DNA from: Catenulispora sp. EB89 | Lineage (GTDB): Bacteria; Actinomycetota; Actinomycetes; Streptomycetales; Catenulisporaceae | Assembly (NCBI RefSeq): GCF_041261445.1 | Contig: NZ_JBGCCU010000017.1 | Coordinates: 186,001 to 250,000 of the forward strand | Direction of reading: 5' to 3' | Length of the DNA stretch: 64,000 nucleotides | Shown: positions 1 through 64,000 of the stretch, piece by piece | Numbering within the stretch: position 1 is the stretch's first letter | Layout: the number at the start of each line of letters is the position of its first letter | Notes under the pieces: generated by a model | Seen by the model: the letters and a program-made list of their open reading frames with translations, nothing else | Database searches by the model: none | What the model was told of the DNA's origin: nothing | Made by a program: the position numbers and the translations under genes

Positions 1-10
1 GCCCGGTCCG

Positions 11-1210
11 ATGGCATTCCACCAGCCGTCCGACCACGACGTCGAGCGTCGCCGGGCGGCACGGGCCCTGCTCGCCTCGCCGCTGCTGACCGCCCGCGAC
101 GACGACTTCCGCCTGGTCCGCAAGCACGCCGCCGAACTGGCCGGCTGGTTCGCCGACCAGACCGGCTGGCGACTGACCGTGGACGCCGAGACGGCCCGGC
201 TGTTCAAGAAGCCCGCCGCCCTCGACGACAGCACCCGCCCGGCCCGAGCGCCGAAGACCAAGGTCCCGTTCACGCGCCGCCGATACGTCTTGCTCTGCCT
301 GGCCCTGGCCGCCCTGGAGCGGTCGGAGTCGCAGACGACCCTGGGCCGCCTGGCCGAAGGCGTCCTCACCGGCGCCGCCGACCCGGCCCTGGCCGAGGCC
401 GGGATCACGTTCGCCATGGAGCGCCGCGAGGAACGCGCCGATCTGGTCGCCGTCGTCAGGCTCCTGCTGTCCTGGGGAGTACTGGCCCGGGTCCAGGGTG
501 ATGAGGAGGCGTTCGTCGCCGACGGCGGAAACGACGTGCTCTACGACCTCGACCGGCAGGTCACCGGCGGGCTCCTGGCCACCTCGCGCAGTGCTTCGAC
601 CGTCACCGAGACGGCGTTCGAACAGCGGCTGACGGCGCTCGCCGCCGAACCGGTCCCGGACACCGACGACCTGCGGCTGCGCGCGCTGCGGCACGCGATG
701 ACCCGCCGCCTGCTGGACGATCCGGTCGTCTACTACGCCGATCTCACCGAGCCCGAACGCGCCTACCTCGCCAACCAGCGCGTCGCCATCACCCGCCGGA
801 TCACCGACCTCACCGGGCTGATCCCGGAGATGCGTGCCGAGGGCATCGCCATGGTCGACCCCGATGACGCGCTCACCGACGTCCGCATGCCCGAGCAGGG
901 CACCGACGGACACGTCACCTTGTTGATCGCCACCAAGCTCGCCACCGACGGCAAGGCCCCGACCGTCCCGGAACTGATCGGCTTCGTTCAGACTCAAGCC
1001 AAGCTCCACGCGTCGTATTGGCGCAAGACGGCAGTCGAACCCGCGGCCGCCGCCGACCTGGCCGAGCAGGCGGTCGCCAAGCTCGAGGCCCTGAACCTGG
1101 TGATCCGCGTCCTCGACGACCGCGGCGAAGTGCGGATCCATCCGCGCTCCGCGTTGATGCGCTACGCCATGACCGACCCGACGATCAAGAAGACCGGAAC
1201 CCGCGCGTGA
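11..1210 (+). CDS. jetB: Wadjet protein JetB (TIGR02678 family)
   Basis: Accessory subunit of the SMC-like Wadjet complex, which recognises and cleaves small circular plasmids in the cytoplasm. The 399-residue length, the N-terminal segment (DVERRRAARALLASPLL) and the position before an SMC-like gene and a Toprim gene match the TIGR02678 protein of type II Wadjet loci. By family knowledge JetB is the winged-helix KITE-like subunit that, with kleisin JetA, binds the JetC heads. The gene starts at ATG 10 bases into the window, so jetA (TIGR02677) is expected immediately to the left. Its TGA overlaps the GTG of jetC by 4 nt, showing translational coupling. The assignment rests on gene order and overall resemblance rather than a catalytic motif. 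Confidence 0.85.
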   Translation: MAFHQPSDHDVERRRAARALLASPLLTARDDDFRLVRKHAAELAGWFADQTGWRLTVDAETARLFKKPAALDDSTRPARAPKTKVPFTRRRYVLLCLALAALERSESQTTLGRLAEGVLTGAADPALAEAGITFAMERREERADLVAVVRLLLSWGVLARVQGDEEAFVADGGNDVLYDLDRQVTGGLLATSRSASTVTETAFEQRLTALAAEPVPDTDDLRLRALRHAMTRRLLDDPVVYYADLTEPERAYLANQRVAITRRITDLTGLIPEMRAEGIAMVDPDDALTDVRMPEQGTDGHVTLLIATKLATDGKAPTVPELIGFVQTQAKLHASYWRKTAVEPAAAADLAEQAVAKLEALNLVIRVLDDRGEVRIHPRSALMRYAMTDPTIKKTGTRA

Positions 1211-4200
1211 GGACCGTGACAGCCGAACCGACCGATCTCCCGTCCCCTTCCCGCGGCCGGTGGCAGCCGCTGCGCGCGGGTCTGGTCGACGTGTTCTACT
1301 ACGACGCCGAGGAATTCCGCTTCCACGACGGACGGCTGTTGCTCCGCGGCAACAACGGCACCGGGAAGTCCAAAGTCCTCGCCCTCACGCTGCCGTTCCT
1401 GCTGGACGGGGAGCTGACCCCGTCCCGCGTCGAACCGGACGGCGACCGCGCCAAGCGCATGGAGTGGAACCTGCTGCTGGGCGGCAAGCACCCCAACGAC
1501 GAGCGGCTGGGCTACACCTGGCTGGAGTTCGGCCGTCTCGACGAGAACGGCGTGCCGCAGTACCGGACCATCGGGTGCGGGCTGAAGGCGGTCAAGGGAC
1601 GCGGCATCGCCGACCACTGGTTCTTCGTCACCGACGAGCGCGTCGGCCCCGATCTCCCGCTGCGCAACGAGCACCGCGTCTCCTATTCCCGCAAGGCCCT
1701 GGAGGAGAGGGTCGGCGCACACGCGGTGTTCACCACTGCCAAGGCCTATCGCCGGGCGGTGGACGAGGCGCTGTTCGGCCTCGGGGCCGAACGCTACGAA
1801 GCACTCGTCAACCTGCTGATCCAGCTGCGCCAGCCGCAGCTGTCGAAGAAGCCCGACGAGAAGCTGCTGTCCAGGGCGCTCACCGAAGCGCTGCCGCCGC
1901 TGGCCGACGGCCTCGTCGGTGAGATCGCCGAGGCGTTCCGCGGCCTGCAGGACGAGCGCGACGCGCTGGCCGCCCTCGTCGAGGCGCACGGCGCGGCAAC
2001 CGCGTTCCTCGCCCACTACCGCCGCTACGCCCAGGTCGCCGCCAAGCGCACCGCCGCCGGCGTCAGGCAGTCGCACAGCCGGTACGAGCAGCTGGGGCGG
2101 GACCTCGGCGCGGCGACCACCGCCCGCGAACTGGCGCACGCCGCAGTCGTTGCCGCTGACGGTGAGCTGGCCGAGCTCGACGAACGCCAGACGCTGCTCA
2201 CCGCGCAGAAGGACGCGTACAACCGCGACCCGGCCATGGACACAGCCCGCGAGATCGACCGCCTGGCAAAGGTCGCCGAAACCCTCGCCGGCGTCGTGCG
2301 GACACGTGAGGAGGACCGCCGCCGCGCGGTACGGGACGCGGACAACTGGACGGCCCGTGCCGGGCAGGCGCAGCAGCGCGCCGAGTCCGACGCGGCCGAC
2401 GTCGACGCCCGGCACGGCGAAGCCGACGCCGCCGGACAGGCGGCCGGCGTCGACCACGGCGCGCTCCGATCAGCGCTCGTCACCGCGTCGGTCGCTTCGG
2501 ACCCGAACGCTCGGTCTGTCCCGTCGCGTGAAACGCCGGAGGTGACGGTCGCCGAGGCCGCCGTCGCCGCGGCGCGCCGGTCCGGCGACGCACTCATCCG
2601 CGACCGGCAGCAGGCGATCAGCGGGCTGCGGACGCTGCACCAGGCTTCTGAGACGGCCGCGCGTTCGCTCTCCGCCGCGCGTGCCGCCGCCGAACGTGCC
2701 GCGCGTGAGGCGACTGCCGCCGCCGAGCGCGCCGCCGCCTCGTCCGACGCCGTCGCCGCACGGGGCGAATCCCTGGTCGCCGCCTGGGAGTCCTGGAGCG
2801 CGCACTGCGTCGAGACTGCCCTGCCCGACCGCGACGCGGCCGTGTCCGAGCTGGGTCTGTGGGTGACGACACTCGACGGCCCGAACCCGTTTGCCCGGCG
2901 CGTCGAGGAGGCCGGCCGCGTCCACGCCGCGCACCTGAACCGCCGCGTCGCGGAGGTCGACGGACGTCGGACGCGCGCCGAGGCTGAGCACTCGGCGCTC
3001 GCGGCCGAGATCGCGCGCCTGGAGCAGGGCGGCCACGACGCGCCGCCGAAGCCCCACACCCGCGCCGCCGACGCCCGGTCGGCCCGGCCTGGCGCGCCGC
3101 TGTGGAAGGTCGTCGACTACCTGGACGACGTCACGGCCGCCGACCGCGCCGGCCTGGAGGCGGCGCTGGAGGCTTCGGGCCTGCTGGACGCGTGGCTCGC
3201 CCCGGACGGCCGGCTCCTCGACGACGTCACCGGCGATGTGGTCGTCGCGCCGACCGCCGCCGCTCCGGACCCGAGTCTGGCCGCCGCCCTCCGTCCCGCG
3301 ATCGACTCCGCCGATCCGCAGGCCGCCACGTTGGACGAGGAGGCCGTCGCGGCGATACTCGCGGGGATCGGAAGCGTCCAGGCGGGGGCTGCGGAGCCCG
3401 GTCATCACACCTGGATCAGCCCGGACGGCCGGTTCCGGGTCGGCGTGCTGCGCGGCGCCTGGCAGAAGGAATCAGCCCGCTACATCGGCGAGGGTTCCCG
3501 CGAGACCGCCCGCCGGGCCCGCCTCGCCGAACTCGCCGGGCAGGCCGCCCGGTTGACGGCCGAGATCGCGGCTCTCACCGGCGAGGTCCACACCATCGCC
3601 GCGCGGCTGGACGCGCTCGCGGGCGAGATGAGGGAACAGCCGTCCGACGCCGCACTCCGCGAGGCGCACACCCTCGCGACCGCACACGCCGCAGCCGCGC
3701 GGGAGGCGGCCGCGGCGCGCGCCGAAGCCCTCGCCGCCGTGGAGCCGGCGGCCGAGACCGCCGCCGACAGTGTGGCGGCGGTCCTGGCGTTCGCCGAGGA
3801 CACCCGCCTGCCGGCCGAGGCGCCTGCCCTGGAGACGGTCGCCGAAGCCCTCGCCGAGTATCGCCACAGCCTGTCGGGGCTGTGGCCCGCGGTGACCGCC
3901 GCCGCGCGTGCCGCCGCCGAGGCCGCCGTGGCCGAGCAGGAGCGTCGCCTCGCCGCCGCCCGACTGGCCGAAGCCGACGAGGCCGGACTCGCGGCCCGCC
4001 ACGACGCCGAGGCCGCCGCCGAGGAGCACCGCACCCTGGTGGCGACCTCGGGAGCCGCGGTCGAGGAGCTCTACCGGCGGCTCGAGGCCGTCCGCGTCGA
4101 GCTGGCCACCGCATCGGCTGCCACCAAGGTCGTCAGCAGCCGTCGTGAGCAGGCGCTCAAAGACCGGGAACGCGCCGAGGGCCGCCGGCTCCAGCTCGAG

Positions 4201-5421
4201 ACCGACATCACCGAGGCAACGAGCCTGCGTGACGAAGCCATCACCCTCCTGCGGCGCTTCGCCGCCACCGGCCTGCTCACCGCCGCGCTGCCCGATCTCG
4301 AACACCCCGACCCCGCCGAGGCCTGGGTCCCGGCCCCGGCCGTCGCGCTCGCCCGCGCGATCGACGCGGCTCTGGCGGCGGTCGACGACTCCGACGGCGC
4401 GTGGGAACGCGTCCAGGCCCGCGTCTCCCGCGAACAGCAGGAGCTTTCCGGAGCCCTGGCCCGCCACGGCCACCAGGTCGGCATGACCCTGCAGGACGGC
4501 CTCATGGTCGTCGACGTCCTGTTCGCCGGCCGTACCCAGGACGTCCCGTCCTTGACCGCTGCTTTGGACGCCGAGGTCGCCCAGCGCACCCGCCTGCTGT
4601 CCGCGAAGGAGCGCGAACTGCTGGAGAACCACCTCGTCGGCGAGGTGGCCGGAGCCCTCCAGGAACTGATCACCGAAGCCGAGGCGACGGTCCAGTCCAT
4701 GAACGACGACTTGGAGGCCCGCCCCACCTCCACCGGCATGGCCCTGCGCCTGGTCTGGCGCACCGCCAAAGGCGCGCCCGACGGGCTGGAGGCGATCCGG
4801 ACGCGACTGCTGCGCAAGGCCGTCGACGCGTGGAGCCCGGCCGACCGCACGGCCGTGGGTGACTTCCTGGCCCGGCGCATCACCGACGACCGTGCCGCCA
4901 ACCCCGCCGACACCTGGCACGACCAGCTCACCCGCGCGTTCGACTACCGCGCCTGGCACGAGTTCGGCATCCAGCGCCGCACCGACGGCGCCTGGACGTC
5001 GGCCGCCGGTCCCGCGTCCGGCGGGGAGCGGGTCCTGGCCGCGTCCGTTCCGCTGTTCGCCGCCGCGTCGTCGCACTACTCGTCCGGACATCCGCACGCA
5101 CCGCGGCTGATCGCCCTGGACGAGGCGTTCGCGGGGGTGGACGACGACTCGCGTGCCAAGTGCCTCGGGCTGCTGGCGGCGTTCGACCTGGACGTCGTCA
5201 TGACGTCCGAGCGGGAGTGGGCGTGCTATCCGACTGTGCCGGGCATCGGGATCGCCCAGTTGGCCCGAACCGAGGGCGTGGACGCGGTCCTGGTCACGCC
5301 GTGGCGCTGGGACGGACGCGACCGTCTGCGGTTGCCGCGGCCGGAGCCGTATCTGCCGCCGCAGCGTGCCCGCGACGCAGGGGCCCCGACGGGCCCCGAC
5401 CAGCCCCTGTTCTACACCTGA
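1207..5421 (+). CDS. jetC: Wadjet SMC-like ATPase JetC (TIGR02680 family)
   Basis: Motor subunit of Wadjet: an SMC/SbcC-like ATPase proposed to extrude plasmid loops until JetD cuts. With the GTG start at 1207, inside the jetB stop (GTGA overlap), the product is about 1404 residues. A second in-frame GTG at 1216 is possible. The Walker A motif GNNGTGKSK lies near residues 48-56. Between them and the C-terminus is a very long Ala/Glu/Arg-rich coiled coil interrupted by a globular segment near residues 620-760. The C-terminal head has the ABC signature SGGERV near residue 1270 and Walker B LIALDEAF near residue 1302. All ATPase motifs look intact. Longer upstream in-frame readings would overlap jetB and are not needed. 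Confidence 0.92.
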   Translation: MRTVTAEPTDLPSPSRGRWQPLRAGLVDVFYYDAEEFRFHDGRLLLRGNNGTGKSKVLALTLPFLLDGELTPSRVEPDGDRAKRMEWNLLLGGKHPNDERLGYTWLEFGRLDENGVPQYRTIGCGLKAVKGRGIADHWFFVTDERVGPDLPLRNEHRVSYSRKALEERVGAHAVFTTAKAYRRAVDEALFGLGAERYEALVNLLIQLRQPQLSKKPDEKLLSRALTEALPPLADGLVGEIAEAFRGLQDERDALAALVEAHGAATAFLAHYRRYAQVAAKRTAAGVRQSHSRYEQLGRDLGAATTARELAHAAVVAADGELAELDERQTLLTAQKDAYNRDPAMDTAREIDRLAKVAETLAGVVRTREEDRRRAVRDADNWTARAGQAQQRAESDAADVDARHGEADAAGQAAGVDHGALRSALVTASVASDPNARSVPSRETPEVTVAEAAVAAARRSGDALIRDRQQAISGLRTLHQASETAARSLSAARAAAERAAREATAAAERAAASSDAVAARGESLVAAWESWSAHCVETALPDRDAAVSELGLWVTTLDGPNPFARRVEEAGRVHAAHLNRRVAEVDGRRTRAEAEHSALAAEIARLEQGGHDAPPKPHTRAADARSARPGAPLWKVVDYLDDVTAADRAGLEAALEASGLLDAWLAPDGRLLDDVTGDVVVAPTAAAPDPSLAAALRPAIDSADPQAATLDEEAVAAILAGIGSVQAGAAEPGHHTWISPDGRFRVGVLRGAWQKESARYIGEGSRETARRARLAELAGQAARLTAEIAALTGEVHTIAARLDALAGEMREQPSDAALREAHTLATAHAAAAREAAAARAEALAAVEPAAETAADSVAAVLAFAEDTRLPAEAPALETVAEALAEYRHSLSGLWPAVTAAARAAAEAAVAEQERRLAAARLAEADEAGLAARHDAEAAAEEHRTLVATSGAAVEELYRRLEAVRVELATASAATKVVSSRREQALKDRERAEGRRLQLETDITEATSLRDEAITLLRRFAATGLLTAALPDLEHPDPAEAWVPAPAVALARAIDAALAAVDDSDGAWERVQARVSREQQELSGALARHGHQVGMTLQDGLMVVDVLFAGRTQDVPSLTAALDAEVAQRTRLLSAKERELLENHLVGEVAGALQELITEAEATVQSMNDDLEARPTSTGMALRLVWRTAKGAPDGLEAIRTRLLRKAVDAWSPADRTAVGDFLARRITDDRAANPADTWHDQLTRAFDYRAWHEFGIQRRTDGAWTSAAGPASGGERVLAASVPLFAAASSHYSSGHPHAPRLIALDEAFAGVDDDSRAKCLGLLAAFDLDVVMTSEREWACYPTVPGIGIAQLARTEGVDAVLVTPWRWDGRDRLRLPRPEPYLPPQRARDAGAPTGPDQPLFYT

Positions 5422-5426
5422 TCCGC

Positions 5427-6782
5427 ATGGCGGCCCCCGACGTCCCCGCCAACCATGTGGACCACGTGGACCACATGGACCACGTGGACCACATGGACCA
5501 CGTGGACCACGACCGCCTGCGCCGCCTGCTCGGCGCACCGGAACTCGCCTGGCTGGTCGACCGGGTCGCCGAACGGCTCGCAGCCGGCACCCCGGCCGCC
5601 GAGGGCACCGCGGCGCTGACCGACCCCAGCCCGGAGCAGCGCCGCGCCGCCGAACGCCTGCTCGGCCGGCCGCCCGGCCGCGGCAGGACCCTGACGATCA
5701 GGCTCGGCGACGTTGAGACAGTGCTCTGCGACTCCCGGATCAGCCCGGACGGCCTCGCCGCCGCGGTCACCGCCCTGCGCGGCCCGATCCCGGTCCGGCA
5801 CGAGACCGCGGCCGCCGACCGTACGGCTTGGGACTCCGCCCACGAACCGCTGGAGCGCCTGGCCGCCGACCGTCCCGAACTGGCGCCGTGGCTGCGTCAC
5901 GCCCGGGCGACCGGCCTGCTCAAGCGACATGCTCCGACCCCTGATGCGGCTCTCGGCCTGGCCGAGCAGTCCGCACGCGTACTGTCCGCGCTGCCGCACT
6001 CCGGCACCGTCCGCCCGATCCTCGCCGCCGGCGCCGTCGGCGACGCGCACGCGCTGGACGACGGCCGCCCGCTGAGCGCCCTCATCCTGTCCGCGATCCG
6101 CTCCCTGTCGGGACTGACCGCCGCCGACACCGCGCACGCCGAGGGTCGTCGCGCCGCCTGGGCGGGCGTCGGCGTCGCCACCGACGACCTGTCGTCGCGC
6201 GTCCTGGTCCTCAACATCCCGACGCCGCCCGGCGATGACAGCATCCTGTCACGCGTGCTACAGCTGGCCGCGGCCGACGGCGAACCGCTGACGCTGACTC
6301 TCCGCCAGCTGCGGGGGCTGCCCGCAGGCCACGCCGACCTGTCCGGGCAGACGGTGAGCGTCTGCGAGAACCCGGCGGTGGTCTCGGCAGCGGCCGACGC
6401 GTTCAGCGCCGAGTGCCTGCCGCTGGTGTGCCTCGAGGGCACCCCCTCGGTCGCCGCCACCCGCCTGCTCCGCTGGCTTCTGGACCGGGGAGCACGACTC
6501 CGCTACCACGGCGACTTCGACCCGGGCGGATTCCGCATCGCCGTCCAGGTCTTCGCCCTCGCCGCTCGCGCGGGCATCCCCGCCGCCCCCTGGCGCTACG
6601 ACAGTCGGGCTTACCTCGACGCCGCCGCGCGCGGCCTCGGCAGTCCGCTGGCAGCGCCGTCGTCCCCGGACACGCCTTGGGATCCCGACCTGCGCCACCA
6701 CCTCGAGACCAACGCCGTCCGCGTCGAGGAGGAGCATGTCGTGGGCGAGCTCCTGGACGACCTCGCTCGCGGAGAACGCTGA
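5427..6782 (+). CDS. jetD: Wadjet nuclease subunit JetD (TIGR02679, C-terminal DUF2399 Toprim)
   Basis: Nuclease of the Wadjet system, expected to cleave plasmid DNA through a topoisomerase-VI-like Toprim domain. The ATG at 5427 lies 5 nt after the jetC stop; the product is about 451 residues. The C-terminal third holds the DUF2399/Toprim signature: a conserved Glu in VCLEGTPS near residue 336 and the acidic YHGDFDPGG motif near residues 360-368. Catalytic residues therefore appear intact. The N-terminus is odd: residues 11-28 are six VDH/MDH tripeptides encoded by a 9-bp tandem repeat. Because every unit begins with GTG or ATG, the real start could be any of several codons inside the repeat. 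The stop is followed by a gene-poor stretch, so jetD ends the operon. Confidence 0.9.
   Translation: MAAPDVPANHVDHVDHMDHVDHMDHVDHDRLRRLLGAPELAWLVDRVAERLAAGTPAAEGTAALTDPSPEQRRAAERLLGRPPGRGRTLTIRLGDVETVLCDSRISPDGLAAAVTALRGPIPVRHETAAADRTAWDSAHEPLERLAADRPELAPWLRHARATGLLKRHAPTPDAALGLAEQSARVLSALPHSGTVRPILAAGAVGDAHALDDGRPLSALILSAIRSLSGLTAADTAHAEGRRAAWAGVGVATDDLSSRVLVLNIPTPPGDDSILSRVLQLAAADGEPLTLTLRQLRGLPAGHADLSGQTVSVCENPAVVSAAADAFSAECLPLVCLEGTPSVAATRLLRWLLDRGARLRYHGDFDPGGFRIAVQVFALAARAGIPAAPWRYDSRAYLDAAARGLGSPLAAPSSPDTPWDPDLRHHLETNAVRVEEEHVVGELLDDLARGER
5457..5510 (+). repeat. Six-unit 9-bp tandem repeat in the 5' end of jetD
   Basis: Six in-frame copies of RTGGACCAC (R is G,G,A,G,A,G in order) encode alternating Val/Met-Asp-His. 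Unit junctions form the palindrome CCACGTGG or the near-palindrome CCACATGG. Copy number could change by slippage without breaking frame. Confidence 0.95.
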
Positions 6783-6840
6783 CGGCGACGGAGCGGCTGA
6801 GCTGCGGCGCCAGACATAGGCAGTTGGATGCATACGGGGG

Positions 6841-7211
6841 TTGTGGGCATACATACATGGGCCCGCAGAGTTCCAGGAGCGGCCTGCCCAACTGGCCGAG
6901 TCCGCTGCCGAAGGCGACGAACAGGCCGCGCTCAAGCGCCGGTTGGTCTTGAGTGAGGTGGCCGTGATGCGCGCGCTGACCGAACCGCCGGGCGCGGAGG
7001 ACGAGACTACTGAACTGAGATGAACGCCGCGATCTCCGGCCGGGACCAGAGCAGCGTTTCGAAGCTGGAGACTTGTTCGGACATGCTCTTGTCCACGTTG
7101 GCCGAGTACCTGCTGGCTGCTGGGGCCGACGCCGCTACCGTCAAGGGGCCGGACTACAGTTTCGGCCTCGCTCACGTCGACGCTTCCGAGCGCGAGATAC
7201 AGGACGCATAG
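6841..7211 (+). pseudogene. Frameshifted XRE-type HTH remnant
   Basis: Two short overlapping reading frames (6841-7023 and 7020-7211) together resemble one small HTH antitoxin-like protein. The first ends with KRRLVLSEVAVMRAL, the usual lead-in to an HTH, then loses frame. The second, in the -1 frame, resumes with SGRDQSSVSKLE, a classical recognition helix, followed by LLSTLAEYLLAAGAD, typical of the region after it. The joining ATGA could in principle allow coupled translation, but neither half makes a complete HTH, so a decayed gene is more likely. No toxin partner is visible. The resemblance was judged by eye. Confidence 0.5.
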
Positions 7212-7611
7212 TACGAGCGTTCCGCGAGGGTCCAGTCTTGGGTTCGAATTCGTGTCCGTATGGATCGCTACGAGGTGACACAACGCGGCAGAGTCCGGGA
7301 ACGGTCCGGGAACGCGCGTCCCAGCACCGACTGGCAGTCTCCGCCACGATCAACGAGAGTCGGAGTCAAGGAACGTGGAGTCTCCGCTGCGCCGCAGCAT
7401 GAAGCACCTCCGTGCGCACAGTCGAAGAACTGCCAGGTCAGGCATACTGACCTGGCAGTTCTCGTTTGATCATAAATGGCCGTCCGCACCAGCCACGGTT
7501 CGGCCACTCGGTTGCCCAGCCGCAGCCGTGCTCATGCGTGGCAATCACGACACGCCTCACCCGCCATCCCCACGCTCGCGTGGTTTTGACCAGGAGCCCA
7601 GCATGATCTGA
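7212..7611. other. Gene-poor stretch between Wadjet and the nucleotide operon
   Basis: I see no convincing coding frame here. Short open frames lack ribosome binding sites and family resemblance. The only clear structure is the perfect inverted repeat at 7426-7462. The base composition is less GC-rich than the flanking genes, consistent with decayed mobile or accessory DNA. Confidence 0.5.
7426..7462. repeat. Perfect 16-bp inverted repeat with 5-nt loop
   Basis: The arm AGAACTGCCAGGTCAG and its exact complement flank the loop GCATA. There is no strong T-run on either side (TCGTTTGAT follows on the plus strand), so it may be a transcription terminator, a regulator-binding palindrome or a mobile-element end. 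Confidence 0.7.
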
Positions 7612-7932
7612 ATGGTGCACAAGATCGCTGACGCTTCGCTGGTGGTGGCCCGCGCCATGTGGGCCGCCGTCCGTCGTGCGTGGAACTGGTACGCGGCCTC
7701 GACTCCCGCGATTCGCTACGTCACCGGACGGGCTCGACCTGTTTCGCGCCCCAGCCGCCTCTCCACATCAGCCTTGGACCGGACCTCCGAGCCGTGCAAG
7801 CCGGACGTCGCACTGCTCGCCGCGCTCGTCGGCGGCGGCATGATCGGGCCCGAGGCGGCCATCGTCATCGCGCTGGTCACGGCCGACCGGTGCCGTAACC
7901 ATCCCGACAAAGCACGAGGGCCTCATTTCTGA
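7612..7932 (+). CDS. Hypothetical small protein with one possible membrane segment
   Basis: A 106-residue frame starting at ATG after a weak CAGGAG-like site. It is basic and Trp-rich in the first half (WAAVRRAWNWYAAS) and has one hydrophobic Gly-rich segment near residues 65-90 that could span the membrane or be an alpha-helical hairpin. I do not recognise a family. It sits alone between the decayed HTH remnant and the converging nucleotidyltransferase operon. It may be spurious. Confidence 0.3.
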   Translation: MVHKIADASLVVARAMWAAVRRAWNWYAASTPAIRYVTGRARPVSRPSRLSTSALDRTSEPCKPDVALLAALVGGGMIGPEAAIVIALVTADRCRNHPDKARGPHF

Positions 7933-8036
7933 GCTCTCCAGACCTCATCCGACAACCCAGCCAACCAGCTACGAGAGCGCCCGCCTTTCGGGTTCCTTAA
8001 GCGTGACCAAGAGCTTTCGCCTCACGACGCGCGCCC

Positions 8037-8053
8037 CCGCCCCTGCGGGGCGG
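8037..8053 (-). terminator. Short GC hairpin downstream of the nucleotidyltransferase operon
   Basis: CCGCCCC-TGC-GGGGCGG forms a 7-bp stem with a 3-nt loop about 50 nt past the operon's last stop codon. There is no U-run, so it is only a candidate terminator. Confidence 0.3.
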
Positions 8054-8101
8054 CTCCCGCGGCTCGGGTGGTGCGAAGCACCCCATGTGGGTGGCTGGCG
8101 T

Positions 8102-8851
8102 TCACGGCAGTCCCGACTGTGCCTGTGAGTCCTCGGGGGTGGCTTCGCGGCCGAGGTATGCATGGGCTGCGGTCAGGCTCTCGATCGAGTCGGCGGTGAT
8201 CATCGGTCCCGGGCAGGCCAGGCACCCCAGGAGCGATTCGTCGGCGAGCCTGGCGAGCGCGTCCGACAAGGCCATGCCGTCGCGCAGGTAGCCGAGAAGG
8301 ATTCGGCCGATCACCATGTAGCCGGTGTTGACGGGCAGGTCGATGATCGGTCGCTCGTGGAAGGCCGTGACATGGTCGTCGGCGGTCTGGACGAATCCGA
8401 ACGGGAGCCGCAGTTCGGCGACAGCGATAGCGCTGTCGAAGCGACCGGAGGCTGCCAGGTGCCACAGTGCCGCCAGATCGACGGGCGCGAGAGTATCGCC
8501 GAGAACGACGAGGGTCGGCAGGGCCTGGTCGCTGTGGGTGTGCCACCAGGTCATCTTCTCGGCCTGGGTTCCGCGGTGGACAAGGACGCGTACCTCCGGC
8601 GCTTTGGCCCGGTCCGCTTCGTCGGCCGGTGTCGCGAGCAGACTCAGGACCGGGTCCGGCTCATCGACGATGACATCGACCGTGGTGATGCCATATGCCT
8701 GCGCGCGCAGGACATGGCGGGCGACGAAGCTCATGCCGTGAACCGGCAGGAACGCCTTGTAGATGGTCCCGCGAAGCGACTCCATCCGGGTATTGCTGCC
8801 CCCGGCCAGAACGACGACCGACTGCGCTCGCCACCTGTGGTCAATGCTCAT
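8102..8851 (-). CDS. Nucleotidyltransferase (NTP_transferase-like)
   Basis: Predicted sugar-phosphate or related nucleotidyltransferase of about 249 residues. The N-terminus has the family signature VVLAGGSNTRM (residues about 10-20) with the downstream Lys in YKAFLPVHG, matching the usual LAxGxGTR...PK(P)L pattern. A metal-binding-type Asp follows in VVLGDTLAPVD near residue 108. The chosen ATG overlaps the stop of the upstream gene by 4 nt (ATGA), strong support for this start over a longer in-frame upstream reading. It is the last gene of a five-gene minus-strand operon with an HD phosphohydrolase and two NUDIX-like proteins. The substrate is unknown. The operon context suggests building or activating a nucleotide conjugate, which is inference. 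Confidence 0.75.
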   Translation of the reverse strand: MSIDHRWRAQSVVVLAGGSNTRMESLRGTIYKAFLPVHGMSFVARHVLRAQAYGITTVDVIVDEPDPVLSLLATPADEADRAKAPEVRVLVHRGTQAEKMTWWHTHSDQALPTLVVLGDTLAPVDLAALWHLAASGRFDSAIAVAELRLPFGFVQTADDHVTAFHERPIIDLPVNTGYMVIGRILLGYLRDGMALSDALARLADESLLGCLACPGPMITADSIESLTAAHAYLGREATPEDSQAQSGLP

Positions 8852-9525
8852 CGTTCCAACAGCGGTATAGCGGAGCGGATACACAGACCGCCGATGCAGA
8901 CCTCGAACGGGTTCAGCGAGTCGTCGACGATGAGCGCGTCGCCGGCGTTCATCGCGCGCACGACCAAATCGTGCCGCGCCCAGATAAGTCGGGTGTACGC
9001 CTGCGTCGACTCGGGGATCTCCTTGGCCCCGGCTGTGACGACGGCCTCGTAGGTCAGCATCTCGGTCCACTCGGCAGTCTCGGTACCCAGCGGGTCCTCG
9101 ACGAGGTCCAGTGCGGTGGCTGCCAAGGTCGCGACAGCCTCGAAGCGCTGGCCGACCAGGGCATCGGCGATGCCGACTTTCCGGGCGACGAGGCTCTCCA
9201 GCACGAACGCCGCAGGATGGCGCGAGACGTCGCCTGTCCCGAGTCGGAAGGATCTACCCGCGCTCCTCGGCTTGATGCCAACTTCGGTCAGGCGCGGACA
9301 GGCCTCATGGGCGAGTATCGCGAACAGGGGTTCGGGAACACGGGCGGTGGGCGTGCTCAGAACACCGGGGTGCCTGGGCATCGACGGAACGTTGCGCCGG
9401 ACCCCAAGGAGCACCTCTTGCCGGGTATCGTCGCGGAACAACACGAGAGACACCACACGCACTGGGTTGTTTCTGTCCGCACCTTCTGTCGTGCGCAGCA
9501 GGTTCGCCATGGCCTCGTCAGGCAT
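8848..9525 (-). CDS. NUDIX-like protein with degenerate box
   Basis: A 225-residue protein whose N-terminal half reads like a NUDIX fold: a beta strand (VRVVSLVLFRDDTRQEVLLG), then HPGVLSTPTARVP in place of the usual glycine loop. The segment where the NUDIX box should lie, FVLESLVARKVGI, keeps one Glu and the Gly-Ile but lacks the REx2EE core. If the fold is right, the enzyme is probably inactive, divergent or a ligand sensor. Its stop overlaps the next ATG (ATGA), and its start overlaps the preceding gene by 8 nt. A second protein with a similar domain is encoded immediately upstream. The fold is my reading of the pattern, not an established hit. Confidence 0.5.
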   Translation of the reverse strand: MPDEAMANLLRTTEGADRNNPVRVVSLVLFRDDTRQEVLLGVRRNVPSMPRHPGVLSTPTARVPEPLFAILAHEACPRLTEVGIKPRSAGRSFRLGTGDVSRHPAAFVLESLVARKVGIADALVGQRFEAVATLAATALDLVEDPLGTETAEWTEMLTYEAVVTAGAKEIPESTQAYTRLIWARHDLVVRAMNAGDALIVDDSLNPFEVCIGGLCIRSAIPLLER

Positions 9526-10888
9526 CGCCCTGCCCCTTGGCGTTCCCTGGGAATCGGTAGCCGAACACGGCCTCGCGCAGCCATGCGTCCCGACGCCGCA
9601 GCAATCGATTCAGCTGGGGCCTGGTCTGGCTGGCGTACAGGTTCCGCAGCGGCACGGTCTGCAGGTCAGGACTCCAGTTCTTGGCATGCGCCAGTTCGTC
9701 GGCGGTCGAGGATCGCACCAGATCCAGGCGGTAGACGTAGAAGCCCAGCCAGGAGTTCTCGCCTTCGCGATCCAGCAGGCAGGTTCCGCGGAAGTCCAGC
9801 CGGTCGGCGGAGATGTCCAGACCGCAGCTCATGAACAGATCACGCTGGGCGGCACGTCGGAAGGCTGCCTCCGGCACTTCGAAGGTCTCCGGTTGGCCGG
9901 CGCGCAGCCACATATCCTCCAGCGCCTTCTCCAGGTCCATATCGGCTGGTCCGGTGAGCAGCTCTGCGAGGTCCTCCACAAGCACCCGCTCGCTGATCAG
10001 CGACAGCAGTCCGAAGTCGTCGCGGGAGTTGCGCGGGGTGCGGAGTTTGAGCAAGACGGCCGGCCCGCGCGGGGTAGGCGTACAGATCGCGACGGCCACT
10101 GCTGGGACCACGGAATCGGCGGGCCTGCGTTGGGTGTTGAATCCGGTGATTACTGGATGGAACTCACGGCCGGTTGTCGCTGGCTCGGCCGGTTCCGGTT
10201 CCAGGCCGCACAACACCTGGCGCGGCGCCAACGGCATGGACCGACCGACCAGTGACTCCAGGTACTCCAGGAAGTCGCTGACCTGGTCAGCAGGCATCGC
10301 CGAGAGGACGAGGGTGGTCTCGTCGGCACCGCCGGCCGCCGCGGCCGTACGAACCGGCGGCAGCTGGCTGATGATGGTGATGCTGTGCGTCCGTCCGCGC
10401 CGGGTGTAGACGATGCAGTCGAGGAACACGTCGTCGAACTCGAAGATCTGCAGTGCCTCCGGACCGTCCGACAGCGGCGCCAGCCAGTTGCGCAGTCCGG
10501 TGATGCCGGCGACCCATCGCTGCACGACTCGCCCCAGAACACCGGAGTGCCGGTACAGGGTGATCCGGTCGCGCGCGGGCGTCAGATAGCGAACTTGGCG
10601 CGGGTGGATGACCGGCAGCCCTTCGCGAGTCCGCTCACCCTCCAACTCGATGAGCCGTTCCGCACAAGGCCAGGGCAGGACGCCGAGGATGTCGACCACA
10701 TCAGCGGCGATCACCTCTTGCATCAGGCCCTCGATGTCCGGACCGATCGGGGCGTAAGCGATGGCCATGCTGGAATCCGTGTGGGCGGGTAACGTCCCCG
10801 AGCCGGCAGCGGCGCCTTGGGATCTTCTCCCGCCGAGCGCGCGCTGCGCCGCCCGGACCTCGGCCGGGACGTCCTCGTCAACGGCCAT
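9518..10888 (-). CDS. Large protein with C-terminal NUDIX-like domain, function unknown
   Basis: About 456 residues from ATG 10888, whose first base overlaps the TGA of the upstream gene (TGATG). The first 270 residues have no recognised family and are rich in hydrophobic and Arg residues, with FEFDDVFLDCIVYTRRG near the middle. The C-terminal part restarts with a strand resembling a NUDIX domain (VPAVAVAICTPTPRGPAVLL). A box-like segment AQRDLFMSCGLDI keeps Arg, a Glu-to-Asp change and Gly but lacks the two central Glu residues. A WLGFYVYRLDL strand follows. Together with the next gene it forms a pair of NUDIX-like proteins with altered catalytic residues. A longer upstream start is possible but would overlap the preceding gene more deeply. 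Confidence 0.45.
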   Translation of the reverse strand: MAVDEDVPAEVRAAQRALGGRRSQGAAAGSGTLPAHTDSSMAIAYAPIGPDIEGLMQEVIAADVVDILGVLPWPCAERLIELEGERTREGLPVIHPRQVRYLTPARDRITLYRHSGVLGRVVQRWVAGITGLRNWLAPLSDGPEALQIFEFDDVFLDCIVYTRRGRTHSITIISQLPPVRTAAAAGGADETTLVLSAMPADQVSDFLEYLESLVGRSMPLAPRQVLCGLEPEPAEPATTGREFHPVITGFNTQRRPADSVVPAVAVAICTPTPRGPAVLLKLRTPRNSRDDFGLLSLISERVLVEDLAELLTGPADMDLEKALEDMWLRAGQPETFEVPEAAFRRAAQRDLFMSCGLDISADRLDFRGTCLLDREGENSWLGFYVYRLDLVRSSTADELAHAKNWSPDLQTVPLRNLYASQTRPQLNRLLRRRDAWLREAVFGYRFPGNAKGQGDA

Positions 10889-11313
10889 CAGGACACCGCC
10901 TGGCGGCCCCGCCGATACACGGACCCGATCCGGTCCATCATGGATTCCCATGCTTCCATCAAGGCGTCCTCGTCAACAGGTGACTGCCCCGCACTGGCGA
11001 TGAATCGCATGCACGCCTCGCGGGCGGCGGCGTCCTGAAGTCGCAGGGCCAGCAGGTACAGGCGCCGACGCGGCGGGCTCTGACGGCCGGTGAACACCGC
11101 CGTCGGCGACGCGCCGTCATCGAAGAGGGCCATGATGTCGGCGGCCGTCCCGCGCTGCACGTCACGGTCCTTGTCACGGCGGGAGAGCGCCGACGTCGTC
11201 ATCGGGGCCAGCAGCGCCAGCACCGCACCCAGAGTGGTGCCCGCCAGAGTGAACACCTGCTGTACCACCAGCACCAACCCCCCTTCGGCGGCGCACCACG
11301 CACAAGACGGCAC
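10888..11313 (-). CDS. Small membrane-anchored protein, unknown function
   Basis: About 141 residues. A hydrophobic segment near residues 12-40 (VFTLAGTTLGAVLALLAP) suggests a single N-terminal membrane anchor, followed by a basic stretch (SRRDKDRDVQRG) and a cytoplasmic helical domain of about 95 residues. The start is uncertain: an in-frame GTG about 13 codons downstream would give a more typical N-terminus. The gene ends in a 1-nt overlap with the next start and begins 52 nt after the HD gene stop, so it belongs to the same transcription unit. No family recognised. A role tethering or sensing at the membrane for the operon is inference. Confidence 0.6.
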   Translation of the reverse strand: MPSCAWCAAEGGLVLVVQQVFTLAGTTLGAVLALLAPMTTSALSRRDKDRDVQRGTAADIMALFDDGASPTAVFTGRQSPPRRRLYLLALRLQDAAAREACMRFIASAGQSPVDEDALMEAWESMMDRIGSVYRRGRQAVS

Positions 11314-11365
11314 TGAGTGTGACGATACGGTTTTCAGCGCATCAAATCAGACCACAGATACCCGG

Positions 11366-11980
11366 TCAACCCAGATGCCGGTCGCTCTCGGCCTGGTCGA
11401 TCATCTGGTCGCAGACCGCCGCGAGAGCACCGATGGTGTCGCGAACCCGCTTGAGCCTGCTCCGCACGTCGTCGGCGCGAACGCCGTGCTCCACCCACGA
11501 GGAACGCTCGACGTTGCTGAAGTTCAGGACAATCGGACACAGTGTGTCCATACCCTTCACGAAACGCGCCTCGGGAGTGGTCTGGGCCTCGTACTCCGAC
11601 CACAGATCCACAAGCCTGCCCACTGCCGCGTTGTTCGGATGCCGTGCGCGCAGTTCGCGCATCGCCGCAACCTCGCGGTCTTTCTTGCCCACGATCGCGA
11701 CAGCGTCATAGGCGAAGGTGTCGCCGACGAACGCCTCGGCCGCATCGTGCAGCACAGCGAGCAATGCGGCCTTGGCGACGTCGATGGGCTCGGGCGAATA
11801 TTCAGCCAATAGCAACGCAGCTACAGCCAATTGCCAGGAGTGCTCGGCGACCCGTTCCTTGCGCTCTCCCGAAAACAGAGGGTTCTGGCGCTCGACATCC
11901 TTCAGAGGCTCGAAACCGAGCAGCACCACCAGCTCTTCGGGAAGGTCATTCAGGATCTTCTCGCTCGCACGGTCCGTCAC
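11366..11980 (-). CDS. HD-domain phosphohydrolase (YfbR/HD_3-like)
   Basis: A 204-residue HD-superfamily protein, most like the small 5'-deoxynucleotidases (YfbR, PF13023-type). Metal-binding residues are visible: His in ERVAEHSW near residue 47, the HD pair in AVLHDAAEAF near residue 79, and a later Asp in KGMDTLCP near residue 144. Such enzymes dephosphorylate nucleoside monophosphates in the cytoplasm. It is the first gene of the minus-strand operon ending at 8102 and lies 283 nt downstream of the NACHT-WD40 gene on the same strand, with only weakly structured sequence between. It could serve as the nucleotide-supplying or effector enzyme of that operon, which is inference. Confidence 0.8.
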   Translation of the reverse strand: MTDRASEKILNDLPEELVVLLGFEPLKDVERQNPLFSGERKERVAEHSWQLAVAALLLAEYSPEPIDVAKAALLAVLHDAAEAFVGDTFAYDAVAIVGKKDREVAAMRELRARHPNNAAVGRLVDLWSEYEAQTTPEARFVKGMDTLCPIVLNFSNVERSSWVEHGVRADDVRSRLKRVRDTIGALAAVCDQMIDQAESDRHLG

Positions 11981-12263
11981 GCGGCCCCACCGCCCATATC
12001 TCGCCCTACGTCCAGGAGCGCGGCCTGCCTGCCCGCATCGCCGGAAGCCGAGTTACCTGCCGAACACTCAAGGTAGCACCGTGGTCGACCAAAGGGGGTC
12101 AGATCAAACCCTGAAACGCCTGACGTGGACGGGATGTAACAGGACGGGAATTTCTCCCCGCGAGCACACACAAGCATCCACCATCCTGAGACGACCGACC
12201 GGCAACGAGCGAATCGACCCAGGATGCCGCCCCTGGGCACCGATCTCGAGGGCTTCGAACGCA

Positions 12264-15200
12264 TCAAGACAAAATCGGCTCGTCCGCTGCGAGTAGTTTG
12301 ATATTCGGGTAGAATCTGTCGATCTCGCCGGGACGGAATCTGCACAACTTGACCGCCCACCAGAGACCTTCGCCGACATCGCCCTGTACTTTGTACGAGC
12401 CGTCCGGCAAGAGGACAGCCGTGCCGGTGGGATATACGACGAACGTGGCGAGAAGTCGGCCTGAAGCATCCCACAGACGGATCGACCCATCCATCGCCGA
12501 GGTCGCGATCTGTGTACCGTCAGCACTGAACGCCCCGCCAGTGACGAGACCCGCGGAGTCCGAGAGCGAGAGACGGCACCGGCCCGTAACACAGTCCCAG
12601 ACGCGCATCGACTCAGAGGACACGGTCGCGATCAGGCCACCATCCGGGGAGAACACGACCCCAACCGTCGCACTGGCCCGGAACTCTTTGCGCAACGAGC
12701 GACCACGCGTGTCCCAGATACGCACCGAACCGTTGCGGGAGGCGCTGGCCATTCGCGCCCCGTCCGACGTGAACGCGACGCTGTCGACGGCCTGATGGCT
12801 GTACCCCGACGAGAATCCCGACTGGTTGTAGAGCGACACGCTTCCGTCCTTGAACCCAGTGACGGCCAGCTGTCCGTCGGGAGCGAACGCGACCCTGCTG
12901 GACTCGTATGTGGTGAGCGTGGCGATTTCACGGCCGTCGAGGACGCTCCACAGCCGGCTCGGGCCGTTCCAGCTCGTTGTGGCCAGCATGGTGCCGTCCC
13001 GAGACACCGCGAGGCTTCTGAGCCGGCCGGCATTGCGGACAGTGATGACGCGCCTTGCCGGAGCGGTGCTCCAGATGTGAGCCGCCCCGCTGGAATCCTG
13101 AAGTGCCACCCAACGACCGTCGCTAGTGAGGATTGCGCCGGAACCGGCTGAACCCTCGTCCGACCTCATCACCGTGGCCTGGCCAGTTCTGGTGTCCCAG
13201 GCCCATACCCGGTCCCCGGTTGTCGCAATGAGCCGGCCGTCCGGCGCGAAGGCCACTGATGAGATCGGTTCGGCGCGATGGCTGTCGACGAGTTGGAACT
13301 CCCCCGCGCCCTGCCACGTCGCGAGCTCGCCGCCCGGCAGGACCAGGGCGACCGCCTGGGCGTTCGACGCCAGTGCGACCCCGACGGCGCCCTGGGGGAC
13401 ATCGGCGACAACCACACCCCGGTGGGCATCGCAAACCCGAGTCCGCCCCGCACCGACCGTGACGGCCACGAGGTTTCCCTCCTGGGAAAACGCAACAGCC
13501 TCCACCGAGGCATCCAGATAAGGTACCGCCGCCAATTGTGCGCCGGACCTTTCCCAAAGCCGTGCGATACCGTCCTTGCACCCGGTGGCGACGATCTGGC
13601 CGTCCGAAGACATCGCAACGCAGGTCACAGCAGCCGGATGCTCACCCAGCAACGTCTGCCCGCCATTGCGGGCGTCCAGCACTGAGACAATCCCCTGTGC
13701 CGTGGCAAAGACCAGATAGTCGTCGTCAGCAGAGAAGGCCATCGCGGTCACCGCTCCCCTCTGACCGAGTCGAAGCTCGGACAGCGACCCGCCTCCTACG
13801 CTCCAGAAGCGGACCGACCCATCCGCCGACCCGGTTGCGACAAGGGCACCGTTGTGTGTGAACGTCACGGCGGTCACCGCGGCAGAGTGCCCGGTGAACG
13901 TTGCTTGCAGCTCACCGGTCATCGTCCAGACGCGAACTGAGTGATCTGCGGATGCAGAGGCCACGAGCCGACCGTCACGCGATACGGCTACGGCCAACAC
14001 CGGAGCGGTATGACCGGTGAGGACCCGCAGCGTCTGGGCAGAAACGGTGTCAACGATCTCGACCGATTGATGTCGGCTCACTGCAACCAGGCCATTGACA
14101 CCCAAATCACCCGCGACACTGCGGGCCCGACCGCCCGCCGGCCGCGCCGGAGTCGCGGCGTCCCGGCCCACCACAGCGGCCGACCGGAGTTCGACCGCGT
14201 CCGGCCTGTCTTCGATGCCAGCCACCCCGACGAGCGCGGCACGCTCCCATCGGCTGCCGGTCAGACTCGTCCCCGTAAGGCTGCCCTTGATCATCCACGC
14301 GCCGGTGAAATCGGCTCCCCGCAGATCAGCGTCCTGAAGGTCCAGGTCGACCAACCGCATGCCGCGGAAATCAGCCAGCTGCAGATCAGCACCTCGCAAG
14401 TTCGTCGAGGACAAGTCCAGCCCCCGCAGGTCGATGCCCGCCAGATTCACTCGCACATTCATGTTCTGACTCAGCCGCAGGATGATGGCGGCGGCGTTCT
14501 GCCGGGCCGGCGCCGGGGCTCGGCCGTCCTGGACGGTCCTCTCCGCCCAAGCCATCACCAGTTCCGTCCCGGCGAGATCGCCGAGAAAATCGATCATCAA
14601 CGGCGAGAGCGGCTGGACTGACAGCACATCGGCCGAGACGCCTGCTTTCAGGAACCGCGCCGCCGCATCCGCGACCAGCCACTCCATCACCGATCGATGA
14701 ACGAAATCGAACTCGTCGTCCGCCGTCCGAACCAGGAGGCTTCCCGATCCGATCGCTTGTGTCGCTTGATCCGAGCTGTACCCGTAGTCGAACATGCGAA
14801 CGAGAGCGTGCGAAACCTCCATCGACAGGTCCGTCAACGTGATCACGCCTGTGGGCGACGACCAGAGGGCCACAGCCAGCGCCTCGCAGGCCTGTCGTCG
14901 ATCCCCGTCGCTGAACGACGGCAGACCCCCGTCATGGTGCTGACGCTCGGCCTCGTACGCCAGCCATCTGGCTATCAGTTCCTGATAGAGGTCGGCCGCG
15001 CTGATTCGCCCCTTCGCGTTCCGGATCTCCCGCAGACGCTCGATGTCGAGTCCGACGATGAACGACAGCATCCTGGGGTTGTGCGAAAGCCCCAACAAAT
15101 CCTTGATGTCCTGAAGAAGCGTGTAGCGTTCGGCTGCCGCGTCCACGTCTCCGCCGAAGTACTTGACGAGGTAGTCGTGGATCTGATCGTCGCTGAAGTC

Positions 15201-17960
15201 GGCGAGCTCGACGACCCGGCTGACGTCCCTGCCGATGACACGCTCGCCGAGCGCAGTGCGCACCTGTTGCTCGGAGCGGAAATGTTGCGTGCGGCTGGTC
15301 AGAACGATCTTGGCTTGTCCGCTTGCGGCGTCGATCAGGGACCGGAGGTGCAGTGCGGCGTTGTCGTAGCTGATTCTCAGCACAAGCTCGTCGAAGCCGT
15401 CGAACAAGAGGGCTATCCGGCCGCTGCGCACGAGGTATCTCAGCTTCTCCAGATCGATCTGCCGCTCACCCATGCGAACCAGATGCTGGGAAAGCAACTC
15501 GTCGAGGCTGGGCCGCTTCTCCAGATGGCGCAGCTCGACGAGTATCGGCTGCAGGCTCGGGAGGCGGTCAGGCATGCGACGGCACAACTCGTTGAGGAGG
15601 AAGGTCTTACCCCGTCCGAAGTCGCCCAGCACCATGATGAACATCGCCTGCTCATCGGCGAGCCAGCCCAGTACGCGTTCGAGCAGGTCTTCCTTGACGG
15701 CGCGTGTATGACTCCTGTTGTCCTCCAAGAAGCGTTGCGGGACGTAAAGCCGTGACGGATAGCGCTGGTCGGTCGCCAGCCTGCGCCTCTGCTGTTTGTC
15801 GAACGCCGACAGGTCGGCAATGCCCTGGTACTCGATGAAGCGGATCAGTCGGACGCCGCTGGAAATCGCAGTGTGGACCAGGTCGGGAGCGGCCGGCTCC
15901 CCGAAATACACAAGCTTCGACGGGGTGCCCGGGTCCGCGGCCGCGAAGTGGTCATGGACATTCCGAACGAAACCATCGATGCTCGCCCTGTCCGGGACGC
16001 CTTCCACGACGCCGACGGCCCACTGCTCACACGCCTCGTCGGCCAGCTTCGAGGTGACCCGCAGATACCGGTCGCGGCCGTCACGGGTACACACCACTAT
16101 CGAAGCATGCTGGTGCAGCATCGCCGTGACTTCGCGGACCTGTTCCAGCAGGCCGTCCATGGCGGTCGGCCGCACCGCGGATTCCGAATTCCGCATATCC
16201 AGCGCTGTTCCCCAGCCCAATTGCGCTTCCGGGTCTGCGAAGACCGCGACCGAGTCGGACAATTGATGACTGCTCTGCACCTGCCAGCTGGAGCGTGACT
16301 CGGACACCTCCATATCGCCCGTCCACTGCCCGTGGCGATGGTTGTAAATCCTGCCATGCTGTGTAATGCCGTCGCGGTTGATTTCCACCAGCTGGTACTG
16401 CTGAGGATGGACATCCGCGAATGGCCCCTTGACCATGGCCGAGGCCCCGGATGATATTGCCGCGATTCCCGACGGCAGTACTCGCGCACACCCGTCGGTA
16501 CCGCGCCCGTGGAACAGCACCTGAATCAGCCGCCGGCCCTGGGAGTCCTCCTCGCCGAACATCCTTTCGAGATCGGATGCGTCATGCAAGTTCTCACCGA
16601 ACGGGTCAGCCGCTCCCCGCAAATTGTGATGGACAGTCGCCAGCCGAAGCCATCCTTCGTCCCGGTACCGCACCAGCCGCTCGGCGAACCACTGCATTTG
16701 CGCACTACCGATGAAGCCATTACGGTCTTGGTTCTGATGACATTCAGCGATGGTCGAGTTGAACCCGGCGACCACGACACACAAGTCCGGTATCTCGAAC
16801 AGGGTCCAGGGCTCGTCAGGCGTGAAACTGGTGCCGTCCCGGTCGCGATAGAATTCGCGGAACATCGCGTCGAATTTCTCCCACTTCGGCCAGAACGGGG
16901 GAAGTGGCGTTTTCTCGTTCCCCTCCTGCCTCAGATGATATGCGGCACAGTCCGAGCGATTCACATCCTGACTCCCGGGAACAATGATCATTCGATCCCG
17001 GGGCAGCCCGACAGCGACGCCGAGTTTGGAGAGGGAGCGCCCAGCCGCTGAGAACTCCGACGGCTTCCCGCTCGCAGCCAGGTTGCCCGCGACGACAACC
17101 AAATCCGGATTTACGCCGGTATAGGAAACCGTGTCCGCGAGGTCTGCAAGGAGACCGTCGAAGAGAACGTCGGTGTCGGCCTCGAGCGCTCCGTCGCTAC
17201 CGCCGTGCTTCCTCGGCGATCCGAACAGCGTGTCCGACACATGGAGCACATTCACCGTGTCGACCGGCGCTCGGCGAATGCCCGAAGCCAGCACACTGAA
17301 CGCGTCAGGAAGGTGGAGGTCGCGGCTGCTCACCAGTGTGGACAATTCCTGCACCGAGATCGCGTAGGCATCGCGCTCGCCGGATGCGGCCGAAGGCGCG
17401 GCTGAGACGATTCCCAGCACATACCCGCTGGCCATATCGATGACGGGACTCCCACTGAACCCCGGTTGAATACGCACAGCGGAGTCATGCGCACTGTCGA
17501 CTTGCAGACGTCCACCACCAACACGGTTCCGCACCACCACCTCGGCCCAAGCCCCACCCGGGCGCGCAGGCTTGGTCGGAAAACCGAATACCAGGGCCTT
17601 CAGCCCTGATCTCACCGGGTCCGGGAAGAGTCGGGCGGGAACGGGTTCGGGACGGACATCTGAGCGGATCCGCAGACGGGCCAAGTCTCCGCTGTCGACA
17701 CCTTCTTGCGGCGGTGGCCTCCACAACGTGACCGAGGCCAACACAATCCCGGACGGCTGCGCACTGCGCAGCGGGAAGGCGACTTCAACGAGACCACGCG
17801 GTATAGACTGTGACCGCGGATCCAGTCCCATCGCGACATTCACCACATGTGCGCACGTAACGAATTCGTTCAGGCTCACCATCACCCCGACGCCGGCGCT
17901 CTTGCCGCCGTGAGCGCGTACATGAACGATGGAGCCTTCTGTGTTCGAATGAGCAGCCAT
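12264..17960 (-). CDS. Trypsin-like / dead phosphoesterase / NACHT / pentapeptide / WD40 STAND protein
   Basis: A 1898-residue signal-transduction ATPase. Domains in order: trypsin-like protease (1-220) with catalytic His in VTCAHVV and Ser in QPGFSGSPV; metallophosphoesterase-like domain (235-530) with key ligands replaced (SDTLFG, AGNLAASG, PGSQDVN, HGRGTD); a linker with SKLVYFGEP and VRLIRFIEYQG (590-745), possibly an inactive nuclease-like fold; NACHT with Walker A GDFGRGKT near 775, Walker B LLFDGFDEL near 850 and LTSRTQ; a helical region; pentapeptide repeats (1168-1237); about 13 WD40 repeats (1300-1850) and a C-terminal cap. The start (ATG at 17960) overlaps the TRYPCO1-like stop by one base. 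By family knowledge such proteins sense invaders or self damage and activate a protease. The trigger is unknown. Confidence 0.85.
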   Translation of the reverse strand: MAAHSNTEGSIVHVRAHGGKSAGVGVMVSLNEFVTCAHVVNVAMGLDPRSQSIPRGLVEVAFPLRSAQPSGIVLASVTLWRPPPQEGVDSGDLARLRIRSDVRPEPVPARLFPDPVRSGLKALVFGFPTKPARPGGAWAEVVVRNRVGGGRLQVDSAHDSAVRIQPGFSGSPVIDMASGYVLGIVSAAPSAASGERDAYAISVQELSTLVSSRDLHLPDAFSVLASGIRRAPVDTVNVLHVSDTLFGSPRKHGGSDGALEADTDVLFDGLLADLADTVSYTGVNPDLVVVAGNLAASGKPSEFSAAGRSLSKLGVAVGLPRDRMIIVPGSQDVNRSDCAAYHLRQEGNEKTPLPPFWPKWEKFDAMFREFYRDRDGTSFTPDEPWTLFEIPDLCVVVAGFNSTIAECHQNQDRNGFIGSAQMQWFAERLVRYRDEGWLRLATVHHNLRGAADPFGENLHDASDLERMFGEEDSQGRRLIQVLFHGRGTDGCARVLPSGIAAISSGASAMVKGPFADVHPQQYQLVEINRDGITQHGRIYNHRHGQWTGDMEVSESRSSWQVQSSHQLSDSVAVFADPEAQLGWGTALDMRNSESAVRPTAMDGLLEQVREVTAMLHQHASIVVCTRDGRDRYLRVTSKLADEACEQWAVGVVEGVPDRASIDGFVRNVHDHFAAADPGTPSKLVYFGEPAAPDLVHTAISSGVRLIRFIEYQGIADLSAFDKQQRRRLATDQRYPSRLYVPQRFLEDNRSHTRAVKEDLLERVLGWLADEQAMFIMVLGDFGRGKTFLLNELCRRMPDRLPSLQPILVELRHLEKRPSLDELLSQHLVRMGERQIDLEKLRYLVRSGRIALLFDGFDELVLRISYDNAALHLRSLIDAASGQAKIVLTSRTQHFRSEQQVRTALGERVIGRDVSRVVELADFSDDQIHDYLVKYFGGDVDAAAERYTLLQDIKDLLGLSHNPRMLSFIVGLDIERLREIRNAKGRISAADLYQELIARWLAYEAERQHHDGGLPSFSDGDRRQACEALAVALWSSPTGVITLTDLSMEVSHALVRMFDYGYSSDQATQAIGSGSLLVRTADDEFDFVHRSVMEWLVADAAARFLKAGVSADVLSVQPLSPLMIDFLGDLAGTELVMAWAERTVQDGRAPAPARQNAAAIILRLSQNMNVRVNLAGIDLRGLDLSSTNLRGADLQLADFRGMRLVDLDLQDADLRGADFTGAWMIKGSLTGTSLTGSRWERAALVGVAGIEDRPDAVELRSAAVVGRDAATPARPAGGRARSVAGDLGVNGLVAVSRHQSVEIVDTVSAQTLRVLTGHTAPVLAVAVSRDGRLVASASADHSVRVWTMTGELQATFTGHSAAVTAVTFTHNGALVATGSADGSVRFWSVGGGSLSELRLGQRGAVTAMAFSADDDYLVFATAQGIVSVLDARNGGQTLLGEHPAAVTCVAMSSDGQIVATGCKDGIARLWERSGAQLAAVPYLDASVEAVAFSQEGNLVAVTVGAGRTRVCDAHRGVVVADVPQGAVGVALASNAQAVALVLPGGELATWQGAGEFQLVDSHRAEPISSVAFAPDGRLIATTGDRVWAWDTRTGQATVMRSDEGSAGSGAILTSDGRWVALQDSSGAAHIWSTAPARRVITVRNAGRLRSLAVSRDGTMLATTSWNGPSRLWSVLDGREIATLTTYESSRVAFAPDGQLAVTGFKDGSVSLYNQSGFSSGYSHQAVDSVAFTSDGARMASASRNGSVRIWDTRGRSLRKEFRASATVGVVFSPDGGLIATVSSESMRVWDCVTGRCRLSLSDSAGLVTGGAFSADGTQIATSAMDGSIRLWDASGRLLATFVVYPTGTAVLLPDGSYKVQGDVGEGLWWAVKLCRFRPGEIDRFYPNIKLLAADEPILS

Positions 17961-18304
17961 CACGTGGTCGAGGAACGATCTGCGTGCTCCTCCGACTTCC
18001 ATTTCAACGTGACGGTGAAGTGCGCCTCAACGCTGCCCTTCGCGACGATGAGTCCAGCCTCTGCGGCCAAGGTCAGCCCGAACTCGACGGTGTACTCCTG
18101 AGGGGCAATGGCGCGCAGGCGCCTCGCCACCGTATGCAATGCGGGCGTGATCTCGTCAAGGGAACGTTCGAGGGACTGGCTTGCCACGGCAAAGGTACGG
18201 TCGCCGTTCGGAGACGCAAGCCCGAGATCTCCGGCGCCTGAATCCACAGACTCAACCAGGAGCTCGCCGCCGCCGTCCAGCGGGATTTGCAGGATGTTGA
18301 CCAC
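17960..18304 (-). CDS. Trypsin-co-occurring domain (TRYPCO1-like) protein
   Basis: A 114-residue protein from a GTG start. Its pattern, N-terminal strand ILQIPLDGGGELLVES, a middle helix SLDEITPALHTVARRLR and the C-terminal QEYTVEFGLTLAAEAG...GSVEAHFTVTLKWK, matches the TRYPCO1 (CU044_2847-type) proteins encoded next to trypsin-like proteases in actinobacterial conflict systems. It is translationally coupled (TGATG) to the trypsin-NACHT-WD40 gene, and its length fits the family. In those systems the domain is thought to present a substrate or tag for the protease; here that is inference. No convincing Shine-Dalgarno sequence precedes the GTG, so the exact start is open. Confidence 0.8.
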   Translation of the reverse strand: MVNILQIPLDGGGELLVESVDSGAGDLGLASPNGDRTFAVASQSLERSLDEITPALHTVARRLRAIAPQEYTVEFGLTLAAEAGLIVAKGSVEAHFTVTLKWKSEEHADRSSTT

Positions 18305-18874
18305 AATCGCAGTGTACTGATCCAGCTGCGAGCGCGAGCGGTTGTGGGGAAATCGAGATGTGCGAACGGCACGATGTCACTCTCGAGATCTTGACCACTC
18401 TCGCTCGAAATCCCAAGAATGCAACCAGGCCATGTTCGGCGGCGGCCGCCAAGCCACCAGTCCTGCGTGTGCGAACGATGTGCCTTGTACAGTCTTTGAT
18501 CTGGTGTCGAGTGTCGGTTCGCTAGAGGGCGGCCCAATTAGAGCATTTCTCGAAAGTGCACAAGGAATCGCCACTCGGCTTCCGTGCCAGTCCGTATCGG
18601 TTCCATTGCCGGAATTCCTCCGGACGGTACGCTCCGCAGCGACTGGCTCAAGCTCCTGACTGGTGTTCACAGACAGGCCTTTGCGACTTTCAGGCTTGAG
18701 CCCCGGCGTCTGCTGCTTCCGTCCTGCGGCACGACGCTCGCTGCGGCCCAGCTGTCTTCGGCCGACAGTCACGAACAGCCGCCGACCAGCCCCCGCGAAC
18801 CCGCCGCATCCGTCGTCCACCGACTGCGCCAATCCGCGAGGGCCGCGACGGGGTCATGAAAACTGCGCGGCCCC
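18305..18874. other. Intergenic region left of the zinc-ribbon gene
   Basis: About 570 nt without a convincing gene. Open frames on both strands lack family resemblance and ribosome binding sites. The part near 18305-18340 should hold the promoter of the TRYPCO1-NACHT operon, but I see no clear -35/-10 pair. Confidence 0.5.
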
Positions 18875-19108
18875 TCAAGCCGCGAGATCAAGCGCCTCCG
18901 GCGGCGGGCCGTCGGGCTCCTGTGCGCGAGAGGTGCGGTGCCTGCGCTCGTGGTCGTTGAGGAGGTGCTCGTAGCGCCACCAGGGGATGACGCCGGTGAC
19001 CCAGCACAGGTTGCAGACGGCGCGGAGCGGGCCGTTGCGGCCGGTGCCGTCACAGAGGGGACAGATCACCCAGTGACCGGGGCCCCGGGGCTTGCTAGCT
19101 TGGTTCAT
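18875..19108 (-). CDS. Small DnaJ-type zinc-ribbon protein
   Basis: A 77-residue protein with two CxxC pairs of DnaJ zinc-finger style: CPLCDGTG near residues 16-23 and CNLCWVTG near residues 32-39. The start ATG follows a good AAAGGA site. Such mini zinc ribbons occur near XRE/DUF5753 regulators in actinomycetes; here it is divergent from one, 232 nt away. It lacks a J-domain and is too short to be a chaperone. It may bind nucleic acid or protein. Function not assigned. Confidence 0.7.
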   Translation of the reverse strand: MNQASKPRGPGHWVICPLCDGTGRNGPLRAVCNLCWVTGVIPWWRYEHLLNDHERRHRTSRAQEPDGPPPEALDLAA

Positions 19109-19340
19109 GGAAGGGTCCTTTCGTTCCTTGACGGGCGCGGACGCTTTCCCAGCTCGGGCCGGTGTGGCTGCACCGGCCCGAACTCATCGCTCCAGATTCG
19201 TGCCGGCCTTGGGGTTCGGGGCCGTGCTTTCATCTGCGACTACTGATAATGTCCATCGCGTAAGGTCGAAATGCAAGTGCATGGCGCGAATGCATCGCAC
19301 ACGTGCACACTGCTCCGGGGCCCTGGTCGAGAGGCGCGCG

Positions 19341-20237
19341 ATGGCAGGAGAGACACCCAGGCTGCTGCGCTGGAAGCTGGGTGGCGCGCTGCGCGACCTG
19401 CGGGAGCGCAGTGGCAGGACCATCGAGGACGTCGTCCGCGAGCTGCAGGTGCGCAATCCGATGTCGGCGGCGAAGATCAGCCGGATCGAGACCGGGAAGC
19501 TCCCGGTCAATCCCCGGGACGTCAGCGACCTGTGCGCGCTCTACGGCGCCGACGAGGCGACGACCGTGGTCCTGCTGCAGCAGGCCCGCGAATCCCGGCG
19601 GCCCGCCACCGAGGACCAGTGGTGGCACGGGTATCCGAACATCGACGACCAGTACAACGTCTTCATCGAGCTCGAGAGTGTCGCCGCGCGGATCAGGACC
19701 TTCGAAGCCATCGTCCTGCCCGGTCTGCTGCAGACGCCGCGGTACGCCACGGCGACCAGCGCCGTGGACTTCGACCCGGACACGGTCGCGGCGCGGGTCC
19801 AGGCGCGGCTGCGCCGGCAGGAGCGGCTGACGGGTCCGGGCGCCGTCGAACTCGTCCATGCCGTGATCGACGAGAACATGCTGCACCGGCCTATCGGCGA
19901 GCCGGGTGACGGGACGCTGCTCGAGCAACTCGAGCACCTCTACACCGTCTGCGCGAAGCCGAACATCCGTCTCCAGATCCTGGCTCGGACCGTCGGCTAC
20001 TACCCCGGCATGTACGCACCGGCCTACACCTTGCTGGAGAACGACGAGATCCAGATGCCGAAGGTGTGCTACGTCGAGGGCATCCAGGGCAACCCCTTCC
20101 TCGAGCAGGCGGTCAACGTCGAACACTTCGAAAGCCTCTTCAACCGGCAAGCCGAGCTCGCCCTGAGCCCGGACGACAGCCGAACGCTCATCAAAAGCCT
20201 GATCGCGCGCCACCGTTCCGCTGGAGATGCCCTGTGA
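19341..20237 (+). CDS. XRE-family regulator with DUF5753
   Basis: About 298 residues. An N-terminal helix-turn-helix (residues about 14-65, with AAKISRIETGK as the end of the recognition helix) is followed by the DUF5753 ligand-sensing domain (from about residue 95, with FEAIVLPGLLQTPRYA), common in Streptomyces-type regulators. The ATG at 19341 gives the conserved N-terminus; longer in-frame readings cross the promoter region, where GATAAT at 19245-19250 could be a -10. In most genomes a DUF397 protein is the partner. Here the TGA overlaps the GTG of a 2OG-Fe(II) oxygenase gene, so the two are translationally coupled and probably functionally linked. Confidence 0.88.
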   Translation: MAGETPRLLRWKLGGALRDLRERSGRTIEDVVRELQVRNPMSAAKISRIETGKLPVNPRDVSDLCALYGADEATTVVLLQQARESRRPATEDQWWHGYPNIDDQYNVFIELESVAARIRTFEAIVLPGLLQTPRYATATSAVDFDPDTVAARVQARLRRQERLTGPGAVELVHAVIDENMLHRPIGEPGDGTLLEQLEHLYTVCAKPNIRLQILARTVGYYPGMYAPAYTLLENDEIQMPKVCYVEGIQGNPFLEQAVNVEHFESLFNRQAELALSPDDSRTLIKSLIARHRSAGDAL

Positions 20238-21025
20238 ACGCTGTCCTGGACGTCGCGGAGATCCGCCAAGAGCACGTGGACCGTCTGGTGGCCGGCGACG
20301 TCTCCGCCGTCCGGGTCCGCGGCTTCGTGTCCGCCGGGACGGCCGTGGAGATCGGCGACAGCCTCGCGAGGCACTGGAGCCTGTCCCGGTACCGCAACAC
20401 GCCGGAGCTCGTGCGGGTCGGCGAGAGCCACTGGGAGACCCACGACGACGACGGCAGCACCAACGAGGCGGCCCTGGAGGAGTACCTCCGCCGCGCGGAC
20501 ATGCTGATGAACGAGATCCGCGCCGCCTGCGCGCCGCACCAGTCGCCGCTGGACCAGCTCTGGCTGATGCTGGAAAAGGAGTTCGGGCTGGAACGGGCCC
20601 GCATCGTCGACCGCGAGATGTTCGCCGGCATCGGCCGGGTCTTCCCGGAGGGCACCGAACTGCTGCCGCACAACGACCGGCTGGCCCGCGACGCGCCCGG
20701 GCTGCCCCTGGGCCTCGAACTCGACGCGCAGCTCGCCGCCAACATCTACCTCCGGGCGCCCGAGGTCGGCGGCGAACTCCAGATCTGGAACCTGCGGCCG
20801 ACCGAGGAGCAGCTGGCGTCCTGGCAGGCCGACGGCAGCGGATACGGCACCGACCGGTCCCTGGTCCCCGCGCCCGACGTGGTCCTCGCCGTCGCCCCCG
20901 GCGACCTCGTGGTGATCGACGCCACCGCCCTGCACGGCGTCGCCAAGCAGATCAAGGGCACGCGGATCGGGCTCTCCTGCTTCCTCGGCGTGCGCAACGG
21001 CCGCCCCTGGGTCTGCTGGAGCTAG
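20234..21025 (+). CDS. 2OG-Fe(II) oxygenase-like protein
   Basis: About 263 residues from GTG 20234 (4-nt overlap with the XRE gene). The fold signature is a double-stranded beta-helix with an H-x-D-like triad start (LLPHNDR near residue 145), then a distal His in DATALHGVAKQ near residue 237 and an Arg in KGTRIGLSCFLG ten residues later that would bind 2-oxoglutarate. These are features of soluble non-haem iron hydroxylases related to prolyl hydroxylase. The substrate is unknown. Coupling to a regulator suggests modification of a small molecule or peptide that the regulator senses, which is inference. A strong hairpin follows the gene. Confidence 0.7.
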   Translation: MNAVLDVAEIRQEHVDRLVAGDVSAVRVRGFVSAGTAVEIGDSLARHWSLSRYRNTPELVRVGESHWETHDDDGSTNEAALEEYLRRADMLMNEIRAACAPHQSPLDQLWLMLEKEFGLERARIVDREMFAGIGRVFPEGTELLPHNDRLARDAPGLPLGLELDAQLAANIYLRAPEVGGELQIWNLRPTEEQLASWQADGSGYGTDRSLVPAPDVVLAVAPGDLVVIDATALHGVAKQIKGTRIGLSCFLGVRNGRPWVCWS

Positions 21026-21040
21026 CTGACCGGCAAACGC

Positions 21041-21082
21041 AAAAAAGGCCCCGGCACACAGAACGAATCTGTGTGCCGGGGC
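21041..21082 (-). terminator. Strong intrinsic terminator closing the tail operon
   Basis: A perfect 15-bp stem (21048-21062 with 21068-21082, loop ACGAA). On the minus strand it is followed by a run of six Ts (21046-21041), the canonical order for the operon ending at 21100. It also lies just past the oxygenase stop and may act on both strands. Confidence 0.85.
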
Positions 21083-21099
21083 GATGACGGCGAGGTGGA

Positions 21100-21549
21100 T
21101 CAGGCGCCGGGGCCACAGGTCGCGGCGTCGGCGCCGGCATTGTCCTGAGCGGCACTGGTCTGAGCGGCGTTGGTCTGAGCCGCATTGATCGGAATGACAT
21201 TGCCTTGAGTGACAGTGCCCTGAGTGGCGTTGTCCGGCGCAGCGCTGCCTGGCGCAGCACCGCCCTGGCCAGCGGCAACAGCCGCCGCCTCCGAAGCCTT
21301 GGCGGCCTGCAAGTGCCCGCTCACCAAGCTCCAGGGCAGCGTCGGCCACTGCACCCGCGCCGTCGTCCACACGGCGCCGACCGCAGCCGCGATCAGCGCC
21401 TTGGTGCTCCAGCCGTGCGTGCCGTCGGCGGCGAGTTCCACCAGGAACGTCGACACCGATCCGCCGAGCAGCCGGAGCGCCTGAGCGGCCAGGTGATAGC
21501 GGCGGAAGTCCTTCGTGAGCCCCGATTCCAGCGTCGTCAGGCTCGACAT
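21100..21549 (-). CDS. Small phage-tail-cluster membrane protein, possible holin
   Basis: About 149 residues; the ATG lies 2 nt past the amidase stop. The N-terminal half is helical with an amphipathic-to-hydrophobic segment (TKALIAAAVGAVWTTAR). The C-terminal third is a low-complexity Ala/Gln/Asn/Thr tail of imperfect repeats (AAQTNAAQTSAAQDNAG). As the last gene of the tail operon and next to the amidase, it occupies the position of a holin or lysis accessory, but the sequence does not prove this. Confidence 0.6.
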   Translation of the reverse strand: MSSLTTLESGLTKDFRRYHLAAQALRLLGGSVSTFLVELAADGTHGWSTKALIAAAVGAVWTTARVQWPTLPWSLVSGHLQAAKASEAAAVAAGQGGAAPGSAAPDNATQGTVTQGNVIPINAAQTNAAQTSAAQDNAGADAATCGPGA

Positions 21550-21551
21550 CG

Positions 21552-22445
21552 TCAGCCCTTCGCCAGGTCGGCGCCGAGGTGCTGGGCCACCGCCTGGGCG
21601 ATCTGCTGAGCATTGGCGCCGCCGGCCAGGTGCGGGGCCAGGGCGGCGGCGAGGGCGTTGATGTCGACGGCCGGCGGGGCGCCGACGCGTCCGGCCAGGG
21701 CGGTGACGGCGTCGCGGGCCTGCTTGGCGTACAGGGCCGCGGCTCGGGCGCCGCCGTCGGCCCAGATCAGGGCGGTCTCGTTGTCGAAGTTCTGGTTCGC
21801 CGGGAACTGGCCGGCGATCTCCGGCCAGAACTGGCCGATGCTGGAGGGGATGGTGGCCACGGGATTGCCTCCGAAAAGGGGTGACGACGGGTGGGTCGGC
21901 GGTGCGGGTGTCGGCGGGTTCGGTGTCGGCGGCTTGGGCGTCGGCGCGCCGCCGGCGATCTGCGCCGCGCGGGCGATGATCTGCGGACGCTGGTCCAGGA
22001 TCGGTTGGCCGGGGCAGTCCAGGTGGCCGCCCCAGGCCTGGCCGCCGAGGCCGTGGCCGGTCAGGCCGGGCACGGTGCTGTCCGAGGGCTGGAGCGGGAC
22101 GCCGTAGGTGGTGTGGATCCAGGCGAACAGCTGGGCCGCGTTCTCCAGTTGCGAGGCGGTCAGGACGTCGCCGGAGTTGCCTTCGTTCTCGACCGAGATC
22201 CACTCCGGATTGCCGTCGACCTCGGCCCAGGCCCGGTCGTCGGTGTCGACCCACTGGTCCAGCGGGCCCGACTTCGGGTTGCCGAAGTGCGCGGAGACCT
22301 GCGAGGCCGGGTTGTGGAACCAGGCGTCCGTGCCGGACTCGGTGCCCTCCTGGATGTGCAGCACCAGGCCGCGGTGCGCGGACATGCCGCCGGGCGTCAG
22401 GTTCGGGACCGGGCCGCGCCAGGTCGCCTTGGGGAATCGGGCCAT
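21552..22445 (-). CDS. N-acetylmuramoyl-L-alanine amidase (phage endolysin type)
   Basis: A 297-residue amidase_2/PGRP-type hydrolase that should cleave the lactyl-amide bond of peptidoglycan. Zinc-ligand candidates are His in LVLHIQEG near residue 30 and the pair in TGHGLGG...GGHLDCPG near residues 129-143. The catalytic domain is residues 1-165; a Pro/Thr-rich linker (about 165-185) and a C-terminal helical domain with GAPPAVDINALAAAL repeats follow, probably a wall-binding or oligomerisation module. There is no signal peptide, so it needs a holin or cell lysis for release. It lies in the tail operon next to two small membrane-type proteins, as in phage or tailocin lysis cassettes. Confidence 0.82.
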   Translation of the reverse strand: MARFPKATWRGPVPNLTPGGMSAHRGLVLHIQEGTESGTDAWFHNPASQVSAHFGNPKSGPLDQWVDTDDRAWAEVDGNPEWISVENEGNSGDVLTASQLENAAQLFAWIHTTYGVPLQPSDSTVPGLTGHGLGGQAWGGHLDCPGQPILDQRPQIIARAAQIAGGAPTPKPPTPNPPTPAPPTHPSSPLFGGNPVATIPSSIGQFWPEIAGQFPANQNFDNETALIWADGGARAAALYAKQARDAVTALAGRVGAPPAVDINALAAALAPHLAGGANAQQIAQAVAQHLGADLAKG

Positions 22446-22446
22446 G

Positions 22447-22737
22447 TCAGCCCCCTTCGTCGAAGTGGTGCGCGGCTTGGCCCGCGACCAGGACGGCCAG
22501 CGCGCCGACCGTCTGGTGGATCGCGGCGAACTCGTGGGTGTGCGCGTCTACCGCCGCGCGGATCTCGCGGACGTCGTCGCGCAGCGACTGCCCGCCGTTG
22601 GTTTCGAGCTGTTTGGAGCGGGCCTCCACGACGTGCATGACGTGCGAGAACCGGCTGGCCCAACGAAAACCGGCGCCGATGGCGGCGCCGGTGATGCACA
22701 GCGAGGAGGCTGTCGCGGTGATGGCTTCAACGTTCAT
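22447..22737 (-). CDS. Small membrane protein of the tail cluster, holin or spanin candidate
   Basis: About 96 residues. An N-terminal hydrophobic segment (residues about 4-26, ITATASSLCITGAAIGAGFR) is followed by a charged coiled-coil region (HVVEARSKQLETNGGQSLRDDVREI) and a second hydrophobic stretch (ALAVLVAGQAA). It is immediately upstream of the amidase (1-nt gap). Topology and place suit a lysis accessory. No family was recognised. Confidence 0.65.
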   Translation of the reverse strand: MNVEAITATASSLCITGAAIGAGFRWASRFSHVMHVVEARSKQLETNGGQSLRDDVREIRAAVDAHTHEFAAIHQTVGALAVLVAGQAAHHFDEGG

Positions 22738-22793
22738 GGATGTCCCGTGGGTCGAAGGTGGTTCGGGTGCTCCCTCCGTCGGCTCCGCGGGGA

Positions 22794-24080
22794 TCACCCC
22801 AGCCCGTAGAGCTTGAAGGTGGAGTCGGGCAGGAAGTTGCTCCCGGGGAGGTAGACCGTGAGCGAGGTGATGGGGACGGGCGTCGTGGTCATGTACCCCC
22901 CGCCGTACGTCTGGAGCACCCCGGCGGTGCCGCCGTCGGTCGCCATCGACGTCCCGGTGAAGGCCTTGAGCGTGGTGGGGTCGGCGTACTCGGGGATGTC
23001 GATCGTCGCGATGCCTCTGCCCTGGGTCGGCCAGTGGCTGTTCCAGACCGCGGCGCACTGCGCACTCGTCACCTGGTTGGTGTTCGCGACGCCGACGGCC
23101 GTCCCGCCCTGCGCCAGGTAGTACGTGTTCCAGAGGTACATGCTGTCGGCGGCGCCGTTCCAGCGCATGTACGCGCTGTCCCATCCAGCGGTCGCGGCCG
23201 TACCGTCGGACTTCGCGCTGATCACCAGCCGCAGGTCGCGGTAGACCTGCGGGATCGCGCTGAACGTGATCGACGGCGTCGCCGTCGTGACCGTCTGGGC
23301 CGCGATCAGCCCCGGCTGGTGCCGCCAGTTCGTGCCGTTCCACAGCGCGACGGCGCCGCTGTCCGTCTCGTAGACCAGCTTGCCGGCCGGGGCGTTCGAC
23401 GGCCGCGTGGTCGAGGTGACCGGGGGTAGATTCCCGCCGGTGGCCATCGGGTCGTACACCGGAGTCCACGCGGCGCCGTTCCATCGCTGGAGTTCGCCGT
23501 TCAGATCCGAGTACTGCCCGGCCATCGGCGGCGTCCACGGCGTCGTCCCGGAAGGGACGATCCCGCCCAGACCCGAGGTGTACACCCGCAGGTCTGTCAC
23601 AGCCGTCGACCACGCCACGCCATTGGTCCCGGCTGACGTCTTCGACGGCACGCTGATCTGGAACAGCGCGAGAGCCGCCGGCGGAACCACGGGAGCCGCC
23701 GGCGTGGCCGCGGGCGTCCCCTTGATCAGCACCACGATCGCCTGGGTCTGCCCCGAGCTGTCGAACTGCTGGTCCTGGATCTCCAGAGCGATGATGTCGA
23801 TCCGGTTGTACTGCGGATCTCCGTCCGGAACGGTCAGCGCCACCGGCGCGTCGGAAGCGACCTGATACCCGCCCTGCGCCGCCACCCCCTGGACGAAGGC
23901 GCGCCCCTGCATGATCTGGCACTGCATCGCCGCCACCGACTGCAACCCGAACCCGCCGTCCGGCACGACGCCGGACCGGGAGACGAGCGCGCCCGTCGGA
24001 GCCATCCCGACCGACGTCGCCAGCCGGGTGTCGACCCGGCTCTGACCGGTCGACGCCAGCCAGGCACTGTGAATGACCAC
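22794..24080 (-). CDS. Tail fibre/adhesin-like protein, copy 1
   Basis: About 428 residues from GTG 24080, chosen for the AAGGGGA site just upstream; the longer in-frame reading runs into the preceding gene. The first 300 residues are nearly the same as in the next gene upstream (IHSAWL, LATSVGMAP, QCQIMQGRAFVQG, SGLGGIVPSGTTPWTPPM). The last 130 diverge (YLWNTYYLAQGGTAVG) apart from the terminal FxLYGLG motif. A conserved attachment region with a variable distal part is the usual plan of receptor-binding tail fibres. It lies between the hub gene and the lysis genes, as fibres do. Confidence 0.72.
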   Translation of the reverse strand: MVIHSAWLASTGQSRVDTRLATSVGMAPTGALVSRSGVVPDGGFGLQSVAAMQCQIMQGRAFVQGVAAQGGYQVASDAPVALTVPDGDPQYNRIDIIALEIQDQQFDSSGQTQAIVVLIKGTPAATPAAPVVPPAALALFQISVPSKTSAGTNGVAWSTAVTDLRVYTSGLGGIVPSGTTPWTPPMAGQYSDLNGELQRWNGAAWTPVYDPMATGGNLPPVTSTTRPSNAPAGKLVYETDSGAVALWNGTNWRHQPGLIAAQTVTTATPSITFSAIPQVYRDLRLVISAKSDGTAATAGWDSAYMRWNGAADSMYLWNTYYLAQGGTAVGVANTNQVTSAQCAAVWNSHWPTQGRGIATIDIPEYADPTTLKAFTGTSMATDGGTAGVLQTYGGGYMTTTPVPITSLTVYLPGSNFLPDSTFKLYGLG

Positions 24081-24163
24081 AACTATCCCCTTGTTTCTCG
24101 ATGATGTATAAGAATCCTGACGAACGGGCCTGCCGGCGGCGCCAGCGGCGCCGAGGGCGACGC

Positions 24164-25453
24164 TCAGCCCAGCCCGTAGAGCGTGAAAGTGGAGTCCGGC
24201 AGGAAGTTGCCCACGTCCATGGTCAGCGTGATCGACGTGATGTTGTTGCCGCTGCCGCTCGGCGAGAGCGTCCCGGAGAAGGACTGGAGAAGACCGGCGA
24301 CTCCGCCGTCGGTCGCCGACGTCAGACCCACGAAGTTCTTGGCCCCGACGGGATCGGCGTAGTTGGGGATGTCGATCGTCGAGACGCCTCGGCCCTGCGT
24401 CGGGTAGTGGTTGTTCCAGGACTTGCCGCACAGCATCCACGGCGCCTGCCACCCGCTTTGGCACGTCATGCTGGTCCCGCCCTGCGTGGCCCAGTACGAG
24501 ATCCAGTTGTAGTTCGCGGTGGTGTTGCCGTTGAACTGCATGAGGACGGTGTCCCATCCAGTGGTCGAGGTCGTACCGTCGGACTTCGCGCTGATCACCA
24601 GCCGCAGATCCCGGTAGACCTGCGGAATCCCGGTGAACGTGATCGACGGTGTCGCGGTGGCCACCGTCTGGGCCGCGATCAGCCCCGGCTGATGACGCCA
24701 GTTCGTGCCGTTCCACAGCGCGACAGCACCGCTGTCCGTCTCGTACACCAGCTTGCCCGCCGGGGCGTTCGACGGCCGCGTGGTCGAAGTGACCGGAGGC
24801 AGATTGCCGCCACTGGTCATCGCGTCGTACACCGGCGTCCACGCAGCACCGTTCCACCGCTGCAACTCGCCGTTCAGGTCCGCGTACTGGCCCGCCATCG
24901 GCGGCGTCCACGGCGTCGTCCCGGAAGGCACGATCCCGCCCAGACCCGAGGTGTAGACGCGCAGATCCGTGACCGCCGTCGACCACGCCACGCCGGTGGT
25001 ACCGGCCGACGTCTTCGACGGCACGCTGATCTGGAACAGTCCGAGAGCCGCCGGCGGAACCACCGGAGCCACCGGCGTGGCCGTCGGCGTCCCCTTGATC
25101 AGCACCACGGCCGCCTGGGTCTGCCCCGAGCTGTCGAACTGCTGGTCCTGGATCTCCAGAGCGATGACGTCGATCCGGCCGTACTGCGGATCACCGTCGG
25201 GAACCGTCAACACCACCGGCGCGTCCGAGGCGATCTGGTATCCGCCCTGCGCCACCACGCCCTGGACGAACGCCCGCCCCGGCATGATCTGACACTGCAT
25301 CGCCGCCACCGACTGCAGCGCGAACCCGCCGTCGGGGACCACACCGGAGCGAGAGGTCAGTACCCCGGCCGGAGCCATCCCGACCGACGTGGCCAGCCTG
25401 GTGTCCGCACGGCTCTGACCGGTCAGCTCCAGCCACGCACTGTGAATAGCCAC
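24164..25453 (-). CDS. Tail fibre/adhesin-like protein, copy 2
   Basis: About 429 residues from GTG 25453, preceded by AAGGAAGGGAT. It is a tandem paralogue of the downstream gene: the N-terminal 300 residues are almost identical, while the C-terminal tip differs (FNGNTTANYNWISYWATQGG) before the shared FTLYGLG end. Both copies are transcribed together. Having two fibres that share a base but differ at the tip suggests alternative targets or a mixed fibre set. The sequence does not show whether both are used. Confidence 0.72.
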   Translation of the reverse strand: MAIHSAWLELTGQSRADTRLATSVGMAPAGVLTSRSGVVPDGGFALQSVAAMQCQIMPGRAFVQGVVAQGGYQIASDAPVVLTVPDGDPQYGRIDVIALEIQDQQFDSSGQTQAAVVLIKGTPTATPVAPVVPPAALGLFQISVPSKTSAGTTGVAWSTAVTDLRVYTSGLGGIVPSGTTPWTPPMAGQYADLNGELQRWNGAAWTPVYDAMTSGGNLPPVTSTTRPSNAPAGKLVYETDSGAVALWNGTNWRHQPGLIAAQTVATATPSITFTGIPQVYRDLRLVISAKSDGTTSTTGWDTVLMQFNGNTTANYNWISYWATQGGTSMTCQSGWQAPWMLCGKSWNNHYPTQGRGVSTIDIPNYADPVGAKNFVGLTSATDGGVAGLLQSFSGTLSPSGSGNNITSITLTMDVGNFLPDSTFTLYGLG

Positions 25454-25525
25454 GGCTATCCCTTCCTTCCTGACGTACATAAGAAGCCTGATTGAGGAGC
25501 CGCCGGAGAACCGGCCTCCCGGCCC

Positions 25526-25927
25526 TCAGCCCAGCGCGACGACGAAGTTGAACGCGATCCACGCGGCGTTCGGCCCGTGGTAGACGACGCTGCCGTCGGT
25601 GTCGACGTCGACGCGCGACGCCGTGGTGTTGGGCGTGGCCACCGTGATGACCTGCTGGAGCGCGGGCCTGGCACCGGACGGCAGATGCGCGACCACCGCG
25701 CCCTCGGCGAGGCTGCCGCCGGTGGCCGTCAGGTCGCCGCGCACGAACACCACCGGACCCTGGATCCGGTACTGCGGTGTGGTGGTCTGGGTCGTGAATC
25801 CGGCGGCCAGCGGCAGGTTCTGCCAGGGCACCACCGCCGCCGAGGTGGCCGCGGCGGTCGCCGTGCGTTGCAGCTTGCGCTCGATCTGCCGGATCCGGTC
25901 GATGATGTCCTCGGGCAGGTTAGGCAT
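25526..25927 (-). CDS. Small tail-associated protein
   Basis: A 133-residue protein with a short N-terminal coiled coil (IIDRIRQIERKLQRTA) then a beta-rich domain (QYRIQGPVVFVRGDL, GSVVYHGPNAAWIAFNF) that resembles small siphovirus tip or fibre-base proteins. It overlaps the end of the upstream hub gene by 8 nt and precedes the two fibre genes. The function is inferred from position only. Confidence 0.65.
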   Translation of the reverse strand: MPNLPEDIIDRIRQIERKLQRTATAAATSAAVVPWQNLPLAAGFTTQTTTPQYRIQGPVVFVRGDLTATGGSLAEGAVVAHLPSGARPALQQVITVATPNTTASRVDVDTDGSVVYHGPNAAWIAFNFVVALG

Positions 25928-27020
25928 CGGAGCCTCCGTCCAGAAACAGGTCGACGGTGTCCGGGCGGCCGCGCTGCGCGGGCAGCACGTGGAAGCCGAC
26001 GATCCGGTAGGTCTGGTCCAGCGGCGGCTGGAACCAGTGGTCGTTGATGCGCACCCGGACGGTGGCGCCCAGCAGCTGCGGGCCGAACGAGCCGTCGAGC
26101 TGGACGGTCAGCGAGGGCACGACCACCGAGGTGCCGGCCGCGGCCAGGTTCGCCTGCGCCAGGTTCTCCAGCGTCGGCTGGTCGGTGACGTCGTTGTAGT
26201 CGGCGCTGGCGTCGAGCTCCAGGAACCCGGGCACGCTGACGCTGTGCACGCTGGACACCAGCGGCACGTCCTGCCCGGACCCGTCGGACGCCGGGACCGA
26301 GCCGCCGCGGGCCCGGGTCGCGGTGGCGGCGCGGGTGGCGTCGCGCGGGAACGCGTAGGTGAGGATGGTGCCGGGCTTGTCGACGATCAGCGGCGTCGCG
26401 CCGGTCGTGATGGTCGGCGAGCCGAGCCTGAGCAGCCGCACGCGGCTCCCGGAGTCCGGGTCGCGGTAGACGCTGACGCAGTACTCGAAGCCCGGGGTCG
26501 CGCCGGCCAGCTGGGTGATGGCGTCGTCGACCAGGGTCTCGTCGCCGTCGCGCCAGGACGGGCTGATCACCGCGCCGGAGGTCTCGGTCCCGAACGAGAG
26601 CCCGATGTTCCCGTTGGGCGCCGACTGCACGTACTGCCAGAGGTCGCGCACCACCTGGAGCGAGTCGACCGCGGTGTAGCCGAGGTCGGCGCGGATGTAG
26701 CGGTGGGCGGCGTAGGAGTCGAACGTGGCGGCCTGGATCGCGCAGGTGATGACGCCGGTGTCGTCGCACTGGGGCGTCATCGTCCACAGCAGCCCGCCCC
26801 ACCACAGGTCGTTGCCGCGCGCGAGGTACACCGCGGTGCGGCCCTCGATGAGCCGCGCGGCCCGCGCGCCGAGGTCGGTGTTGGGGATCGGGACCGTGCC
26901 GGACAGGGATCCGGGCTTGCCGATGTAGTCGTCGAACTCGACGTCGTCGACCGGGAGGACGTCGATGGTCTGGTCGGTGCTGACATCGGCGAAGATCACC
27001 CGGTAGGTGGAGTCGTTCAT
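25920..27020 (-). CDS. Tail hub/tip protein (siphovirus Gp37-like)
   Basis: About 366 residues from ATG 27020, with AAGGAGG nine nt upstream. The order of beta-rich N-terminus (VIFADVSTDQTIDVLPVDD), a central region with LWWGGLLWTMTP and a C-terminal LLGATVRVRINDHWF resembles the ReqiPepy6 Gp37-like tail proteins found after the distal tail protein in actinophages. It would form the tail tip hub linking tube and fibres. It lies 67 nt after the distal tail gene and overlaps the next small gene. Confidence 0.68.
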   Translation of the reverse strand: MNDSTYRVIFADVSTDQTIDVLPVDDVEFDDYIGKPGSLSGTVPIPNTDLGARAARLIEGRTAVYLARGNDLWWGGLLWTMTPQCDDTGVITCAIQAATFDSYAAHRYIRADLGYTAVDSLQVVRDLWQYVQSAPNGNIGLSFGTETSGAVISPSWRDGDETLVDDAITQLAGATPGFEYCVSVYRDPDSGSRVRLLRLGSPTITTGATPLIVDKPGTILTYAFPRDATRAATATRARGGSVPASDGSGQDVPLVSSVHSVSVPGFLELDASADYNDVTDQPTLENLAQANLAAAGTSVVVPSLTVQLDGSFGPQLLGATVRVRINDHWFQPPLDQTYRIVGFHVLPAQRGRPDTVDLFLDGGSDA

Positions 27021-27087
27021 GCGGCCTCCTTCGAGGGTGTCGATGCGGTGTCGGGGCGTGTCGGGGTAGTGTCGGGGCGCCGGTCGG

Positions 27088-27975
27088 CTACATGTACGCC
27101 GAACGCCACGCGACCTGCGCCGACGCGGGCGGCGCACCGGCCGAGGGACGGAAGGCGAGGGTGGTGGATCCGGGCGGCAGGACGAAGGCCTCCTCCAGCG
27201 TCGCGTTCGGCATCGCCGCGTACCGGCGGTCGGCGGCGCCGTTGAGCAGCACCTGGCCGCTGCCGGTGTCCACGGTCAGCACGTCGGTGGCGGCGAGGAC
27301 CAGGTCGTAGCCGATCATCTGGCCGGTGTCGACGTTCGCCAGCTGCGGATCGGTGCACGGTCCGGTGAAGGTGACGACCGGGTGCGTGGCGGCGTTGCCG
27401 ACGTTCGTGACCTGCAGGTTGCCGCTGGACCCGGCCGTGCCCCAGGACAGCGGCCAGGTCAGCGGCCACACGATGCCGGTCTCCGGCTGCGGGACGTTGG
27501 TCGCCAGGGTCTGGAGCGTGAGGGTGTAGCGGCGCGGGTCGGTCGCGATGAACTGCAGGCTCGCCTTGGTCACGCCGTAGAGCACGTACTGGCGGTCGGT
27601 CGGGATCGCCCGCTGGTTGATCCGGACCGCGCTGATCAGCGTCTCGCCGTGGAGCTGCACGGTGAGCCACCGCTCGTCCAGGTCGATGCCGGTCGCGCCG
27701 CGCAGCGCGGTGAGCGCGGAGGTGTCGGTACGGGCCGCCGGCGCGAGCCACACGGTGGCGGTGATGACGCGCGGCTGCGCGTAGCGGGGGCCGGGCCAGG
27801 AGCCGTGGTCCCCGGAGCGCGGCGAGTCGGCGGTGTCGAAGCCGGGGAGGTCCTCCCAGCCGGTGATGCCGGTCTCGGCGATGACATAGGAGGTGCCCGA
27901 GCCGAAGACGAGGCCGTTGTAGCCGATCTGCCCGTCAGCGTTCAGGGCGGGCGGATCTGTGAGCATGACGGACAT
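27088..27975 (-). CDS. Distal tail protein (Dit-like)
   Basis: A 295-residue siphovirus-type tail component. Features include an N-terminal strand set (IGYNGLVFGSGTSYVIAET) and a PxRxxxGxxxxW-type motif (PRSGDHGSWPGPRYAQPR), followed by a C-terminal galectin-like half with VTNVGNAATHPVVTFTGP, typical of actinophage Dit proteins. It begins with a good GGGAG site and follows the tape measure gene, the expected order tape measure, Dit, hub. The alternative start four codons in is possible. Confidence 0.78.
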   Translation of the reverse strand: MSVMLTDPPALNADGQIGYNGLVFGSGTSYVIAETGITGWEDLPGFDTADSPRSGDHGSWPGPRYAQPRVITATVWLAPAARTDTSALTALRGATGIDLDERWLTVQLHGETLISAVRINQRAIPTDRQYVLYGVTKASLQFIATDPRRYTLTLQTLATNVPQPETGIVWPLTWPLSWGTAGSSGNLQVTNVGNAATHPVVTFTGPCTDPQLANVDTGQMIGYDLVLAATDVLTVDTGSGQVLLNGAADRRYAAMPNATLEEAFVLPPGSTTLAFRPSAGAPPASAQVAWRSAYM

Positions 27976-28097
27976 GCGGATCTCCCTGGAGATGTGTCAG
28001 GAATCTGAGATGGGCCGTGCCCGGCCTGGAGGGCAGGGAGGCCGGGCACGGCGGCGGGTGCGGGGGCACCCGGACCGGCGCCGCTGCGCGCGGGGGC

Positions 28098-28218
28098 GGG
28101 GCGCCGGCGATTTTTTGGGACGGGGCGAGGCGGGGCGGGGCGAGGCAGGGCGGGGCTGGCGGGCACCAACGATGGGCCTCTGTATCAGCCCCCTGTATCA
28201 GCCCTCTGCTTCAGCCCT
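28098..28218. repeat. G-rich tract and 13-bp tandem repeats between tail genes
   Basis: Two structures share this non-coding gap. First, at 28117-28158 the plus strand has a series of GGG/GGGG runs with short spacers, preceded by six Ts, a pattern able to form a G-quadruplex. Second, 28180-28218 holds three 13-bp units of the form CTGTATCAGCCCY, the last ending on the tape measure stop codon. Either may slow or stop transcription between the tape measure and distal tail genes. Confidence 0.7.
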
Positions 28219-29336
28219 CAGCCGCGCGCCTTGGCCAGGAACATCAGCTCCTCGGCGGTGCGCCGCGCCGAACCGCTGTTGGACTCGTAGTAGTTCGTGA
28301 CGGTGAACCCGCCGCCCCCGGCGCCCGCCGCCCCGAGCACCGGCCCGCGCTGCCCGCCGAGCATCGCGGACAGCTTTGACAGCGGGAGCACCGCCTCGGA
28401 CTGCCCGCCCTCGCCGATCAGGGCCAGCGTCCCGCCCGGACGCGGCAGCACGATGCCGCCGTCGGCCAGCGTCGGGATGTGCGGGATGTGGACCCCGAAG
28501 GACTTCCCGCCGATGCCGGGGATCCAGGACGGGATCGAGATGTGGACCGAGTTCAGCCCGTCGATGGCCATGTTGACGAGCCCGATGATGGCGTTGATCG
28601 GATCCCGGACCGCGGCCAGCACGCCCTCGAACGCCGCCTTGGCGATCCCGGCCAGCCCGTTCCACACCGAGCGCAGCGTGCCGGCCACGTCGTTGATCAC
28701 GCTGCTGATCATGTTCTTGATGTCGGTCCAGGCCTTGCCCGTCTTGCCGGTGAGCAGGTCCATCGCGACGTTGAAGATCCCGGAGATGATGTCCCAGGTG
28801 ACCTTGATCTCGCCCTTGACGTAGTTCATCGGGATCATGATCAGGTTCTTCACGATCTCGAACCCGGACTTCACCTCGGTCACGATGTTGCCGATGACCG
28901 ACTTGAACAGGCCCCAGACATAGGGCCAGACGAGGTCGAACACGCCCTTGACGAACTTGGAGACGGTACTGATCGTGTCTCCGATGATCTTGAACGCGAT
29001 CTGGATCGCGGCCTGCACCGCCTTGGAGTTCATGATCATGTCGGTGAACTTCTGGATGAGCGGCGAGAGCAGCGTCAGCAGCAGGCCGAACGCGTTGGCC
29101 TTCATCGCCCCGTTCAGGCCCTTCATGCCCTCCTCGGACAGCCCGAGGCCGGCCTTGAGCTTGGTGAACAGGCCGCCGCCGGTGGCCGCCGTCTCACCGG
29201 ACTTCTTCACCTCCCGCTCGGCGGCCGCCGTGCCGGTGGCGAGTTCTCGGGCCGAGCGGGCGGCCTCGGACGTCCTGGTGCTGAAGGTTCCGAGTCTCGC
29301 GATCGCCGTGTTGAGACTCGCGTTCAACGTAGCCAT
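28218..29336 (-). CDS. Tail tape measure protein (short)
   Basis: A 372-residue tape-measure-like protein. It has an Ala-rich helical N-terminus, a hydrophobic helical middle (LLLTLLSPLIQKFTDMI, IIGDTISTVSKFVKG) and the widely conserved C-terminal pattern LADGGIV...GGTLALIGEGG...AVLPLSKL. Tape measure proteins set tail length and exit through the tip. Using the common approximation of 1.5 angstrom per residue, the tube would be only some 50-60 nm, short for a siphovirus. Its place between the assembly chaperones and the distal tail gene supports the call. Start ATG with GGAG upstream. Confidence 0.8.
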   Translation of the reverse strand: MATLNASLNTAIARLGTFSTRTSEAARSARELATGTAAAEREVKKSGETAATGGGLFTKLKAGLGLSEEGMKGLNGAMKANAFGLLLTLLSPLIQKFTDMIMNSKAVQAAIQIAFKIIGDTISTVSKFVKGVFDLVWPYVWGLFKSVIGNIVTEVKSGFEIVKNLIMIPMNYVKGEIKVTWDIISGIFNVAMDLLTGKTGKAWTDIKNMISSVINDVAGTLRSVWNGLAGIAKAAFEGVLAAVRDPINAIIGLVNMAIDGLNSVHISIPSWIPGIGGKSFGVHIPHIPTLADGGIVLPRPGGTLALIGEGGQSEAVLPLSKLSAMLGGQRGPVLGAAGAGGGGFTVTNYYESNSGSARRTAEELMFLAKARG

Positions 29337-29383
29337 GGTTCATCTCCACTCCACTTGGTTCGGGGTCTCATCGGCGAGGGCGG

Positions 29384-30010
29384 TCAGCTGCTGCCGAGCT
29401 CTTTGTTCAGCGCTGTGACCTCGTCCTTGAGCGCCTTGATCTCGGCAGCGTTCTTCGACGACCACCGCCCGGCGTCGCTGCGGGCCTGCGTCATGGTCCT
29501 CGGCAGCCGCTCGAGAGTCCGCTGGATACTGGCGACCTTGCCTCGGGTCTCCGTGGCCATGTCACGGACCCGCCGGGTCTCGGATTCCAGACCGCCCGGC
29601 GACCCGTGCACCGAGACATAGAGCTCGTTGACCAGGTCCGTGCCGTGCGGGAAAACGGCCTTGTAGACGTCCTCCGCCTTCTCCGCGACCTTCTTGCCGC
29701 CGGTGATCTTTCCCAGGCCGCCCTTCGTGCCGCCGGTCGCGAGCCGCGACTTGCGGTCGGCGAGCCAGTCGTTGATGTCGAACTTGAAGGCGCTCCCGCC
29801 GATGCTGACAGCCTGGAACTGCGTGTAGACCGCCGAGACCGTGTTGTCCATGCCGACGGCCGTGTTCGACAGGCTGCCGGTCGTCGTCGAGGCACTCTTG
29901 GCGGAGGCGAGCACCCTGCTCCACGCGGCGCCGTCACGTCTTATGGCGCCCCACAACATGTTGAGATCATTGACGATCGCCGTGTAACCGTCACCGCCGT
30001 CGTCAGCCAT
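29384..30010 (-). CDS. Tail-cluster protein of unknown function, helical
   Basis: A 208-residue protein with a strong AAGGAGG site. The N-terminal half is helical (IVNDLNMLWGAIRRDG, WSRVLASAKSAS). The C-terminal 70 residues form a likely coiled coil (VRDMATETRGKVASIQRTLERL, AEIKALKDEVTALNKEL are its parts). It is encoded between the G/T chaperones and the tape measure gene. It could be a second tape-measure piece or an assembly factor. I do not recognise a family. Confidence 0.6.
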   Translation of the reverse strand: MADDGGDGYTAIVNDLNMLWGAIRRDGAAWSRVLASAKSASTTTGSLSNTAVGMDNTVSAVYTQFQAVSIGGSAFKFDINDWLADRKSRLATGGTKGGLGKITGGKKVAEKAEDVYKAVFPHGTDLVNELYVSVHGSPGGLESETRRVRDMATETRGKVASIQRTLERLPRTMTQARSDAGRWSSKNAAEIKALKDEVTALNKELGSS

Positions 30011-30076
30011 GGCGACACCTCCTTGAGGAACGAACGCGGATGTCTGTGAGTCGCGAAGAGTCCGGCCGCGGCGAAC

Positions 30077-30490
30077 TCATGCGAAGAACCTGGCGATCTC
30101 CGGCAGCGACGGTGCCCTCGCCGATTCCACGGCCTCGCCGGCGGCTTCGGGCGCGGCTTCCGCCTCCCCCGGTCGCGGAACCGGCTCCGGCGCCTCCGGC
30201 ATGGGGCTGTCCTCGTCCCGGTTCACCGCCGAGAACATCCAGTTGCCGATGGCCAGGTGGTCGACCGCGGCGGCGAGCAGGTACTCCGCGACGCTCCACT
30301 CGGCGCCCTCGCCGTGCAGTTCGCGGGCCAGGGCGCTGTCGGTGGGGAGGTGGCGGATCAGGATGGACAGGCGGCGGGAGGACAGGTCGCCGCGGTACCA
30401 GTCGAGCAGGTCGACCCGGTAGTGCCGGAGCAGGTCGGCTTCTAGCGCCTCGGCGTGGTCCTCGACCAGGACGCCGAGGCTCAGCCTTCC
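30077..30490 (-). CDS. Tail assembly chaperone T part, made by -1 frameshift
   Basis: An open frame of 137 codons with no usable start of its own. Read in the -1 frame from the end of the G gene it begins GRLSLGVLVEDHAEAL, continues with LLRHYRVDLLDWYRGDLSSR and WSVAEYLLAAAVDHLAI, then an acidic Pro/Ala tail ending EIARFFA. This matches the T segment that lambda-like and actinophage tails attach to the G chaperone by programmed frameshifting; the G-T fusion recruits the tape measure and tube protein during assembly. The YRVDLLD-YRG pattern is typical of actinophage T proteins. Missing from a simple ATG-based gene search. Confidence 0.8.
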   Translation of the reverse strand, partial: GRLSLGVLVEDHAEALEADLLRHYRVDLLDWYRGDLSSRRLSILIRHLPTDSALARELHGEGAEWSVAEYLLAAAVDHLAIGNWMFSAVNRDEDSPMPEAPEPVPRPGEAEAAPEAAGEAVESARAPSLPEIARFFA

Positions 30491-30774
30491 CCCAGGGACA
30501 GGCCCGTCTGCTCGCCGTAGGCGGTGAGGATCGCCGCGATGTCCTGGACGGTCAGGTCGTGGCGGGCGAAGCGCTCGTACTGGACGTCACCGAGCAGCAG
30601 GCGCAGCATCGCGTCGATGTCGTTGTCGTCGGTGGCGGCCATGGCGCGGGCGGTTGCCCGGGGCAGCTCGCGCGGCAGGGTGAAGGTCTCGGTGTCGAGG
30701 GTGAAGGGCCAGGTGTGGCCGCCGGCGGCCTCGAGGCGCTGGGCGCGCGCCGCGTTGACATCGAACGTTGTCAT
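30481..30774 (-). CDS. Tail assembly chaperone G
   Basis: A 97-residue protein (MTTFDVNAARAQRLEAAGG start, AGGA-type site upstream). The segment GHTWPFTLDTETFTLPREL and the helix AMLRLLLGDVQYERFARHDLT mark a G-type tail assembly chaperone. It is encoded after the major tail protein and before the tape measure region. Its last codons, CTG GGG GAA GGC TGA, contain the slippery run used to enter the T frame. Most product should be G alone, with a few percent G-T fusion by analogy with lambda. Confidence 0.8.
   Translation of the reverse strand: MTTFDVNAARAQRLEAAGGHTWPFTLDTETFTLPRELPRATARAMAATDDNDIDAMLRLLLGDVQYERFARHDLTVQDIAAILTAYGEQTGLSLGEG
30487..30493 (-). other. Putative -1 ribosomal frameshift site
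   Basis: GGGGGAA with zero-frame phasing G-GGG-GAA, three codons before the G stop. Moving back one base keeps GGG pairing in the P site and opens the T frame of 137 codons to the -1 side, exactly the lambda G/T arrangement. Confidence 0.7.
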
Positions 30775-30850
30775 GGATGTCTCCTTCGGGACGAGCGGGT
30801 GTGGAAGCGGGTGAATATGGGTTCTGAGAAACGGGGCGCGCCGAGCGGAC

Positions 30851-30886
30851 GGCGGCCGCGGCTCCCGTGAAGGAGCCCCGGCCGCC
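30851..30886 (-). terminator. Hairpin between tube and chaperone genes, possible attenuator
   Basis: A 15-bp GC-rich stem with one mismatch (30851-30865 with 30872-30886) and a 6-nt loop CGTGAA. No U-run. Its place just after the major tail protein gene suits partial termination so that the tube protein is made in excess over the chaperones. Confidence 0.55.
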
Positions 30887-30939
30887 GGTCCGGTCGGCGC
30901 GTTCGGTGCTTGGAGCGCGCGGCTGGGTCGCGCGGCCGA

Positions 30940-31548
30940 CTACGACAGCGCCGGGTCGTTCATCAGCCAGGTCGCCAGCGGCGTGGCGTCGTTGACCTCC
31001 ATCGCCTCGAAGGTCACACCGAGCTTGATCGAGCCGTTGTTGACCAGGGACAGGTCGTCGGTGTCGGTGACCGAGCCGCGGTTGACGATGATGCGGTACT
31101 TCACCGCGCCGCCGCCGGAGCCCTGGACGGTGTCGGTGAACTCGATGCCGAGCATGCGCTCGTCCAGGTCCGGGGTGGTCTGCACGGCGTAGGACCACAG
31201 CGGGGCCGGCGGGGTGCCGGTGCCGATGTTGGTCACCGCGTTGGCGGTCGGGTTGCCGCCGAAGAAGAACGGCAGGGTGTCGGTGTTGATCTGGATCATC
31301 GAGAACTTCAGGGTCAGCTCGCGCGCCGAGAACACGTGGCGCACCGCGGACGCGGTCTGCCACGAGTCGATCTTGTCGAGCTTGTCCTTCTTGCTGAACT
31401 TCACCCCGGTGTTGTCGGTGTAGCCCAGGTCGTGCCAGGCCGCGCCCCACGCGGTGGTGGTGTCCGCCGGCGCGGCGGTGCCCAGCGGGGCGACGAAGAC
31501 GTGACCGTGGCCGGCCACGCGGATCTGGCTCGGGTTGGTTCCAGGCAT
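30940..31548 (-). CDS. Major tail (tube) protein
   Basis: A 202-residue siphovirus major tail protein: N-terminus RVAGHGHVFVAPLGTAAP, then DLGYTDNTGVKFSKKDK, LTLKFSMIQINTDTLPFFFGG and a C-terminal SIKLGVTFEAMEV strand. This pattern of 'position/offset' proteins forms the stacked hexameric tube of non-contractile tails. It is followed by a hairpin and the G/T chaperones and preceded by the tail terminator gene, the canonical order. No sheath protein gene is present, so the tail is non-contractile. Confidence 0.82.
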   Translation of the reverse strand: MPGTNPSQIRVAGHGHVFVAPLGTAAPADTTTAWGAAWHDLGYTDNTGVKFSKKDKLDKIDSWQTASAVRHVFSARELTLKFSMIQINTDTLPFFFGGNPTANAVTNIGTGTPPAPLWSYAVQTTPDLDERMLGIEFTDTVQGSGGGAVKYRIIVNRGSVTDTDDLSLVNNGSIKLGVTFEAMEVNDATPLATWLMNDPALS

Positions 31549-31676
31549 GGACCATCTCTCCTTTGACTTGTCTGTTGAGGGTTACCTCACCCGGTCGGTA
31601 CCGGACGGCCCGCCGGTGTCGTGGGCCCGCGTCCGCGGAAAGCGGCGGCGGCGCGCGGGAGGCGCAGTGGCGGCGC

Positions 31677-32087
31677 TCAGGCCATGCGCAGGTTGAGCTG
31701 CGTCATCGAGACGTAGCGGTTGGCACCGTTGTGCAGGTAGTCCGGCAGCCAGCGCGGACCGTCGCACTCGGTCACCATCACGACGGTCGCGCCGCCGTCG
31801 ACGAAGCCGTCGATCGCCAGCAGCCGCGCCCGGGCGGCCATGGCCACGGTCATCGCGATGAGCTTGGTCGACCCGTAGCACTCCAGCTGGATGATCGGGA
31901 CGTCCTCGTAGGTCGTGTCGATCCAGGCGCCGCCCATCCGGGAGACGAGCACCACCGCCTGGGTGCCGTCGAATCCGCTCGGCGGGACGCGGTCGACGGT
32001 GGTCCACGGCGCCGACGCCGTGTTCTTGAGCCAGTCGATGACGACGAGTTCGACGTCGGGCAGGCTGCTCGGAGGTGAGGTGGTCAT
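31677..32087 (-). CDS. Tail terminator / tail completion protein
   Basis: About 136 residues from ATG 32087 with AAAGGAG eight nt upstream; longer in-frame readings extend into the WhiB region. The sequence (LPDVELVVIDWLKN at the start, then VPIIQLECYGSTK and GPRWLPDYLHNGANRYV) resembles small actinophage proteins encoded directly before the tube gene that cap the tail. In a complete phage this protein also joins tail to head. Here no connector, portal or capsid genes lie upstream, so it may cap a headless tube. Confidence 0.7.
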   Translation of the reverse strand: MTTSPPSSLPDVELVVIDWLKNTASAPWTTVDRVPPSGFDGTQAVVLVSRMGGAWIDTTYEDVPIIQLECYGSTKLIAMTVAMAARARLLAIDGFVDGGATVVMVTECDGPRWLPDYLHNGANRYVSMTQLNLRMA

Positions 32088-32182
32088 CCGGATCACTCCT
32101 TTCGTTGCAGGTCTTGGGCACGAGGCCGCGGCACGAGAGCGCGGCACGAAGCCGGGGCAGGGGATTTCGGGAACCGCGACGG

Positions 32183-32698
32183 TCAGGCGACGACGGCGCG
32201 GCGAAGCAGCGCCAGCCGCTCCATCTCGCCCATCCCGCCCCAGACCCCGTGGGCCTCGGGCAGGGACAAGGCGTGCTCGGCGCACCGGGCACGGACCGGG
32301 CAGTCAGCGCAGAAGGCCATCGCCTCGGCCTCCCGGCGGCGGCGCTCGGCGATCCGCTCGCGGCGGCCGTCGGTGCTGAGGACATCCGGGCCGAAGAACA
32401 GCGTCGGATCAGCCCCCTGACAAGCGGCCTGCACGATCCAGGGCAGGGTCGAGACCGCGGGCCAAGCGTCGCCGCCGTCGCCCGGATCACCAGGGTCTCC
32501 AGGTTCAGCGGCAACGGTTTCAGAAGGTTCGGGCGGTGGCTGGACCGTCACCGCCGCCGCCGGCTCGGGCGGCCGGCGGCGGCGTGCGGTCCGGACCCCG
32601 ACCAGCGCCTGCTCCAACGCGCGCCGACGCGCCGCCTGGGCTTCGGGTCCGTCATCGATCGGTGACTGATTTGCGACGTCCACATCGGCAACTTCCAT
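32183..32698 (-). CDS. WhiB-family transcription factor
   Basis: About 171 residues. The C-terminal half has the four-cysteine [4Fe-4S] pattern (Cys in QAACQGADP, the CADC pair in AFCADCPV, and RCAEH), then HGVWGGMGEMER, the G-W-G-G turn that contacts sigma factor, followed by a basic tail. The N-terminal 90 residues are a variable Pro/Glu/Arg-rich extension, unusual in length. The ATG at 32698 is chosen because the longer reading has no WhiB character. It is the first gene in front of the tail cluster on the same strand, so it likely controls tail production or is read with it. Confidence 0.82.
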   Translation of the reverse strand: MEVADVDVANQSPIDDGPEAQAARRRALEQALVGVRTARRRRPPEPAAAVTVQPPPEPSETVAAEPGDPGDPGDGGDAWPAVSTLPWIVQAACQGADPTLFFGPDVLSTDGRRERIAERRRREAEAMAFCADCPVRARCAEHALSLPEAHGVWGGMGEMERLALLRRAVVA

Positions 32699-33229
32699 CA
32701 GCGCGAGAACGTCATACGAGTCGAGAACAAGCAGCCACCCCTTCGCGGGAATTCGGGGAATCAGATGACGACCACACAGGGCCGGGCTCCCGACGCCGCG
32801 CGGCGCGTGGCCGGCGGGGCGTGGGAAGACGAAAGCCCGGCGACCGCACCTGGGAACAGGTCGACGATCGTCGGGCTCGAGGGTCTCGTTGCTCCGGGGC
32901 CCTGCGGCCACACCGAGAACAACTTATCGTCAGGAATGTTGCATCCTCCGACCACGGCGGCGCAAGCGTTTAGTTATCCACAGGGTCCGACCTGCGATCG
33001 GCCCGGATCAGGGGTCGATGACGGCGGCGCCGAGGCGCACGGCCGGATGCGGCCAGCCAAGGCCTGAACGGTGGCCCTCGAAGCCCGCCTCGGCATATGC
33101 TTCAAATCAATTCGAACTGATGTTTGATTTGGCTGACCCGAGGGCACGCCAGAGCAGGCGTGGCCATCGCCACGCGGGCCGCCGGCAGGTTCGGTGGCGC
33201 GCGGACCCACAGGTCCGGGACCATGAAGA
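32699..33229. other. Divergent control region of the tail cluster
   Basis: About 530 nt between WhiB (minus) and a zinc-ribbon/HTH regulator (plus). It contains a 10-bp imperfect hairpin (32834-32843 with 32868-32877), an AT-richer patch near 32920-33000 with the perfect DnaA-box consensus TTATCCACA at 32974-32982, and the inverted repeat CAAATCA/TGATTTG (33103-33109 with 33125-33131) about 100 nt before the plus-strand gene. It probably holds both promoters. No small gene seen. Confidence 0.6.
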
Positions 33230-34186
33230 GTGAATGAGGGCACTGTCAAACTGTCGGGAACGCACACAGCCGGCGGCACCGCGGCGGGAGCGGATCCGAT
33301 GACACCTTCGGTGACACAGGAGATGAGGTACGTGATCGAGGAACGGGGGCGCATCGTGCGGGAAGCCGCGCGGGCAGCCGATCGGCTCCAACACGCTCTG
33401 GAGACCGGAGCGTCGGGACGCGGATCGGCACGGGATTCCGAACGGACCGGAGGCGGCCGCAAGGCTCCCGTCCACGGTTCGGCACCACTGGACGTGACGA
33501 TCCTGGACTGCCTGGTGCAGTCCTACGAGGTGGTGCTCGACGAGATCGACACCATGCGGCAGGCCCTGGCCGACCCGGCGGCGGCCACGGTGAACGTGCC
33601 GGTCCAGACCCTGCAGGCGGGGTTCGCCTTCCTCGCCGAACACCTCGACGAGGTCCCCGAGGAAGTCGGCGACACGGTGGCGATGACGTGCCGCAGGGAG
33701 CACGGCCGCTACGCCAGGACCCTGGCCGGCGCGTACGGCGAACGCTCTCGCCGCTGCCCCACCTGCGACCAGGCGAGCCTGCTCCCGGAGACGGCCGTCG
33801 CACCGGACGGCCGGGGGCACGTGCTGGTCTGCTCCACCCCGGAGTGCGATCCGGCGCCGGGCCGCTGGCGCCGCTTCGACCTCGTCCGGGACTCCGGCAT
33901 CATCCCCGGCGTCGACGGCGGCGCGCTGGTGAGTCTGAAGGAGCTCGCGGCGATGACCGGCATCCCGTACCGGACGCTGGACAGCGCGGTGCGCAGAGCG
34001 AAGATCGCGCCGGTGCCGACGTCGTCATCATCGAACTCGTCATCGAGTTCGGCGTCGGCGGCGGCTTCGGCGGCGGCCTCGACGAACGCCGGCGCCGCAA
34101 CGCGCCTGTTCCGTCTCGCGGACGTCCAGGCCCTCCCGGCGCTGCGCAGAGCCACGCGCGTCCGGCTCGGGGGGCTCCGCGACTGA
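33230..34186 (+). CDS. Zinc-ribbon plus HTH regulator-like protein
   Basis: About 318 residues from GTG 33230; an ATG at residue 24 is an equally possible start. The N-terminal half is helical (MRYVIEERGRIVREAARAADRL). Near residues 165-205 there is a zinc-ribbon-like CPTCDQ...CSTPECD. The segment VSLKELAAMTGIPYRTLDSAVRR near 233-256 is a MerR/excisionase-type HTH. A Ser/Ala run (about residues 263-285) separates a repeat of the DNA-binding theme at the C-terminus (RLFRLADVQAL). It diverges from WhiB and may control the tail cluster. Function is inferred. Confidence 0.6.
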   Translation: MNEGTVKLSGTHTAGGTAAGADPMTPSVTQEMRYVIEERGRIVREAARAADRLQHALETGASGRGSARDSERTGGGRKAPVHGSAPLDVTILDCLVQSYEVVLDEIDTMRQALADPAAATVNVPVQTLQAGFAFLAEHLDEVPEEVGDTVAMTCRREHGRYARTLAGAYGERSRRCPTCDQASLLPETAVAPDGRGHVLVCSTPECDPAPGRWRRFDLVRDSGIIPGVDGGALVSLKELAAMTGIPYRTLDSAVRRAKIAPVPTSSSSNSSSSSASAAASAAASTNAGAATRLFRLADVQALPALRRATRVRLGGLRD

Positions 34187-34231
34187 CCCGGCCCGGTCCG
34201 GTCCTGCCGTGCGTGTCCGGTCCTGCCGTGC

Positions 34232-34525
34232 CTAGTCCTGCCGGATGACGTCGCCGGCCTGCACCAGCGCGGCCACCGTGGCCACGACCAGATCGTACGA
34301 GTCCTGATCCACCAGCTCGTTCGCCAGGTAGCCCTTGAACATCCCGGTCAGAGTCACCAGCGCGGCGGTGAACCCGGCGTGCGCGGCGTCGTCGTTCAGA
34401 TCGGCGCCGTTCCTGGCACACGACGCCGCCACCGCGTCGGCCATCCGCCGGTCGGCGGCGGCCGCCGCCCCGGCGTCGTCCGGCATGGCGACATCCCGGA
34501 ATTCCGTTCCCCGAACAACTTCCAT
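34232..34525 (-). CDS. Hypothetical small helical protein
   Basis: A 97-residue protein, ATG start, no recognised family. It is acidic and predicted helical (ADRRMADAVAASCARNG, FTAALVTLTGMFKGYL). It lies between the HTH regulator and the CWB2 gene, convergent with the former. Coding bias looks normal for the window. Confidence 0.45.
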   Translation of the reverse strand: MEVVRGTEFRDVAMPDDAGAAAAADRRMADAVAASCARNGADLNDDAAHAGFTAALVTLTGMFKGYLANELVDQDSYDLVVATVAALVQAGDVIRQD

Positions 34526-34878
34526 CGTGTGAGGCCCCTAGTATCCAGCGTCGTCGACGTGTGATCCTTCTTCGCCCCCCGGCGCAGATCGCGCCCCAAC
34601 GGCTAGACCTGTCCACAAGGATGCGTCTCGGATCAATCGGCCGCAAGGGGAACGGGGCCGCGGCCCGCCGCGCCCCCGCCGGGCCCATCGGTCCGGCGCA
34701 TCCTACTTCAGGATGCTGTGAAAATTAAGGATTCGGCATGGTTGTGCATCCCGGTGGGCCGGAAATGCAAACAGTCGAACACCTTCCCGCCTGAGGAATC
34801 CTGGCGCTAATCTGAGCCGCCCACTTCAGAGGTTCTTGCACCGCGGTCGGAAACCGCGGCACGGGGAGGAAGATCACT
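34526..34878. other. Intergenic region before the CWB2 surface protein gene
   Basis: About 350 nt. An AT-rich patch at 34711-34735 (TGTGAAAATTAAGGATTCGG) probably contains the promoter; GGGGAGGAAG at 34862-34871 is the ribosome binding site for the TTG start at 34879. No gene is seen. Confidence 0.55.
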
Positions 34879-36957
34879 TTGACTCGCGACTCGAGGGCGG
34901 CCCGCGCCCTCACCGTGGCCGCCGCGGTCGGCGCCGCCACCGCCTCCGGCGTCTGGGGCCTCGCGGCGCCGGCGGCGAACGCCGCCTCCGGGGCGCCGCA
35001 CAACGGACAGCTCAGCTACAGCGAGGGCCAGAACTGGTACGCGGTCAACCCGGACGGGTCGGGGCAGCACATCGTCACCCCGTCCGGCACCGGCTTCAAC
35101 CCGACCGACGGCATCGCCTCGCCGGTGTTCTCGCCGGACGGGACGAAGGCGGTGTTCTCCGACGAGAACACCGGCGATCTGTGGATCTCGAACGCCGACG
35201 GCACCGGCGCCCGGCTGCTGGACAAGGCGACCGGCCAGCCCTTCGACGGCGTCAACCCCGCGGACCTCTACCCCCAGTGGATGGACGACGCTACGGTCGT
35301 GTTCGAGCGGAACAACAACGGCGGATCCTTCCAGATCAAGGCCGACGGCACCGGGCTCACCGCCTACAAGGCGCCCGGCGGGCTGACCGGCCAGCTGGTG
35401 TTCGGTCCCGGCGGCCTGGTCGCCGGGATCTCGAGCAACGCGTACACGTTCAACATCTCGATCTTCGACCCGGCCACGTCCAAGGTCGCGACGGTGACGA
35501 ACGCCGACTCGATCAGCTTCTCGCCGGACGGCAAGAAGATCGCCTACACCGTGTACGGCGGCGGGCACGGCACCGCGCAGATCATCATCGCGAACATCGA
35601 CGGCACGTCGCCGGCCAAGCTGACGAACGTCGCGGGCTCGACCTTCCACCCGGTCTGGTCGCCGGACGGCACCCAGATCGCGTTCCAGGAGCAGGCCTGG
35701 ATCTCGTCCAGCACCGGCGGCGACTGGGGCGGCAACAGCCTGGACGTGATCGCGGCCACCGGCGGGTCCCCGAAGGCCGTCGTCTCCAACGCCTCGATCG
35801 CCGGCGGATACCTGGACTGGGACAACGGACCGCTCTACTCCGGCCCGTCGTACACGCCGACCCCCTTCCTGCCGCCGGTCACCCGGCCCACGATCGACCG
35901 CCTCGGCGGCACCGACCGCGTCGACACCGCGGTGAAGGTGTCCGGCTACAACACCGCCGACCGCGGCACCCCCTTCTCCGACATGGCCGGCAACAGCGTC
36001 GCCAAGTCCGCGGTGATCGCCCGCGACGACCAGTTCGCCGACGCGCTGTCCGGCAACGCCCTGGCTGTCGCGAAGGCCGGCCCGCTGCTGCTGAGCGACC
36101 CGCACAAGCTCTCCCCCGAGGTGGCCAAGGAGCTGACCCGGATCCTGCCGCCCGGCGCCACCATCTACCTGCTGGGCGGCGAGAAGGCGCTGTCGCCTCA
36201 GGTGGCGGCGGATGTGACCGCCCTGGGCTTCAAGGTGGACCGGATCGGCGGCACCGACCGCTACGCGACCTCGGTCCGCATCGCGCAGACCATCGGCGGG
36301 ACCCCGGGCAGCGTGGCCATCGCCACCGGCGACAACTTCCCCGACGCGCTGACCGCGGGCGCCGGCGTCAACGGCAACCGCACCTCGCCGCAGCTGGGCA
36401 CCGGCGTCGTCCTGCTCACCCACGACGGCGTCATGCCGGCGGAGACCAAGTCCTACCTCGCGGGCATCAACCCCGACGTGAGCAAGGTCTACGCGGTCGG
36501 CGGCCAGGGCGTCACCGCGGTGGCCACCGGCGAGCCGGGCTGGCACGGCAAGGTCACCGACCTGGCCGGCCGCGACCGCTACGCCACCGCCGCTGCGGTC
36601 GCCGGCAGCACCATGTTCCAGGCCGGGAACGGCGGTCCGCTGGTTCCGGGTATCGCCACCGGGCAGAACTGGCCGGACGCGCTGTCCGGCGGCGCGCTGA
36701 CCGGTCGCTGGAACTCGCCGCTGCTGCTGGCCGACGGGCCGACGCTGCCGGCGGCCGAGCTGTCCTGGCTGAAGCAGCACGCTCCGCTGACCCGCACGGG
36801 TCCGAGTGCGCTGCTGATGGGTGCGCTGCCGGTGTTCGGCGGGCCGGCCGCCGTGCCGGACAGCGTGATCAAGCAGGTCGGCACCGCGCTGTACGGCGCG
36901 GGCAAGTACGACGTCTTCGTCAACCGGCACCTGGCGACTATCGCCGGACCGTTCTGA
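34879..36957 (+). CDS. Secreted beta-propeller protein with CWB2 repeats
   Basis: A 692-residue secreted protein from a TTG start after GGGGAGGAAG. Residues 1-38 form a signal peptide ending ANA. Residues about 45-320 carry TolB/PD40-type repeats (SPVFSPDGTKAVFSDE, ISFSPDGKKIAYTVYGG, PVWSPDGTQIAFQ). From about residue 338 come three cell-wall-binding CWB2 repeats, each with the RxGGTDRxxTA core (RLGGTDRVDTA, RIGGTDRYATS, LAGRDRYATA). CWB2 domains bind anionic wall polymer, so the protein should sit on the cell surface with the propeller exposed. It stands alone; role unknown. Confidence 0.88.
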   Translation: MTRDSRAARALTVAAAVGAATASGVWGLAAPAANAASGAPHNGQLSYSEGQNWYAVNPDGSGQHIVTPSGTGFNPTDGIASPVFSPDGTKAVFSDENTGDLWISNADGTGARLLDKATGQPFDGVNPADLYPQWMDDATVVFERNNNGGSFQIKADGTGLTAYKAPGGLTGQLVFGPGGLVAGISSNAYTFNISIFDPATSKVATVTNADSISFSPDGKKIAYTVYGGGHGTAQIIIANIDGTSPAKLTNVAGSTFHPVWSPDGTQIAFQEQAWISSSTGGDWGGNSLDVIAATGGSPKAVVSNASIAGGYLDWDNGPLYSGPSYTPTPFLPPVTRPTIDRLGGTDRVDTAVKVSGYNTADRGTPFSDMAGNSVAKSAVIARDDQFADALSGNALAVAKAGPLLLSDPHKLSPEVAKELTRILPPGATIYLLGGEKALSPQVAADVTALGFKVDRIGGTDRYATSVRIAQTIGGTPGSVAIATGDNFPDALTAGAGVNGNRTSPQLGTGVVLLTHDGVMPAETKSYLAGINPDVSKVYAVGGQGVTAVATGEPGWHGKVTDLAGRDRYATAAAVAGSTMFQAGNGGPLVPGIATGQNWPDALSGGALTGRWNSPLLLADGPTLPAAELSWLKQHAPLTRTGPSALLMGALPVFGGPAAVPDSVIKQVGTALYGAGKYDVFVNRHLATIAGPF

Positions 36958-36974
36958 TCGGTGCTCATCGGCCC

Positions 36975-37024
36975 TGATCCGCGCTGATCCACAGTGATCC
37001 GCGCTGATCCGGGCCGATCACGCC
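36975..37024. repeat. 10-bp phased TGATCC repeats downstream of the CWB2 gene
   Basis: Five units of about 10 bp, four beginning TGATCC (GCGC, ACAG, GCGC, GGGC tails) and the fifth CGATCA. The spacing equals one helical turn, so it may be a protein-binding array or simple slippage. It follows the CWB2 stop and lies before the MarR gene end. Confidence 0.8.
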
Positions 37025-37104
37025 GATCCACGCCGCGGGCGTCCAGCAGGGTCCTGATTCATCGGGCCCCACTGGACGCCGTCGCCGTTCCAGCCCCGCC
37101 TCGC

Positions 37105-37620
37105 TCAGGCCGGGCCCTCCAGCGTGATGAGCACGGAGCGCAGATCCTCGTTGATCCGGCGCTGGGCATCCGGCGGAATCGAGGCGAGCAGCGAGAACTC
37201 GGCATCGGTCTTGATCGAGAAGACCTCGAGCGCCCGTTCGTACCCGGCCGGTGTCAGGGTGACCAGTACGGAGCGCCGGTCGTTCGGGTCGACCTCCCGG
37301 ACCAGCCAGCCCTTGCCCTCCAGCCGGGCGACCCGGTTGGTGATGGCGCCCGAGGTCAGCTGCAGCTGGGCCATGAGCCGGCCGGCGGACAGCCGGTGGT
37401 CGGGCCCGGAGCGGATCAGGCAGGCGAGCAGTTCCAGCTCCCACAGCTCGATGCCGTGCGGCGCGAGCTCCCGTTTGATGTCCGTCTCCAGCCGGTGCGC
37501 GAGCCGGCGGAGACGGTAGGCCAGCGCCTTCGCCTCGGTCACGTCGGGCTCGTGCGTGCGCTCCATCGCCCCGATGAGCCGGTCGACGTAGTCCTGCTGC
37601 CCTGCTGAGCGCTGATCCAT
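37105..37620 (-). CDS. MarR-family regulator
   Basis: A 171-residue MarR protein. The winged HTH spans about residues 60-125 with LSAGRLMAQLQLTSGAITN RV-type recognition helix and DRRSVLVTLTPAG wing (DPNDRRS at about 110), typical for repressors released by phenolic or aromatic ligands. It follows the FAD monooxygenase gene on the same strand by 35 nt, so it is probably co-transcribed and represses that operon. The candidate operator is at 39240-39269. Confidence 0.88.
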   Translation of the reverse strand: MDQRSAGQQDYVDRLIGAMERTHEPDVTEAKALAYRLRRLAHRLETDIKRELAPHGIELWELELLACLIRSGPDHRLSAGRLMAQLQLTSGAITNRVARLEGKGWLVREVDPNDRRSVLVTLTPAGYERALEVFSIKTDAEFSLLASIPPDAQRRINEDLRSVLITLEGPA

Positions 37621-37655
37621 CGGTTCCGCCCTCTCGTGTCATCGGCCGCGCGGCA

Positions 37656-39206
37656 TCATACGGAGACGAGACCTTCGCTGGGAGCCGTGGGCCGGGTCCA
37701 GGCGGCGACGGCGGCCGACAAGGATTCGGCCAGGGCTTCGGCCGAGTCGGTCGCGTACGCGACATGGCCGTCCGGCCGGATCAGCGCGGCACGCACCGTG
37801 GCCCACACACCGGTGTGCCGCCGCGCGGAGCGCACCTCGACCCGCGCGCCGCCCAGCTCAGTCAGAGCACTGTCATCGCCGAAGTCGAGCAGCATGAACC
37901 GGTCAGGCCGCAGCGACCGCACCAGCCCCTCGCCACCGAGAACGGCATCAGGCGCCTTCGTACCGACCAGCGGATGACTCCCCTCGGGCTGCGGGTAGTG
38001 GACCGCGAGTCCGGAGAGCCAGCCCGACAGCTCCTCGGAAACCTCGCCGCCGCGCGCGATGAAGCCGCTGAACTTCTCGCGCAGCGCCCGACCCGCGGGG
38101 CTGAAGGTGTGCATCAACGCGTCCTGCGCCAGCGTGTCGTCCAGCAGGCGGTGCGCGACGTGCCGGCGCTCGGCGTCGTACGCCGCCGGGCCGCTGATCA
38201 CGTGCTCCGGCGCCCAACCGGCCACCTCGGCGGCAAGCTTCCAGGCCAGGTTGGTGGCGTCCTGCAGGCCCACGTTCAGGCCCTGGCCGCCCGCCGGCAG
38301 GTGCACGTGAGCGGCGTCGCCGACGAGCAGCACCCGCCCGAGCCGGTACTGCTCCGCGTACCGGCTGCTGTTGCTGGCCCTCGCGAGCGACAGCGCGTTG
38401 CGGACGCCGAAGTCCGTGCCGCACACCCGCTTCAAGGCAGCCCGCAACTCCTCGACCGTGAGCGGCTCGCCCTGCCGGCGCCGCACCTCGTACGCGGACA
38501 GGCCCACGTCACCGACCTCGACCCCGAAGACCCGGTAGACACCACCGGGCAGCGGCATGACGCCGACCAGGCCCGCATCGTGGCGCCAGAAGTACTCCGC
38601 CTCGGTGAACAGCTCGGCGAGTTCGACATCTGCGACGAAGTTGAGAGTGGAAGGCGGGTTCCCGGGAAAGCCGATGCCGACAGCCTTCCGGACCGTGCTG
38701 TGCGCACCGTCGGCGCCCACGACGTAGCGCGCCGCGCGTGTCGTCTCCGATCCGTCGGCGCCGACCACCGTGACCAGCACCGGTTCGTCCGAAGGGGACT
38801 CGGGCTGGGACACGGCCTTCACCTCGGTCCCGTAGTGCACCGGCACGGACCGCGCGCGCAGGTGGTCGGCGAGCACGTGCTCGGTACGCCACTGCGGGTT
38901 CATCAGCACGAACGGGAAAGGCGTGTCGAGGCCGGTGTAGTCCAGCCGGCTCGGCAGCGTCGCGAAGTGCGTCCTCGGCACCTTCCTCCCCTCGCCGAGC
39001 AGCACGTCGCTCACCCGCCGACCGTCCCCGACGTCGAGCATCGAGAGCACCTCCAGCGTGCGCGGATGCATCGTCGTGGCCTTCGAAACCGTGCTCGGCC
39101 CCGGATTGCGCTCGTACACCTCCACCCGCACCCCCGCGGCGTCCAGCAGTGCCGCACTCATCAGACCCACCGGGCCGCCGCCGACCACCAGCACGTCGAG
39201 CTCCAC
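37656..39206 (-). CDS. FAD-dependent aromatic monooxygenase
   Basis: A 516-residue class A flavoprotein hydroxylase. Motifs: dinucleotide-binding VGGGPVGLM (residues 8-16), DG motif YVVGADGAHSTVRK (161-174) and GD motif LVGDAAHVHLPAGGQGLNVG (294-313). Members hydroxylate phenolic or polyketide substrates or inactivate rifamycin/tetracycline-like drugs using NAD(P)H and O2. The C-terminal thioredoxin-like region (about 400-516) is present, as in phenol-hydroxylase-like and rifampicin-type enzymes. A MarR gene follows in the same operon, suggesting induction by an aromatic compound. Confidence 0.88.
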   Translation of the reverse strand: MELDVLVVGGGPVGLMSAALLDAAGVRVEVYERNPGPSTVSKATTMHPRTLEVLSMLDVGDGRRVSDVLLGEGRKVPRTHFATLPSRLDYTGLDTPFPFVLMNPQWRTEHVLADHLRARSVPVHYGTEVKAVSQPESPSDEPVLVTVVGADGSETTRAARYVVGADGAHSTVRKAVGIGFPGNPPSTLNFVADVELAELFTEAEYFWRHDAGLVGVMPLPGGVYRVFGVEVGDVGLSAYEVRRRQGEPLTVEELRAALKRVCGTDFGVRNALSLARASNSSRYAEQYRLGRVLLVGDAAHVHLPAGGQGLNVGLQDATNLAWKLAAEVAGWAPEHVISGPAAYDAERRHVAHRLLDDTLAQDALMHTFSPAGRALREKFSGFIARGGEVSEELSGWLSGLAVHYPQPEGSHPLVGTKAPDAVLGGEGLVRSLRPDRFMLLDFGDDSALTELGGARVEVRSARRHTGVWATVRAALIRPDGHVAYATDSAEALAESLSAAVAAWTRPTAPSEGLVSV

Positions 39207-39239
39207 AGCCGTCTCCCATCCCTCACAGAACCCTGATTC

Positions 39240-39269
39240 GTTCTATGAACATGAAGATAATGAACGTTC
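39240..39269. promoter_or_regulatory. Candidate MarR operator upstream of the monooxygenase
   Basis: Two palindromes, GTTC-TAT-GAAC (39240-39250) and GAACGTTC (39262-39269), about 20 bp apart, one or two helical turns, in an AT-richer patch 34 nt before the monooxygenase start. The sharing of GAAC half-sites suggests one regulator. Confidence 0.5.
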
Positions 39270-39328
39270 GTGGAAGTGGCAAGAGTGTCTGACGCCCCGA
39301 GGCACGGCTATAGCAAGACTCTGATTTA

Positions 39329-40771
39329 TCAGGACGCTGTGAACACCGCGTCGACCCAGTAGTTGTTCCCGTTCCCCCCGGCGCCGGGGAACGTCGTCGA
39401 GCTCCCATAGCCGTAGGTCCCGTCGCCCTGGCTGCTGGTGTTCGCCGGCGCGGTCAGCGGATAGGCCTGGTGCGCGTAGGAGAAGTAGCCGGTCGTGTAG
39501 GAGTAGTGCCCGACCGGTGCGTGGTACGAGGCGACGTACGTGGTCCCGGCGGTGACGGCCACCGGAGTCCCGAACGTCACGGTCTGCCAGCCGGTCGCGG
39601 ACTCGTTGGAGAAGGTGCCGGTCGCCAGGGCGGTGCCGGTGTTGCTCCAGAGGGTCCCGGTGTGGGTCCCGGTGTTCGTCGAACCCTTATAGAAGCGAAC
39701 GCCCGTGACGGTCCCGTTTACCGCCGGGACGAAGCGGACGCCGAGCTCCACGGAGTTGGGGTCGGTGGAATCAGCCACCGCCGGGTCCGCGCCGGACGAG
39801 AACAGCGAGCAAGGACACGTATACGGCGGCGGAGTGGTACCGATGGTGAAGTTCCAGGTGCTCGGGCCGGTCATGGCGTTGCCCCAGGCGTCCGTGGCCT
39901 GGACCGAGGCGGTGTAGGTCACGCCTGCCAGGAGTTGGGTTCCCGGGGTGAACGTCACGGTGCTGTCGTCCGCGCTGTAGCCGACGGTGCCGGGGACCTG
40001 CGTCCCGGCGGCGTCGGCCAGGCCGAACTGCACGCTGCCGCGGTCCACCGGCGCGGAGAAGGTGGCGCTGACCGTGCTCACGCCGGACACCTGGGTGGCG
40101 TTGTCGTCGGGGGTGTTGGCGGTGACCGTCGGCGCGGCGGTCGGCACGCCGCCGTCGTCGAAGACCACGTCGACCCAGTAGTTGGCGGCGTTGTAGCTGG
40201 AGCCCGGGAACGCTGCGGCGCCGGCGTCGCTGTAGACGCCATTGCCACCCGCAGAAGCGTCGGACGGCGCGGTGATCGGCGCCGTGCCGGCCGGGCCGTT
40301 CAGGAAGTAGCCGACGCTGTAGGCGTAGTGCCCCTTCGGCGCGTAGTACGACGCGATGTACGTCGCACCGGCACGCACCGGCACCGGCGTGGAGAACATC
40401 AGCGTCTGCCAGCCGGTGGCGGTCTCGCCGGTGAACGTGCCGGTCGCCAGGAGCGCCCCGTCGGACGTCCACAGCGATCCCGTGTGCGTACCGGTGTTGG
40501 CGCTCGACTTGTAGAAGCGCACCCCCTGGATCCAGCCCGCGTCCGACGGCACCACCTTGACGCCGAGCACGACCGGGAAGTACGTGCCGGAATCAGGGTC
40601 GTCCGGCGTGGCGGACGCCGGGAAGACGGAGCAGGCGCACTGCGCCCGGGTCTGCGCCAGCGCGGTTCCGCCCGCCGCTATCTGGCCGCCGGCCGCGGCC
40701 GCGAGGGCCAGCAGGAGGGCGGCGAAGCCCGCTCGGACGCGCGCACCCCGGCGCGATGTGGACGCGATCAT
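39329..40771 (-). CDS. Secreted protein with two DUF4082 domains and an Ig-like domain
   Basis: About 480 residues from ATG 40771 (GAGGGGGT site upstream). An N-terminal signal peptide (residues about 1-40, FAALLLALAAAAGGQIAAGG) precedes two DUF4082 domains (residues about 45-205 and 335-480). Both contain the conserved GVRFYKSxxNTGTHTGxLWxxxG pattern and ATGWQ core, and each begins with a cysteine-containing CSVFP or CSLFS motif. A central Big_5-type Ig domain lies between them. DUF4082 proteins are beta-sandwiches of unknown function, often linked to carbohydrate-active proteins. It is monocistronic. Confidence 0.85.
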   Translation of the reverse strand: MIASTSRRGARVRAGFAALLLALAAAAGGQIAAGGTALAQTRAQCACSVFPASATPDDPDSGTYFPVVLGVKVVPSDAGWIQGVRFYKSSANTGTHTGSLWTSDGALLATGTFTGETATGWQTLMFSTPVPVRAGATYIASYYAPKGHYAYSVGYFLNGPAGTAPITAPSDASAGGNGVYSDAGAAAFPGSSYNAANYWVDVVFDDGGVPTAAPTVTANTPDDNATQVSGVSTVSATFSAPVDRGSVQFGLADAAGTQVPGTVGYSADDSTVTFTPGTQLLAGVTYTASVQATDAWGNAMTGPSTWNFTIGTTPPPYTCPCSLFSSGADPAVADSTDPNSVELGVRFVPAVNGTVTGVRFYKGSTNTGTHTGTLWSNTGTALATGTFSNESATGWQTVTFGTPVAVTAGTTYVASYHAPVGHYSYTTGYFSYAHQAYPLTAPANTSSQGDGTYGYGSSTTFPGAGGNGNNYWVDAVFTAS

Positions 40772-40957
40772 TCCAGAACCCCCTCGATACGGGAACAACC
40801 CGCTCGAACCAGCGGGCACCGGCACCGACCCGGATATCCGAGCACAGTAGGCGAGACTCGGCGGCTAAGTAAGTATTCTGATATTGCGGGGTTCGTGCCA
40901 GTACGGCCGGGTGCCCCGGCAGGGACAGCGATCACGAGCGGTCAAGGAGAGACGCCG

Positions 40958-41467
40958 ATGCCCCGGACCGAACCGACCACGGAACTCCACGAGGGATTCA
41001 GCGAGCCCGGCGCCACACCCCCGCCGTGGACCGAGGTCTCCGAACTGCTGACGGACAGCGAGATGTTCTGGCTGGCGACGGTGCGCGCGGACGGCCGGCC
41101 GCATGTGACGCCGCTGCCCGCCGTCTGGCTCGACGGGACGCTCCACTTCTGCACCGGCGCCCACGTGCAGAAGACCAGGAACCTGGAGGCCAACGCGCAC
41201 TGCGTCCTCACCGCGGGCCCCAACCGGTTCCGCTCCGGCCTCGACGTGGTCGTCGAGGGGGAAGCCGTCCGCGTCACCGACGCCAAGCAGCTGCCGCTCC
41301 TGGCCGCGCTGTGGAAGTCCAGGCTCGACTGGGACTACGAGGTCACCGAGGACGGGTTCCGCGACGTGTTCGGCAGGCCCGTCCTCGTCTTCGGCGTCAG
41401 CCCGGCGAAGGTCCTCGTGTTCGGCAAGGGCCCTTACAGCCAGACCCGGTACCGCTTCACCGTCTAG
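40958..41467 (+). CDS. Pyridoxamine 5'-phosphate oxidase-family protein
   Basis: About 169 residues, ATG start with AAGGAGA seven nt upstream. The split-barrel flavin-binding fold is visible in MFWLATVRADGRPHVTPLPAVW (parts of residues 35-56), TLHFCTGAHVQKTRNLEAN and VVVEGEAVRVTD. Family members bind FMN, F420 or haem; the F420/FDOR-B type is common in actinobacteria. The exact cofactor and substrate are unclear. It stands alone, and its last 11 nt overlap the convergent membrane-protein gene end. Confidence 0.82.
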   Translation: MPRTEPTTELHEGFSEPGATPPPWTEVSELLTDSEMFWLATVRADGRPHVTPLPAVWLDGTLHFCTGAHVQKTRNLEANAHCVLTAGPNRFRSGLDVVVEGEAVRVTDAKQLPLLAALWKSRLDWDYEVTEDGFRDVFGRPVLVFGVSPAKVLVFGKGPYSQTRYRFTV

Positions 41468-42116
41468 CCGTCGGGGTCGCGGAGGCGCCGGGCCGGGTCG
41501 TGGCACCGGCCGAGGGCGAGGTGCTCGGCGGCGTGAGGGCGGACGGCGCCTGAGTGGTGGGGGCGGTGCGCGGCGGATTGTGAATGGGGGACACCGGTTC
41601 GGAGCGCGTGGTGGTGGGCGCGGAGGAGGGCCCGGAGGCGGAAGTGCTGGCGCTTGCCAGGGGCCCGGTCGAGGTGGACGTCGTGGCGGGCGGTGTCGTC
41701 GGGGGCTGCGACGTGTGGGGCGTCGTACCGCTGGTATTGCCGGTCGTGGCGCCGGTCGTGACTCCGGTAGTCGCCTCGCTCGTCGGGCCGGTCGCGTGCA
41801 CCCCCGGACCGAGCGGCGCCACCGGGCCGGGACCGGCGGCGCTGCCGGACGGCCACAGGGCGATGGTGATCGCGGTGGCGGTCATCGCGGCACCCGCGCC
41901 GGCGGTGGCCACGGCGCGCACCAGGCGGCGGCGCGCGGCGCGGCGGCGGATCTGCTGGAAGGTGCCGGGCAGTGGGGCGAGCACCGAGACGCCGGGGCGC
42001 AGCAGCACGGTCAGTTCGTCGCCGGCCTCGCCGCCGTAGCCGCCGGAACCGTTGTCGCCGAAGTCGTCGAAGTCGTCGCCGTCGCCGTCGTCCGCGGGCT
42101 CAATGAGTGTGATCAA
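41457..42116 (-). CDS. Membrane protein paired with an ECF sigma factor
   Basis: A 219-residue protein: acidic N-terminus (residues 1-32), a basic stretch RRRAARRRLVR, one transmembrane segment near residues 68-90 (GAGAAMTATAITIALWP) and a long Thr/Ser/Pro-rich extracellular tail. It overlaps the end of the ECF sigma gene by 17 nt, so it is coupled to it. The topology fits an anti-sigma or sigma-associated membrane protein, but no zinc-binding anti-sigma motif is seen. The C-terminal end overlaps the convergent PPOX gene by 11 nt. Confidence 0.65.
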   Translation of the reverse strand: MITLIEPADDGDGDDFDDFGDNGSGGYGGEAGDELTVLLRPGVSVLAPLPGTFQQIRRRAARRRLVRAVATAGAGAAMTATAITIALWPSGSAAGPGPVAPLGPGVHATGPTSEATTGVTTGATTGNTSGTTPHTSQPPTTPPATTSTSTGPLASASTSASGPSSAPTTTRSEPVSPIHNPPRTAPTTQAPSALTPPSTSPSAGATTRPGASATPTARR

Positions 42117-42612
42117 GATGTCCTCCGAGTCCGGCGCGCAGGAGTTCCCGTGCCGCGTGTAGATCGGATTTGACCGTGCCTTCTTTTCGCCTGGTCAACC
42201 GGGCGATCTCGCGGACCGGGAGGTCGGCGTAGTAGTACAGCAGAACAGGGGTGCGCAGCCGCTCGGGGAGCGACCGGACCAGCATCCGCACCGGGACGGA
42301 CGCGTCGGCGCCGTCCCGGTTCAGGGCCAGCGCCGCCTCGGTCGTCGCCTCGCGCAGCGCCCGGCGTTCGCGGTCCAGCTTGCGCCAGTGGTCGCGGACC
42401 AGGTTCGCGGCCGTCACGTACAGGAACCCGCGGGGCTCGCGCACCGCGGTCCAGTGTCCCCACAGGCGCGTGAACGCCTCGGAGGCGATGTCGTGGGCGG
42501 TGCCGTCGTCGTCGACGAGACGACGGCACCAGCCGGCGAGGCCGGGATAGAGATCGGCGAACAAGTCGGACGCCGCCCGACTCTTCTCTCCGGAATCCTT
42601 GAACCGGCTCAA
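42100..42612 (-). CDS. ECF-type RNA polymerase sigma factor
   Basis: A 170-residue sigma-70 family protein. Region 2 covers about residues 13-80 (DLYPGLAGWCRRLV, DIASEAFTRLWGHW, RGFLYVTAANLVRDHWRK) and region 4 about 105-160 (LPERLRTPVLLYYYADLPVREIARL parts, EGTVKSDLHAARELL). The lack of a canonical promoter for it was not explored. It is coupled to the downstream membrane-protein gene. The genes before it in the same direction are sortase and substrate (40 nt gap), so they may share a transcript. Confidence 0.85.
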   Translation of the reverse strand: MSRFKDSGEKSRAASDLFADLYPGLAGWCRRLVDDDGTAHDIASEAFTRLWGHWTAVREPRGFLYVTAANLVRDHWRKLDRERRALREATTEAALALNRDGADASVPVRMLVRSLPERLRTPVLLYYYADLPVREIARLTRRKEGTVKSDLHAARELLRAGLGGHLDHTH

Positions 42613-42652
42613 CTCTCTCCAGATGCTCGGAACGTGACGGGGCCCGTCGGCC

Positions 42653-43378
42653 CTATCCCGTGGTGGTGCCGGTGAGGGACGCGAAGACCAGCACGTTGTC
42701 GAGGTAGCCGTCGTTGGTCCGCGGCCCCCCGCACGTGATCAGACGCAGTTCCGGGCGGTTTACGTTCCCGTAGACCTGCTGGGTCGGGAACTGGTCCTTC
42801 GCGACCGTCCGGACGGAGTTCACGGTGAAGTCCGCCGAGACCCCGTCCTGCAGCCGGACCACCACGCGGGATCCGGCGTGCAGCCGGTCCAGATGCAGGA
42901 AGACGCCGTCGCCGTACTGGCCGACGGTCACGTGGCCGAGGAGCACCGACGGCCCGGTCTGCCCGGGCGTGGGCGAACCGTCGTACCAGCCGGCCGGGCT
43001 CTTCGCCTCGATCGGCGGGACCTGGACCGTGCCGTCGGCGGCGAGGCCGAGCGCCATCACCGGGGTGTCGACGCCGATGTCGGGGATCTGCAGCCGTACC
43101 GGAACGGAGCGCGCGACGGCGCCGGCCGCCGAGCCCGGGGAACCCGGGCCCGACGAGCCTGACGAACCGCCCGCAGGGCTGCCTGGGGAGCTGCCTGCGG
43201 AGCCGTCAACCGAACCGCCTCCGGTGGAGGCGGACACCGCGCCCGGGTTCGTCCCAGTCCCGCCGGCAGACCTCCCAGTCCCACCGGCGGGTGTTCCCGA
43301 AGCCGCGGCGCAGCCGGAAGCCAGCATCAAGGCGGCCAGCACAGCGGGCCACCCGCGCGTCCAGACCGGCGGCCGCAA
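42653..43378 (-). CDS. Class F sortase
   Basis: About 241 residues. After an N-terminal hydrophobic segment or lipobox (LMLASGC, residues about 15-25) and a Gly/Ser-rich linker (30-95), the sortase domain begins with PVRLQIPDIGVDTPVMALG. Catalytic candidates: His in LLGHVTVGQ near 150, Cys in LRLITCGG near 216 and Arg at GGPR. This is the class F form, common in actinobacteria. The putative anchor is a lipoprotein-type Cys, slightly unusual. It follows the substrate-like gene by 2 nt, so the two form a pair. Confidence 0.88.
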   Translation of the reverse strand: MRPPVWTRGWPAVLAALMLASGCAAASGTPAGGTGRSAGGTGTNPGAVSASTGGGSVDGSAGSSPGSPAGGSSGSSGPGSPGSAAGAVARSVPVRLQIPDIGVDTPVMALGLAADGTVQVPPIEAKSPAGWYDGSPTPGQTGPSVLLGHVTVGQYGDGVFLHLDRLHAGSRVVVRLQDGVSADFTVNSVRTVAKDQFPTQQVYGNVNRPELRLITCGGPRTNDGYLDNVLVFASLTGTTTG

Positions 43379-43380
43379 GA

Positions 43381-43782
43381 TCAGCCCCGGCCCTTGAGCC
43401 TGCGGCGGGCCACCACGGTGCCCGAGCCGGCGAGCAGCACGGCCAGGGAGCCGCCGATCGCCGCGGCCTCACCGTGGCCGTTCGACGACGCCGCCGGCAC
43501 GCCGGTGTTCGGCGCGCCCGAGGGGACGGCGCGGATCTGGCCGCCCTGCGGGGAGGTCGTCGACGCGGCCGCGCTCGGCTCGGCGCTCCGGTCCGTGGTG
43601 GGAGCCGTGGAAGTCGCCCCCGCGCTCGGCGCGGCAGAGGGACCGCTCGGCGCGGTCGTGGGCGGGGCGGAGGCCGAAGCGGACGGCTGGCCGGAGCCGC
43701 CGTCGGCGAACGCCGACTCCGCTCCGGCTCCGGCGAGCACCGTGGCGAAGGCCAGGACGGTGAACAAACTCCGTGTACGCAT
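43381..43782 (-). CDS. Small sortase-substrate-like surface protein
   Basis: About 133 residues from ATG 43782 (GAGAGAGA site upstream). A signal peptide (about 1-26, ending AFA-DG) is followed by a low-complexity Ser/Ala/Thr/Pro spacer, the motif GAPNTGVPA near residue 90, a hydrophobic segment (IGGSLAVLLAGSGTVVA) and the basic end RRRLKGRG. This is the architecture of sortase substrates; the sorting signal reads APNTG, not classical LPXTG. It sits 2 nt from the class F sortase gene. Confidence 0.78.
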   Translation of the reverse strand: MRTRSLFTVLAFATVLAGAGAESAFADGGSGQPSASASAPPTTAPSGPSAAPSAGATSTAPTTDRSAEPSAAASTTSPQGGQIRAVPSGAPNTGVPAASSNGHGEAAAIGGSLAVLLAGSGTVVARRRLKGRG

Positions 43783-43921
43783 GAAGGTCTCTCTCTTCGA
43801 TCGATCCATGGTGGGTCCGTCAGTGCGGAACCACGCGAAGAGACGACCGGGGCACAGGGCCGGTTGTAAAGCGTTGGCAAAGAAACCGAAGGTCCTGGTC
43901 AGAGCACCAGAATTGCTTCCC

Positions 43922-44584
43922 TCAGCCCTCGACGGCCTTAACGGCCTCGACGACTTCGGCCACGTAGTCCCGGAACACCGCCGCCATGTCGACCGCCTCT
44001 GGCTCGATCAGCCACTGCTGCTGCAGACCGTCCATCAGGGCGATCAACCGCATGGTGTGCGCGTCGGCGTCGACGCCGGGACGGATCTCGCCGGTGTCGA
44101 CCCCGGCGCGCAGGCCGTCCGAGATCAGGGCCCTGATCCGCCGGTACCGGCTGTGCGCCCAGGCGTGCGCCGGGTGGTCGGCCGTCACGCTCTCCGCGCT
44201 GAGCACCGTGAACAGCTGCACCAGGCCCGGAATCTGCTGGTTGCGGGCCACCAGCTCGACCAGCGCGGACAGCACGGCCAGGCCGGTCAGCGGCTCGCCG
44301 CCCGCCCCCAGGAAGCGCTGCGAGTCCATCTCGTCGCGCAGGTCGAGGGTCGCGGCGAGCAGTTCCTCCTTGGTGCGGAAGTGGTGCAGCAGACCGGGCT
44401 GGGACAGTTCCGCGCGTTCGGCGATGCGCGCCAGCGAGGCCCCGCGATAGCCGTTCTCGGCGAACTCCTCCATCGCGATGTGCAGGATCCGCGTGCGGCG
44501 CGCGCGTCCGACCGCGTAGCTGCTGCCGTCACGTCGGGGACGGCCGCCGGCGGCCGGTTTCCTGCCCTGTTCGCTCTTGGTCAC
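43922..44584 (-). CDS. TetR-family regulator
   Basis: A 220-residue TetR protein from GTG 44584. The N-terminal HTH spans about residues 31-75 (ILHIAMEEFAENGYRGAS and LSQPGLLHHFRTKEELL, respectively helix 1 and recognition helix). The remaining 140 residues form the ligand-binding domain with no recognised ligand. It is divergent from the GH3 beta-glucosidase gene, with an inverted repeat in between, and so probably controls it. Confidence 0.87.
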   Translation of the reverse strand: MTKSEQGRKPAAGGRPRRDGSSYAVGRARRTRILHIAMEEFAENGYRGASLARIAERAELSQPGLLHHFRTKEELLAATLDLRDEMDSQRFLGAGGEPLTGLAVLSALVELVARNQQIPGLVQLFTVLSAESVTADHPAHAWAHSRYRRIRALISDGLRAGVDTGEIRPGVDADAHTMRLIALMDGLQQQWLIEPEAVDMAAVFRDYVAEVVEAVKAVEG

Positions 44585-44632
44585 GGATTCAACCTTAGCG
44601 AGCGGCCGTTCGGTAACATCACGATAACAAAC

Positions 44633-44650
44633 CTACCTATCACTCGGTAG
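44633..44650. promoter_or_regulatory. Candidate TetR operator between tetR and the GH3 gene
   Basis: CTACC-N8-GGTAG, an 18-bp inverted repeat in an AT-rich patch between the two divergent starts (44584 and 44705). Confidence 0.55.
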
Positions 44651-44704
44651 CATTATTAGGCTCCGGCCAGGACACCACTTCAGGTGCGAAGGAGCGACCA
44701 GCGC

Positions 44705-47275
44705 ATGGAAACCACACTCGACGAGCTGCTCGGGCGGCTCACCCTGGAGCAGAAGGTGGGGCTGCTCACCGGCAAGGACTTCTGGTCCCTGGCCCCGATC
44801 CCGGAGATCGGGCTGCGCGAGCTCAAGCTGTCCGACGGGCCCAACGGGATCCGCGGCACGGCCTGGGACGAGCGCGAGACCTCCCTGCTGTTCCCGAACC
44901 CGACCGCGCTGGCCGCGACCTGGGATCCGGCCCAGGCCCGGCGGGCCGGCTCGCTGATGGGCGCGCAGGCTCGGGACCTGGGCATCGGCTGGCACCTGGC
45001 GCCCAACGTCAACCTGCACCGCTCGCCGCTGGGCGGCCGGCACTTCGAGTGCTACTCCGAGGACCCGGTGCTCACCGCGGAGATCACCGCCGGGTTCGTG
45101 GACGGGGTCCAGGAGCAGGGCGTGGCCTCGACGGTCAAGCACTACATCGGCAACGAGTCCGAGACCGACCGCATGTCCTACGACGCGCGGATCAGCGACA
45201 AGACGCTGCGCGAGGTGTACCTGCCGCCGTTCGAGGCGGCCGCGCACACCGGGGCGTGGTCGGTGATGGCCGCGTACAACTCGGTCGACGGGGCCTCGAT
45301 GACCGACAACCGGCCGCTGCTCACCGGGCTGCTCAAGGACGAGCTCGGGTTCGACGGCGTCATCGTCTCGGACTGGACGGCCGCGCGGTCCACGGAGGCT
45401 TCGGCGAACGCGGGGCTGGACGTCGTGATGCCCGGGCCGATGGGTCCGTGGGGCGACGCGCTGGTCGCGGCGGTGCGGGCCGGGAAGGTGGCCGAGTCGG
45501 TGATCGACGACAAGGTGATCAGGGTGCTGCGACTGGCGGCGCGCACGGGTCATCTGGAGGCTTTCGATGCCGACTTCCCGGCTGTCGGCTCCGGTGCCGG
45601 TTCCGGTGCTGGCTCCGGCTCGGACTCCGGCTCCGGTGCCACGGCCGCGACCCCCGACGACGCCGAGGCCCAGATCCGCGACCTCGCCGCACGCGCGATG
45701 GTGGTGCTGCGCAACGAAGGCGGCCTGCTCCCGCTGGATCCGGCGGCGCTCGCGCGGATCGCCGTGATCGGCCCGAACGCCGGTCTGCTGACCGCGCAGG
45801 GCGGCGGATCGGCGCACGTGAACCCGCGCCACGTTGTCAGCCCCCTGACCGGCATCACCGAGGCGTTCGGCCCCGGCACGGTCGTGGACTTCGCGCCCGG
45901 CGTGCTCACCCAGCGCCTGCTGCCGCAGCTCACCGACGCCACGTCCCGCGACCCCGAGACCGGCGCGCCGGGACTGCGCGTCGAGTACCTTTCGGCCGAC
46001 GGGACCGTGCTGGGCAGTGAGATCCGGCACGTCTCGCGGCTGGTGTTCATGGGCACGCTGCCGAGCGGTACGGCGTCCGTCCGAGTGCGCGTCAATGTAC
46101 TGATCAGCGAGCCCGGCCGGCACCGGTTCTCGGTCTCCGGCGCCGGCTCGTTCACGCTCAAGGTCGGGGACATCGCCTCCCTGTCGATCGCGCTCGGCGG
46201 CGAGGACGGCGACCCGATCGTGGCGCTGGTGAAGCCGCCGGAGCGCCGGATCGAGGCCGAGCTGGCGGCCGGGACCACGGCGCTGGAGCTGACCGCCTCG
46301 GTCGACTCGGCGTTCGGGCTGGCCATCTTCGGCCTGCACCACGAGCCGCCGCGGCCCACCGACGACGAGCTGTTCGCCGCGGCGGTGGCGGCCGCGCGCG
46401 CCGCCGACGTCGCGGTGGTCTGCGTCGGCACCACCGACGAGGTGGAGAGTGAGGGCTTCGACCGCACCGATCTGAAGCTGCCCGGGCGGCAGGACGCGTT
46501 GGTGGCGGCGGTGCTGGCGGCGAATCCGCGCACGGTGGTGGTCGTGAACGCCGGCGCCCCGGTGGAGATGCCTTGGCGCGACGAGGCCGCGGCGATCCTG
46601 TGGGCCTGGTTCCCCGGGCAGGAGGGCGGCCACGCGGTCGCCGACGCGCTGACCGGCGCGGTCGAACCCGGCGGGCGGCTGCCGACCACGTTCCCGGCGA
46701 CCGCCGCGGACGCGCCGGTGCTGTCGACGACGCCGGTGGACGGGACGATCGACTACGCCGAGGGGGCGCTGTTCGGCTACCGGGGGTACCGGGCGGCGGG
46801 GACCGTCCCGGCGTACCCGTTCGGCCACGGGCTCGGGTACACCACGTGGGAGTACCAGGACGCGACGGTCGCGGTGAACGAGACGGACTGCCTGGTCGAC
46901 GTCCAGGTGCGGCTGCGCAACAGCGGGGGCCGCGCGGGGCGCGAGGTGGTGCAGGTCTACCTGGCCGACGAGGACGGGCTGCCGCCGCGGCTGGTCGGGT
47001 TCGGGCACGTGGGCGCCGAGGCCGGACGGACGGCTACGGCGCTGGTGGAAATCCCTCGGCGGATCCTGGCCCGCTGGGACGAGGCGGCTTCGGCGTGGAC
47101 CGTGGCGCCGGGCGTGCGGTCGCTGTTGATCGGGCGCTCCGCTTCCGACGTGCGGCTGACCGAGGAGGTCACGCTGCGGGGTGGTTACGTGGGACCGCGA
47201 TCTGCCGCTTCCGCCATGAATGTCACAAACTCTGCTATCCCTGCAATCACCGCTACCAAGGAGCACAGCGAATGA
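44705..47275 (+). CDS. Glycoside hydrolase family 3 beta-glucosidase
   Basis: About 856 residues, ATG 44705 chosen because GAAGGAGCG precedes it by ten nt. Domains: GH3 barrel (residues 1-290) with the nucleophile Asp223 in GFDGVIVSDW, a Ser/Gly linker, the alpha/beta sandwich domain (about 315-620, with NAGLLTAQGGGSAHVNP), an inserted PA14 domain (about 425-545) and a C-terminal fibronectin-like domain (720-856). No signal peptide, so it is cytoplasmic or leaderless. It likely hydrolyses imported beta-glucosides. It overlaps the next gene by 4 nt. Confidence 0.92.
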   Translation: METTLDELLGRLTLEQKVGLLTGKDFWSLAPIPEIGLRELKLSDGPNGIRGTAWDERETSLLFPNPTALAATWDPAQARRAGSLMGAQARDLGIGWHLAPNVNLHRSPLGGRHFECYSEDPVLTAEITAGFVDGVQEQGVASTVKHYIGNESETDRMSYDARISDKTLREVYLPPFEAAAHTGAWSVMAAYNSVDGASMTDNRPLLTGLLKDELGFDGVIVSDWTAARSTEASANAGLDVVMPGPMGPWGDALVAAVRAGKVAESVIDDKVIRVLRLAARTGHLEAFDADFPAVGSGAGSGAGSGSDSGSGATAATPDDAEAQIRDLAARAMVVLRNEGGLLPLDPAALARIAVIGPNAGLLTAQGGGSAHVNPRHVVSPLTGITEAFGPGTVVDFAPGVLTQRLLPQLTDATSRDPETGAPGLRVEYLSADGTVLGSEIRHVSRLVFMGTLPSGTASVRVRVNVLISEPGRHRFSVSGAGSFTLKVGDIASLSIALGGEDGDPIVALVKPPERRIEAELAAGTTALELTASVDSAFGLAIFGLHHEPPRPTDDELFAAAVAAARAADVAVVCVGTTDEVESEGFDRTDLKLPGRQDALVAAVLAANPRTVVVVNAGAPVEMPWRDEAAAILWAWFPGQEGGHAVADALTGAVEPGGRLPTTFPATAADAPVLSTTPVDGTIDYAEGALFGYRGYRAAGTVPAYPFGHGLGYTTWEYQDATVAVNETDCLVDVQVRLRNSGGRAGREVVQVYLADEDGLPPRLVGFGHVGAEAGRTATALVEIPRRILARWDEAASAWTVAPGVRSLLIGRSASDVRLTEEVTLRGGYVGPRSAASAMNVTNSAIPAITATKEHSE

Positions 47276-48090
47276 CCGTCACGCAGTCCCGTATAGAGAT
47301 CTCCCGCGGCTCGTTGTCCTTCTTCGAGGCCGTCCCCGACGGCGGCGAAGTCCGCGGCACCGTCCTCATGGTCCCCGGCTTCACCGGCTCCAAGGAGGAC
47401 TTCCTCCCGATGGCGCCGTACGTCACGGCCGCGGGCTACCGACTGATCGCCTACTCGCAGCTCGGCCAGTTCGACTCCGACGGCCCGGACGACGAGGGCT
47501 CCGAGGCCGAGTACACGATCGCGAAGTTCGGCGCGGACGTCCTCGAAGTCCTCGACCTCGCGGCGCCCGGCGAGCGCGTGCACCTGCTGGGCCACAGCTT
47601 CGGCGGCCTGACCACCCGCAACGCGGTGCTGCGCGATCCGCGGCGCTTCCGCTCCTACGTGATCCTGGACTCGCCGCCGAACGGCGCCGACGCCGGCGCG
47701 GAGAACCTCTCGGCGCTGGCGGACGTGGTCCGGACGCAGGGCAACGAGGGACTGTGGAACGGGATGCTCGCCCCGCTGCAGGAGATGTTCCCGGCGCCGG
47801 TGAAGGAGTTCCTGCACCGCCGCATGCTCGCCACGAAGACCCACAACCTGATCGGCATCGCCGAGACCATGGCCGCCGAACCGGACCTGGTCGCGGAGCT
47901 GGCGGCCACCGGCGTCCCCGCGCTGGTGGTAGCGGGCGAGAACGACTTCGTGCTGGTGCCGGTGCAGCAGGACGTGGCGGCGCGGCTCGGCGTGAAGTTC
48001 GAGATCATCGCCGGCGCCGGGCACACGCCGAACGAGGAGAAGCCGGAGGAGCTGACGGCTGTGGTGGCGGCCTTCTGGGACGCGCACTGA
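47272..48090 (+). CDS. Alpha/beta hydrolase
   Basis: A 272-residue hydrolase, start ATG overlapping the GH3 stop (ATGA). The nucleophile elbow is GHSFGG with Ser109; Asp225 (GENDFVL) and His251 (GAGHTPNEE) complete the triad, and PGFTGSKEDF near residue 35 forms the oxyanion loop. It probably cleaves an ester or lactone. Being coupled to a beta-glucosidase suggests sequential deglycosylation and ester cleavage of one conjugate, which is inference. A strong hairpin follows. Confidence 0.88.
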   Translation: MTVTQSRIEISRGSLSFFEAVPDGGEVRGTVLMVPGFTGSKEDFLPMAPYVTAAGYRLIAYSQLGQFDSDGPDDEGSEAEYTIAKFGADVLEVLDLAAPGERVHLLGHSFGGLTTRNAVLRDPRRFRSYVILDSPPNGADAGAENLSALADVVRTQGNEGLWNGMLAPLQEMFPAPVKEFLHRRMLATKTHNLIGIAETMAAEPDLVAELAATGVPALVVAGENDFVLVPVQQDVAARLGVKFEIIAGAGHTPNEEKPEELTAVVAAFWDAH

Positions 48091-48108
48091 GGCTGAAGCT
48101 ACGCCGAT

Positions 48109-48150
48109 CTCGGCCCCGACACAGCGTTAGAGGCCTGTGTCGGGGCCGAG
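48109..48150. terminator. Bidirectional hairpin terminator
   Basis: A perfect 16-bp stem (48109-48124 with 48135-48150) and a 10-nt loop between the convergent hydrolase and TetR genes. There is no T-run, as is common in high-GC bacteria. Confidence 0.75.
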
Positions 48151-48182
48151 TGCCGTGCGGCATCAGAACCCTGTCGCCGGGC

Positions 48183-48824
48183 TCACAGCCCCGCGTCAGG
48201 ATCGTCCACGATCCGCGACCGGGCCTCCATCCAGTTCTCCGCGGTCAGCCGCCGGAACGCGGACATCAGCGACTCCCCCAGGTCGAACTCGGACGCCACC
48301 AGCCACTGTGCCTGGAGCCCGTCCCACACCGCCACGATCTGCCGGGCTGTGTCCCGCGGGTCCAGTCCGGGGTGCGCCAGGCCCGCGGCCTGGCGGAGCT
48401 CGATCAGGCGGGCGAACCAGGTCAGCACGCGCTCGTAGTGCGCCGTGAAGTAGGTCTGCGCCGGGTGGCCGGGGACGGTCGCGTCGCCGGCCAGCGCGGT
48501 GTAGAGGCGCATGAGGCTCACTCGGCGGGGGGCGGTCTGGACGAAGGCGCGCAGCGTCTCCAGGTCGAAGGCCTCCGATTCGGGGAAGGCGTCGACGTCC
48601 TCGTCCTCGGCGTACTGCAGGGCGGCGACGAGGAGGTGGTCCTTGGTCGGGTAGTGGTAGAGGACCGTCGCCTCGCGGGTGTCGGAGCGCTCGGCGACCT
48701 CGGCGGTGGTGACCGCCGCGTGCCCCTTCTCCAGGACGATGTCCAGGACCGCACGCGCGATGACCTCGCGGCGTCGTGCGGTCCTGGCGTAGGGCCCGCG
48801 GGGTTTGCCCGTCGTGCTGGTCAT
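48183..48824 (-). CDS. TetR-family regulator of the MFS gene
   Basis: A 213-residue TetR protein. Its HTH spans about residues 19-64 (VIARAVLDIVLEKGHAAV and TREATVLYHYPTKDHLL as helices). It is transcribed after the MFS gene with a 35-nt gap. The ligand domain is not recognised. It probably represses its own operon. Confidence 0.85.
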   Translation of the reverse strand: MTSTTGKPRGPYARTARRREVIARAVLDIVLEKGHAAVTTAEVAERSDTREATVLYHYPTKDHLLVAALQYAEDEDVDAFPESEAFDLETLRAFVQTAPRRVSLMRLYTALAGDATVPGHPAQTYFTAHYERVLTWFARLIELRQAAGLAHPGLDPRDTARQIVAVWDGLQAQWLVASEFDLGESLMSAFRRLTAENWMEARSRIVDDPDAGL

Positions 48825-48859
48825 GCCTCGACTTTACGGCCGTGCCTGGACGACGCCGC

Positions 48860-50227
48860 TCAGCGGACCGACTTCACGCGCGTCACGATCGCCGCGCCGG
48901 CCAGGGCCACGCAGCCGCAGATCGGGAACAGCGCGTGGTAGCCCCAGGTCGTGACGATCCACGAGGCCAGGAACGGGGCGGCCACCTGCGGCGCGGCGTT
49001 GGCGATGTTGATCAGGCCCATGTCCTTGCCGGCGTCCTCGCCGCGCGGCAGCACCTTCGTGATCAGCGCCATGTCGACAGCCATGTACATGCCGAACGCC
49101 AGGCCGTTCACGACGTTGAACACGGTCATGCCGCTCACCGTCGCGGACAGCATCGGGATGAACAGCGACAGCGCCGCGAGCACGCCGGAGCCGAGCACGA
49201 AGGGCTTCATCCGCCCGAAGGCGTCCACCAGCCGCCCGATCACCAGCGCGGCGGCCACCATCGCCACCGAGTTCACGACCATCAGGAAGCCCATGGTGGC
49301 CGGCGCGTCCTGCGGCTTGACCTTGATGTACTCCATGAGGATGTAGAGGTTGTAGACCTGCACCATGAAGTAGCCGGCGACGACGCCGAAGCGGGAGACG
49401 AAGGCGTAGGCGAAGTCCGGGTGCCGCCGCGGGTCGACCCAGAAGTTGGCCACGAACCGCTTCAGGCTGAACGGCTCGACCACCATGTCGGTGCTGGGCT
49501 TGTCAGGCGTGAGGAAGACGAACAGCAGCGCGATCACGACGAGCACCCCGGCAATGAGGTAGTAGCCGTTCTTGCCGAGGAACTTGCCGTCGAAGCCGCC
49601 GATGGTGCCGTGGTAGCCGAGCTTGGAGCCGTCGACGCCGCCGATCACCGTCGCCGCAACGATGGTCGCGATCGGCGTGGCCAGCCCCACCATCGCCGAG
49701 AAGCGCGCGTACTTCGCCGGCGGGACCCGGTCGGGCATGGTCGTGGTCAACGCGGCCTGGAAGCCGTTCAGGATGAACTGCACGGTGCCCCAGGCGATCG
49801 CCAGAACGCCGATGGACTTGGCGTTCGCCTGCCAGAGCAGCGCCCCCGCGCCGACCACCGCGCACAGCAGCAGCCAGGGCGCCCGCCGCCCGAAGCGCGA
49901 GCGGGTGCGGTCGGAGATCTGACCGAAGATCGGGTTGCCGACGGCAGCCAGCGCGGCGCCGACCGCCACCGCGTTCTTCAGCGCGTTCGGGTCGTTGTGC
50001 CCCTTGATCATCGTCACCTGCAGCGGCACCAGGAACCCGCCGACACCCAGCCAGACCAGCATCAACGCGATGTTGGCCAGCGGCAGGGTGAGGTAGAGCG
50101 GGCCGAGGCGGAAGCGGGGACGGCCGTCGGGGTCGAGCGGACCTCGGACGCCGTCGGCGGCGCCTGGGGAGACCGGATCCGGAGTCGAGGGCGAGGGTGC
50201 GGAAGCCGAGAGATCAGCAGTGGCCAT
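48860..50227 (-). CDS. Major facilitator superfamily transporter
   Basis: A 455-residue inner-membrane permease with about 12 predicted helices. The motif-A-like loop GQISDRTRSRFGRRAP after TM2 marks an MFS carrier, and a longer central loop lies near the middle. The N-terminal 45 residues are a disordered Ser/Pro/Asp-rich extension. The family resembles sugar/cation symporters as much as drug exporters. It is followed by tetR in the same operon. Located near the beta-glucosidase gene cluster, it may import a glycoside, which is only a suggestion. Confidence 0.87.
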   Translation of the reverse strand: MATADLSASAPSPSTPDPVSPGAADGVRGPLDPDGRPRFRLGPLYLTLPLANIALMLVWLGVGGFLVPLQVTMIKGHNDPNALKNAVAVGAALAAVGNPIFGQISDRTRSRFGRRAPWLLLCAVVGAGALLWQANAKSIGVLAIAWGTVQFILNGFQAALTTTMPDRVPPAKYARFSAMVGLATPIATIVAATVIGGVDGSKLGYHGTIGGFDGKFLGKNGYYLIAGVLVVIALLFVFLTPDKPSTDMVVEPFSLKRFVANFWVDPRRHPDFAYAFVSRFGVVAGYFMVQVYNLYILMEYIKVKPQDAPATMGFLMVVNSVAMVAAALVIGRLVDAFGRMKPFVLGSGVLAALSLFIPMLSATVSGMTVFNVVNGLAFGMYMAVDMALITKVLPRGEDAGKDMGLINIANAAPQVAAPFLASWIVTTWGYHALFPICGCVALAGAAIVTRVKSVR

Positions 50228-50232
50228 GAGCG

Positions 50233-50333
50233 TTCACCGAGTCATGTGAGGGGGACGGTGGTGCCGGATGAAACCTGAGTGAAACAGAGAGTTCGATTCC
50301 GGGCAATGCTCGCGCGACGGCATTTACCGAGTC
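50233..50333 (-). promoter_or_regulatory. Direct repeats TTYACCGAGTC upstream of the MFS gene
   Basis: TTCACCGAGTC (50233-50243) just before the MFS start and TTTACCGAGTC (50323-50333) about 90 nt upstream. The latter lies in a weak palindrome, TTAC-CGAGTC-GTTA. Possible TetR binding sites. Confidence 0.35.
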
Positions 50334-50386
50334 GTTAGCTGGACTGCCGTCACGAAAAGTTTGCTGGACTCAGTCTTGACAGCGGG

Positions 50387-50833
50387 TCATCGCCCGAAGG
50401 TGATCCCGCCCGAGACGTCGTCGGCCTGGACCGCGTTGCGCGCGCTCCCGCTGAAGTTCTTGGTGTTGGTCGTCATGGTGACCGACGCGCCACGCTGCGC
50501 GTCGAGGAGCACGGGCAGCCCGCCCACGGCGTCGGCGAGCTCGGGACGTGCGGCGATCTGCCCGGCGAGGTAGCCGATCCAGAACAGCTGCATCCGGTCC
50601 GCACGCTCGGATTCCGATCCGTCCCCCGCGACGGCGAGCGCCTGTTGCCTGGCGAGGTCCAGTTCGGTGCCGGCAGCTTCGAGTGCTGCGACGCTCGGGC
50701 CCGACGGCCCGTCGTCACCGCGGTGGCGCGCCCAGATCCGGGACAACGCCGTGCGAACCTGGCTCCAGGAGTCGGTGACGATCGCAGTGACCAGAGACTG
50801 CGCGCCGGGCATGACCACATTCGTCAGATCCAC
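50387..50833 (-). CDS. Helical protein with amyloid-like C-terminal motif
   Basis: A 148-residue protein from a GTG start. Residues 1-115 are helical (WSQVRTALSRIWARHRG, LFWIGYLAGQIA). The last 30 residues contain NFSGSARNAVQADDVSGG followed by ITFG. This pattern of S/A-rich strands with NAVQAxDxxGGIxFG resembles amyloid signalling motifs found in bacterial NLR-type proteins and near WD40 or NACHT genes. No partner with the same motif was found in this window. Unknown function; the amyloid idea is inference. Confidence 0.5.
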   Translation of the reverse strand: MDLTNVVMPGAQSLVTAIVTDSWSQVRTALSRIWARHRGDDGPSGPSVAALEAAGTELDLARQQALAVAGDGSESERADRMQLFWIGYLAGQIAARPELADAVGGLPVLLDAQRGASVTMTTNTKNFSGSARNAVQADDVSGGITFGR

Positions 50834-50885
50834 GCTTCGATGGTACGCAGCGGGAGCATTCGGACTCCAGGCTCCGACCAGAGGG

Positions 50886-51866
50886 TTATGCCGACTCGCA
50901 ATCCGGCACCTGGACCCCGCGGCCGAAGCTGATGTAGTGGTCTGCGACCCACCACAACCGGTCCACGTAGTAGATCTCGAACCACCCGGTGGAGTTCTCG
51001 TGCCCGGTGTCCAGCCGCTCGTGCGTCATCCGGCCGTGCTCGGTGTGGCAGACGACCTCGACCAGGTCGCCGTCGTGGCGCGGCCCGGTGGATCCGTTGA
51101 GGGACAAAGGCGTCGGGAACACCAGGACGCCGATCGAGCCGCCGTGGCCGTTGTTCGCGTCCTGATTCCAGGTGCGCACGATCTTGCCCGAGACCGTCTT
51201 GGGCGGCGCGGCGGTCACCAACACGGCGGTCTCCGGGTGGCTGATCGGTGCCATGGCCTTGGCCGGCGGCTGCGACGGCGAATGAGAGCCGCCGATAAAG
51301 GCGAACGCGCAGACGGCCAGAACCACAGCGGCAGAGCCCGCGATCGACGCCAACACCGGGAGCGACCGCCGCCGCTTCACCGGGACGGGCACAGGCAACG
51401 GCAGCGCCACGGGCGCCACGGGCACCACGGCTTGCGACGCCAGACTCGCTTCCGCCCTCGGTTCCAGCTCCATGACCGACGCCAACACCGCGGTCCCCGC
51501 CTCCGCCGGCTGCCGCACCGCCGGCAGAAGGGCGGCCGACTCCCCCCGCGCCCTGGCCTGCCATTCCTCCTGCGCGGCCTGCCATCGCGCCTGGAACGGA
51601 GCCGGATCGACGTCCAGCACACGCAGCAGGCCCTCGTAGTACGACCACGCCGGCAGGCTCTGGTCCTTCGCCGCCGGATCGGGCGTCAGGATGCGGGACA
51701 GTGTCGCTTTCGCCAGAGTCCCCCGGCCGGCGCGGATGTTGCGGCTGTCCAGGAGTGTGAACGACGGCGAGCCCGCACTCTGGTGCACGGCCCGGATCTC
51801 CAGCGTGAACGCCCGCGTGACAGGCGGCACGGCGTCATCGAGGTCCTTCAAAGCGCGCGCGGCCAT
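50886..51866 (-). CDS. Membrane protein with cytoplasmic HTH-like and extracellular domain
   Basis: A 326-residue protein. Residues 1-110 resemble the N-terminal part of actinobacterial helix-rich or HTH regulators (NIRAGRGTLAKATLSRIL, YYEGLLRVLDVDPAPFQARW). A basic KRRRS precedes one transmembrane helix near residues 172-193. The extracellular C-terminus (about 195-326) is Trp/Tyr/Gly-rich (GWFEIYYVDRLWWVADHY), resembling a small sensor domain. It lies 52 nt upstream of the amyloid-motif gene on the same strand, so both may form one signalling unit. Confidence 0.6.
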   Translation of the reverse strand: MAARALKDLDDAVPPVTRAFTLEIRAVHQSAGSPSFTLLDSRNIRAGRGTLAKATLSRILTPDPAAKDQSLPAWSYYEGLLRVLDVDPAPFQARWQAAQEEWQARARGESAALLPAVRQPAEAGTAVLASVMELEPRAEASLASQAVVPVAPVALPLPVPVPVKRRRSLPVLASIAGSAAVVLAVCAFAFIGGSHSPSQPPAKAMAPISHPETAVLVTAAPPKTVSGKIVRTWNQDANNGHGGSIGVLVFPTPLSLNGSTGPRHDGDLVEVVCHTEHGRMTHERLDTGHENSTGWFEIYYVDRLWWVADHYISFGRGVQVPDCESA

Positions 51867-52021
51867 GTCACCCGTCCCGTATCAACAGTGCGCGTCAGCT
51901 ACGAATCGCCATTGCGCTCTGGAGTAGGAGCGTCCCCGCAGCGATGGCGCAGTCACTCTACGGCCCCGTTCGCTTGCGCAGCGCCATAACGGCTGAACTG
52001 TTTACAAACTCTTTGGACGGC

Positions 52022-52060
52022 AGAGGGTCCCCGATGCCGCAGTCGCACCGGGGACCCTCT
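52022..52060 (-). terminator. Hairpin terminator after the lysozyme-like gene
   Basis: A 12-bp stem (52022-52033 with 52049-52060) and a 15-nt loop, about 40 nt past the stop of the lysozyme-like gene. There is no T-run. Confidence 0.65.
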
Positions 52061-52097
52061 GAGCTCAGCCGCGATTCACCGATCGGCTGCTAATGGC

Positions 52098-52871
52098 TTA
52101 CCAGTCCTGGGCCGGAGCCGCGACAGTCGGCACGTGGCCGCGGTAGAACCCGGAGCCCCAACCGTAGTGCGAGGCGGCCCACGGCGAACTCCAGATCGCC
52201 TTCTCGGTCACCGCCGGCGAGGCGGACGCCCGCAGGTCGGCGGTGATGTGGCCGTAGTCGGCCGGACCGCCGTTCAGGTTCGCGGCGACGTAGTGCGCGG
52301 CCACGACCAGGTTCGGGTAGGCGCCCAGGCCCGCGCCGCCGCCGGAGCCCAGGCCGTTGTTCAGCGGGTTGTTCCGGTCCCACCAGTGCGACGGCGGCTC
52401 CTCGCTGGCCATCCACTGCACCATGGTGGTGATGTTGTTCGAGCTCTGCGCCCAGCCGCCGTCGGCCAGGACCAGGCGGGCGAAGTCGTAGTTGGTGGAG
52501 CGGCCGTGGGACGGCGGGGGCGGGGTGCTGCCGCCTTCCAGCGACGCCTTGGTCGCCGGCCCGACTATGCCGTCCACCGACAGGCCGTGGCCGGACTGGT
52601 AGCTCTTCACCGCGGCCAGGGTGGCCGGACCGAAGTCGCCGTCGACGCCGATGTGCGCGCCGTTCTTGTTCAGCAGCTGCTGAAGCTCGGTGACACAGCC
52701 GCTGATCTGGCCGTAGGAGATGTCGGCCGGGCACGCCGAGGACGTGAGCTTGATCGGAGCCGGCACGGACGCGGCGTTCGCGGTACCGGCGGTGAGGGCG
52801 ACGCCGGCGATCGCCGCGGCGGTCGCGGCGACGGCGAGTCTGAGGCGGGACTTGCGGCTGCCCAGGTTCAT
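52098..52871 (-). CDS. Secreted peptidoglycan-binding lysozyme-like protein
   Basis: About 257 residues from ATG 52871 with GAAAGG-type site upstream. Signal peptide to about residue 33 (GTANAA), then a peptidoglycan-binding domain 1 (about 45-110, GVDGDFGPATLAAVKSYQ core), a Pro-rich linker and a C-terminal domain (WWDRNNPLNNGLG, YPNLVVAAHYVAANLNGG) resembling glucosaminidase/lysozyme-type folds. It should act on the cell wall outside. The N-terminal 130 residues are nearly identical to the next gene upstream, revealing a gene duplication with domain swap. Confidence 0.75.
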   Translation of the reverse strand: MNLGSRKSRLRLAVAATAAAIAGVALTAGTANAASVPAPIKLTSSACPADISYGQISGCVTELQQLLNKNGAHIGVDGDFGPATLAAVKSYQSGHGLSVDGIVGPATKASLEGGSTPPPPSHGRSTNYDFARLVLADGGWAQSSNNITTMVQWMASEEPPSHWWDRNNPLNNGLGSGGGAGLGAYPNLVVAAHYVAANLNGGPADYGHITADLRASASPAVTEKAIWSSPWAASHYGWGSGFYRGHVPTVAAPAQDW

Positions 52872-52984
52872 GGCAGGGCCTTTCGTTGCGGAAAAGTGCA
52901 GGGAAAAGTGCATGGCTGTGGTGCTGGAACTGGTGCAGGGATTGGTTCAGAGCCGATCAGCTCGGATCGGAGCGGATCACCGGA

Positions 52985-53842
52985 TCAGTACCGGTAGTAG
53001 CCGATGAGACGGCCGCCGGCCGAGATCGAGTCGGTCTCGATGTAGGTCCCGGTGTCCAGGGCGTCGATCATCTTGCCGCCGCCGATGTAGATGCCGACGT
53101 GCTCGGGGCTGGCCGCGTCGGAGCCGAAGAAGGCGAGGTCGCCGGGGGCCGGAGTGGAGACGCGGTGCGTCCGGGCGATCTGCCCCGAGGTGCCGTCCGG
53201 GCCGAAGACGTCACGGCCGTAGGCGAGGTCGTAGACCCAGCGCACGAAGCCGGAGCAGTCCACCGAGATCTGGCCGTTGTGGCCGAGGGTGTGGTTGGCG
53301 GTCGCGGTCCAGCAGGCCGGGTCCCCGCCGGCGGCGGCGCAGTCCGCCGGGCTCGGGCCGGGGTTGGAGGTGTGCCCGCCGTCCCAGCCGTACGGCACGC
53401 GGCCGCCGCCCCAGCCCCGCTCGGCCTTCCCGGCCTCGATGGCCCGGGCGAAGTCAACGACCTTCGTCTGGCCGCCGCCGGTGGGCGGCGGGGGCGGAGT
53501 GCTGCCGCCGTCGAGCGCGGCCTTGGTGGCGGGACCGACGATGCCGTCCACCGACAGGCCGTGGCCGGACTGGTAGGCCTTGACGGCCGCCAGCGTCGCG
53601 GGACCGAAGTCGCCGTCGACGCCGATATGCGCGCCGTTTTCGTTCAGCAGCTGCTGAAGCTCTGTCACGCAGCCGCTGATCTGGCCGTAGGAGATGTCGG
53701 CCGGGCACGCCGACGACGTGAGCTTGATCGGAGCCGGCACGGACGCGGCGTTCGCGGTACCGGCGGCGAGGGCGACCCCCGCGATCGCCACGGCCGACAC
53801 GGCGGCGATCTGGATGCGGGTTATTCGGCGACGCAGATTCAC
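52985..53842 (-). CDS. Secreted NlpC/P60 endopeptidase with PG-binding domain
   Basis: About 285 residues from GTG 53842, GAAGGGT site. Signal peptide to about residue 33, PG_binding_1 (45-110), Pro/Gly linker, then an NlpC/P60 domain with catalytic Cys196 (SVDCSGFVRW) and His248 (PEHVGIYIGG). It should cut the D-gamma-glutamyl-diaminopimelate bond of peptidoglycan stems in the wall. The shared N-terminus with the adjacent gene and same-strand arrangement (113-nt gap) suggest a paralogous pair expressed together. Confidence 0.87.
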   Translation of the reverse strand: MNLRRRITRIQIAAVSAVAIAGVALAAGTANAASVPAPIKLTSSACPADISYGQISGCVTELQQLLNENGAHIGVDGDFGPATLAAVKAYQSGHGLSVDGIVGPATKAALDGGSTPPPPPTGGGQTKVVDFARAIEAGKAERGWGGGRVPYGWDGGHTSNPGPSPADCAAAGGDPACWTATANHTLGHNGQISVDCSGFVRWVYDLAYGRDVFGPDGTSGQIARTHRVSTPAPGDLAFFGSDAASPEHVGIYIGGGKMIDALDTGTYIETDSISAGGRLIGYYRY

Positions 53843-54088
53843 GGAAGTACCCTTCGTGGGCTGACGGACGATCCGGTGACAAAGAATCGCCGTCGGCCGG
53901 AACCCGGCACAACGCTCTGGCCCGTTCCCCCCGCGACTCGGAACGTTCCATTGTTCCGACCTGGCCGAACACGGCCGCGACCAGGCCTGCGCGACGCCGG
54001 AGGAATTGCCGTCGCCCCCTCCTTCCGCGCGCCGATAGGGTTGCGGGCCGACAGGGCACTGACACGCAACAGGAGGGGAACTCGCTTG

Positions 54089-54436
54089 GTGATCAACAGC
54101 TGGGTCCGGGCCGCGCAGGTCGGCCTGATCATCGGCCTCATGGTTCTCATCGCCGGGATCTGGCTCCTCGTGAATCCCGGCGATCCCAACGCCGCGCCGA
54201 AGTGCGACGGGCAGCCGATGATCCAGGGCGACACGTGTATCGAGCATTTCGGCGACGGTTCGACCCAACGGCGCGACTACGCCTCGATGAAGGGCCACCG
54301 CAACGCGGCCGTGCCCCCGCTGATGATCCTCATCGGCGCCTGCGCGGCCGGGGGTTCGGCCGTCGTGTGGCGGCGCAAGCGCGTGCGGCCCTTCGAGTTC
54401 CAGTTCGCGCCGTTCCACATCACCGAGAAGAAGTGA
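54089..54436 (+). CDS. Small two-helix membrane protein
   Basis: About 115 residues from GTG 54089 with AGGAGGGG eight nt upstream; TTG one codon earlier (54086) is also possible. Two transmembrane segments (about residues 7-30, VGLIIGLMVLIAGIWLLV, and about 70-92, PLMILIGACAAGGSAVVW) flank an extracellular loop with two Cys (KCDGQPM...GDTCIEHFG). No known family. It is divergent from the NlpC gene. Confidence 0.6.
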   Translation: MINSWVRAAQVGLIIGLMVLIAGIWLLVNPGDPNAAPKCDGQPMIQGDTCIEHFGDGSTQRRDYASMKGHRNAAVPPLMILIGACAAGGSAVVWRRKRVRPFEFQFAPFHITEKK

Positions 54437-54493
54437 CGAAAGGCTGCCGGCGACCCGGCAGCCCCTCGTCGTCGCGGCGGACGCCGATGACGA

Positions 54494-56131
54494 TCAGCCC
54501 TGGTAGGGCGCGATCATCTTCGAGAACTCGTACGGCGTCTGCGTGATGTCAGTGCACTTCGACAGCGACCCGGTGCAGGCGTTGCCGTCGCGGGTCACGT
54601 CCCAGAACGCCAGCTCGCCGAGGTGCTGCTGCTGCGCGAACGTGAGCAGCTGCTGCATGTCGCTCTGGTAGAACACCTCCGAGGAGTTGTCGTTCTGCCC
54701 GATCATCGGTGTCACCCCGATCATGTTCCACACCTGCGCCGAGGTGAGGGACGGGTACAGCGGCGTCAGCTGGCCGTAGAGCGACTGCGCCGTCTCGATC
54801 GCGTACTTGCCCATCTGGCCGCTGGGGTTCGGCGCCTCGATGTCGCCGAAGTCCATGGCCATGCCGTTCACCGTGCTGATCCTGGCGCCGTACTTGACCG
54901 CCGACTGCACCACGTAGAGCCCGTCGGAGGTGAGGCCGGAGGGCAGGATCGGCAGCGTCAGCGTGACGGTCAGCGTCTTGCCGGCGGCCGCCGCGCTCTG
55001 CTGGAGCGCGGCGATCGCCTGCGAGCGCCGGTCGATCGAGGCGGGGTCGGCGACCGCGGAGCCCTCGATGTCGAAGTCGATCTGGGTGAGGTTGTAGGCG
55101 GTGATCGCCGACTGGTAGGCGGCGGTCAGGGACGGCACGTCGGTGCACGACTGCGCCAGCTCGGTGCCCGCCTCGCCGCCGAACGACGGCTTCACGTCGC
55201 CGCCGATCGCCCGCAGGCTCGCGATGTCCGACTGCTCGAAGCCGGCCGACATCGCGTAGGCGTTGAACCAGCTGGGAGTGCAGGTCGCGGTGCCGTTGAC
55301 GATGAACCCGAGGGAGAACTGGCGCAGCCCCGTCGTCTCGGCGATCTGCGTGAGGTTCGGCGTCGGCCAGGCGCCGATGTCGACGAACGGCGCGGCGACG
55401 CCGGGCAGGTGCCCGCCGCCGGTGCTCGCCAGCGTCGTCGCGCTCACCGCGCCGCTGGCCCCCGACAGGTTCCCGGCCTCGTCGTACGCGCGGACGGTGA
55501 ACGAGTACGAGGTCGAGGGCGACAGCCCGGTGACGGTCGCCGCGGTGCCCGGGGAGGTGGCGACGATCTTCGAGCCCGAATACACGTCGTACCCGGCGAC
55601 CGAGACGTTGTCGGTGGACCCGGTCCAGGACAGGGACGCCGCGGTCGAGGTCGTGCTCAGCACCGTCAGGCCGGACGGCGCGGTCGGGGGCTGGACGTCC
55701 GCGCTGCCGTCACAGGGATCCGAGTTGAGCAGACAGGCCGACGGATCCGCGTACGTGCCGGAGTTGCTGGCGTCGAAACCGATGGTGATCGAGGCCCCGG
55801 CCGCGATCGTGGTGTCGTAGGACTGCGCGGCGACGGTGTGCGTGGTGCCGCTCGCGGTGTCGGTGCCGCCCCACATGCTGGTGATCTTCTCGGTGGCCGG
55901 CAGGCTGAACCGGAGCGACCAGGCGTTCAGCGGGACGGACATCGGGTTGGTGAGCACGTACTGCGCCTGGAAGCCGCTGCCCCAGTCGGAGGTCTTGGAG
56001 TAGACCGCGGTGGGGAGCGGGGTCGAGGCGGCCGGTGCGGCCGAGGCGACCGGCGAGGACAGTGTCAGACCACCCACGAACAGGGCGCCGGTGGCGGCGC
56101 CGATCAGGCTTCTCCGTATAACTTTCAGCAT
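54494..56131 (-). CDS. Secreted GH18 chitinase with CBM2 and fibronectin domain
   Basis: A 545-residue secreted enzyme. Signal peptide (about 1-33), CBM2-like carbohydrate-binding domain (about 38-140, with WGSGFQAQYVLTNP and SLRFSLPA), fibronectin type III domain (about 155-240) and a GH18 barrel (about 250-545). The catalytic motif is TQIDFDIEG with acid Glu356 (DxDxE core at 352-356). It hydrolyses chitin outside the cell. It overlaps the preceding 3D-domain gene by 7 nt, so the two form an operon, probably under GlcNAc-controlled DasR. Confidence 0.88.
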   Translation of the reverse strand: MLKVIRRSLIGAATGALFVGGLTLSSPVASAAPAASTPLPTAVYSKTSDWGSGFQAQYVLTNPMSVPLNAWSLRFSLPATEKITSMWGGTDTASGTTHTVAAQSYDTTIAAGASITIGFDASNSGTYADPSACLLNSDPCDGSADVQPPTAPSGLTVLSTTSTAASLSWTGSTDNVSVAGYDVYSGSKIVATSPGTAATVTGLSPSTSYSFTVRAYDEAGNLSGASGAVSATTLASTGGGHLPGVAAPFVDIGAWPTPNLTQIAETTGLRQFSLGFIVNGTATCTPSWFNAYAMSAGFEQSDIASLRAIGGDVKPSFGGEAGTELAQSCTDVPSLTAAYQSAITAYNLTQIDFDIEGSAVADPASIDRRSQAIAALQQSAAAAGKTLTVTLTLPILPSGLTSDGLYVVQSAVKYGARISTVNGMAMDFGDIEAPNPSGQMGKYAIETAQSLYGQLTPLYPSLTSAQVWNMIGVTPMIGQNDNSSEVFYQSDMQQLLTFAQQQHLGELAFWDVTRDGNACTGSLSKCTDITQTPYEFSKMIAPYQG

Positions 56132-57195
56132 GGTCCGTCATCCGTCCAGACGTTCTGGGAGTTGGCGCCGGGCACGTCGCCCTGGGTCCACCACTTCGCG
56201 GTCCAGGTGTGGCCGCCGTAGCTGACGGTCGCGCCGCCGCTGTAGGCCGTCGCGGAGTTCCACGGCGCGGTGGTGCACGCGCCGGCGGAGCTGCTGGACG
56301 CCGAGGTCGGTGGCGAGCTCGACGTGCTGGACGAGCTCGACGGCGGCGGGGCCGGTCCGCTGAACGGGTTGGCGATGATGGTGACCGTGCGGTGCTGCAC
56401 GCCCCAGCCGTTCGCCTGCGAGCCGGGCAGCCAGACGTCGACGGTGTCGTTCTGGATCCAGGTGCCGATGTCGGCGGCGTAGCAGGTGCCGTAGCCGGGG
56501 ACGGTGAAGTACGTGCCCCACGGGATCACCCGCGGGTCGACCGCGCAGATCCCGAGCCCGGCTTGGTAGCCCGAGGCCGTGTTCCCGCCGTCGTTGTAGG
56601 ACGTCACCATCATGGTCACGGTGCTGCCGACCGGCGTCTGCCACGGCACCACCGCGCCGTCCGAGTTCAGCTGGTAGGGCGCCGACATCTGACCCAGCGA
56701 GGAGTCGGACCCGCTCTGGTCGCTCATCGCCTCGAAGGAGTAGTAGGCGTTCTGGCACGGCGCGGTGTCGACCGCGGTAAGGGCCGGCTGGCCCCAGTCG
56801 GTGACCCACGCGACGGCCTGGCCGTTGCGCCACACCCGGTAGGCCTGGGCGCCGGCCACCCGGTTGAAGCTGATGTCGACCTGGCCGCCGGTCAGTGTGC
56901 CGGTGACGCCTCCGGGGGCGGCGAGCCGCGAGGAGAGGTCGACCGGCTGGGCGGTCTGCAACGGCGGCACCCACGGAGTGTCCGTCCGCGGCGGCGGGGT
57001 GACGTTGGTCCAGAACGGACAGGTGGGCAGCGAGGACGTGCCGTCGGCGCGCGCCTGCTGCGCGGCCGCGACCCCGACGGCGCCGATGGCCGCGACGGTC
57101 AGGGCCACCGCGCCCAACAACGCGCGCGTGCGGGGGCCGGGCCGGCGGCTCGGGGCGTGGCGGGGTATTCGTCGCCTGATGGGGAACAGGCTCAT
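56125..57195 (-). CDS. Secreted 3D-domain protein with chitin-binding CBM5/12
   Basis: About 356 residues from ATG 57195. Signal peptide/Tat-like N-terminus with multiple Arg (RRRIPRHAPSRRPGPR) then a hydrophobic helix. The middle includes a fibronectin-like segment (VTGTLTGGQVDISFNRVAGA) and a 3D domain (about 225-285), with AVDPRVIPWGTYFTVPGYG, CYAADIG and the final Asp DVWLP typical of lytic transglycosylase-like 3D folds. A Ser/Pro linker is followed by a CBM5/12 domain ending VWTDDGPC. It binds chitin and may act on wall or substrate. It is the first gene of the chitinase operon. Confidence 0.82.
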   Translation of the reverse strand: MSLFPIRRRIPRHAPSRRPGPRTRALLGAVALTVAAIGAVGVAAAQQARADGTSSLPTCPFWTNVTPPPRTDTPWVPPLQTAQPVDLSSRLAAPGGVTGTLTGGQVDISFNRVAGAQAYRVWRNGQAVAWVTDWGQPALTAVDTAPCQNAYYSFEAMSDQSGSDSSLGQMSAPYQLNSDGAVVPWQTPVGSTVTMMVTSYNDGGNTASGYQAGLGICAVDPRVIPWGTYFTVPGYGTCYAADIGTWIQNDTVDVWLPGSQANGWGVQHRTVTIIANPFSGPAPPPSSSSSTSSSPPTSASSSSAGACTTAPWNSATAYSGGATVSYGGHTWTAKWWTQGDVPGANSQNVWTDDGPC

Positions 57196-57247
57196 GGTGT
57201 GCTCCCAAGGACGTCGGAAGGGGAATGGCTCCGGAGCCGCAGGGCAC

Positions 57248-57276
57248 ATAATTGGACTAGACCACAGGGCTGTCAA
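57248..57276 (-). promoter_or_regulatory. Promoter with DasR-like dre element of the chitinase operon
   Basis: On the minus strand, TTGACA (57276-57271), a 17-nt spacer and AATTAT (57253-57248). The spacer contains TGGTCTAGTCCA, one base from the palindromic dre consensus TGGTCTAGACCA (plus-strand 57253-57264). The first ATG of the operon is about 55 nt downstream. Confidence 0.75.
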
Positions 57277-57320
57277 GGGAATCAGGACCCTTGTGCCGCC
57301 ACAAGGGTCGGGCAAGGGAG

Positions 57321-57350
57321 TCTGCGGGTTTCTGCGGTTTTCTGCGGGCT
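57321..57350. repeat. Three 10-bp direct repeats TCTGCGGKTT/GCT
   Basis: Perfectly phased units TCTGCGGGTT, TCTGCGGTTT and TCTGCGGGCT between the chitinase operon promoter and the divergent sigma-factor gene. Possible activator or repressor array. Confidence 0.75.
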
Positions 57351-57421
57351 TTGGCACCGGTTCGCGTGATCCTGCGAGCGCTTCGTCGTCGTCTTCGCAG
57401 CCGCCGCGGGCCCCGCGCGCC

Positions 57422-57465
57422 GTTACCGATTCGTGATGTAACCGGGTCGCTCCGCCGTTCGTAAT
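57422..57465 (+). promoter_or_regulatory. Possible ECF-type promoter and inverted repeat before the sigma gene
   Basis: GTAACC (57438-57443) and CGTAAT (57460-57465) with 16-nt spacing resemble an autoregulated ECF promoter. GTTAC...GTAAC (57422-57426 and 57438-57442) also forms an inverted repeat. Not a strong match. Confidence 0.4.
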
Positions 57466-57517
57466 CCCACCGAAGCCGCGGCCGAAAGCCACGGTACCAA
57501 CGGGGAGGGGGGACGAC

Positions 57518-58072
57518 GTGGCGGCTGCGCTGGAGCAGGATTTCGACGCGTTCTACCAGGCGACGCACCGGCGGCTGGTCGGCCAGGTCTATGCGATGAC
57601 CGGCAGTATGCACGAAGCAGAGGACTGCGTTCAGGAGGCCTACGTGCGGGCCTGGCAACGGTGGACCAGGCTCTCCGCGGAGCACGGCAACCCCGAGGCC
57701 TGGGTGCGCACCGTCGCCGGACGGCTTGCGGTGTCCTCATGGCGCAGAGCGGTCAACCGGCTGAAGGCCCACAGCCGCGAAGCCCCGCCGACCGAGGTGT
57801 CCGGGATGAACCCGGACCATCTCGCGGTCGTCGCGGCGCTGCGCAAGATCTCCGCCGACCAGCGGATGGCCATCGTCCTGCACCACTACGCGGGCCTGTC
57901 GGTCGACGAGATCGCGGCCGAGACCGGGGCCAAGCCGAGCACGGTCAAGGCGCGGCTGGCCCGGGGACGCAGAGCCCTGGCACCGCACCTCACGGAGTTC
58001 GCGGAGAGCTTCGAGCCGCGGCAACCGTCGCAGCAGAACATCAAGCAGGCCCTTCACCGAGGGGAGATCTGA
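57518..58072 (+). CDS. ECF RNA polymerase sigma factor, SigE-type
   Basis: A 184-residue sigma factor from GTG 57518 after GGGGAGGGGGG. Region 2 (about 12-80, FDAFYQATHRRLVGQVYAMTG and AEDCVQEAYVRAWQRW) and region 4 (about 110-160, DQRMAIVLHHYAGLSVDEIAA and STVKARLARGRRAL) are complete. The gene is 2 nt before a membrane protein gene, suggesting a sigma and anchored partner pair. It is divergent from the chitinase operon. Confidence 0.87.
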   Translation: MAAALEQDFDAFYQATHRRLVGQVYAMTGSMHEAEDCVQEAYVRAWQRWTRLSAEHGNPEAWVRTVAGRLAVSSWRRAVNRLKAHSREAPPTEVSGMNPDHLAVVAALRKISADQRMAIVLHHYAGLSVDEIAAETGAKPSTVKARLARGRRALAPHLTEFAESFEPRQPSQQNIKQALHRGEI

Positions 58073-58074
58073 CC

Positions 58075-59115
58075 GTGTCCCAGAGCTCCAAGGACTTCGA
58101 CACAACCCTCTCCGCCGCCATCGATTTCGCGGCGGCAGCCGCACACACCCCGGGCGCACAAGCCGCCCGGATCAAAGGAAGGAAGCGCACCATGCGCAAG
58201 CGAATCGTCCTGTCCACCGCGTCGTTCGTGATCATCGCGATCGGCACGTCCGCGGCGTTCCGGGCGGCGTCGTCCGACGGCACCGGCCAGCCGGCCACGG
58301 ACACCACTCCGCGGCCCACGACGAGCACCGCCCCGGCTACTCCGACCACCACGCCGACGAGCGCGTCCGGAACGCCGAGCACGTCGAGCACGTCGAACAC
58401 GTCCAGCGCGCCGCACACGACGAGCGGCACGACCGGAGGCACCACGAACCCGACGGGCCCGCAGAACTCGACGACGGCGGGATCGCCGCCGGGAACGGCG
58501 ACGGTCCCGAGCTGGCTCACCCCCGCGCAGGTGCCGTTCGCCGGCCTCATGAACTGGACCTCCGGCGGCAGCCTCGTCCACTGCACCGGCAGCGAGGTCT
58601 TCCTCGACATCTACTCGCCGACCGACTGCACGGTGCACAACCAGCCCGGCGCGTCCCACGCCGCGTCGAAGATGGACGTCCAGCTGTACCAGTCCAACGG
58701 CGTCCCGGTCCGGAAGAACGGCGCCTGGCTCCCGCCGGTCGCGGCCCAGGAGTTCTTCACCTACTCCAGCGCCGCGGACGCCCAGGCGGCGTATCAGGCC
58801 TTCACCTCGACGCTCCTCGCGGAGGACGCCGGCTTCAAGGGCGCTCAGGACCCCATCACCCACCGTCCCGTCACGAGCACCACGACCGTCAGCGCGCAGG
58901 CCGCCGGCGGCGAGGCCATCGAGCACAGGCTGCGCGACGACAACGGTGTCCCGGCCGAGGTGAACGGCAACTACAGCGAGCAGTCCGATCTGCACTTCTA
59001 CTTCGCGGTCAAGGACAAGGTCATGGAGGTGCTGGAGATCAAGGGCGGTTCGGCGATCGGCGACACCTCCCAGGACGCGGCGGTTCTGCAGACCGTCATC
59101 GGGGCGCTGGGTTAG
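58075..59115 (+). CDS. Membrane-anchored partner of the ECF sigma factor
   Basis: About 346 residues from GTG 58075, 2 nt after the sigma stop. A short cytoplasmic N-terminus (residues 1-40) contains AIDFAAAAAHTPGA, followed by one transmembrane helix (about 43-62, IVLSTASFVIIAIGTSAAF), a Thr/Ser/Pro-rich spacer (65-140) and a globular extracellular domain (150-346). The extracellular domain has two Cys in HCTGSEVFLDIYSPTDCT, probably disulphide-linked. No anti-sigma zinc motif is seen, so its control of sigma is inferred from context. Confidence 0.7.
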   Translation: MSQSSKDFDTTLSAAIDFAAAAAHTPGAQAARIKGRKRTMRKRIVLSTASFVIIAIGTSAAFRAASSDGTGQPATDTTPRPTTSTAPATPTTTPTSASGTPSTSSTSNTSSAPHTTSGTTGGTTNPTGPQNSTTAGSPPGTATVPSWLTPAQVPFAGLMNWTSGGSLVHCTGSEVFLDIYSPTDCTVHNQPGASHAASKMDVQLYQSNGVPVRKNGAWLPPVAAQEFFTYSSAADAQAAYQAFTSTLLAEDAGFKGAQDPITHRPVTSTTTVSAQAAGGEAIEHRLRDDNGVPAEVNGNYSEQSDLHFYFAVKDKVMEVLEIKGGSAIGDTSQDAAVLQTVIGALG

Positions 59116-59389
59116 GCGGGCCCCGGCATGGTCCACCTCGCGCCGGCCTGCTCCGCCCTTTCCGGGCGGGGCAGGCCGGCGCCCGTCGTACGCGCTCACC
59201 GGGGCCGGTTGGAAAGGTAACCCCCAATACCGGCGTCCAGCCTGGTCACCGCCCCTCTCGGACCGCTACGATCCGGCCGACGTATCGATCCGGATTCGGG
59301 CGGCGGGATCGTCGCCAGCTTGTTCTATTCCGCTGATACGCTGCGCTCGAAAATCAGCGGCCATGAGGCAACAACCAGGGGGATTCACG

Positions 59390-61237
59390 TTGTCTGGCTG
59401 GACCGTTCCCGGCTACACGGAAACCGGGATGCTAGGTGCCGGTGCGACCGGCAGAGTGGTGTCGGCCGTCCAGGACGCGACCGGCACCGAAGTGGCGATC
59501 AAGTATCTGGCCCCGCGGTACGCCGACGACCCCGAGTTCGTCGAGCGCTTCCGCGCCGAGGCCGCGCTGCTGGCCGAGATGCGGCACCCGAACGTCGTCC
59601 AGCTCTTCGAGTACGTCGAGTCCGATTCCGGCTCGGCGATGGTGATGGAGCTGGTCGCCGGGCCGACGCTGTACCGGGTGCTGCACGAGACCGGGCCGAT
59701 GATGCCGGAGGCGGCGCTGTCGGTGATGCGCGGCTCGCTGCTGGGTCTGGGCGCCGCGCACGAGATGGGCATCGTCCACCGCGACTACAAGCCGTCGAAC
59801 GTCCTGATCAACGCCTACGGCCTCAGCAAGCTGGCCGACTTCGGCGTCGCCGAGCGCGCGGAACCGAGCCCCGTCGCCGGCCCGGACCCGGACGCCACGA
59901 CCCCGGCCGGCGTCGGCACCCCGGCGTACATGGCACCGGAGCAGTGGGACGGAGCGCCGGCCCAGCCGGTGACGGACATCTACGCGGTCACCGCCTCGTT
60001 CTACGAGTGCCTGACCGGACGGGTCCCCTACTCCGCCGACACGGTCTACGAGCTGCAGGAGAAGCACCGCACCGCGCCGATCCCGCTGGCCGAGGTACCG
60101 GCCGAGGTGCAGCAGCTGATCATGCACGGCCTGGCGAAGGACCCCTCCGAGCGGCCGCAGGACGTGTGGTCGTTCGTCGCGGAGGTCGAACGCGCGGCGA
60201 CCGACGTCTACGGCGTCGAGTGGGAGGAGCGCGGCCGGCAGGAGATCGTCCTCGTTCTCTGGCCGCTGCTGGGGCTGCTCGCCCCGGGCGTCGGCGGCGG
60301 CACGGCCGCCGGCGGGCTGGACTCGCTGGGCCTGGGCTCGGGCGGCCCAGGCGGCCCGGGCGGCGCCGAGAACCAGGGCTCGCCGAACGAGGGCGGACCC
60401 GGCGGCGCCGACCCCGACGACGGCTACTGGAACGAGGACTTCCGGGGCGGACCCCGCCGCCGCATGCCGGACAAGCTCAAGATGAGCGCCTTCGCAGCCG
60501 CCGCACTGGCGCTGCTCCTGATCATCGCGGCGGTGGCCGTCGCCAGCGGAAACAAGAACAAACGCCGGGCCGACCCGCCGAGCGGGACGTCGGTGGTGTT
60601 CACGCCGACCCCGAGCCAGCCGACCGGCACGCCGACCAGCAACGACTCGGGCGCGGCGCCGACGTCCACGAGCTCAAGTTCTTCGAGCTCGTCCAGTTCA
60701 TCGAGCTCGTCGAGTTCCACCAGCAGTACGAGCTCGAGTTCGAGCTCGTCGTCCTTCCCGAGCTTCAGCTCCCGGTCGAGTTCGAGCTCCAGCTCGCCCT
60801 CGTCGGTGGCGAGCCTGCCTTCGGTCGGTTCCTCGACGCCGTCGAGCTCGAGCTCGTCGAGCAGTTCGTCGTCGAGTTCGAGTAGCTCGACGCCGAGTAC
60901 GCCGTCGACGAGTTCTTCTTCGCAGCCGCCGTTGACCATTAGGGCGCAGGTCTCGGCACCGAACTACAAGCCGGGCGAATGCCCCGGCATCTACAACCTC
61001 ACGCTGACGCTCATCAGCGCGCCGGGCGGCGCCGCGGATATCAGCTACACCTGGCATCTGGCGGGCGGTGGCACCCCCGGAGGCGGGGTAACCCTGAAGC
61101 AGGACACGTCGCAGAGCTTCCCGATGCGAGAAGCTCCGAACGGGACCACACGGGGCACGGTCTATGTGACCTGGACTGCCGATGGAAAGACCGGCGAATC
61201 GAACAGCGTCGGCGTAGAACTCATCTGCCTCACATAG
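59390..61237 (+). CDS. Receptor-type Ser/Thr protein kinase (PknB-like)
   Basis: About 615 residues from TTG 59390, preferred over ATG 59363 because AGGGGGA lies six nt before it. Kinase domain residues 1-290: glycine loop LGAGATGRV (15-23), Lys38 in VAIKYL, catalytic HRDYKPSN (130-137) with Tyr in place of the usual Leu, DFGVAE (150-155) and GTPAYMAPEQ. A Gly/Pro linker leads to one transmembrane helix (364-386), a Ser-rich external spacer (426-513, long AGC/TCG runs) and a small beta-rich C-terminal domain (525-615). It signals across the membrane. The ligand is unknown. The stop overlaps the convergent gene by 8 nt. Confidence 0.88.
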   Translation: MSGWTVPGYTETGMLGAGATGRVVSAVQDATGTEVAIKYLAPRYADDPEFVERFRAEAALLAEMRHPNVVQLFEYVESDSGSAMVMELVAGPTLYRVLHETGPMMPEAALSVMRGSLLGLGAAHEMGIVHRDYKPSNVLINAYGLSKLADFGVAERAEPSPVAGPDPDATTPAGVGTPAYMAPEQWDGAPAQPVTDIYAVTASFYECLTGRVPYSADTVYELQEKHRTAPIPLAEVPAEVQQLIMHGLAKDPSERPQDVWSFVAEVERAATDVYGVEWEERGRQEIVLVLWPLLGLLAPGVGGGTAAGGLDSLGLGSGGPGGPGGAENQGSPNEGGPGGADPDDGYWNEDFRGGPRRRMPDKLKMSAFAAAALALLLIIAAVAVASGNKNKRRADPPSGTSVVFTPTPSQPTGTPTSNDSGAAPTSTSSSSSSSSSSSSSSSSTSSTSSSSSSSSFPSFSSRSSSSSSSPSSVASLPSVGSSTPSSSSSSSSSSSSSSSSTPSTPSTSSSSQPPLTIRAQVSAPNYKPGECPGIYNLTLTLISAPGGAADISYTWHLAGGGTPGGGVTLKQDTSQSFPMREAPNGTTRGTVYVTWTADGKTGESNSVGVELICLT

Positions 61238-62765
61238 CGAGGGGATCAGCCGGCCCGAACCAGCGCCCCAGCGCCTCCTCCAACCCCTGCTCCGACTCCG
61301 CGACCCACGCGACGAACCCGTCCGGCCGCACCAGCACCGCCCGCGACGGGGCGTCCGCGCACGTCCCCACCGTCACGTCGACCCGGTCGGCCCAGCCGGA
61401 CGCGGCCTTGATCCACTGCGTCGCGTCCGGTGACTCCGGCGCGTCCAGGATCAGCAGCTGTCCGCGTCCGGAACGCTGGCGCTCGGCCAGCCGCACCGTG
61501 CCGTCTGCCCCCGCCGCGTCCGCCGTCCGCAGCACCAGATCCGGGCAGAACCGCCCCACCGCGTCGAGCTCCGACCCGACCTCGTAGCGCACGTCTGTGC
61601 CGCCCATCATGTCGCTGAGCCAGCGGTTGGCGTCGTGCTGCTCGACGAGCTTGGCGAAGATGCCGCGCAGCGCCTCGGTGTGCGGGGTCGGCTGCATGAG
61701 GGCGACTTGTGCGCGGGTGTTGTCCAGTACCCGCGCGGCCACCGGGTGGCGCTCGGCGGTGTACGTGTCCAGCAGGCTTTCCGGCGCGCGGCCGAGGGCC
61801 ACCAGGGCCAGCTTCCAGCCCAGGTTCACCGCGTCGCCGAGGCCCAGGTTCAGGCCCTGGCCGCCGAATGGCGAGTGGATGTGCGCGGCGTCGCCGGCCA
61901 GCAGTACGCGGCCGTCGCGGTAGGTGTCGGCTTGGCGTGCGTTGTCGGTGAAGCGGGTCACGGTGGTGATCGACCGGATGGCGACGTCGGTGCCGCTGAT
62001 CCGGCGCAGTGTCGCCTGCAGCTCCTCGTGCGTGACCGGGGCGTCGCGGTCGGCTGGCGGGCCGTCGAAGCCGACCAGCAGCAGCCGTCCCGGGTACGGG
62101 CCGTTCACCACCGTGCCGCCGACGCAGCGGTTCCAGCCGCGCGGTACGAAGTCGGGATCGTCGACCTCTGCGATGGCCTGGTAGGCGGTGATGACGCCGT
62201 CCGTCCCGGGGAAGGCGAAGGCGCCGCCCTTGCGGATCGTCGACCGTCCGCCGTCGGCGCCAATCAGCCAGTCCGCGCGCAGTTCGTAGGGCTGGGCCTC
62301 GGAACCGGCTCCTGAACCGTCCGTCGCGTCCGCGACGACCAGCGTCACGCCCTCAGAGTCCTGATGCCACTCCCGCACGACGTGCCCGCGCCGGAAGTCG
62401 ACGCCCAGCTCGACCGCGCGTTCGTTCAGCACCTCCTCCAGCTTCTGCTGCGCCACCGGCAGCATCCACTCCCCGCCGTAGTTGCTCTCGCGCAGCACGA
62501 ACATCCCGGAGAAGTGCCCGCGCAGCCCGTTCTCCCGCATCAGCGCCTCGAAGTCGCGCAGCCCCGGCCCGCCGGCCTCGCGCACCCGCTCGGCCAGCCC
62601 GCGCCGGTCCAGCGCGGCCACGCCGCGGCCCTGGATCGCGCCGGCCTTGATGGTGGGGTCGATGTCCGCGCGGCGCTCCAGCACCACTGTCTCGATGCCG
62701 TACAACCGCAGCTCACATGCGGCCATCAGGCCGACCGGACCGCCCCCGACGATGACGATACGCAT
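61230..62765 (-). CDS. FAD-dependent monooxygenase, tetracycline/rifampicin-type
   Basis: A 511-residue flavoprotein hydroxylase. Motifs: VGGGPVGLM (6-14), DG motif IGADGGRSTIRK (168-179) and GD motif LLAGDAAHIHSPFGGQGLNL (288-307). The C-terminal region (about 400-511) is thioredoxin-like. Relatives hydroxylate aromatic polyketides or inactivate antibiotics. It is divergent from a TetR gene with three operator-like palindromes between them, a layout common for inducible drug-modifying enzymes. Confidence 0.88.
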   Translation of the reverse strand: MRIVIVGGGPVGLMAACELRLYGIETVVLERRADIDPTIKAGAIQGRGVAALDRRGLAERVREAGGPGLRDFEALMRENGLRGHFSGMFVLRESNYGGEWMLPVAQQKLEEVLNERAVELGVDFRRGHVVREWHQDSEGVTLVVADATDGSGAGSEAQPYELRADWLIGADGGRSTIRKGGAFAFPGTDGVITAYQAIAEVDDPDFVPRGWNRCVGGTVVNGPYPGRLLLVGFDGPPADRDAPVTHEELQATLRRISGTDVAIRSITTVTRFTDNARQADTYRDGRVLLAGDAAHIHSPFGGQGLNLGLGDAVNLGWKLALVALGRAPESLLDTYTAERHPVAARVLDNTRAQVALMQPTPHTEALRGIFAKLVEQHDANRWLSDMMGGTDVRYEVGSELDAVGRFCPDLVLRTADAAGADGTVRLAERQRSGRGQLLILDAPESPDATQWIKAASGWADRVDVTVGTCADAPSRAVLVRPDGFVAWVAESEQGLEEALGRWFGPADPLAM

Positions 62766-62777
62766 CGCGCACCTCCC

Positions 62778-62827
62778 TTAACAGCGTTAAACTTAACACC
62801 GTTAAGGCTGCCCTGAACGCTGTTAAG
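62778..62827. promoter_or_regulatory. Triple TetR operator-like palindrome
   Basis: TTAACAGCGTTAA (62778-62790), CTTAACACCGTTAAG (62792-62806) and CTGAACGCTGTTAAG (62813-62827), related inverted repeats with centres 15 and 21 bp apart, between monooxygenase and tetR. They likely bind the TetR product and block both promoters. Confidence 0.75.
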
Positions 62828-62879
62828 CTGTCAAGGGCCGCAGGTCGGCGGCGCCGACGGACACGGGAACGGAGCCGGA

Positions 62880-63485
62880 GTGAAGCTGGAACGCGACGCG
62901 ATCGTGACGGCGGCCATCGCGCTGCTCGACGAGGTCGGCCTGGACGGCCTGTCCATGCGCCGGCTGGCCAAGGAGCTCGACGTCCAGGCCCCGGCGCTCT
63001 ACTGGCACTTCAGGAACAAGCAGGAACTGCTGGACCACATGCTGGTCGCGATGAGCACCGAGGAACTGCGGGTCCCGCGTCCCGGCCAGGCCTGGGACGA
63101 CTGGCTCGTCGAACGCACCCGGATCCAGTACCACGGCCTGAACCGGCACCGTGACGGCGCCCGCCTGGCCGCCCAGACCCGGCCCACCGAGGACCTGTTC
63201 CCGAAGCTGGAAGCCATGCTCGAAGCGCTCACCGCGGCGGGCTTCACGCCCGAGGAGGCCTTGCGCGGCCTGTTGGCGATCAGCAACTACGTCACCGGCT
63301 CGGCCCTGGAGCGCGAGGGTGCGAACGGTCGCCCGACCGACGACGCCGCCCGCGAGGCCGTGTCGCAGTACCCGAACCTCCTCGCCGCGGCCGGTGCCGT
63401 CAGCGATCCCGACGCGATCTTCGAGCACGGCCTGCACGCCATCGTCGCCGGCATGCGTGCCGAGCTGGAGGAAGGCCAGTCGTAG
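62880..63485 (+). CDS. TetR-family regulator (TetR_C-type)
   Basis: A 201-residue repressor from GTG 62880. HTH about residues 5-50: AIVTAAIALLDEVGLDGLSM and VQAPALYWHFRNKQELLDHM as helices. The C-terminal domain carries the TetR_C_1 pattern (HRDGARLAAQTRPT, LEREGAN), as in tetracycline-type repressors. Divergent from the monooxygenase gene, so it likely senses the enzyme's substrate or a similar drug. Confidence 0.88.
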   Translation: MKLERDAIVTAAIALLDEVGLDGLSMRRLAKELDVQAPALYWHFRNKQELLDHMLVAMSTEELRVPRPGQAWDDWLVERTRIQYHGLNRHRDGARLAAQTRPTEDLFPKLEAMLEALTAAGFTPEEALRGLLAISNYVTGSALEREGANGRPTDDAAREAVSQYPNLLAAAGAVSDPDAIFEHGLHAIVAGMRAELEEGQS

Positions 63486-63654
63486 GGTGATGCCCACCGG
63501 CCTGCTGATGTGGTTCGGCCACTTGCTGCCGGGCATCTCCGTCGACCGCGGGTGGGCGCCTCTTGAACCGATCGGCGCCGGGGAACGTGTCGGTCGGTAC
63601 AGGAGTTGCCAATGCCACACGCAGACGCCACAGACACAGGAGACGACCCCGACG

Positions 63655-64000
63655 ATGACCACCGTTGATCTCGCCACCGCTCAGACTGATCCCGGCGCGC
63701 CCCAGTCCCAGTCCCCCGACGAGCCCGCCTGTCTCTCGCACCCGGACGGCACCCGGCGCCGCGCCCTGCTCGGCGGCATCGTGGTCGCCGCCGGCGCACT
63801 GTGCGCGGCCTGCTCGTCCTCGAAAAGCAGCACCGCCGCCGGCAGCACCTCGGCCGCGGCCGGCGGCACGACGTCGGCGGCCGGATCCTCGAGCTCGAGC
63901 AGCGGATCCGCCGCCTCGTCCTCTTCCTCCGGCACGTCCACGTCCACCGGCGCGGCCGCAGCCCTCGCGGCCACCTCGGCCGTCCCGGTCGGCGGCGGCA
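63655..64000 (+). CDS. Truncated Rieske 2Fe-2S-type lipoprotein (5' part)
   Basis: A frame open to the window end. It has a twin-arginine-like TRRRALLGG (residues 36-44) followed by a hydrophobic helix and a lipobox ending AAC (near residue 57), then a long Ser/Ala/Gly/Thr-rich spacer and the start of a domain LAATSAVPVGGG. This N-terminus is that of actinobacterial Tat-exported Rieske-like lipoproteins, whose [2Fe-2S] cysteines and histidines would lie beyond 64000. ATG 63655 follows AGGAGA. Only the beginning is seen. Confidence 0.65.
   Translation, partial: MTTVDLATAQTDPGAPQSQSPDEPACLSHPDGTRRRALLGGIVVAAGALCAACSSSKSSTAAGSTSAAAGGTTSAAGSSSSSSGSAASSSSSGTSTSTGAAAALAATSAVPVGGG

Follow-up and report, generated by a model that had tools for sequence, protein, structure and literature searches.

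NUDIX domains are described as sensors as well as enzymes. According to the accounts cited here, NrtR uses a NUDIX domain to sense ADP-ribose (PMC9503650), and the inactive NUDT9-H domain of human TRPM2 offers a second precedent for a sensor NUDIX (PMC6461439); GDP-mannose mannosyl hydrolases have lost key NUDIX residues yet are enzymes (PMC5389931). The locus considered here lies in a 64,000-nucleotide stretch of Catenulispora sp. EB89 DNA (the window) and combines two NUDIX-type proteins with a nucleotidyltransferase (NTPT), an HD phosphohydrolase and a small membrane protein. All five are encoded on the minus strand between 8102 and 11980, where reading of the sequence finds each open reading frame at its coordinates.

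The earlier note described four of these genes as tightly joined by overlaps of 1-8 nt, and this holds: the membrane-protein and 456-aa genes share 1 nt (10888), the 456-aa and 225-aa genes 8 nt (9518-9525), and the 225-aa and NTPT genes 4 nt (8848-8851). The HD gene stands without an overlap, 52 nt from a GTG at 11313 and 91 nt from the likelier GTG at 11274. A simple caller based on GC by codon position also calls four of the five genes in the window; the NTPT gene, which it does not call there, is called in a congener (G012) and in Agromyces. The congener, which like EB89 is a soil bacterium, carries all five in unchanged order at another chromosomal site, joined by three 4-nt overlaps and separated once by a 105-nt gap. 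Because this order recurs at 36-42% protein identity (29% for the membrane protein), it is more than chance.

Two of the proteins are predicted to be enzymes. The HD protein (11366..11980, minus strand; 204 aa) has a YfbR/HDDC2-like 5'-deoxynucleotidase fold (Pfam HD_3, E=1.6e-36), with 3kh1 (6.8e-29), human HDDC2 4dmb (3.5e-14) and YfbR 2paq (3.7e-4) as its nearest solved relatives. H47, H78-D79, E82, D87 and D145 are all present, and the metal ligands are kept in 5/5 aligned HD proteins, which, together with the family match, bears out the earlier reading of the HD residues as intact; the protein is apparently an intact nucleotidase, as far as its sequence predicts. The NTPT (8102..8851, minus strand; 249 aa), a GT-A-type protein, matches Pfam NTP_transf_3 over the cut-off (E=1.6e-8) and is closest among solved structures to a 6-deoxy-heptose pathway protein (2.3e-8) and mannose-1-phosphate guanylyltransferase (4.5e-7). 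It aligns with the congener and Agromyces NTPTs at 36-37%, and GGxN[TS]R, K32, G118-D119, N175 and D221 are kept in all three sequences; we take the GG..[TS]R signature, the catalytic Lys and the GD metal Asp to be those of the sugar-1-phosphate nucleotidyltransferase family. The NTPT is therefore predicted to be a sugar-1-phosphate-type enzyme, apparently intact. NTPT matches elsewhere were generic: those in three further genomes (G559, G029 and G408) were dismissed as operon relatives, as no other operon gene lies in their 16-kb loci (tblastn, 1e-4), and a Cupriavidus plasmid match, by a reading of its open reading frames, sits beside an epimerase gene and an intact-looking NUDIX gene.

The membrane protein (10888..11274, minus strand) probably starts at the GTG at 11274, just 5' of which lies a Shine-Dalgarno sequence, AAGGGGGG; this start gives 128 aa, while the GTG at 11313 would give 141 aa. 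Hydropathy points to a single-pass protein with an N-terminal hydrophobic helix (residues 1-25, peak 1.83) followed by a helical, cytoplasmic-looking tail, and identity to the congener's counterpart is 29-30%.

The 225-aa protein (8848..9525, minus strand) has no match in Pfam, NCBIfam or PADLOC at E<=1 or in PHROGs at E<=0.01, and its relationship is suggested by its structure model. The AF2 model (pLDDT 80.7, pTM 0.81) returns only NUDIX proteins among its Foldseek matches at E<=1e-3 (39/39), led by GDP-mannose mannosyl hydrolase (8.5e-5), with many other NUDIX families within a factor of ten of that E-value; TM-scores are modest among the matches listed (0.30-0.45 by query length, rmsd 5-13 A). 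In a profile comparison with NUDIX domains its score exceeds those of all 60 column shuffles. Model and profile together show the predicted fold to be NUDIX. The catalytic box is another matter. The pattern Gx5Ex7REUxEExGU does not occur in the protein; RExxEE, present in 23/25 NUDIX domains of the same genome (26 loci, of which the partial L042 was dropped before the profile test), is absent from all five 225-aa proteins scanned (window, congener, Agromyces, Kribbella and the Streptomyces representative, L016); and the six-row alignment, in which the Kribbella and Streptomyces rows share 21-24% identity with the window protein, holds no conserved glutamate pair, whether the helix is taken as 65-75 or as 104-117. 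The family has instead its own motifs, HPxVxSxPT and LxARKxG, and a C-terminal GLC. Since GDP-mannose mannosyl hydrolases are enzymes despite their lost residues, this NUDIX domain is at most putatively dead.

Like the 225-aa protein, the 456-aa protein (9518..10888, minus strand) has no match in Pfam, NCBIfam or PADLOC at E<=1 or in PHROGs at E<=0.01, and it appears to be built of two parts. Foldseek matches its N-terminal region (about residues 50-215; pLDDT ~40-78) to the SauUSI PLD nuclease (6.5e-4) and NgoAVII R (2.5e-3), so that this domain is probably PLD-like, on a structure model whose mean pLDDT is 43.5 and whose alignment includes the Kribbella XRE row. HxKx4D is absent from the PLD-like region in 4/4 proteins of the set; its one match falls at residue 401 of the window protein, in the C-terminal part, and is absent from the other three. 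The C-terminal part itself (about 258-445; model pLDDT 25-46) reaches NUDT14 in Foldseek only at E ~0.1, while its profile scores 25.7 against 25 NUDIX domains, compared with 19.4 for the best of 60 column shuffles, a score obtained without the Kribbella row (P 0.0013, versus 3.2e-4 with it). The profile comparison supports a putative NUDIX-like C-terminal part, and RExxEE is again absent from 4/4 of the set. The earlier proposal of two NUDIX-like proteins that have lost the box glutamates thus stands for the 225-aa protein, by fold search and profile; for the 456-aa protein it may apply, by profile, to the C-terminal part only, the N-terminal one being probably PLD-like instead. A close duplication between the 225-aa protein and this C-terminal part was considered and rejected, as no relationship was found (hhalign probability 0.9%).

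How widely does the set occur, and in what company? A single-sequence scan of genome contigs found no relative, and an alignment-based scan found at least four loci; the multi-genome searches score 4-12 candidates per genome and give lower bounds on occurrence. Weak matches in G045 and G445 were not recovered with a larger alignment. The congener's operon fills a 4.8-kb island whose start coincides with the tRNA-Pro gene's 3' end; the island sits among housekeeping genes and is absent from another congener (G013); it contains the five genes and a sixth, divergent degenerate NUDIX gene, and nothing else. This absence, together with the defence neighbours in the window, makes the five-gene block an accessory, mobile, horizontally variable cassette. 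In Agromyces, a 456-aa-like protein is fused to membrane helices beside 225-aa-like and NTPT genes, with no HD gene within the 16.6-kb locus; in the Kribbella locus neither HD nor NTPT was found. Partnership of the enzymes with the NUDIX proteins is therefore not obligatory. An HD_3 gene adjoins the 225-aa-like gene in 5/7 known loci.

In Kribbella, the gene for an XRE-HTH protein (Pfam HTH_3, 9.7e-9) lies upstream of the 225-aa-like gene and overlaps it, with neither NTPT nor HD nearby. This locus suggests a regulatory module in which the 456-aa/225-aa pair would sense a normal cell metabolite and control an output at the membrane or in transcription, with NTPT and HD as secondary passengers. 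We regard this as very unlikely: tight coupling of five genes in two species argues against passengers, and outside its HTH the Kribbella protein shows no significant similarity to the 456-aa family, lacking a tblastn match at 1e-4 and scoring 20.9 in hhalign, a value reached by 2/60 shuffles, so that it was rejected as a fused 456-aa form.

Could the cassette be metabolic? NTPT and HD might synthesise or clear some unusual nucleotide or NDP-sugar that serves a modification or a specialised metabolite, with the NUDIX-type proteins as changed-mechanism enzymes or scaffolds. The heptose- and mannose-phosphate nucleotidyltransferases nearest to the NTPT are in keeping with this idea, as are the GDP-mannose mannosyl hydrolase match of the 225-aa model and two intact Streptomyces loci in which SufS-like and NifU/SufU-like genes come after the 225-aa-like one. 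The Foldseek E-values of many other NUDIX families come within tenfold of the best one, however, so that the link to GDP-mannose is weak, and the 4.8-kb island contains no gene for a glycosyltransferase, a sugar epimerase or a biosynthetic partner; a metabolic cassette is rather doubtful.

The earlier note also placed the operon in a defence island, and its neighbours in the window agree: Gabija (GajA 6.8e-238, GajB 9.8e-198), Wadjet II (JetA-D) and a NACHT/WD40 protein with Trypco1, so that its linkage extends beyond housekeeping or sugar genes. GC is low (0.665-0.667, against 0.673-0.770 in 2-kb windows outside 8-20 kb), and the tRNA-Pro site varies among five congeners, with a HEPN_Swt1 gene there in one of them. 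These observations favour a role against phages or plasmids, in which the HD enzyme, through depletion of dNMPs or dNTPs, or the membrane protein would be the effector and the NUDIX/PLD proteins the trigger. Against it, PADLOC matches none of the five window proteins at E<=1 and none of the five congener or three Agromyces proteins at E<=0.01, its hits among other relatives at that threshold being generic HTH models (Kribbella) and a NUDIX-type candidate, PDC-S07 (the sixth congener gene). Recognised defence neighbours occur at one (the window) of three core loci, that is, loci with 456-aa-like, 225-aa-like and NTPT genes, no obvious defence gene being seen among the Agromyces reading frames that were read; the viral contigs, phages and plasmids searched hold no relative of the NUDIX/PLD proteins and one generic NTPT match only; and islands carry non-defence genes too. 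The conflict or signalling system suggested in the earlier note is a candidate function; a role in defence is plausible, if somewhat unlikely, and would be a special case of the sensing scheme that we prefer.

We tentatively propose that the cassette may act on and sense a nucleotide-linked metabolite at the membrane. The NTPT would join an NTP to a phosphorylated, sugar-phosphate-like compound, giving NDP-X; the two NUDIX-type proteins, without the usual metal-dependent hydrolysis, would have NDP-X or some nucleotide related to it as their ligand; the small one-helix protein would hold the PLD-like/NUDIX-like 456-aa protein at the membrane, and the latter would relay its state; and the HD nucleotidase would remove a nucleotide, so as to switch the signal off or, once the enzyme is activated, to deplete (deoxy)nucleotides as the output. 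The ligand's identity, the pathway's direction, ligand binding and any part played in defence are inferred. Counted for the scheme are the order kept in the congener, the tRNA-Pro island, the NUDIX fold without RExxEE, the signature residues, the Agromyces membrane fusion, the 5/7 HD_3 adjacency and the sensor precedents NrtR and TRPM2; counted against it are relatives that lack HD or NTPT, the GDP-mannose mannosyl hydrolase precedent and a PLD-like call made on a model of pLDDT 43.5. If sensing is true, nucleotide sugars or similar NDP-X, received by dead NUDIX domains, would join the few nucleotide messengers that bacteria use; a metabolic cassette, too, would bring two protein families new to Pfam, NCBIfam and PADLOC. 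The island is compact, and its transfer as a whole to a laboratory host is feasible for testing.

Among known families, the HD protein is like the HD_3 HDDC2-YfbR 5'-deoxynucleotidases in sequence match and metal residues but reaches only 31.3 bits where the NCBIfam 5'-deoxynucleotidase equivalog has its cut-off at 122. The NTPT shares signature residues and fold family with sugar-1-phosphate nucleotidyltransferases (GT-A: heptose- and mannose-1-phosphate guanylyltransferases, RmlA) but lies far below every NCBIfam equivalog cut-off and has different operon partners. The 225-aa protein shares the NUDIX fold, and an absent or altered box is found in several non-standard members of the superfamily, as far as the cited account goes (PMC5389931); it differs in having no RExxEE, in its own motifs and in being unrecognised by Pfam NUDIX. 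In role, the closest parallel to the cassette proteins may be the NUDIX sensor NrtR (PMC9503650). It is distinctly unlikely that the locus encodes an immune-type signalling system not described before. In that reading, a GT-A NTPT for sugar phosphates would make a nucleotide-sugar-like messenger, dead NUDIX domains would receive it, a dead PLD-like domain and the membrane protein would relay it, and the HD nucleotidase would terminate or execute the response. Unlike CBASS and the NAD+/ADP-ribose systems, the cassette has no CD-NTase, SMODS, TIR, SLOG, Macro or SLATT match in Pfam or PADLOC, its NTPT is of the sugar-phosphate type, and PADLOC finds the CBASS combination of a CD-NTase and a cap effector in neither the window operon nor its relatives. 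What it would share with them, in a works-like comparison only and within the scope of the source cited, is a general logic: a signal enzyme, a sensor, a membrane part and a mobile location (PMC9503650).

Five minus-strand genes at 8102-11980 of the window, which spans positions 186001-250000 of contig C17 in an 11.9-Mb actinobacterial genome (G000), encode an HD protein, a membrane protein, proteins of 456 and 225 aa, and a nucleotidyltransferase (NTPT); re-reading of the sequence bore out this operon as the earlier note had described it. The last four genes overlap successively by 1, 8, and 4 nt, and the membrane gene starts 91 nt downstream of the HD gene if read from its likelier start codon, or 52 nt if read from the alternative one. 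All five genes recur, in the same order, in a congener (G012), with 42 (HD), 29 (membrane), 37 (456-aa), 40 (225-aa), and 36% (NTPT) protein identity to the window; three junctions there have 4-nt overlaps, and 105 nt separate the membrane and 456-aa genes. DNA homology between G012 and another congener, G013, ends at base 13944 of the G012 stretch, the final base of a tRNA-Pro(cgg) gene (L004:13870-13944), and restarts at 18764, with ~630 bp of different sequence between these points in G013; the break therefore defines a 4,819-bp G012 island composed of the five genes and one divergent gene. This sixth gene (L005:660-1178, within the island) encodes a NUDIX domain (PF00293, 3.9e-8) that also has no RExxEE, the NUDIX catalytic motif; in the window's genome its only matches are far weaker ones to other NUDIX genes, the best at E 1.4e-6. 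The tRNA-Pro(cgg) site is variable in five congeners (L004, L071-L074): other genes sit there in G000, G005, and G007, and the operon proteins had no tblastn match at 1e-4 in the tRNA-Pro stretches of these three genomes. The G005 cargo includes ParB_N, DUF932, and HEPN_Swt1 genes. Because the G012 copy lies in a tRNA-Pro island, whereas the G000 copy is on contig C17, the operon is an accessory unit at two unrelated sites.

On C17, the operon lies not at tRNA-Pro but near a Gabija pair, a type II Wadjet, and a gene for a 1912-aa NACHT/WD40-type protein. The Gabija genes (C17 173139-176763; L012:3138-6763, in the stretch upstream of the window; GajA 6.8e-238, GajB 9.8e-198) are ~17 kb before the operon; the full Wadjet set, JetA-JetD, runs from C17 184242 to window 6782 (L012:14242-15936 and window 11-6782) and adjoins it. 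The 1912-aa protein (window 12264-18304) has a protease-like N-terminus, a NACHT-associated inactive nuclease domain, pentapeptide and WD40 repeats, and an anti-phage phosphoesterase-like region scoring under the cut-off; upstream, its gene overlaps a gene for Trypco1, which has been reported with trypsin-type conflict systems (PMC7159879). Beyond the defence island, ORF reading suggests a minus-strand run of phage-tail or lysin-like genes (21552-31548).

How common is this gene set? The 456-aa protein was found in two of 14 sampled family genomes, the window's own included in the 14, and in the same two of 391 order genomes; its alignment matches in one of 246 sampled genomes, and that of the 225-aa protein in two of 394 class genomes. 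A genome-contig search with the alignment added four loci, from Agromyces (L013), Streptomyces (L014 and L016), and Kribbella (L015). The Agromyces MAG carries 456-aa-like, 225-aa-like, and NTPT genes, and by tblastn neither an HD nor a separate membrane gene; its 456-aa-like protein carries membrane helices at the N-terminus (residues 4-54, hydropathy 2.57). In the Streptomyces cluster (L014:7022-10436, L016:7022-10452), an HD_3 gene and a 225-aa-like gene are divergently oriented, and SufS-like and NifU/SufU-like genes come after the latter; this is possibly a separate system drawing on the same NUDIX-fold family. Streptomyces G048 has a truncated 225-aa-like gene adjoining HD_3, a piece matched in two of 295 Streptomyces genomes (G048 itself and one other, at E 3e-4). 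The Kribbella 225-aa-like gene overlaps an upstream gene for an XRE-HTH protein; as evidence for an exchangeable output domain this protein was rejected, since outside its HTH it has no significant relationship to the 456-aa family. Of the seven loci that encode a 225-aa-like protein, five have an adjacent HD_3 gene, and three have a 456-aa-like gene and NTPT.

Two of the products are apparently intact nucleotide enzymes, as predicted from their signature residues. The HD protein matches Pfam HD_3 (E = 1.6e-36), its closest solved relatives are 3kh1 (6.8e-29), human HDDC2, and E. coli YfbR, and H47, H78, D79, E82, D87, and D145 are conserved in all five aligned proteins. The NTPT matches NTP_transf_3 (E = 1.6e-8) and conserves GGxN[TS]R, K32, D119, and D221 in 3/3 aligned proteins. 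Among solved structures, proteins of the 6-deoxy-mannoheptose pathway (2.3e-8, 6.5e-8) are closest to it, followed by mannose-1-phosphate guanylyltransferases (4.5e-7); it scores far under every NCBIfam equivalog cut-off.

Family libraries recognized neither the 225-aa protein nor its three scanned relatives. Its AlphaFold2 model, built on five sequences (mean pLDDT 80.7, pTM 0.81), drew 797 Foldseek matches at E<=10; all 39 at E<=1e-3 are NUDIX by title, led by GDP-mannose mannosyl hydrolase 1rya (E = 8.5e-5). Because TM-scores are modest (0.30-0.45 by query length, <=0.62 by target length) and the rmsd is 5-13 A among the 50 matches listed, the protein as modelled is NUDIX in topology but loose in detail. 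Against 25 NUDIX domains from the window's own genome, the set used for profile tests, its profile scored 20.5 in hhalign (best of 60 column shuffles, 14.1; hhalign's own probability, 3%); three further alignments from the operon, run as controls, scored lower (11.0-16.2). RExxEE, found in 23 of these 25 domains, is in none of five scanned 225-aa relatives. In our reading, the order of elements puts the NUDIX helix at 104-117, a stretch that in this family carries an LxARKxG motif (L112 and K116 invariant in 6/6); hhalign puts the NUDIX box elsewhere, on 59-85, and the catalytic glutamates are not conserved in the family at either position.

The 456-aa protein modelled poorly on three rows (mean pLDDT 43.5; block means 39-78 in the N-terminal part, ~50-215). 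In this model, the N-terminal part matches the PLD superfamily, with SauUSI (6.5e-4) the sole Foldseek match at E<=1e-3 and NgoAVII R next (2.5e-3); the PLD motif HxKx4D is absent from this region in all four proteins of the set. The C-terminal part, aligned without the Kribbella row, scored 25.7 against the NUDIX set (P 0.0013; best of 60 column shuffles, 19.4); a prior run that included this row gave P 3.2e-4. Its aligned helix reads AAQRDLFMSCGL, where active NUDIX enzymes have AAxRELxEExGL. No direct similarity was found between the two NUDIX-like parts, the 225-aa protein and the 456-aa C-terminus.

What might these proteins do together? Our best explanation, held tentatively, is that the operon makes or turns over a nucleotide-linked ligand sensed at the membrane, as suggested by the combination of a membrane tether with two seemingly intact nucleotide enzymes and two proteins whose nucleotide-binding folds lack hydrolytic residues. 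NTPT and HD would synthesise or turn over the ligand, and the two proteins on nucleotide-binding folds would sense it at the membrane, held there by the tether, a step supported by the membrane helices fused to the 456-aa-like protein in Agromyces; any assignment of the ligand, and of the HD enzyme to ending the signal or serving as output, is inference. An immune-type cassette, in which NTPT makes a nucleotide-sugar-like messenger, dead NUDIX proteins receive it, the dead PLD-like and membrane proteins relay it, and HD terminates or executes the response, is unlikely. The failure of the Kribbella case for an exchangeable output domain lowers confidence in both readings.

In open-access papers, judged by title and the start of the abstract, we found no description of this gene set; we file it, with its putative function, under the broad kind of accessory nucleotide-centred systems. 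Loss of NUDIX residues need not abolish catalysis because GDP-mannose mannosyl hydrolases likewise lack some of them (PMC5389931). For the ligand sensing that we tentatively favor, NrtR (PMC9503650) provides a precedent for a NUDIX sensor, and TRPM2 (PMC6461439) a second.
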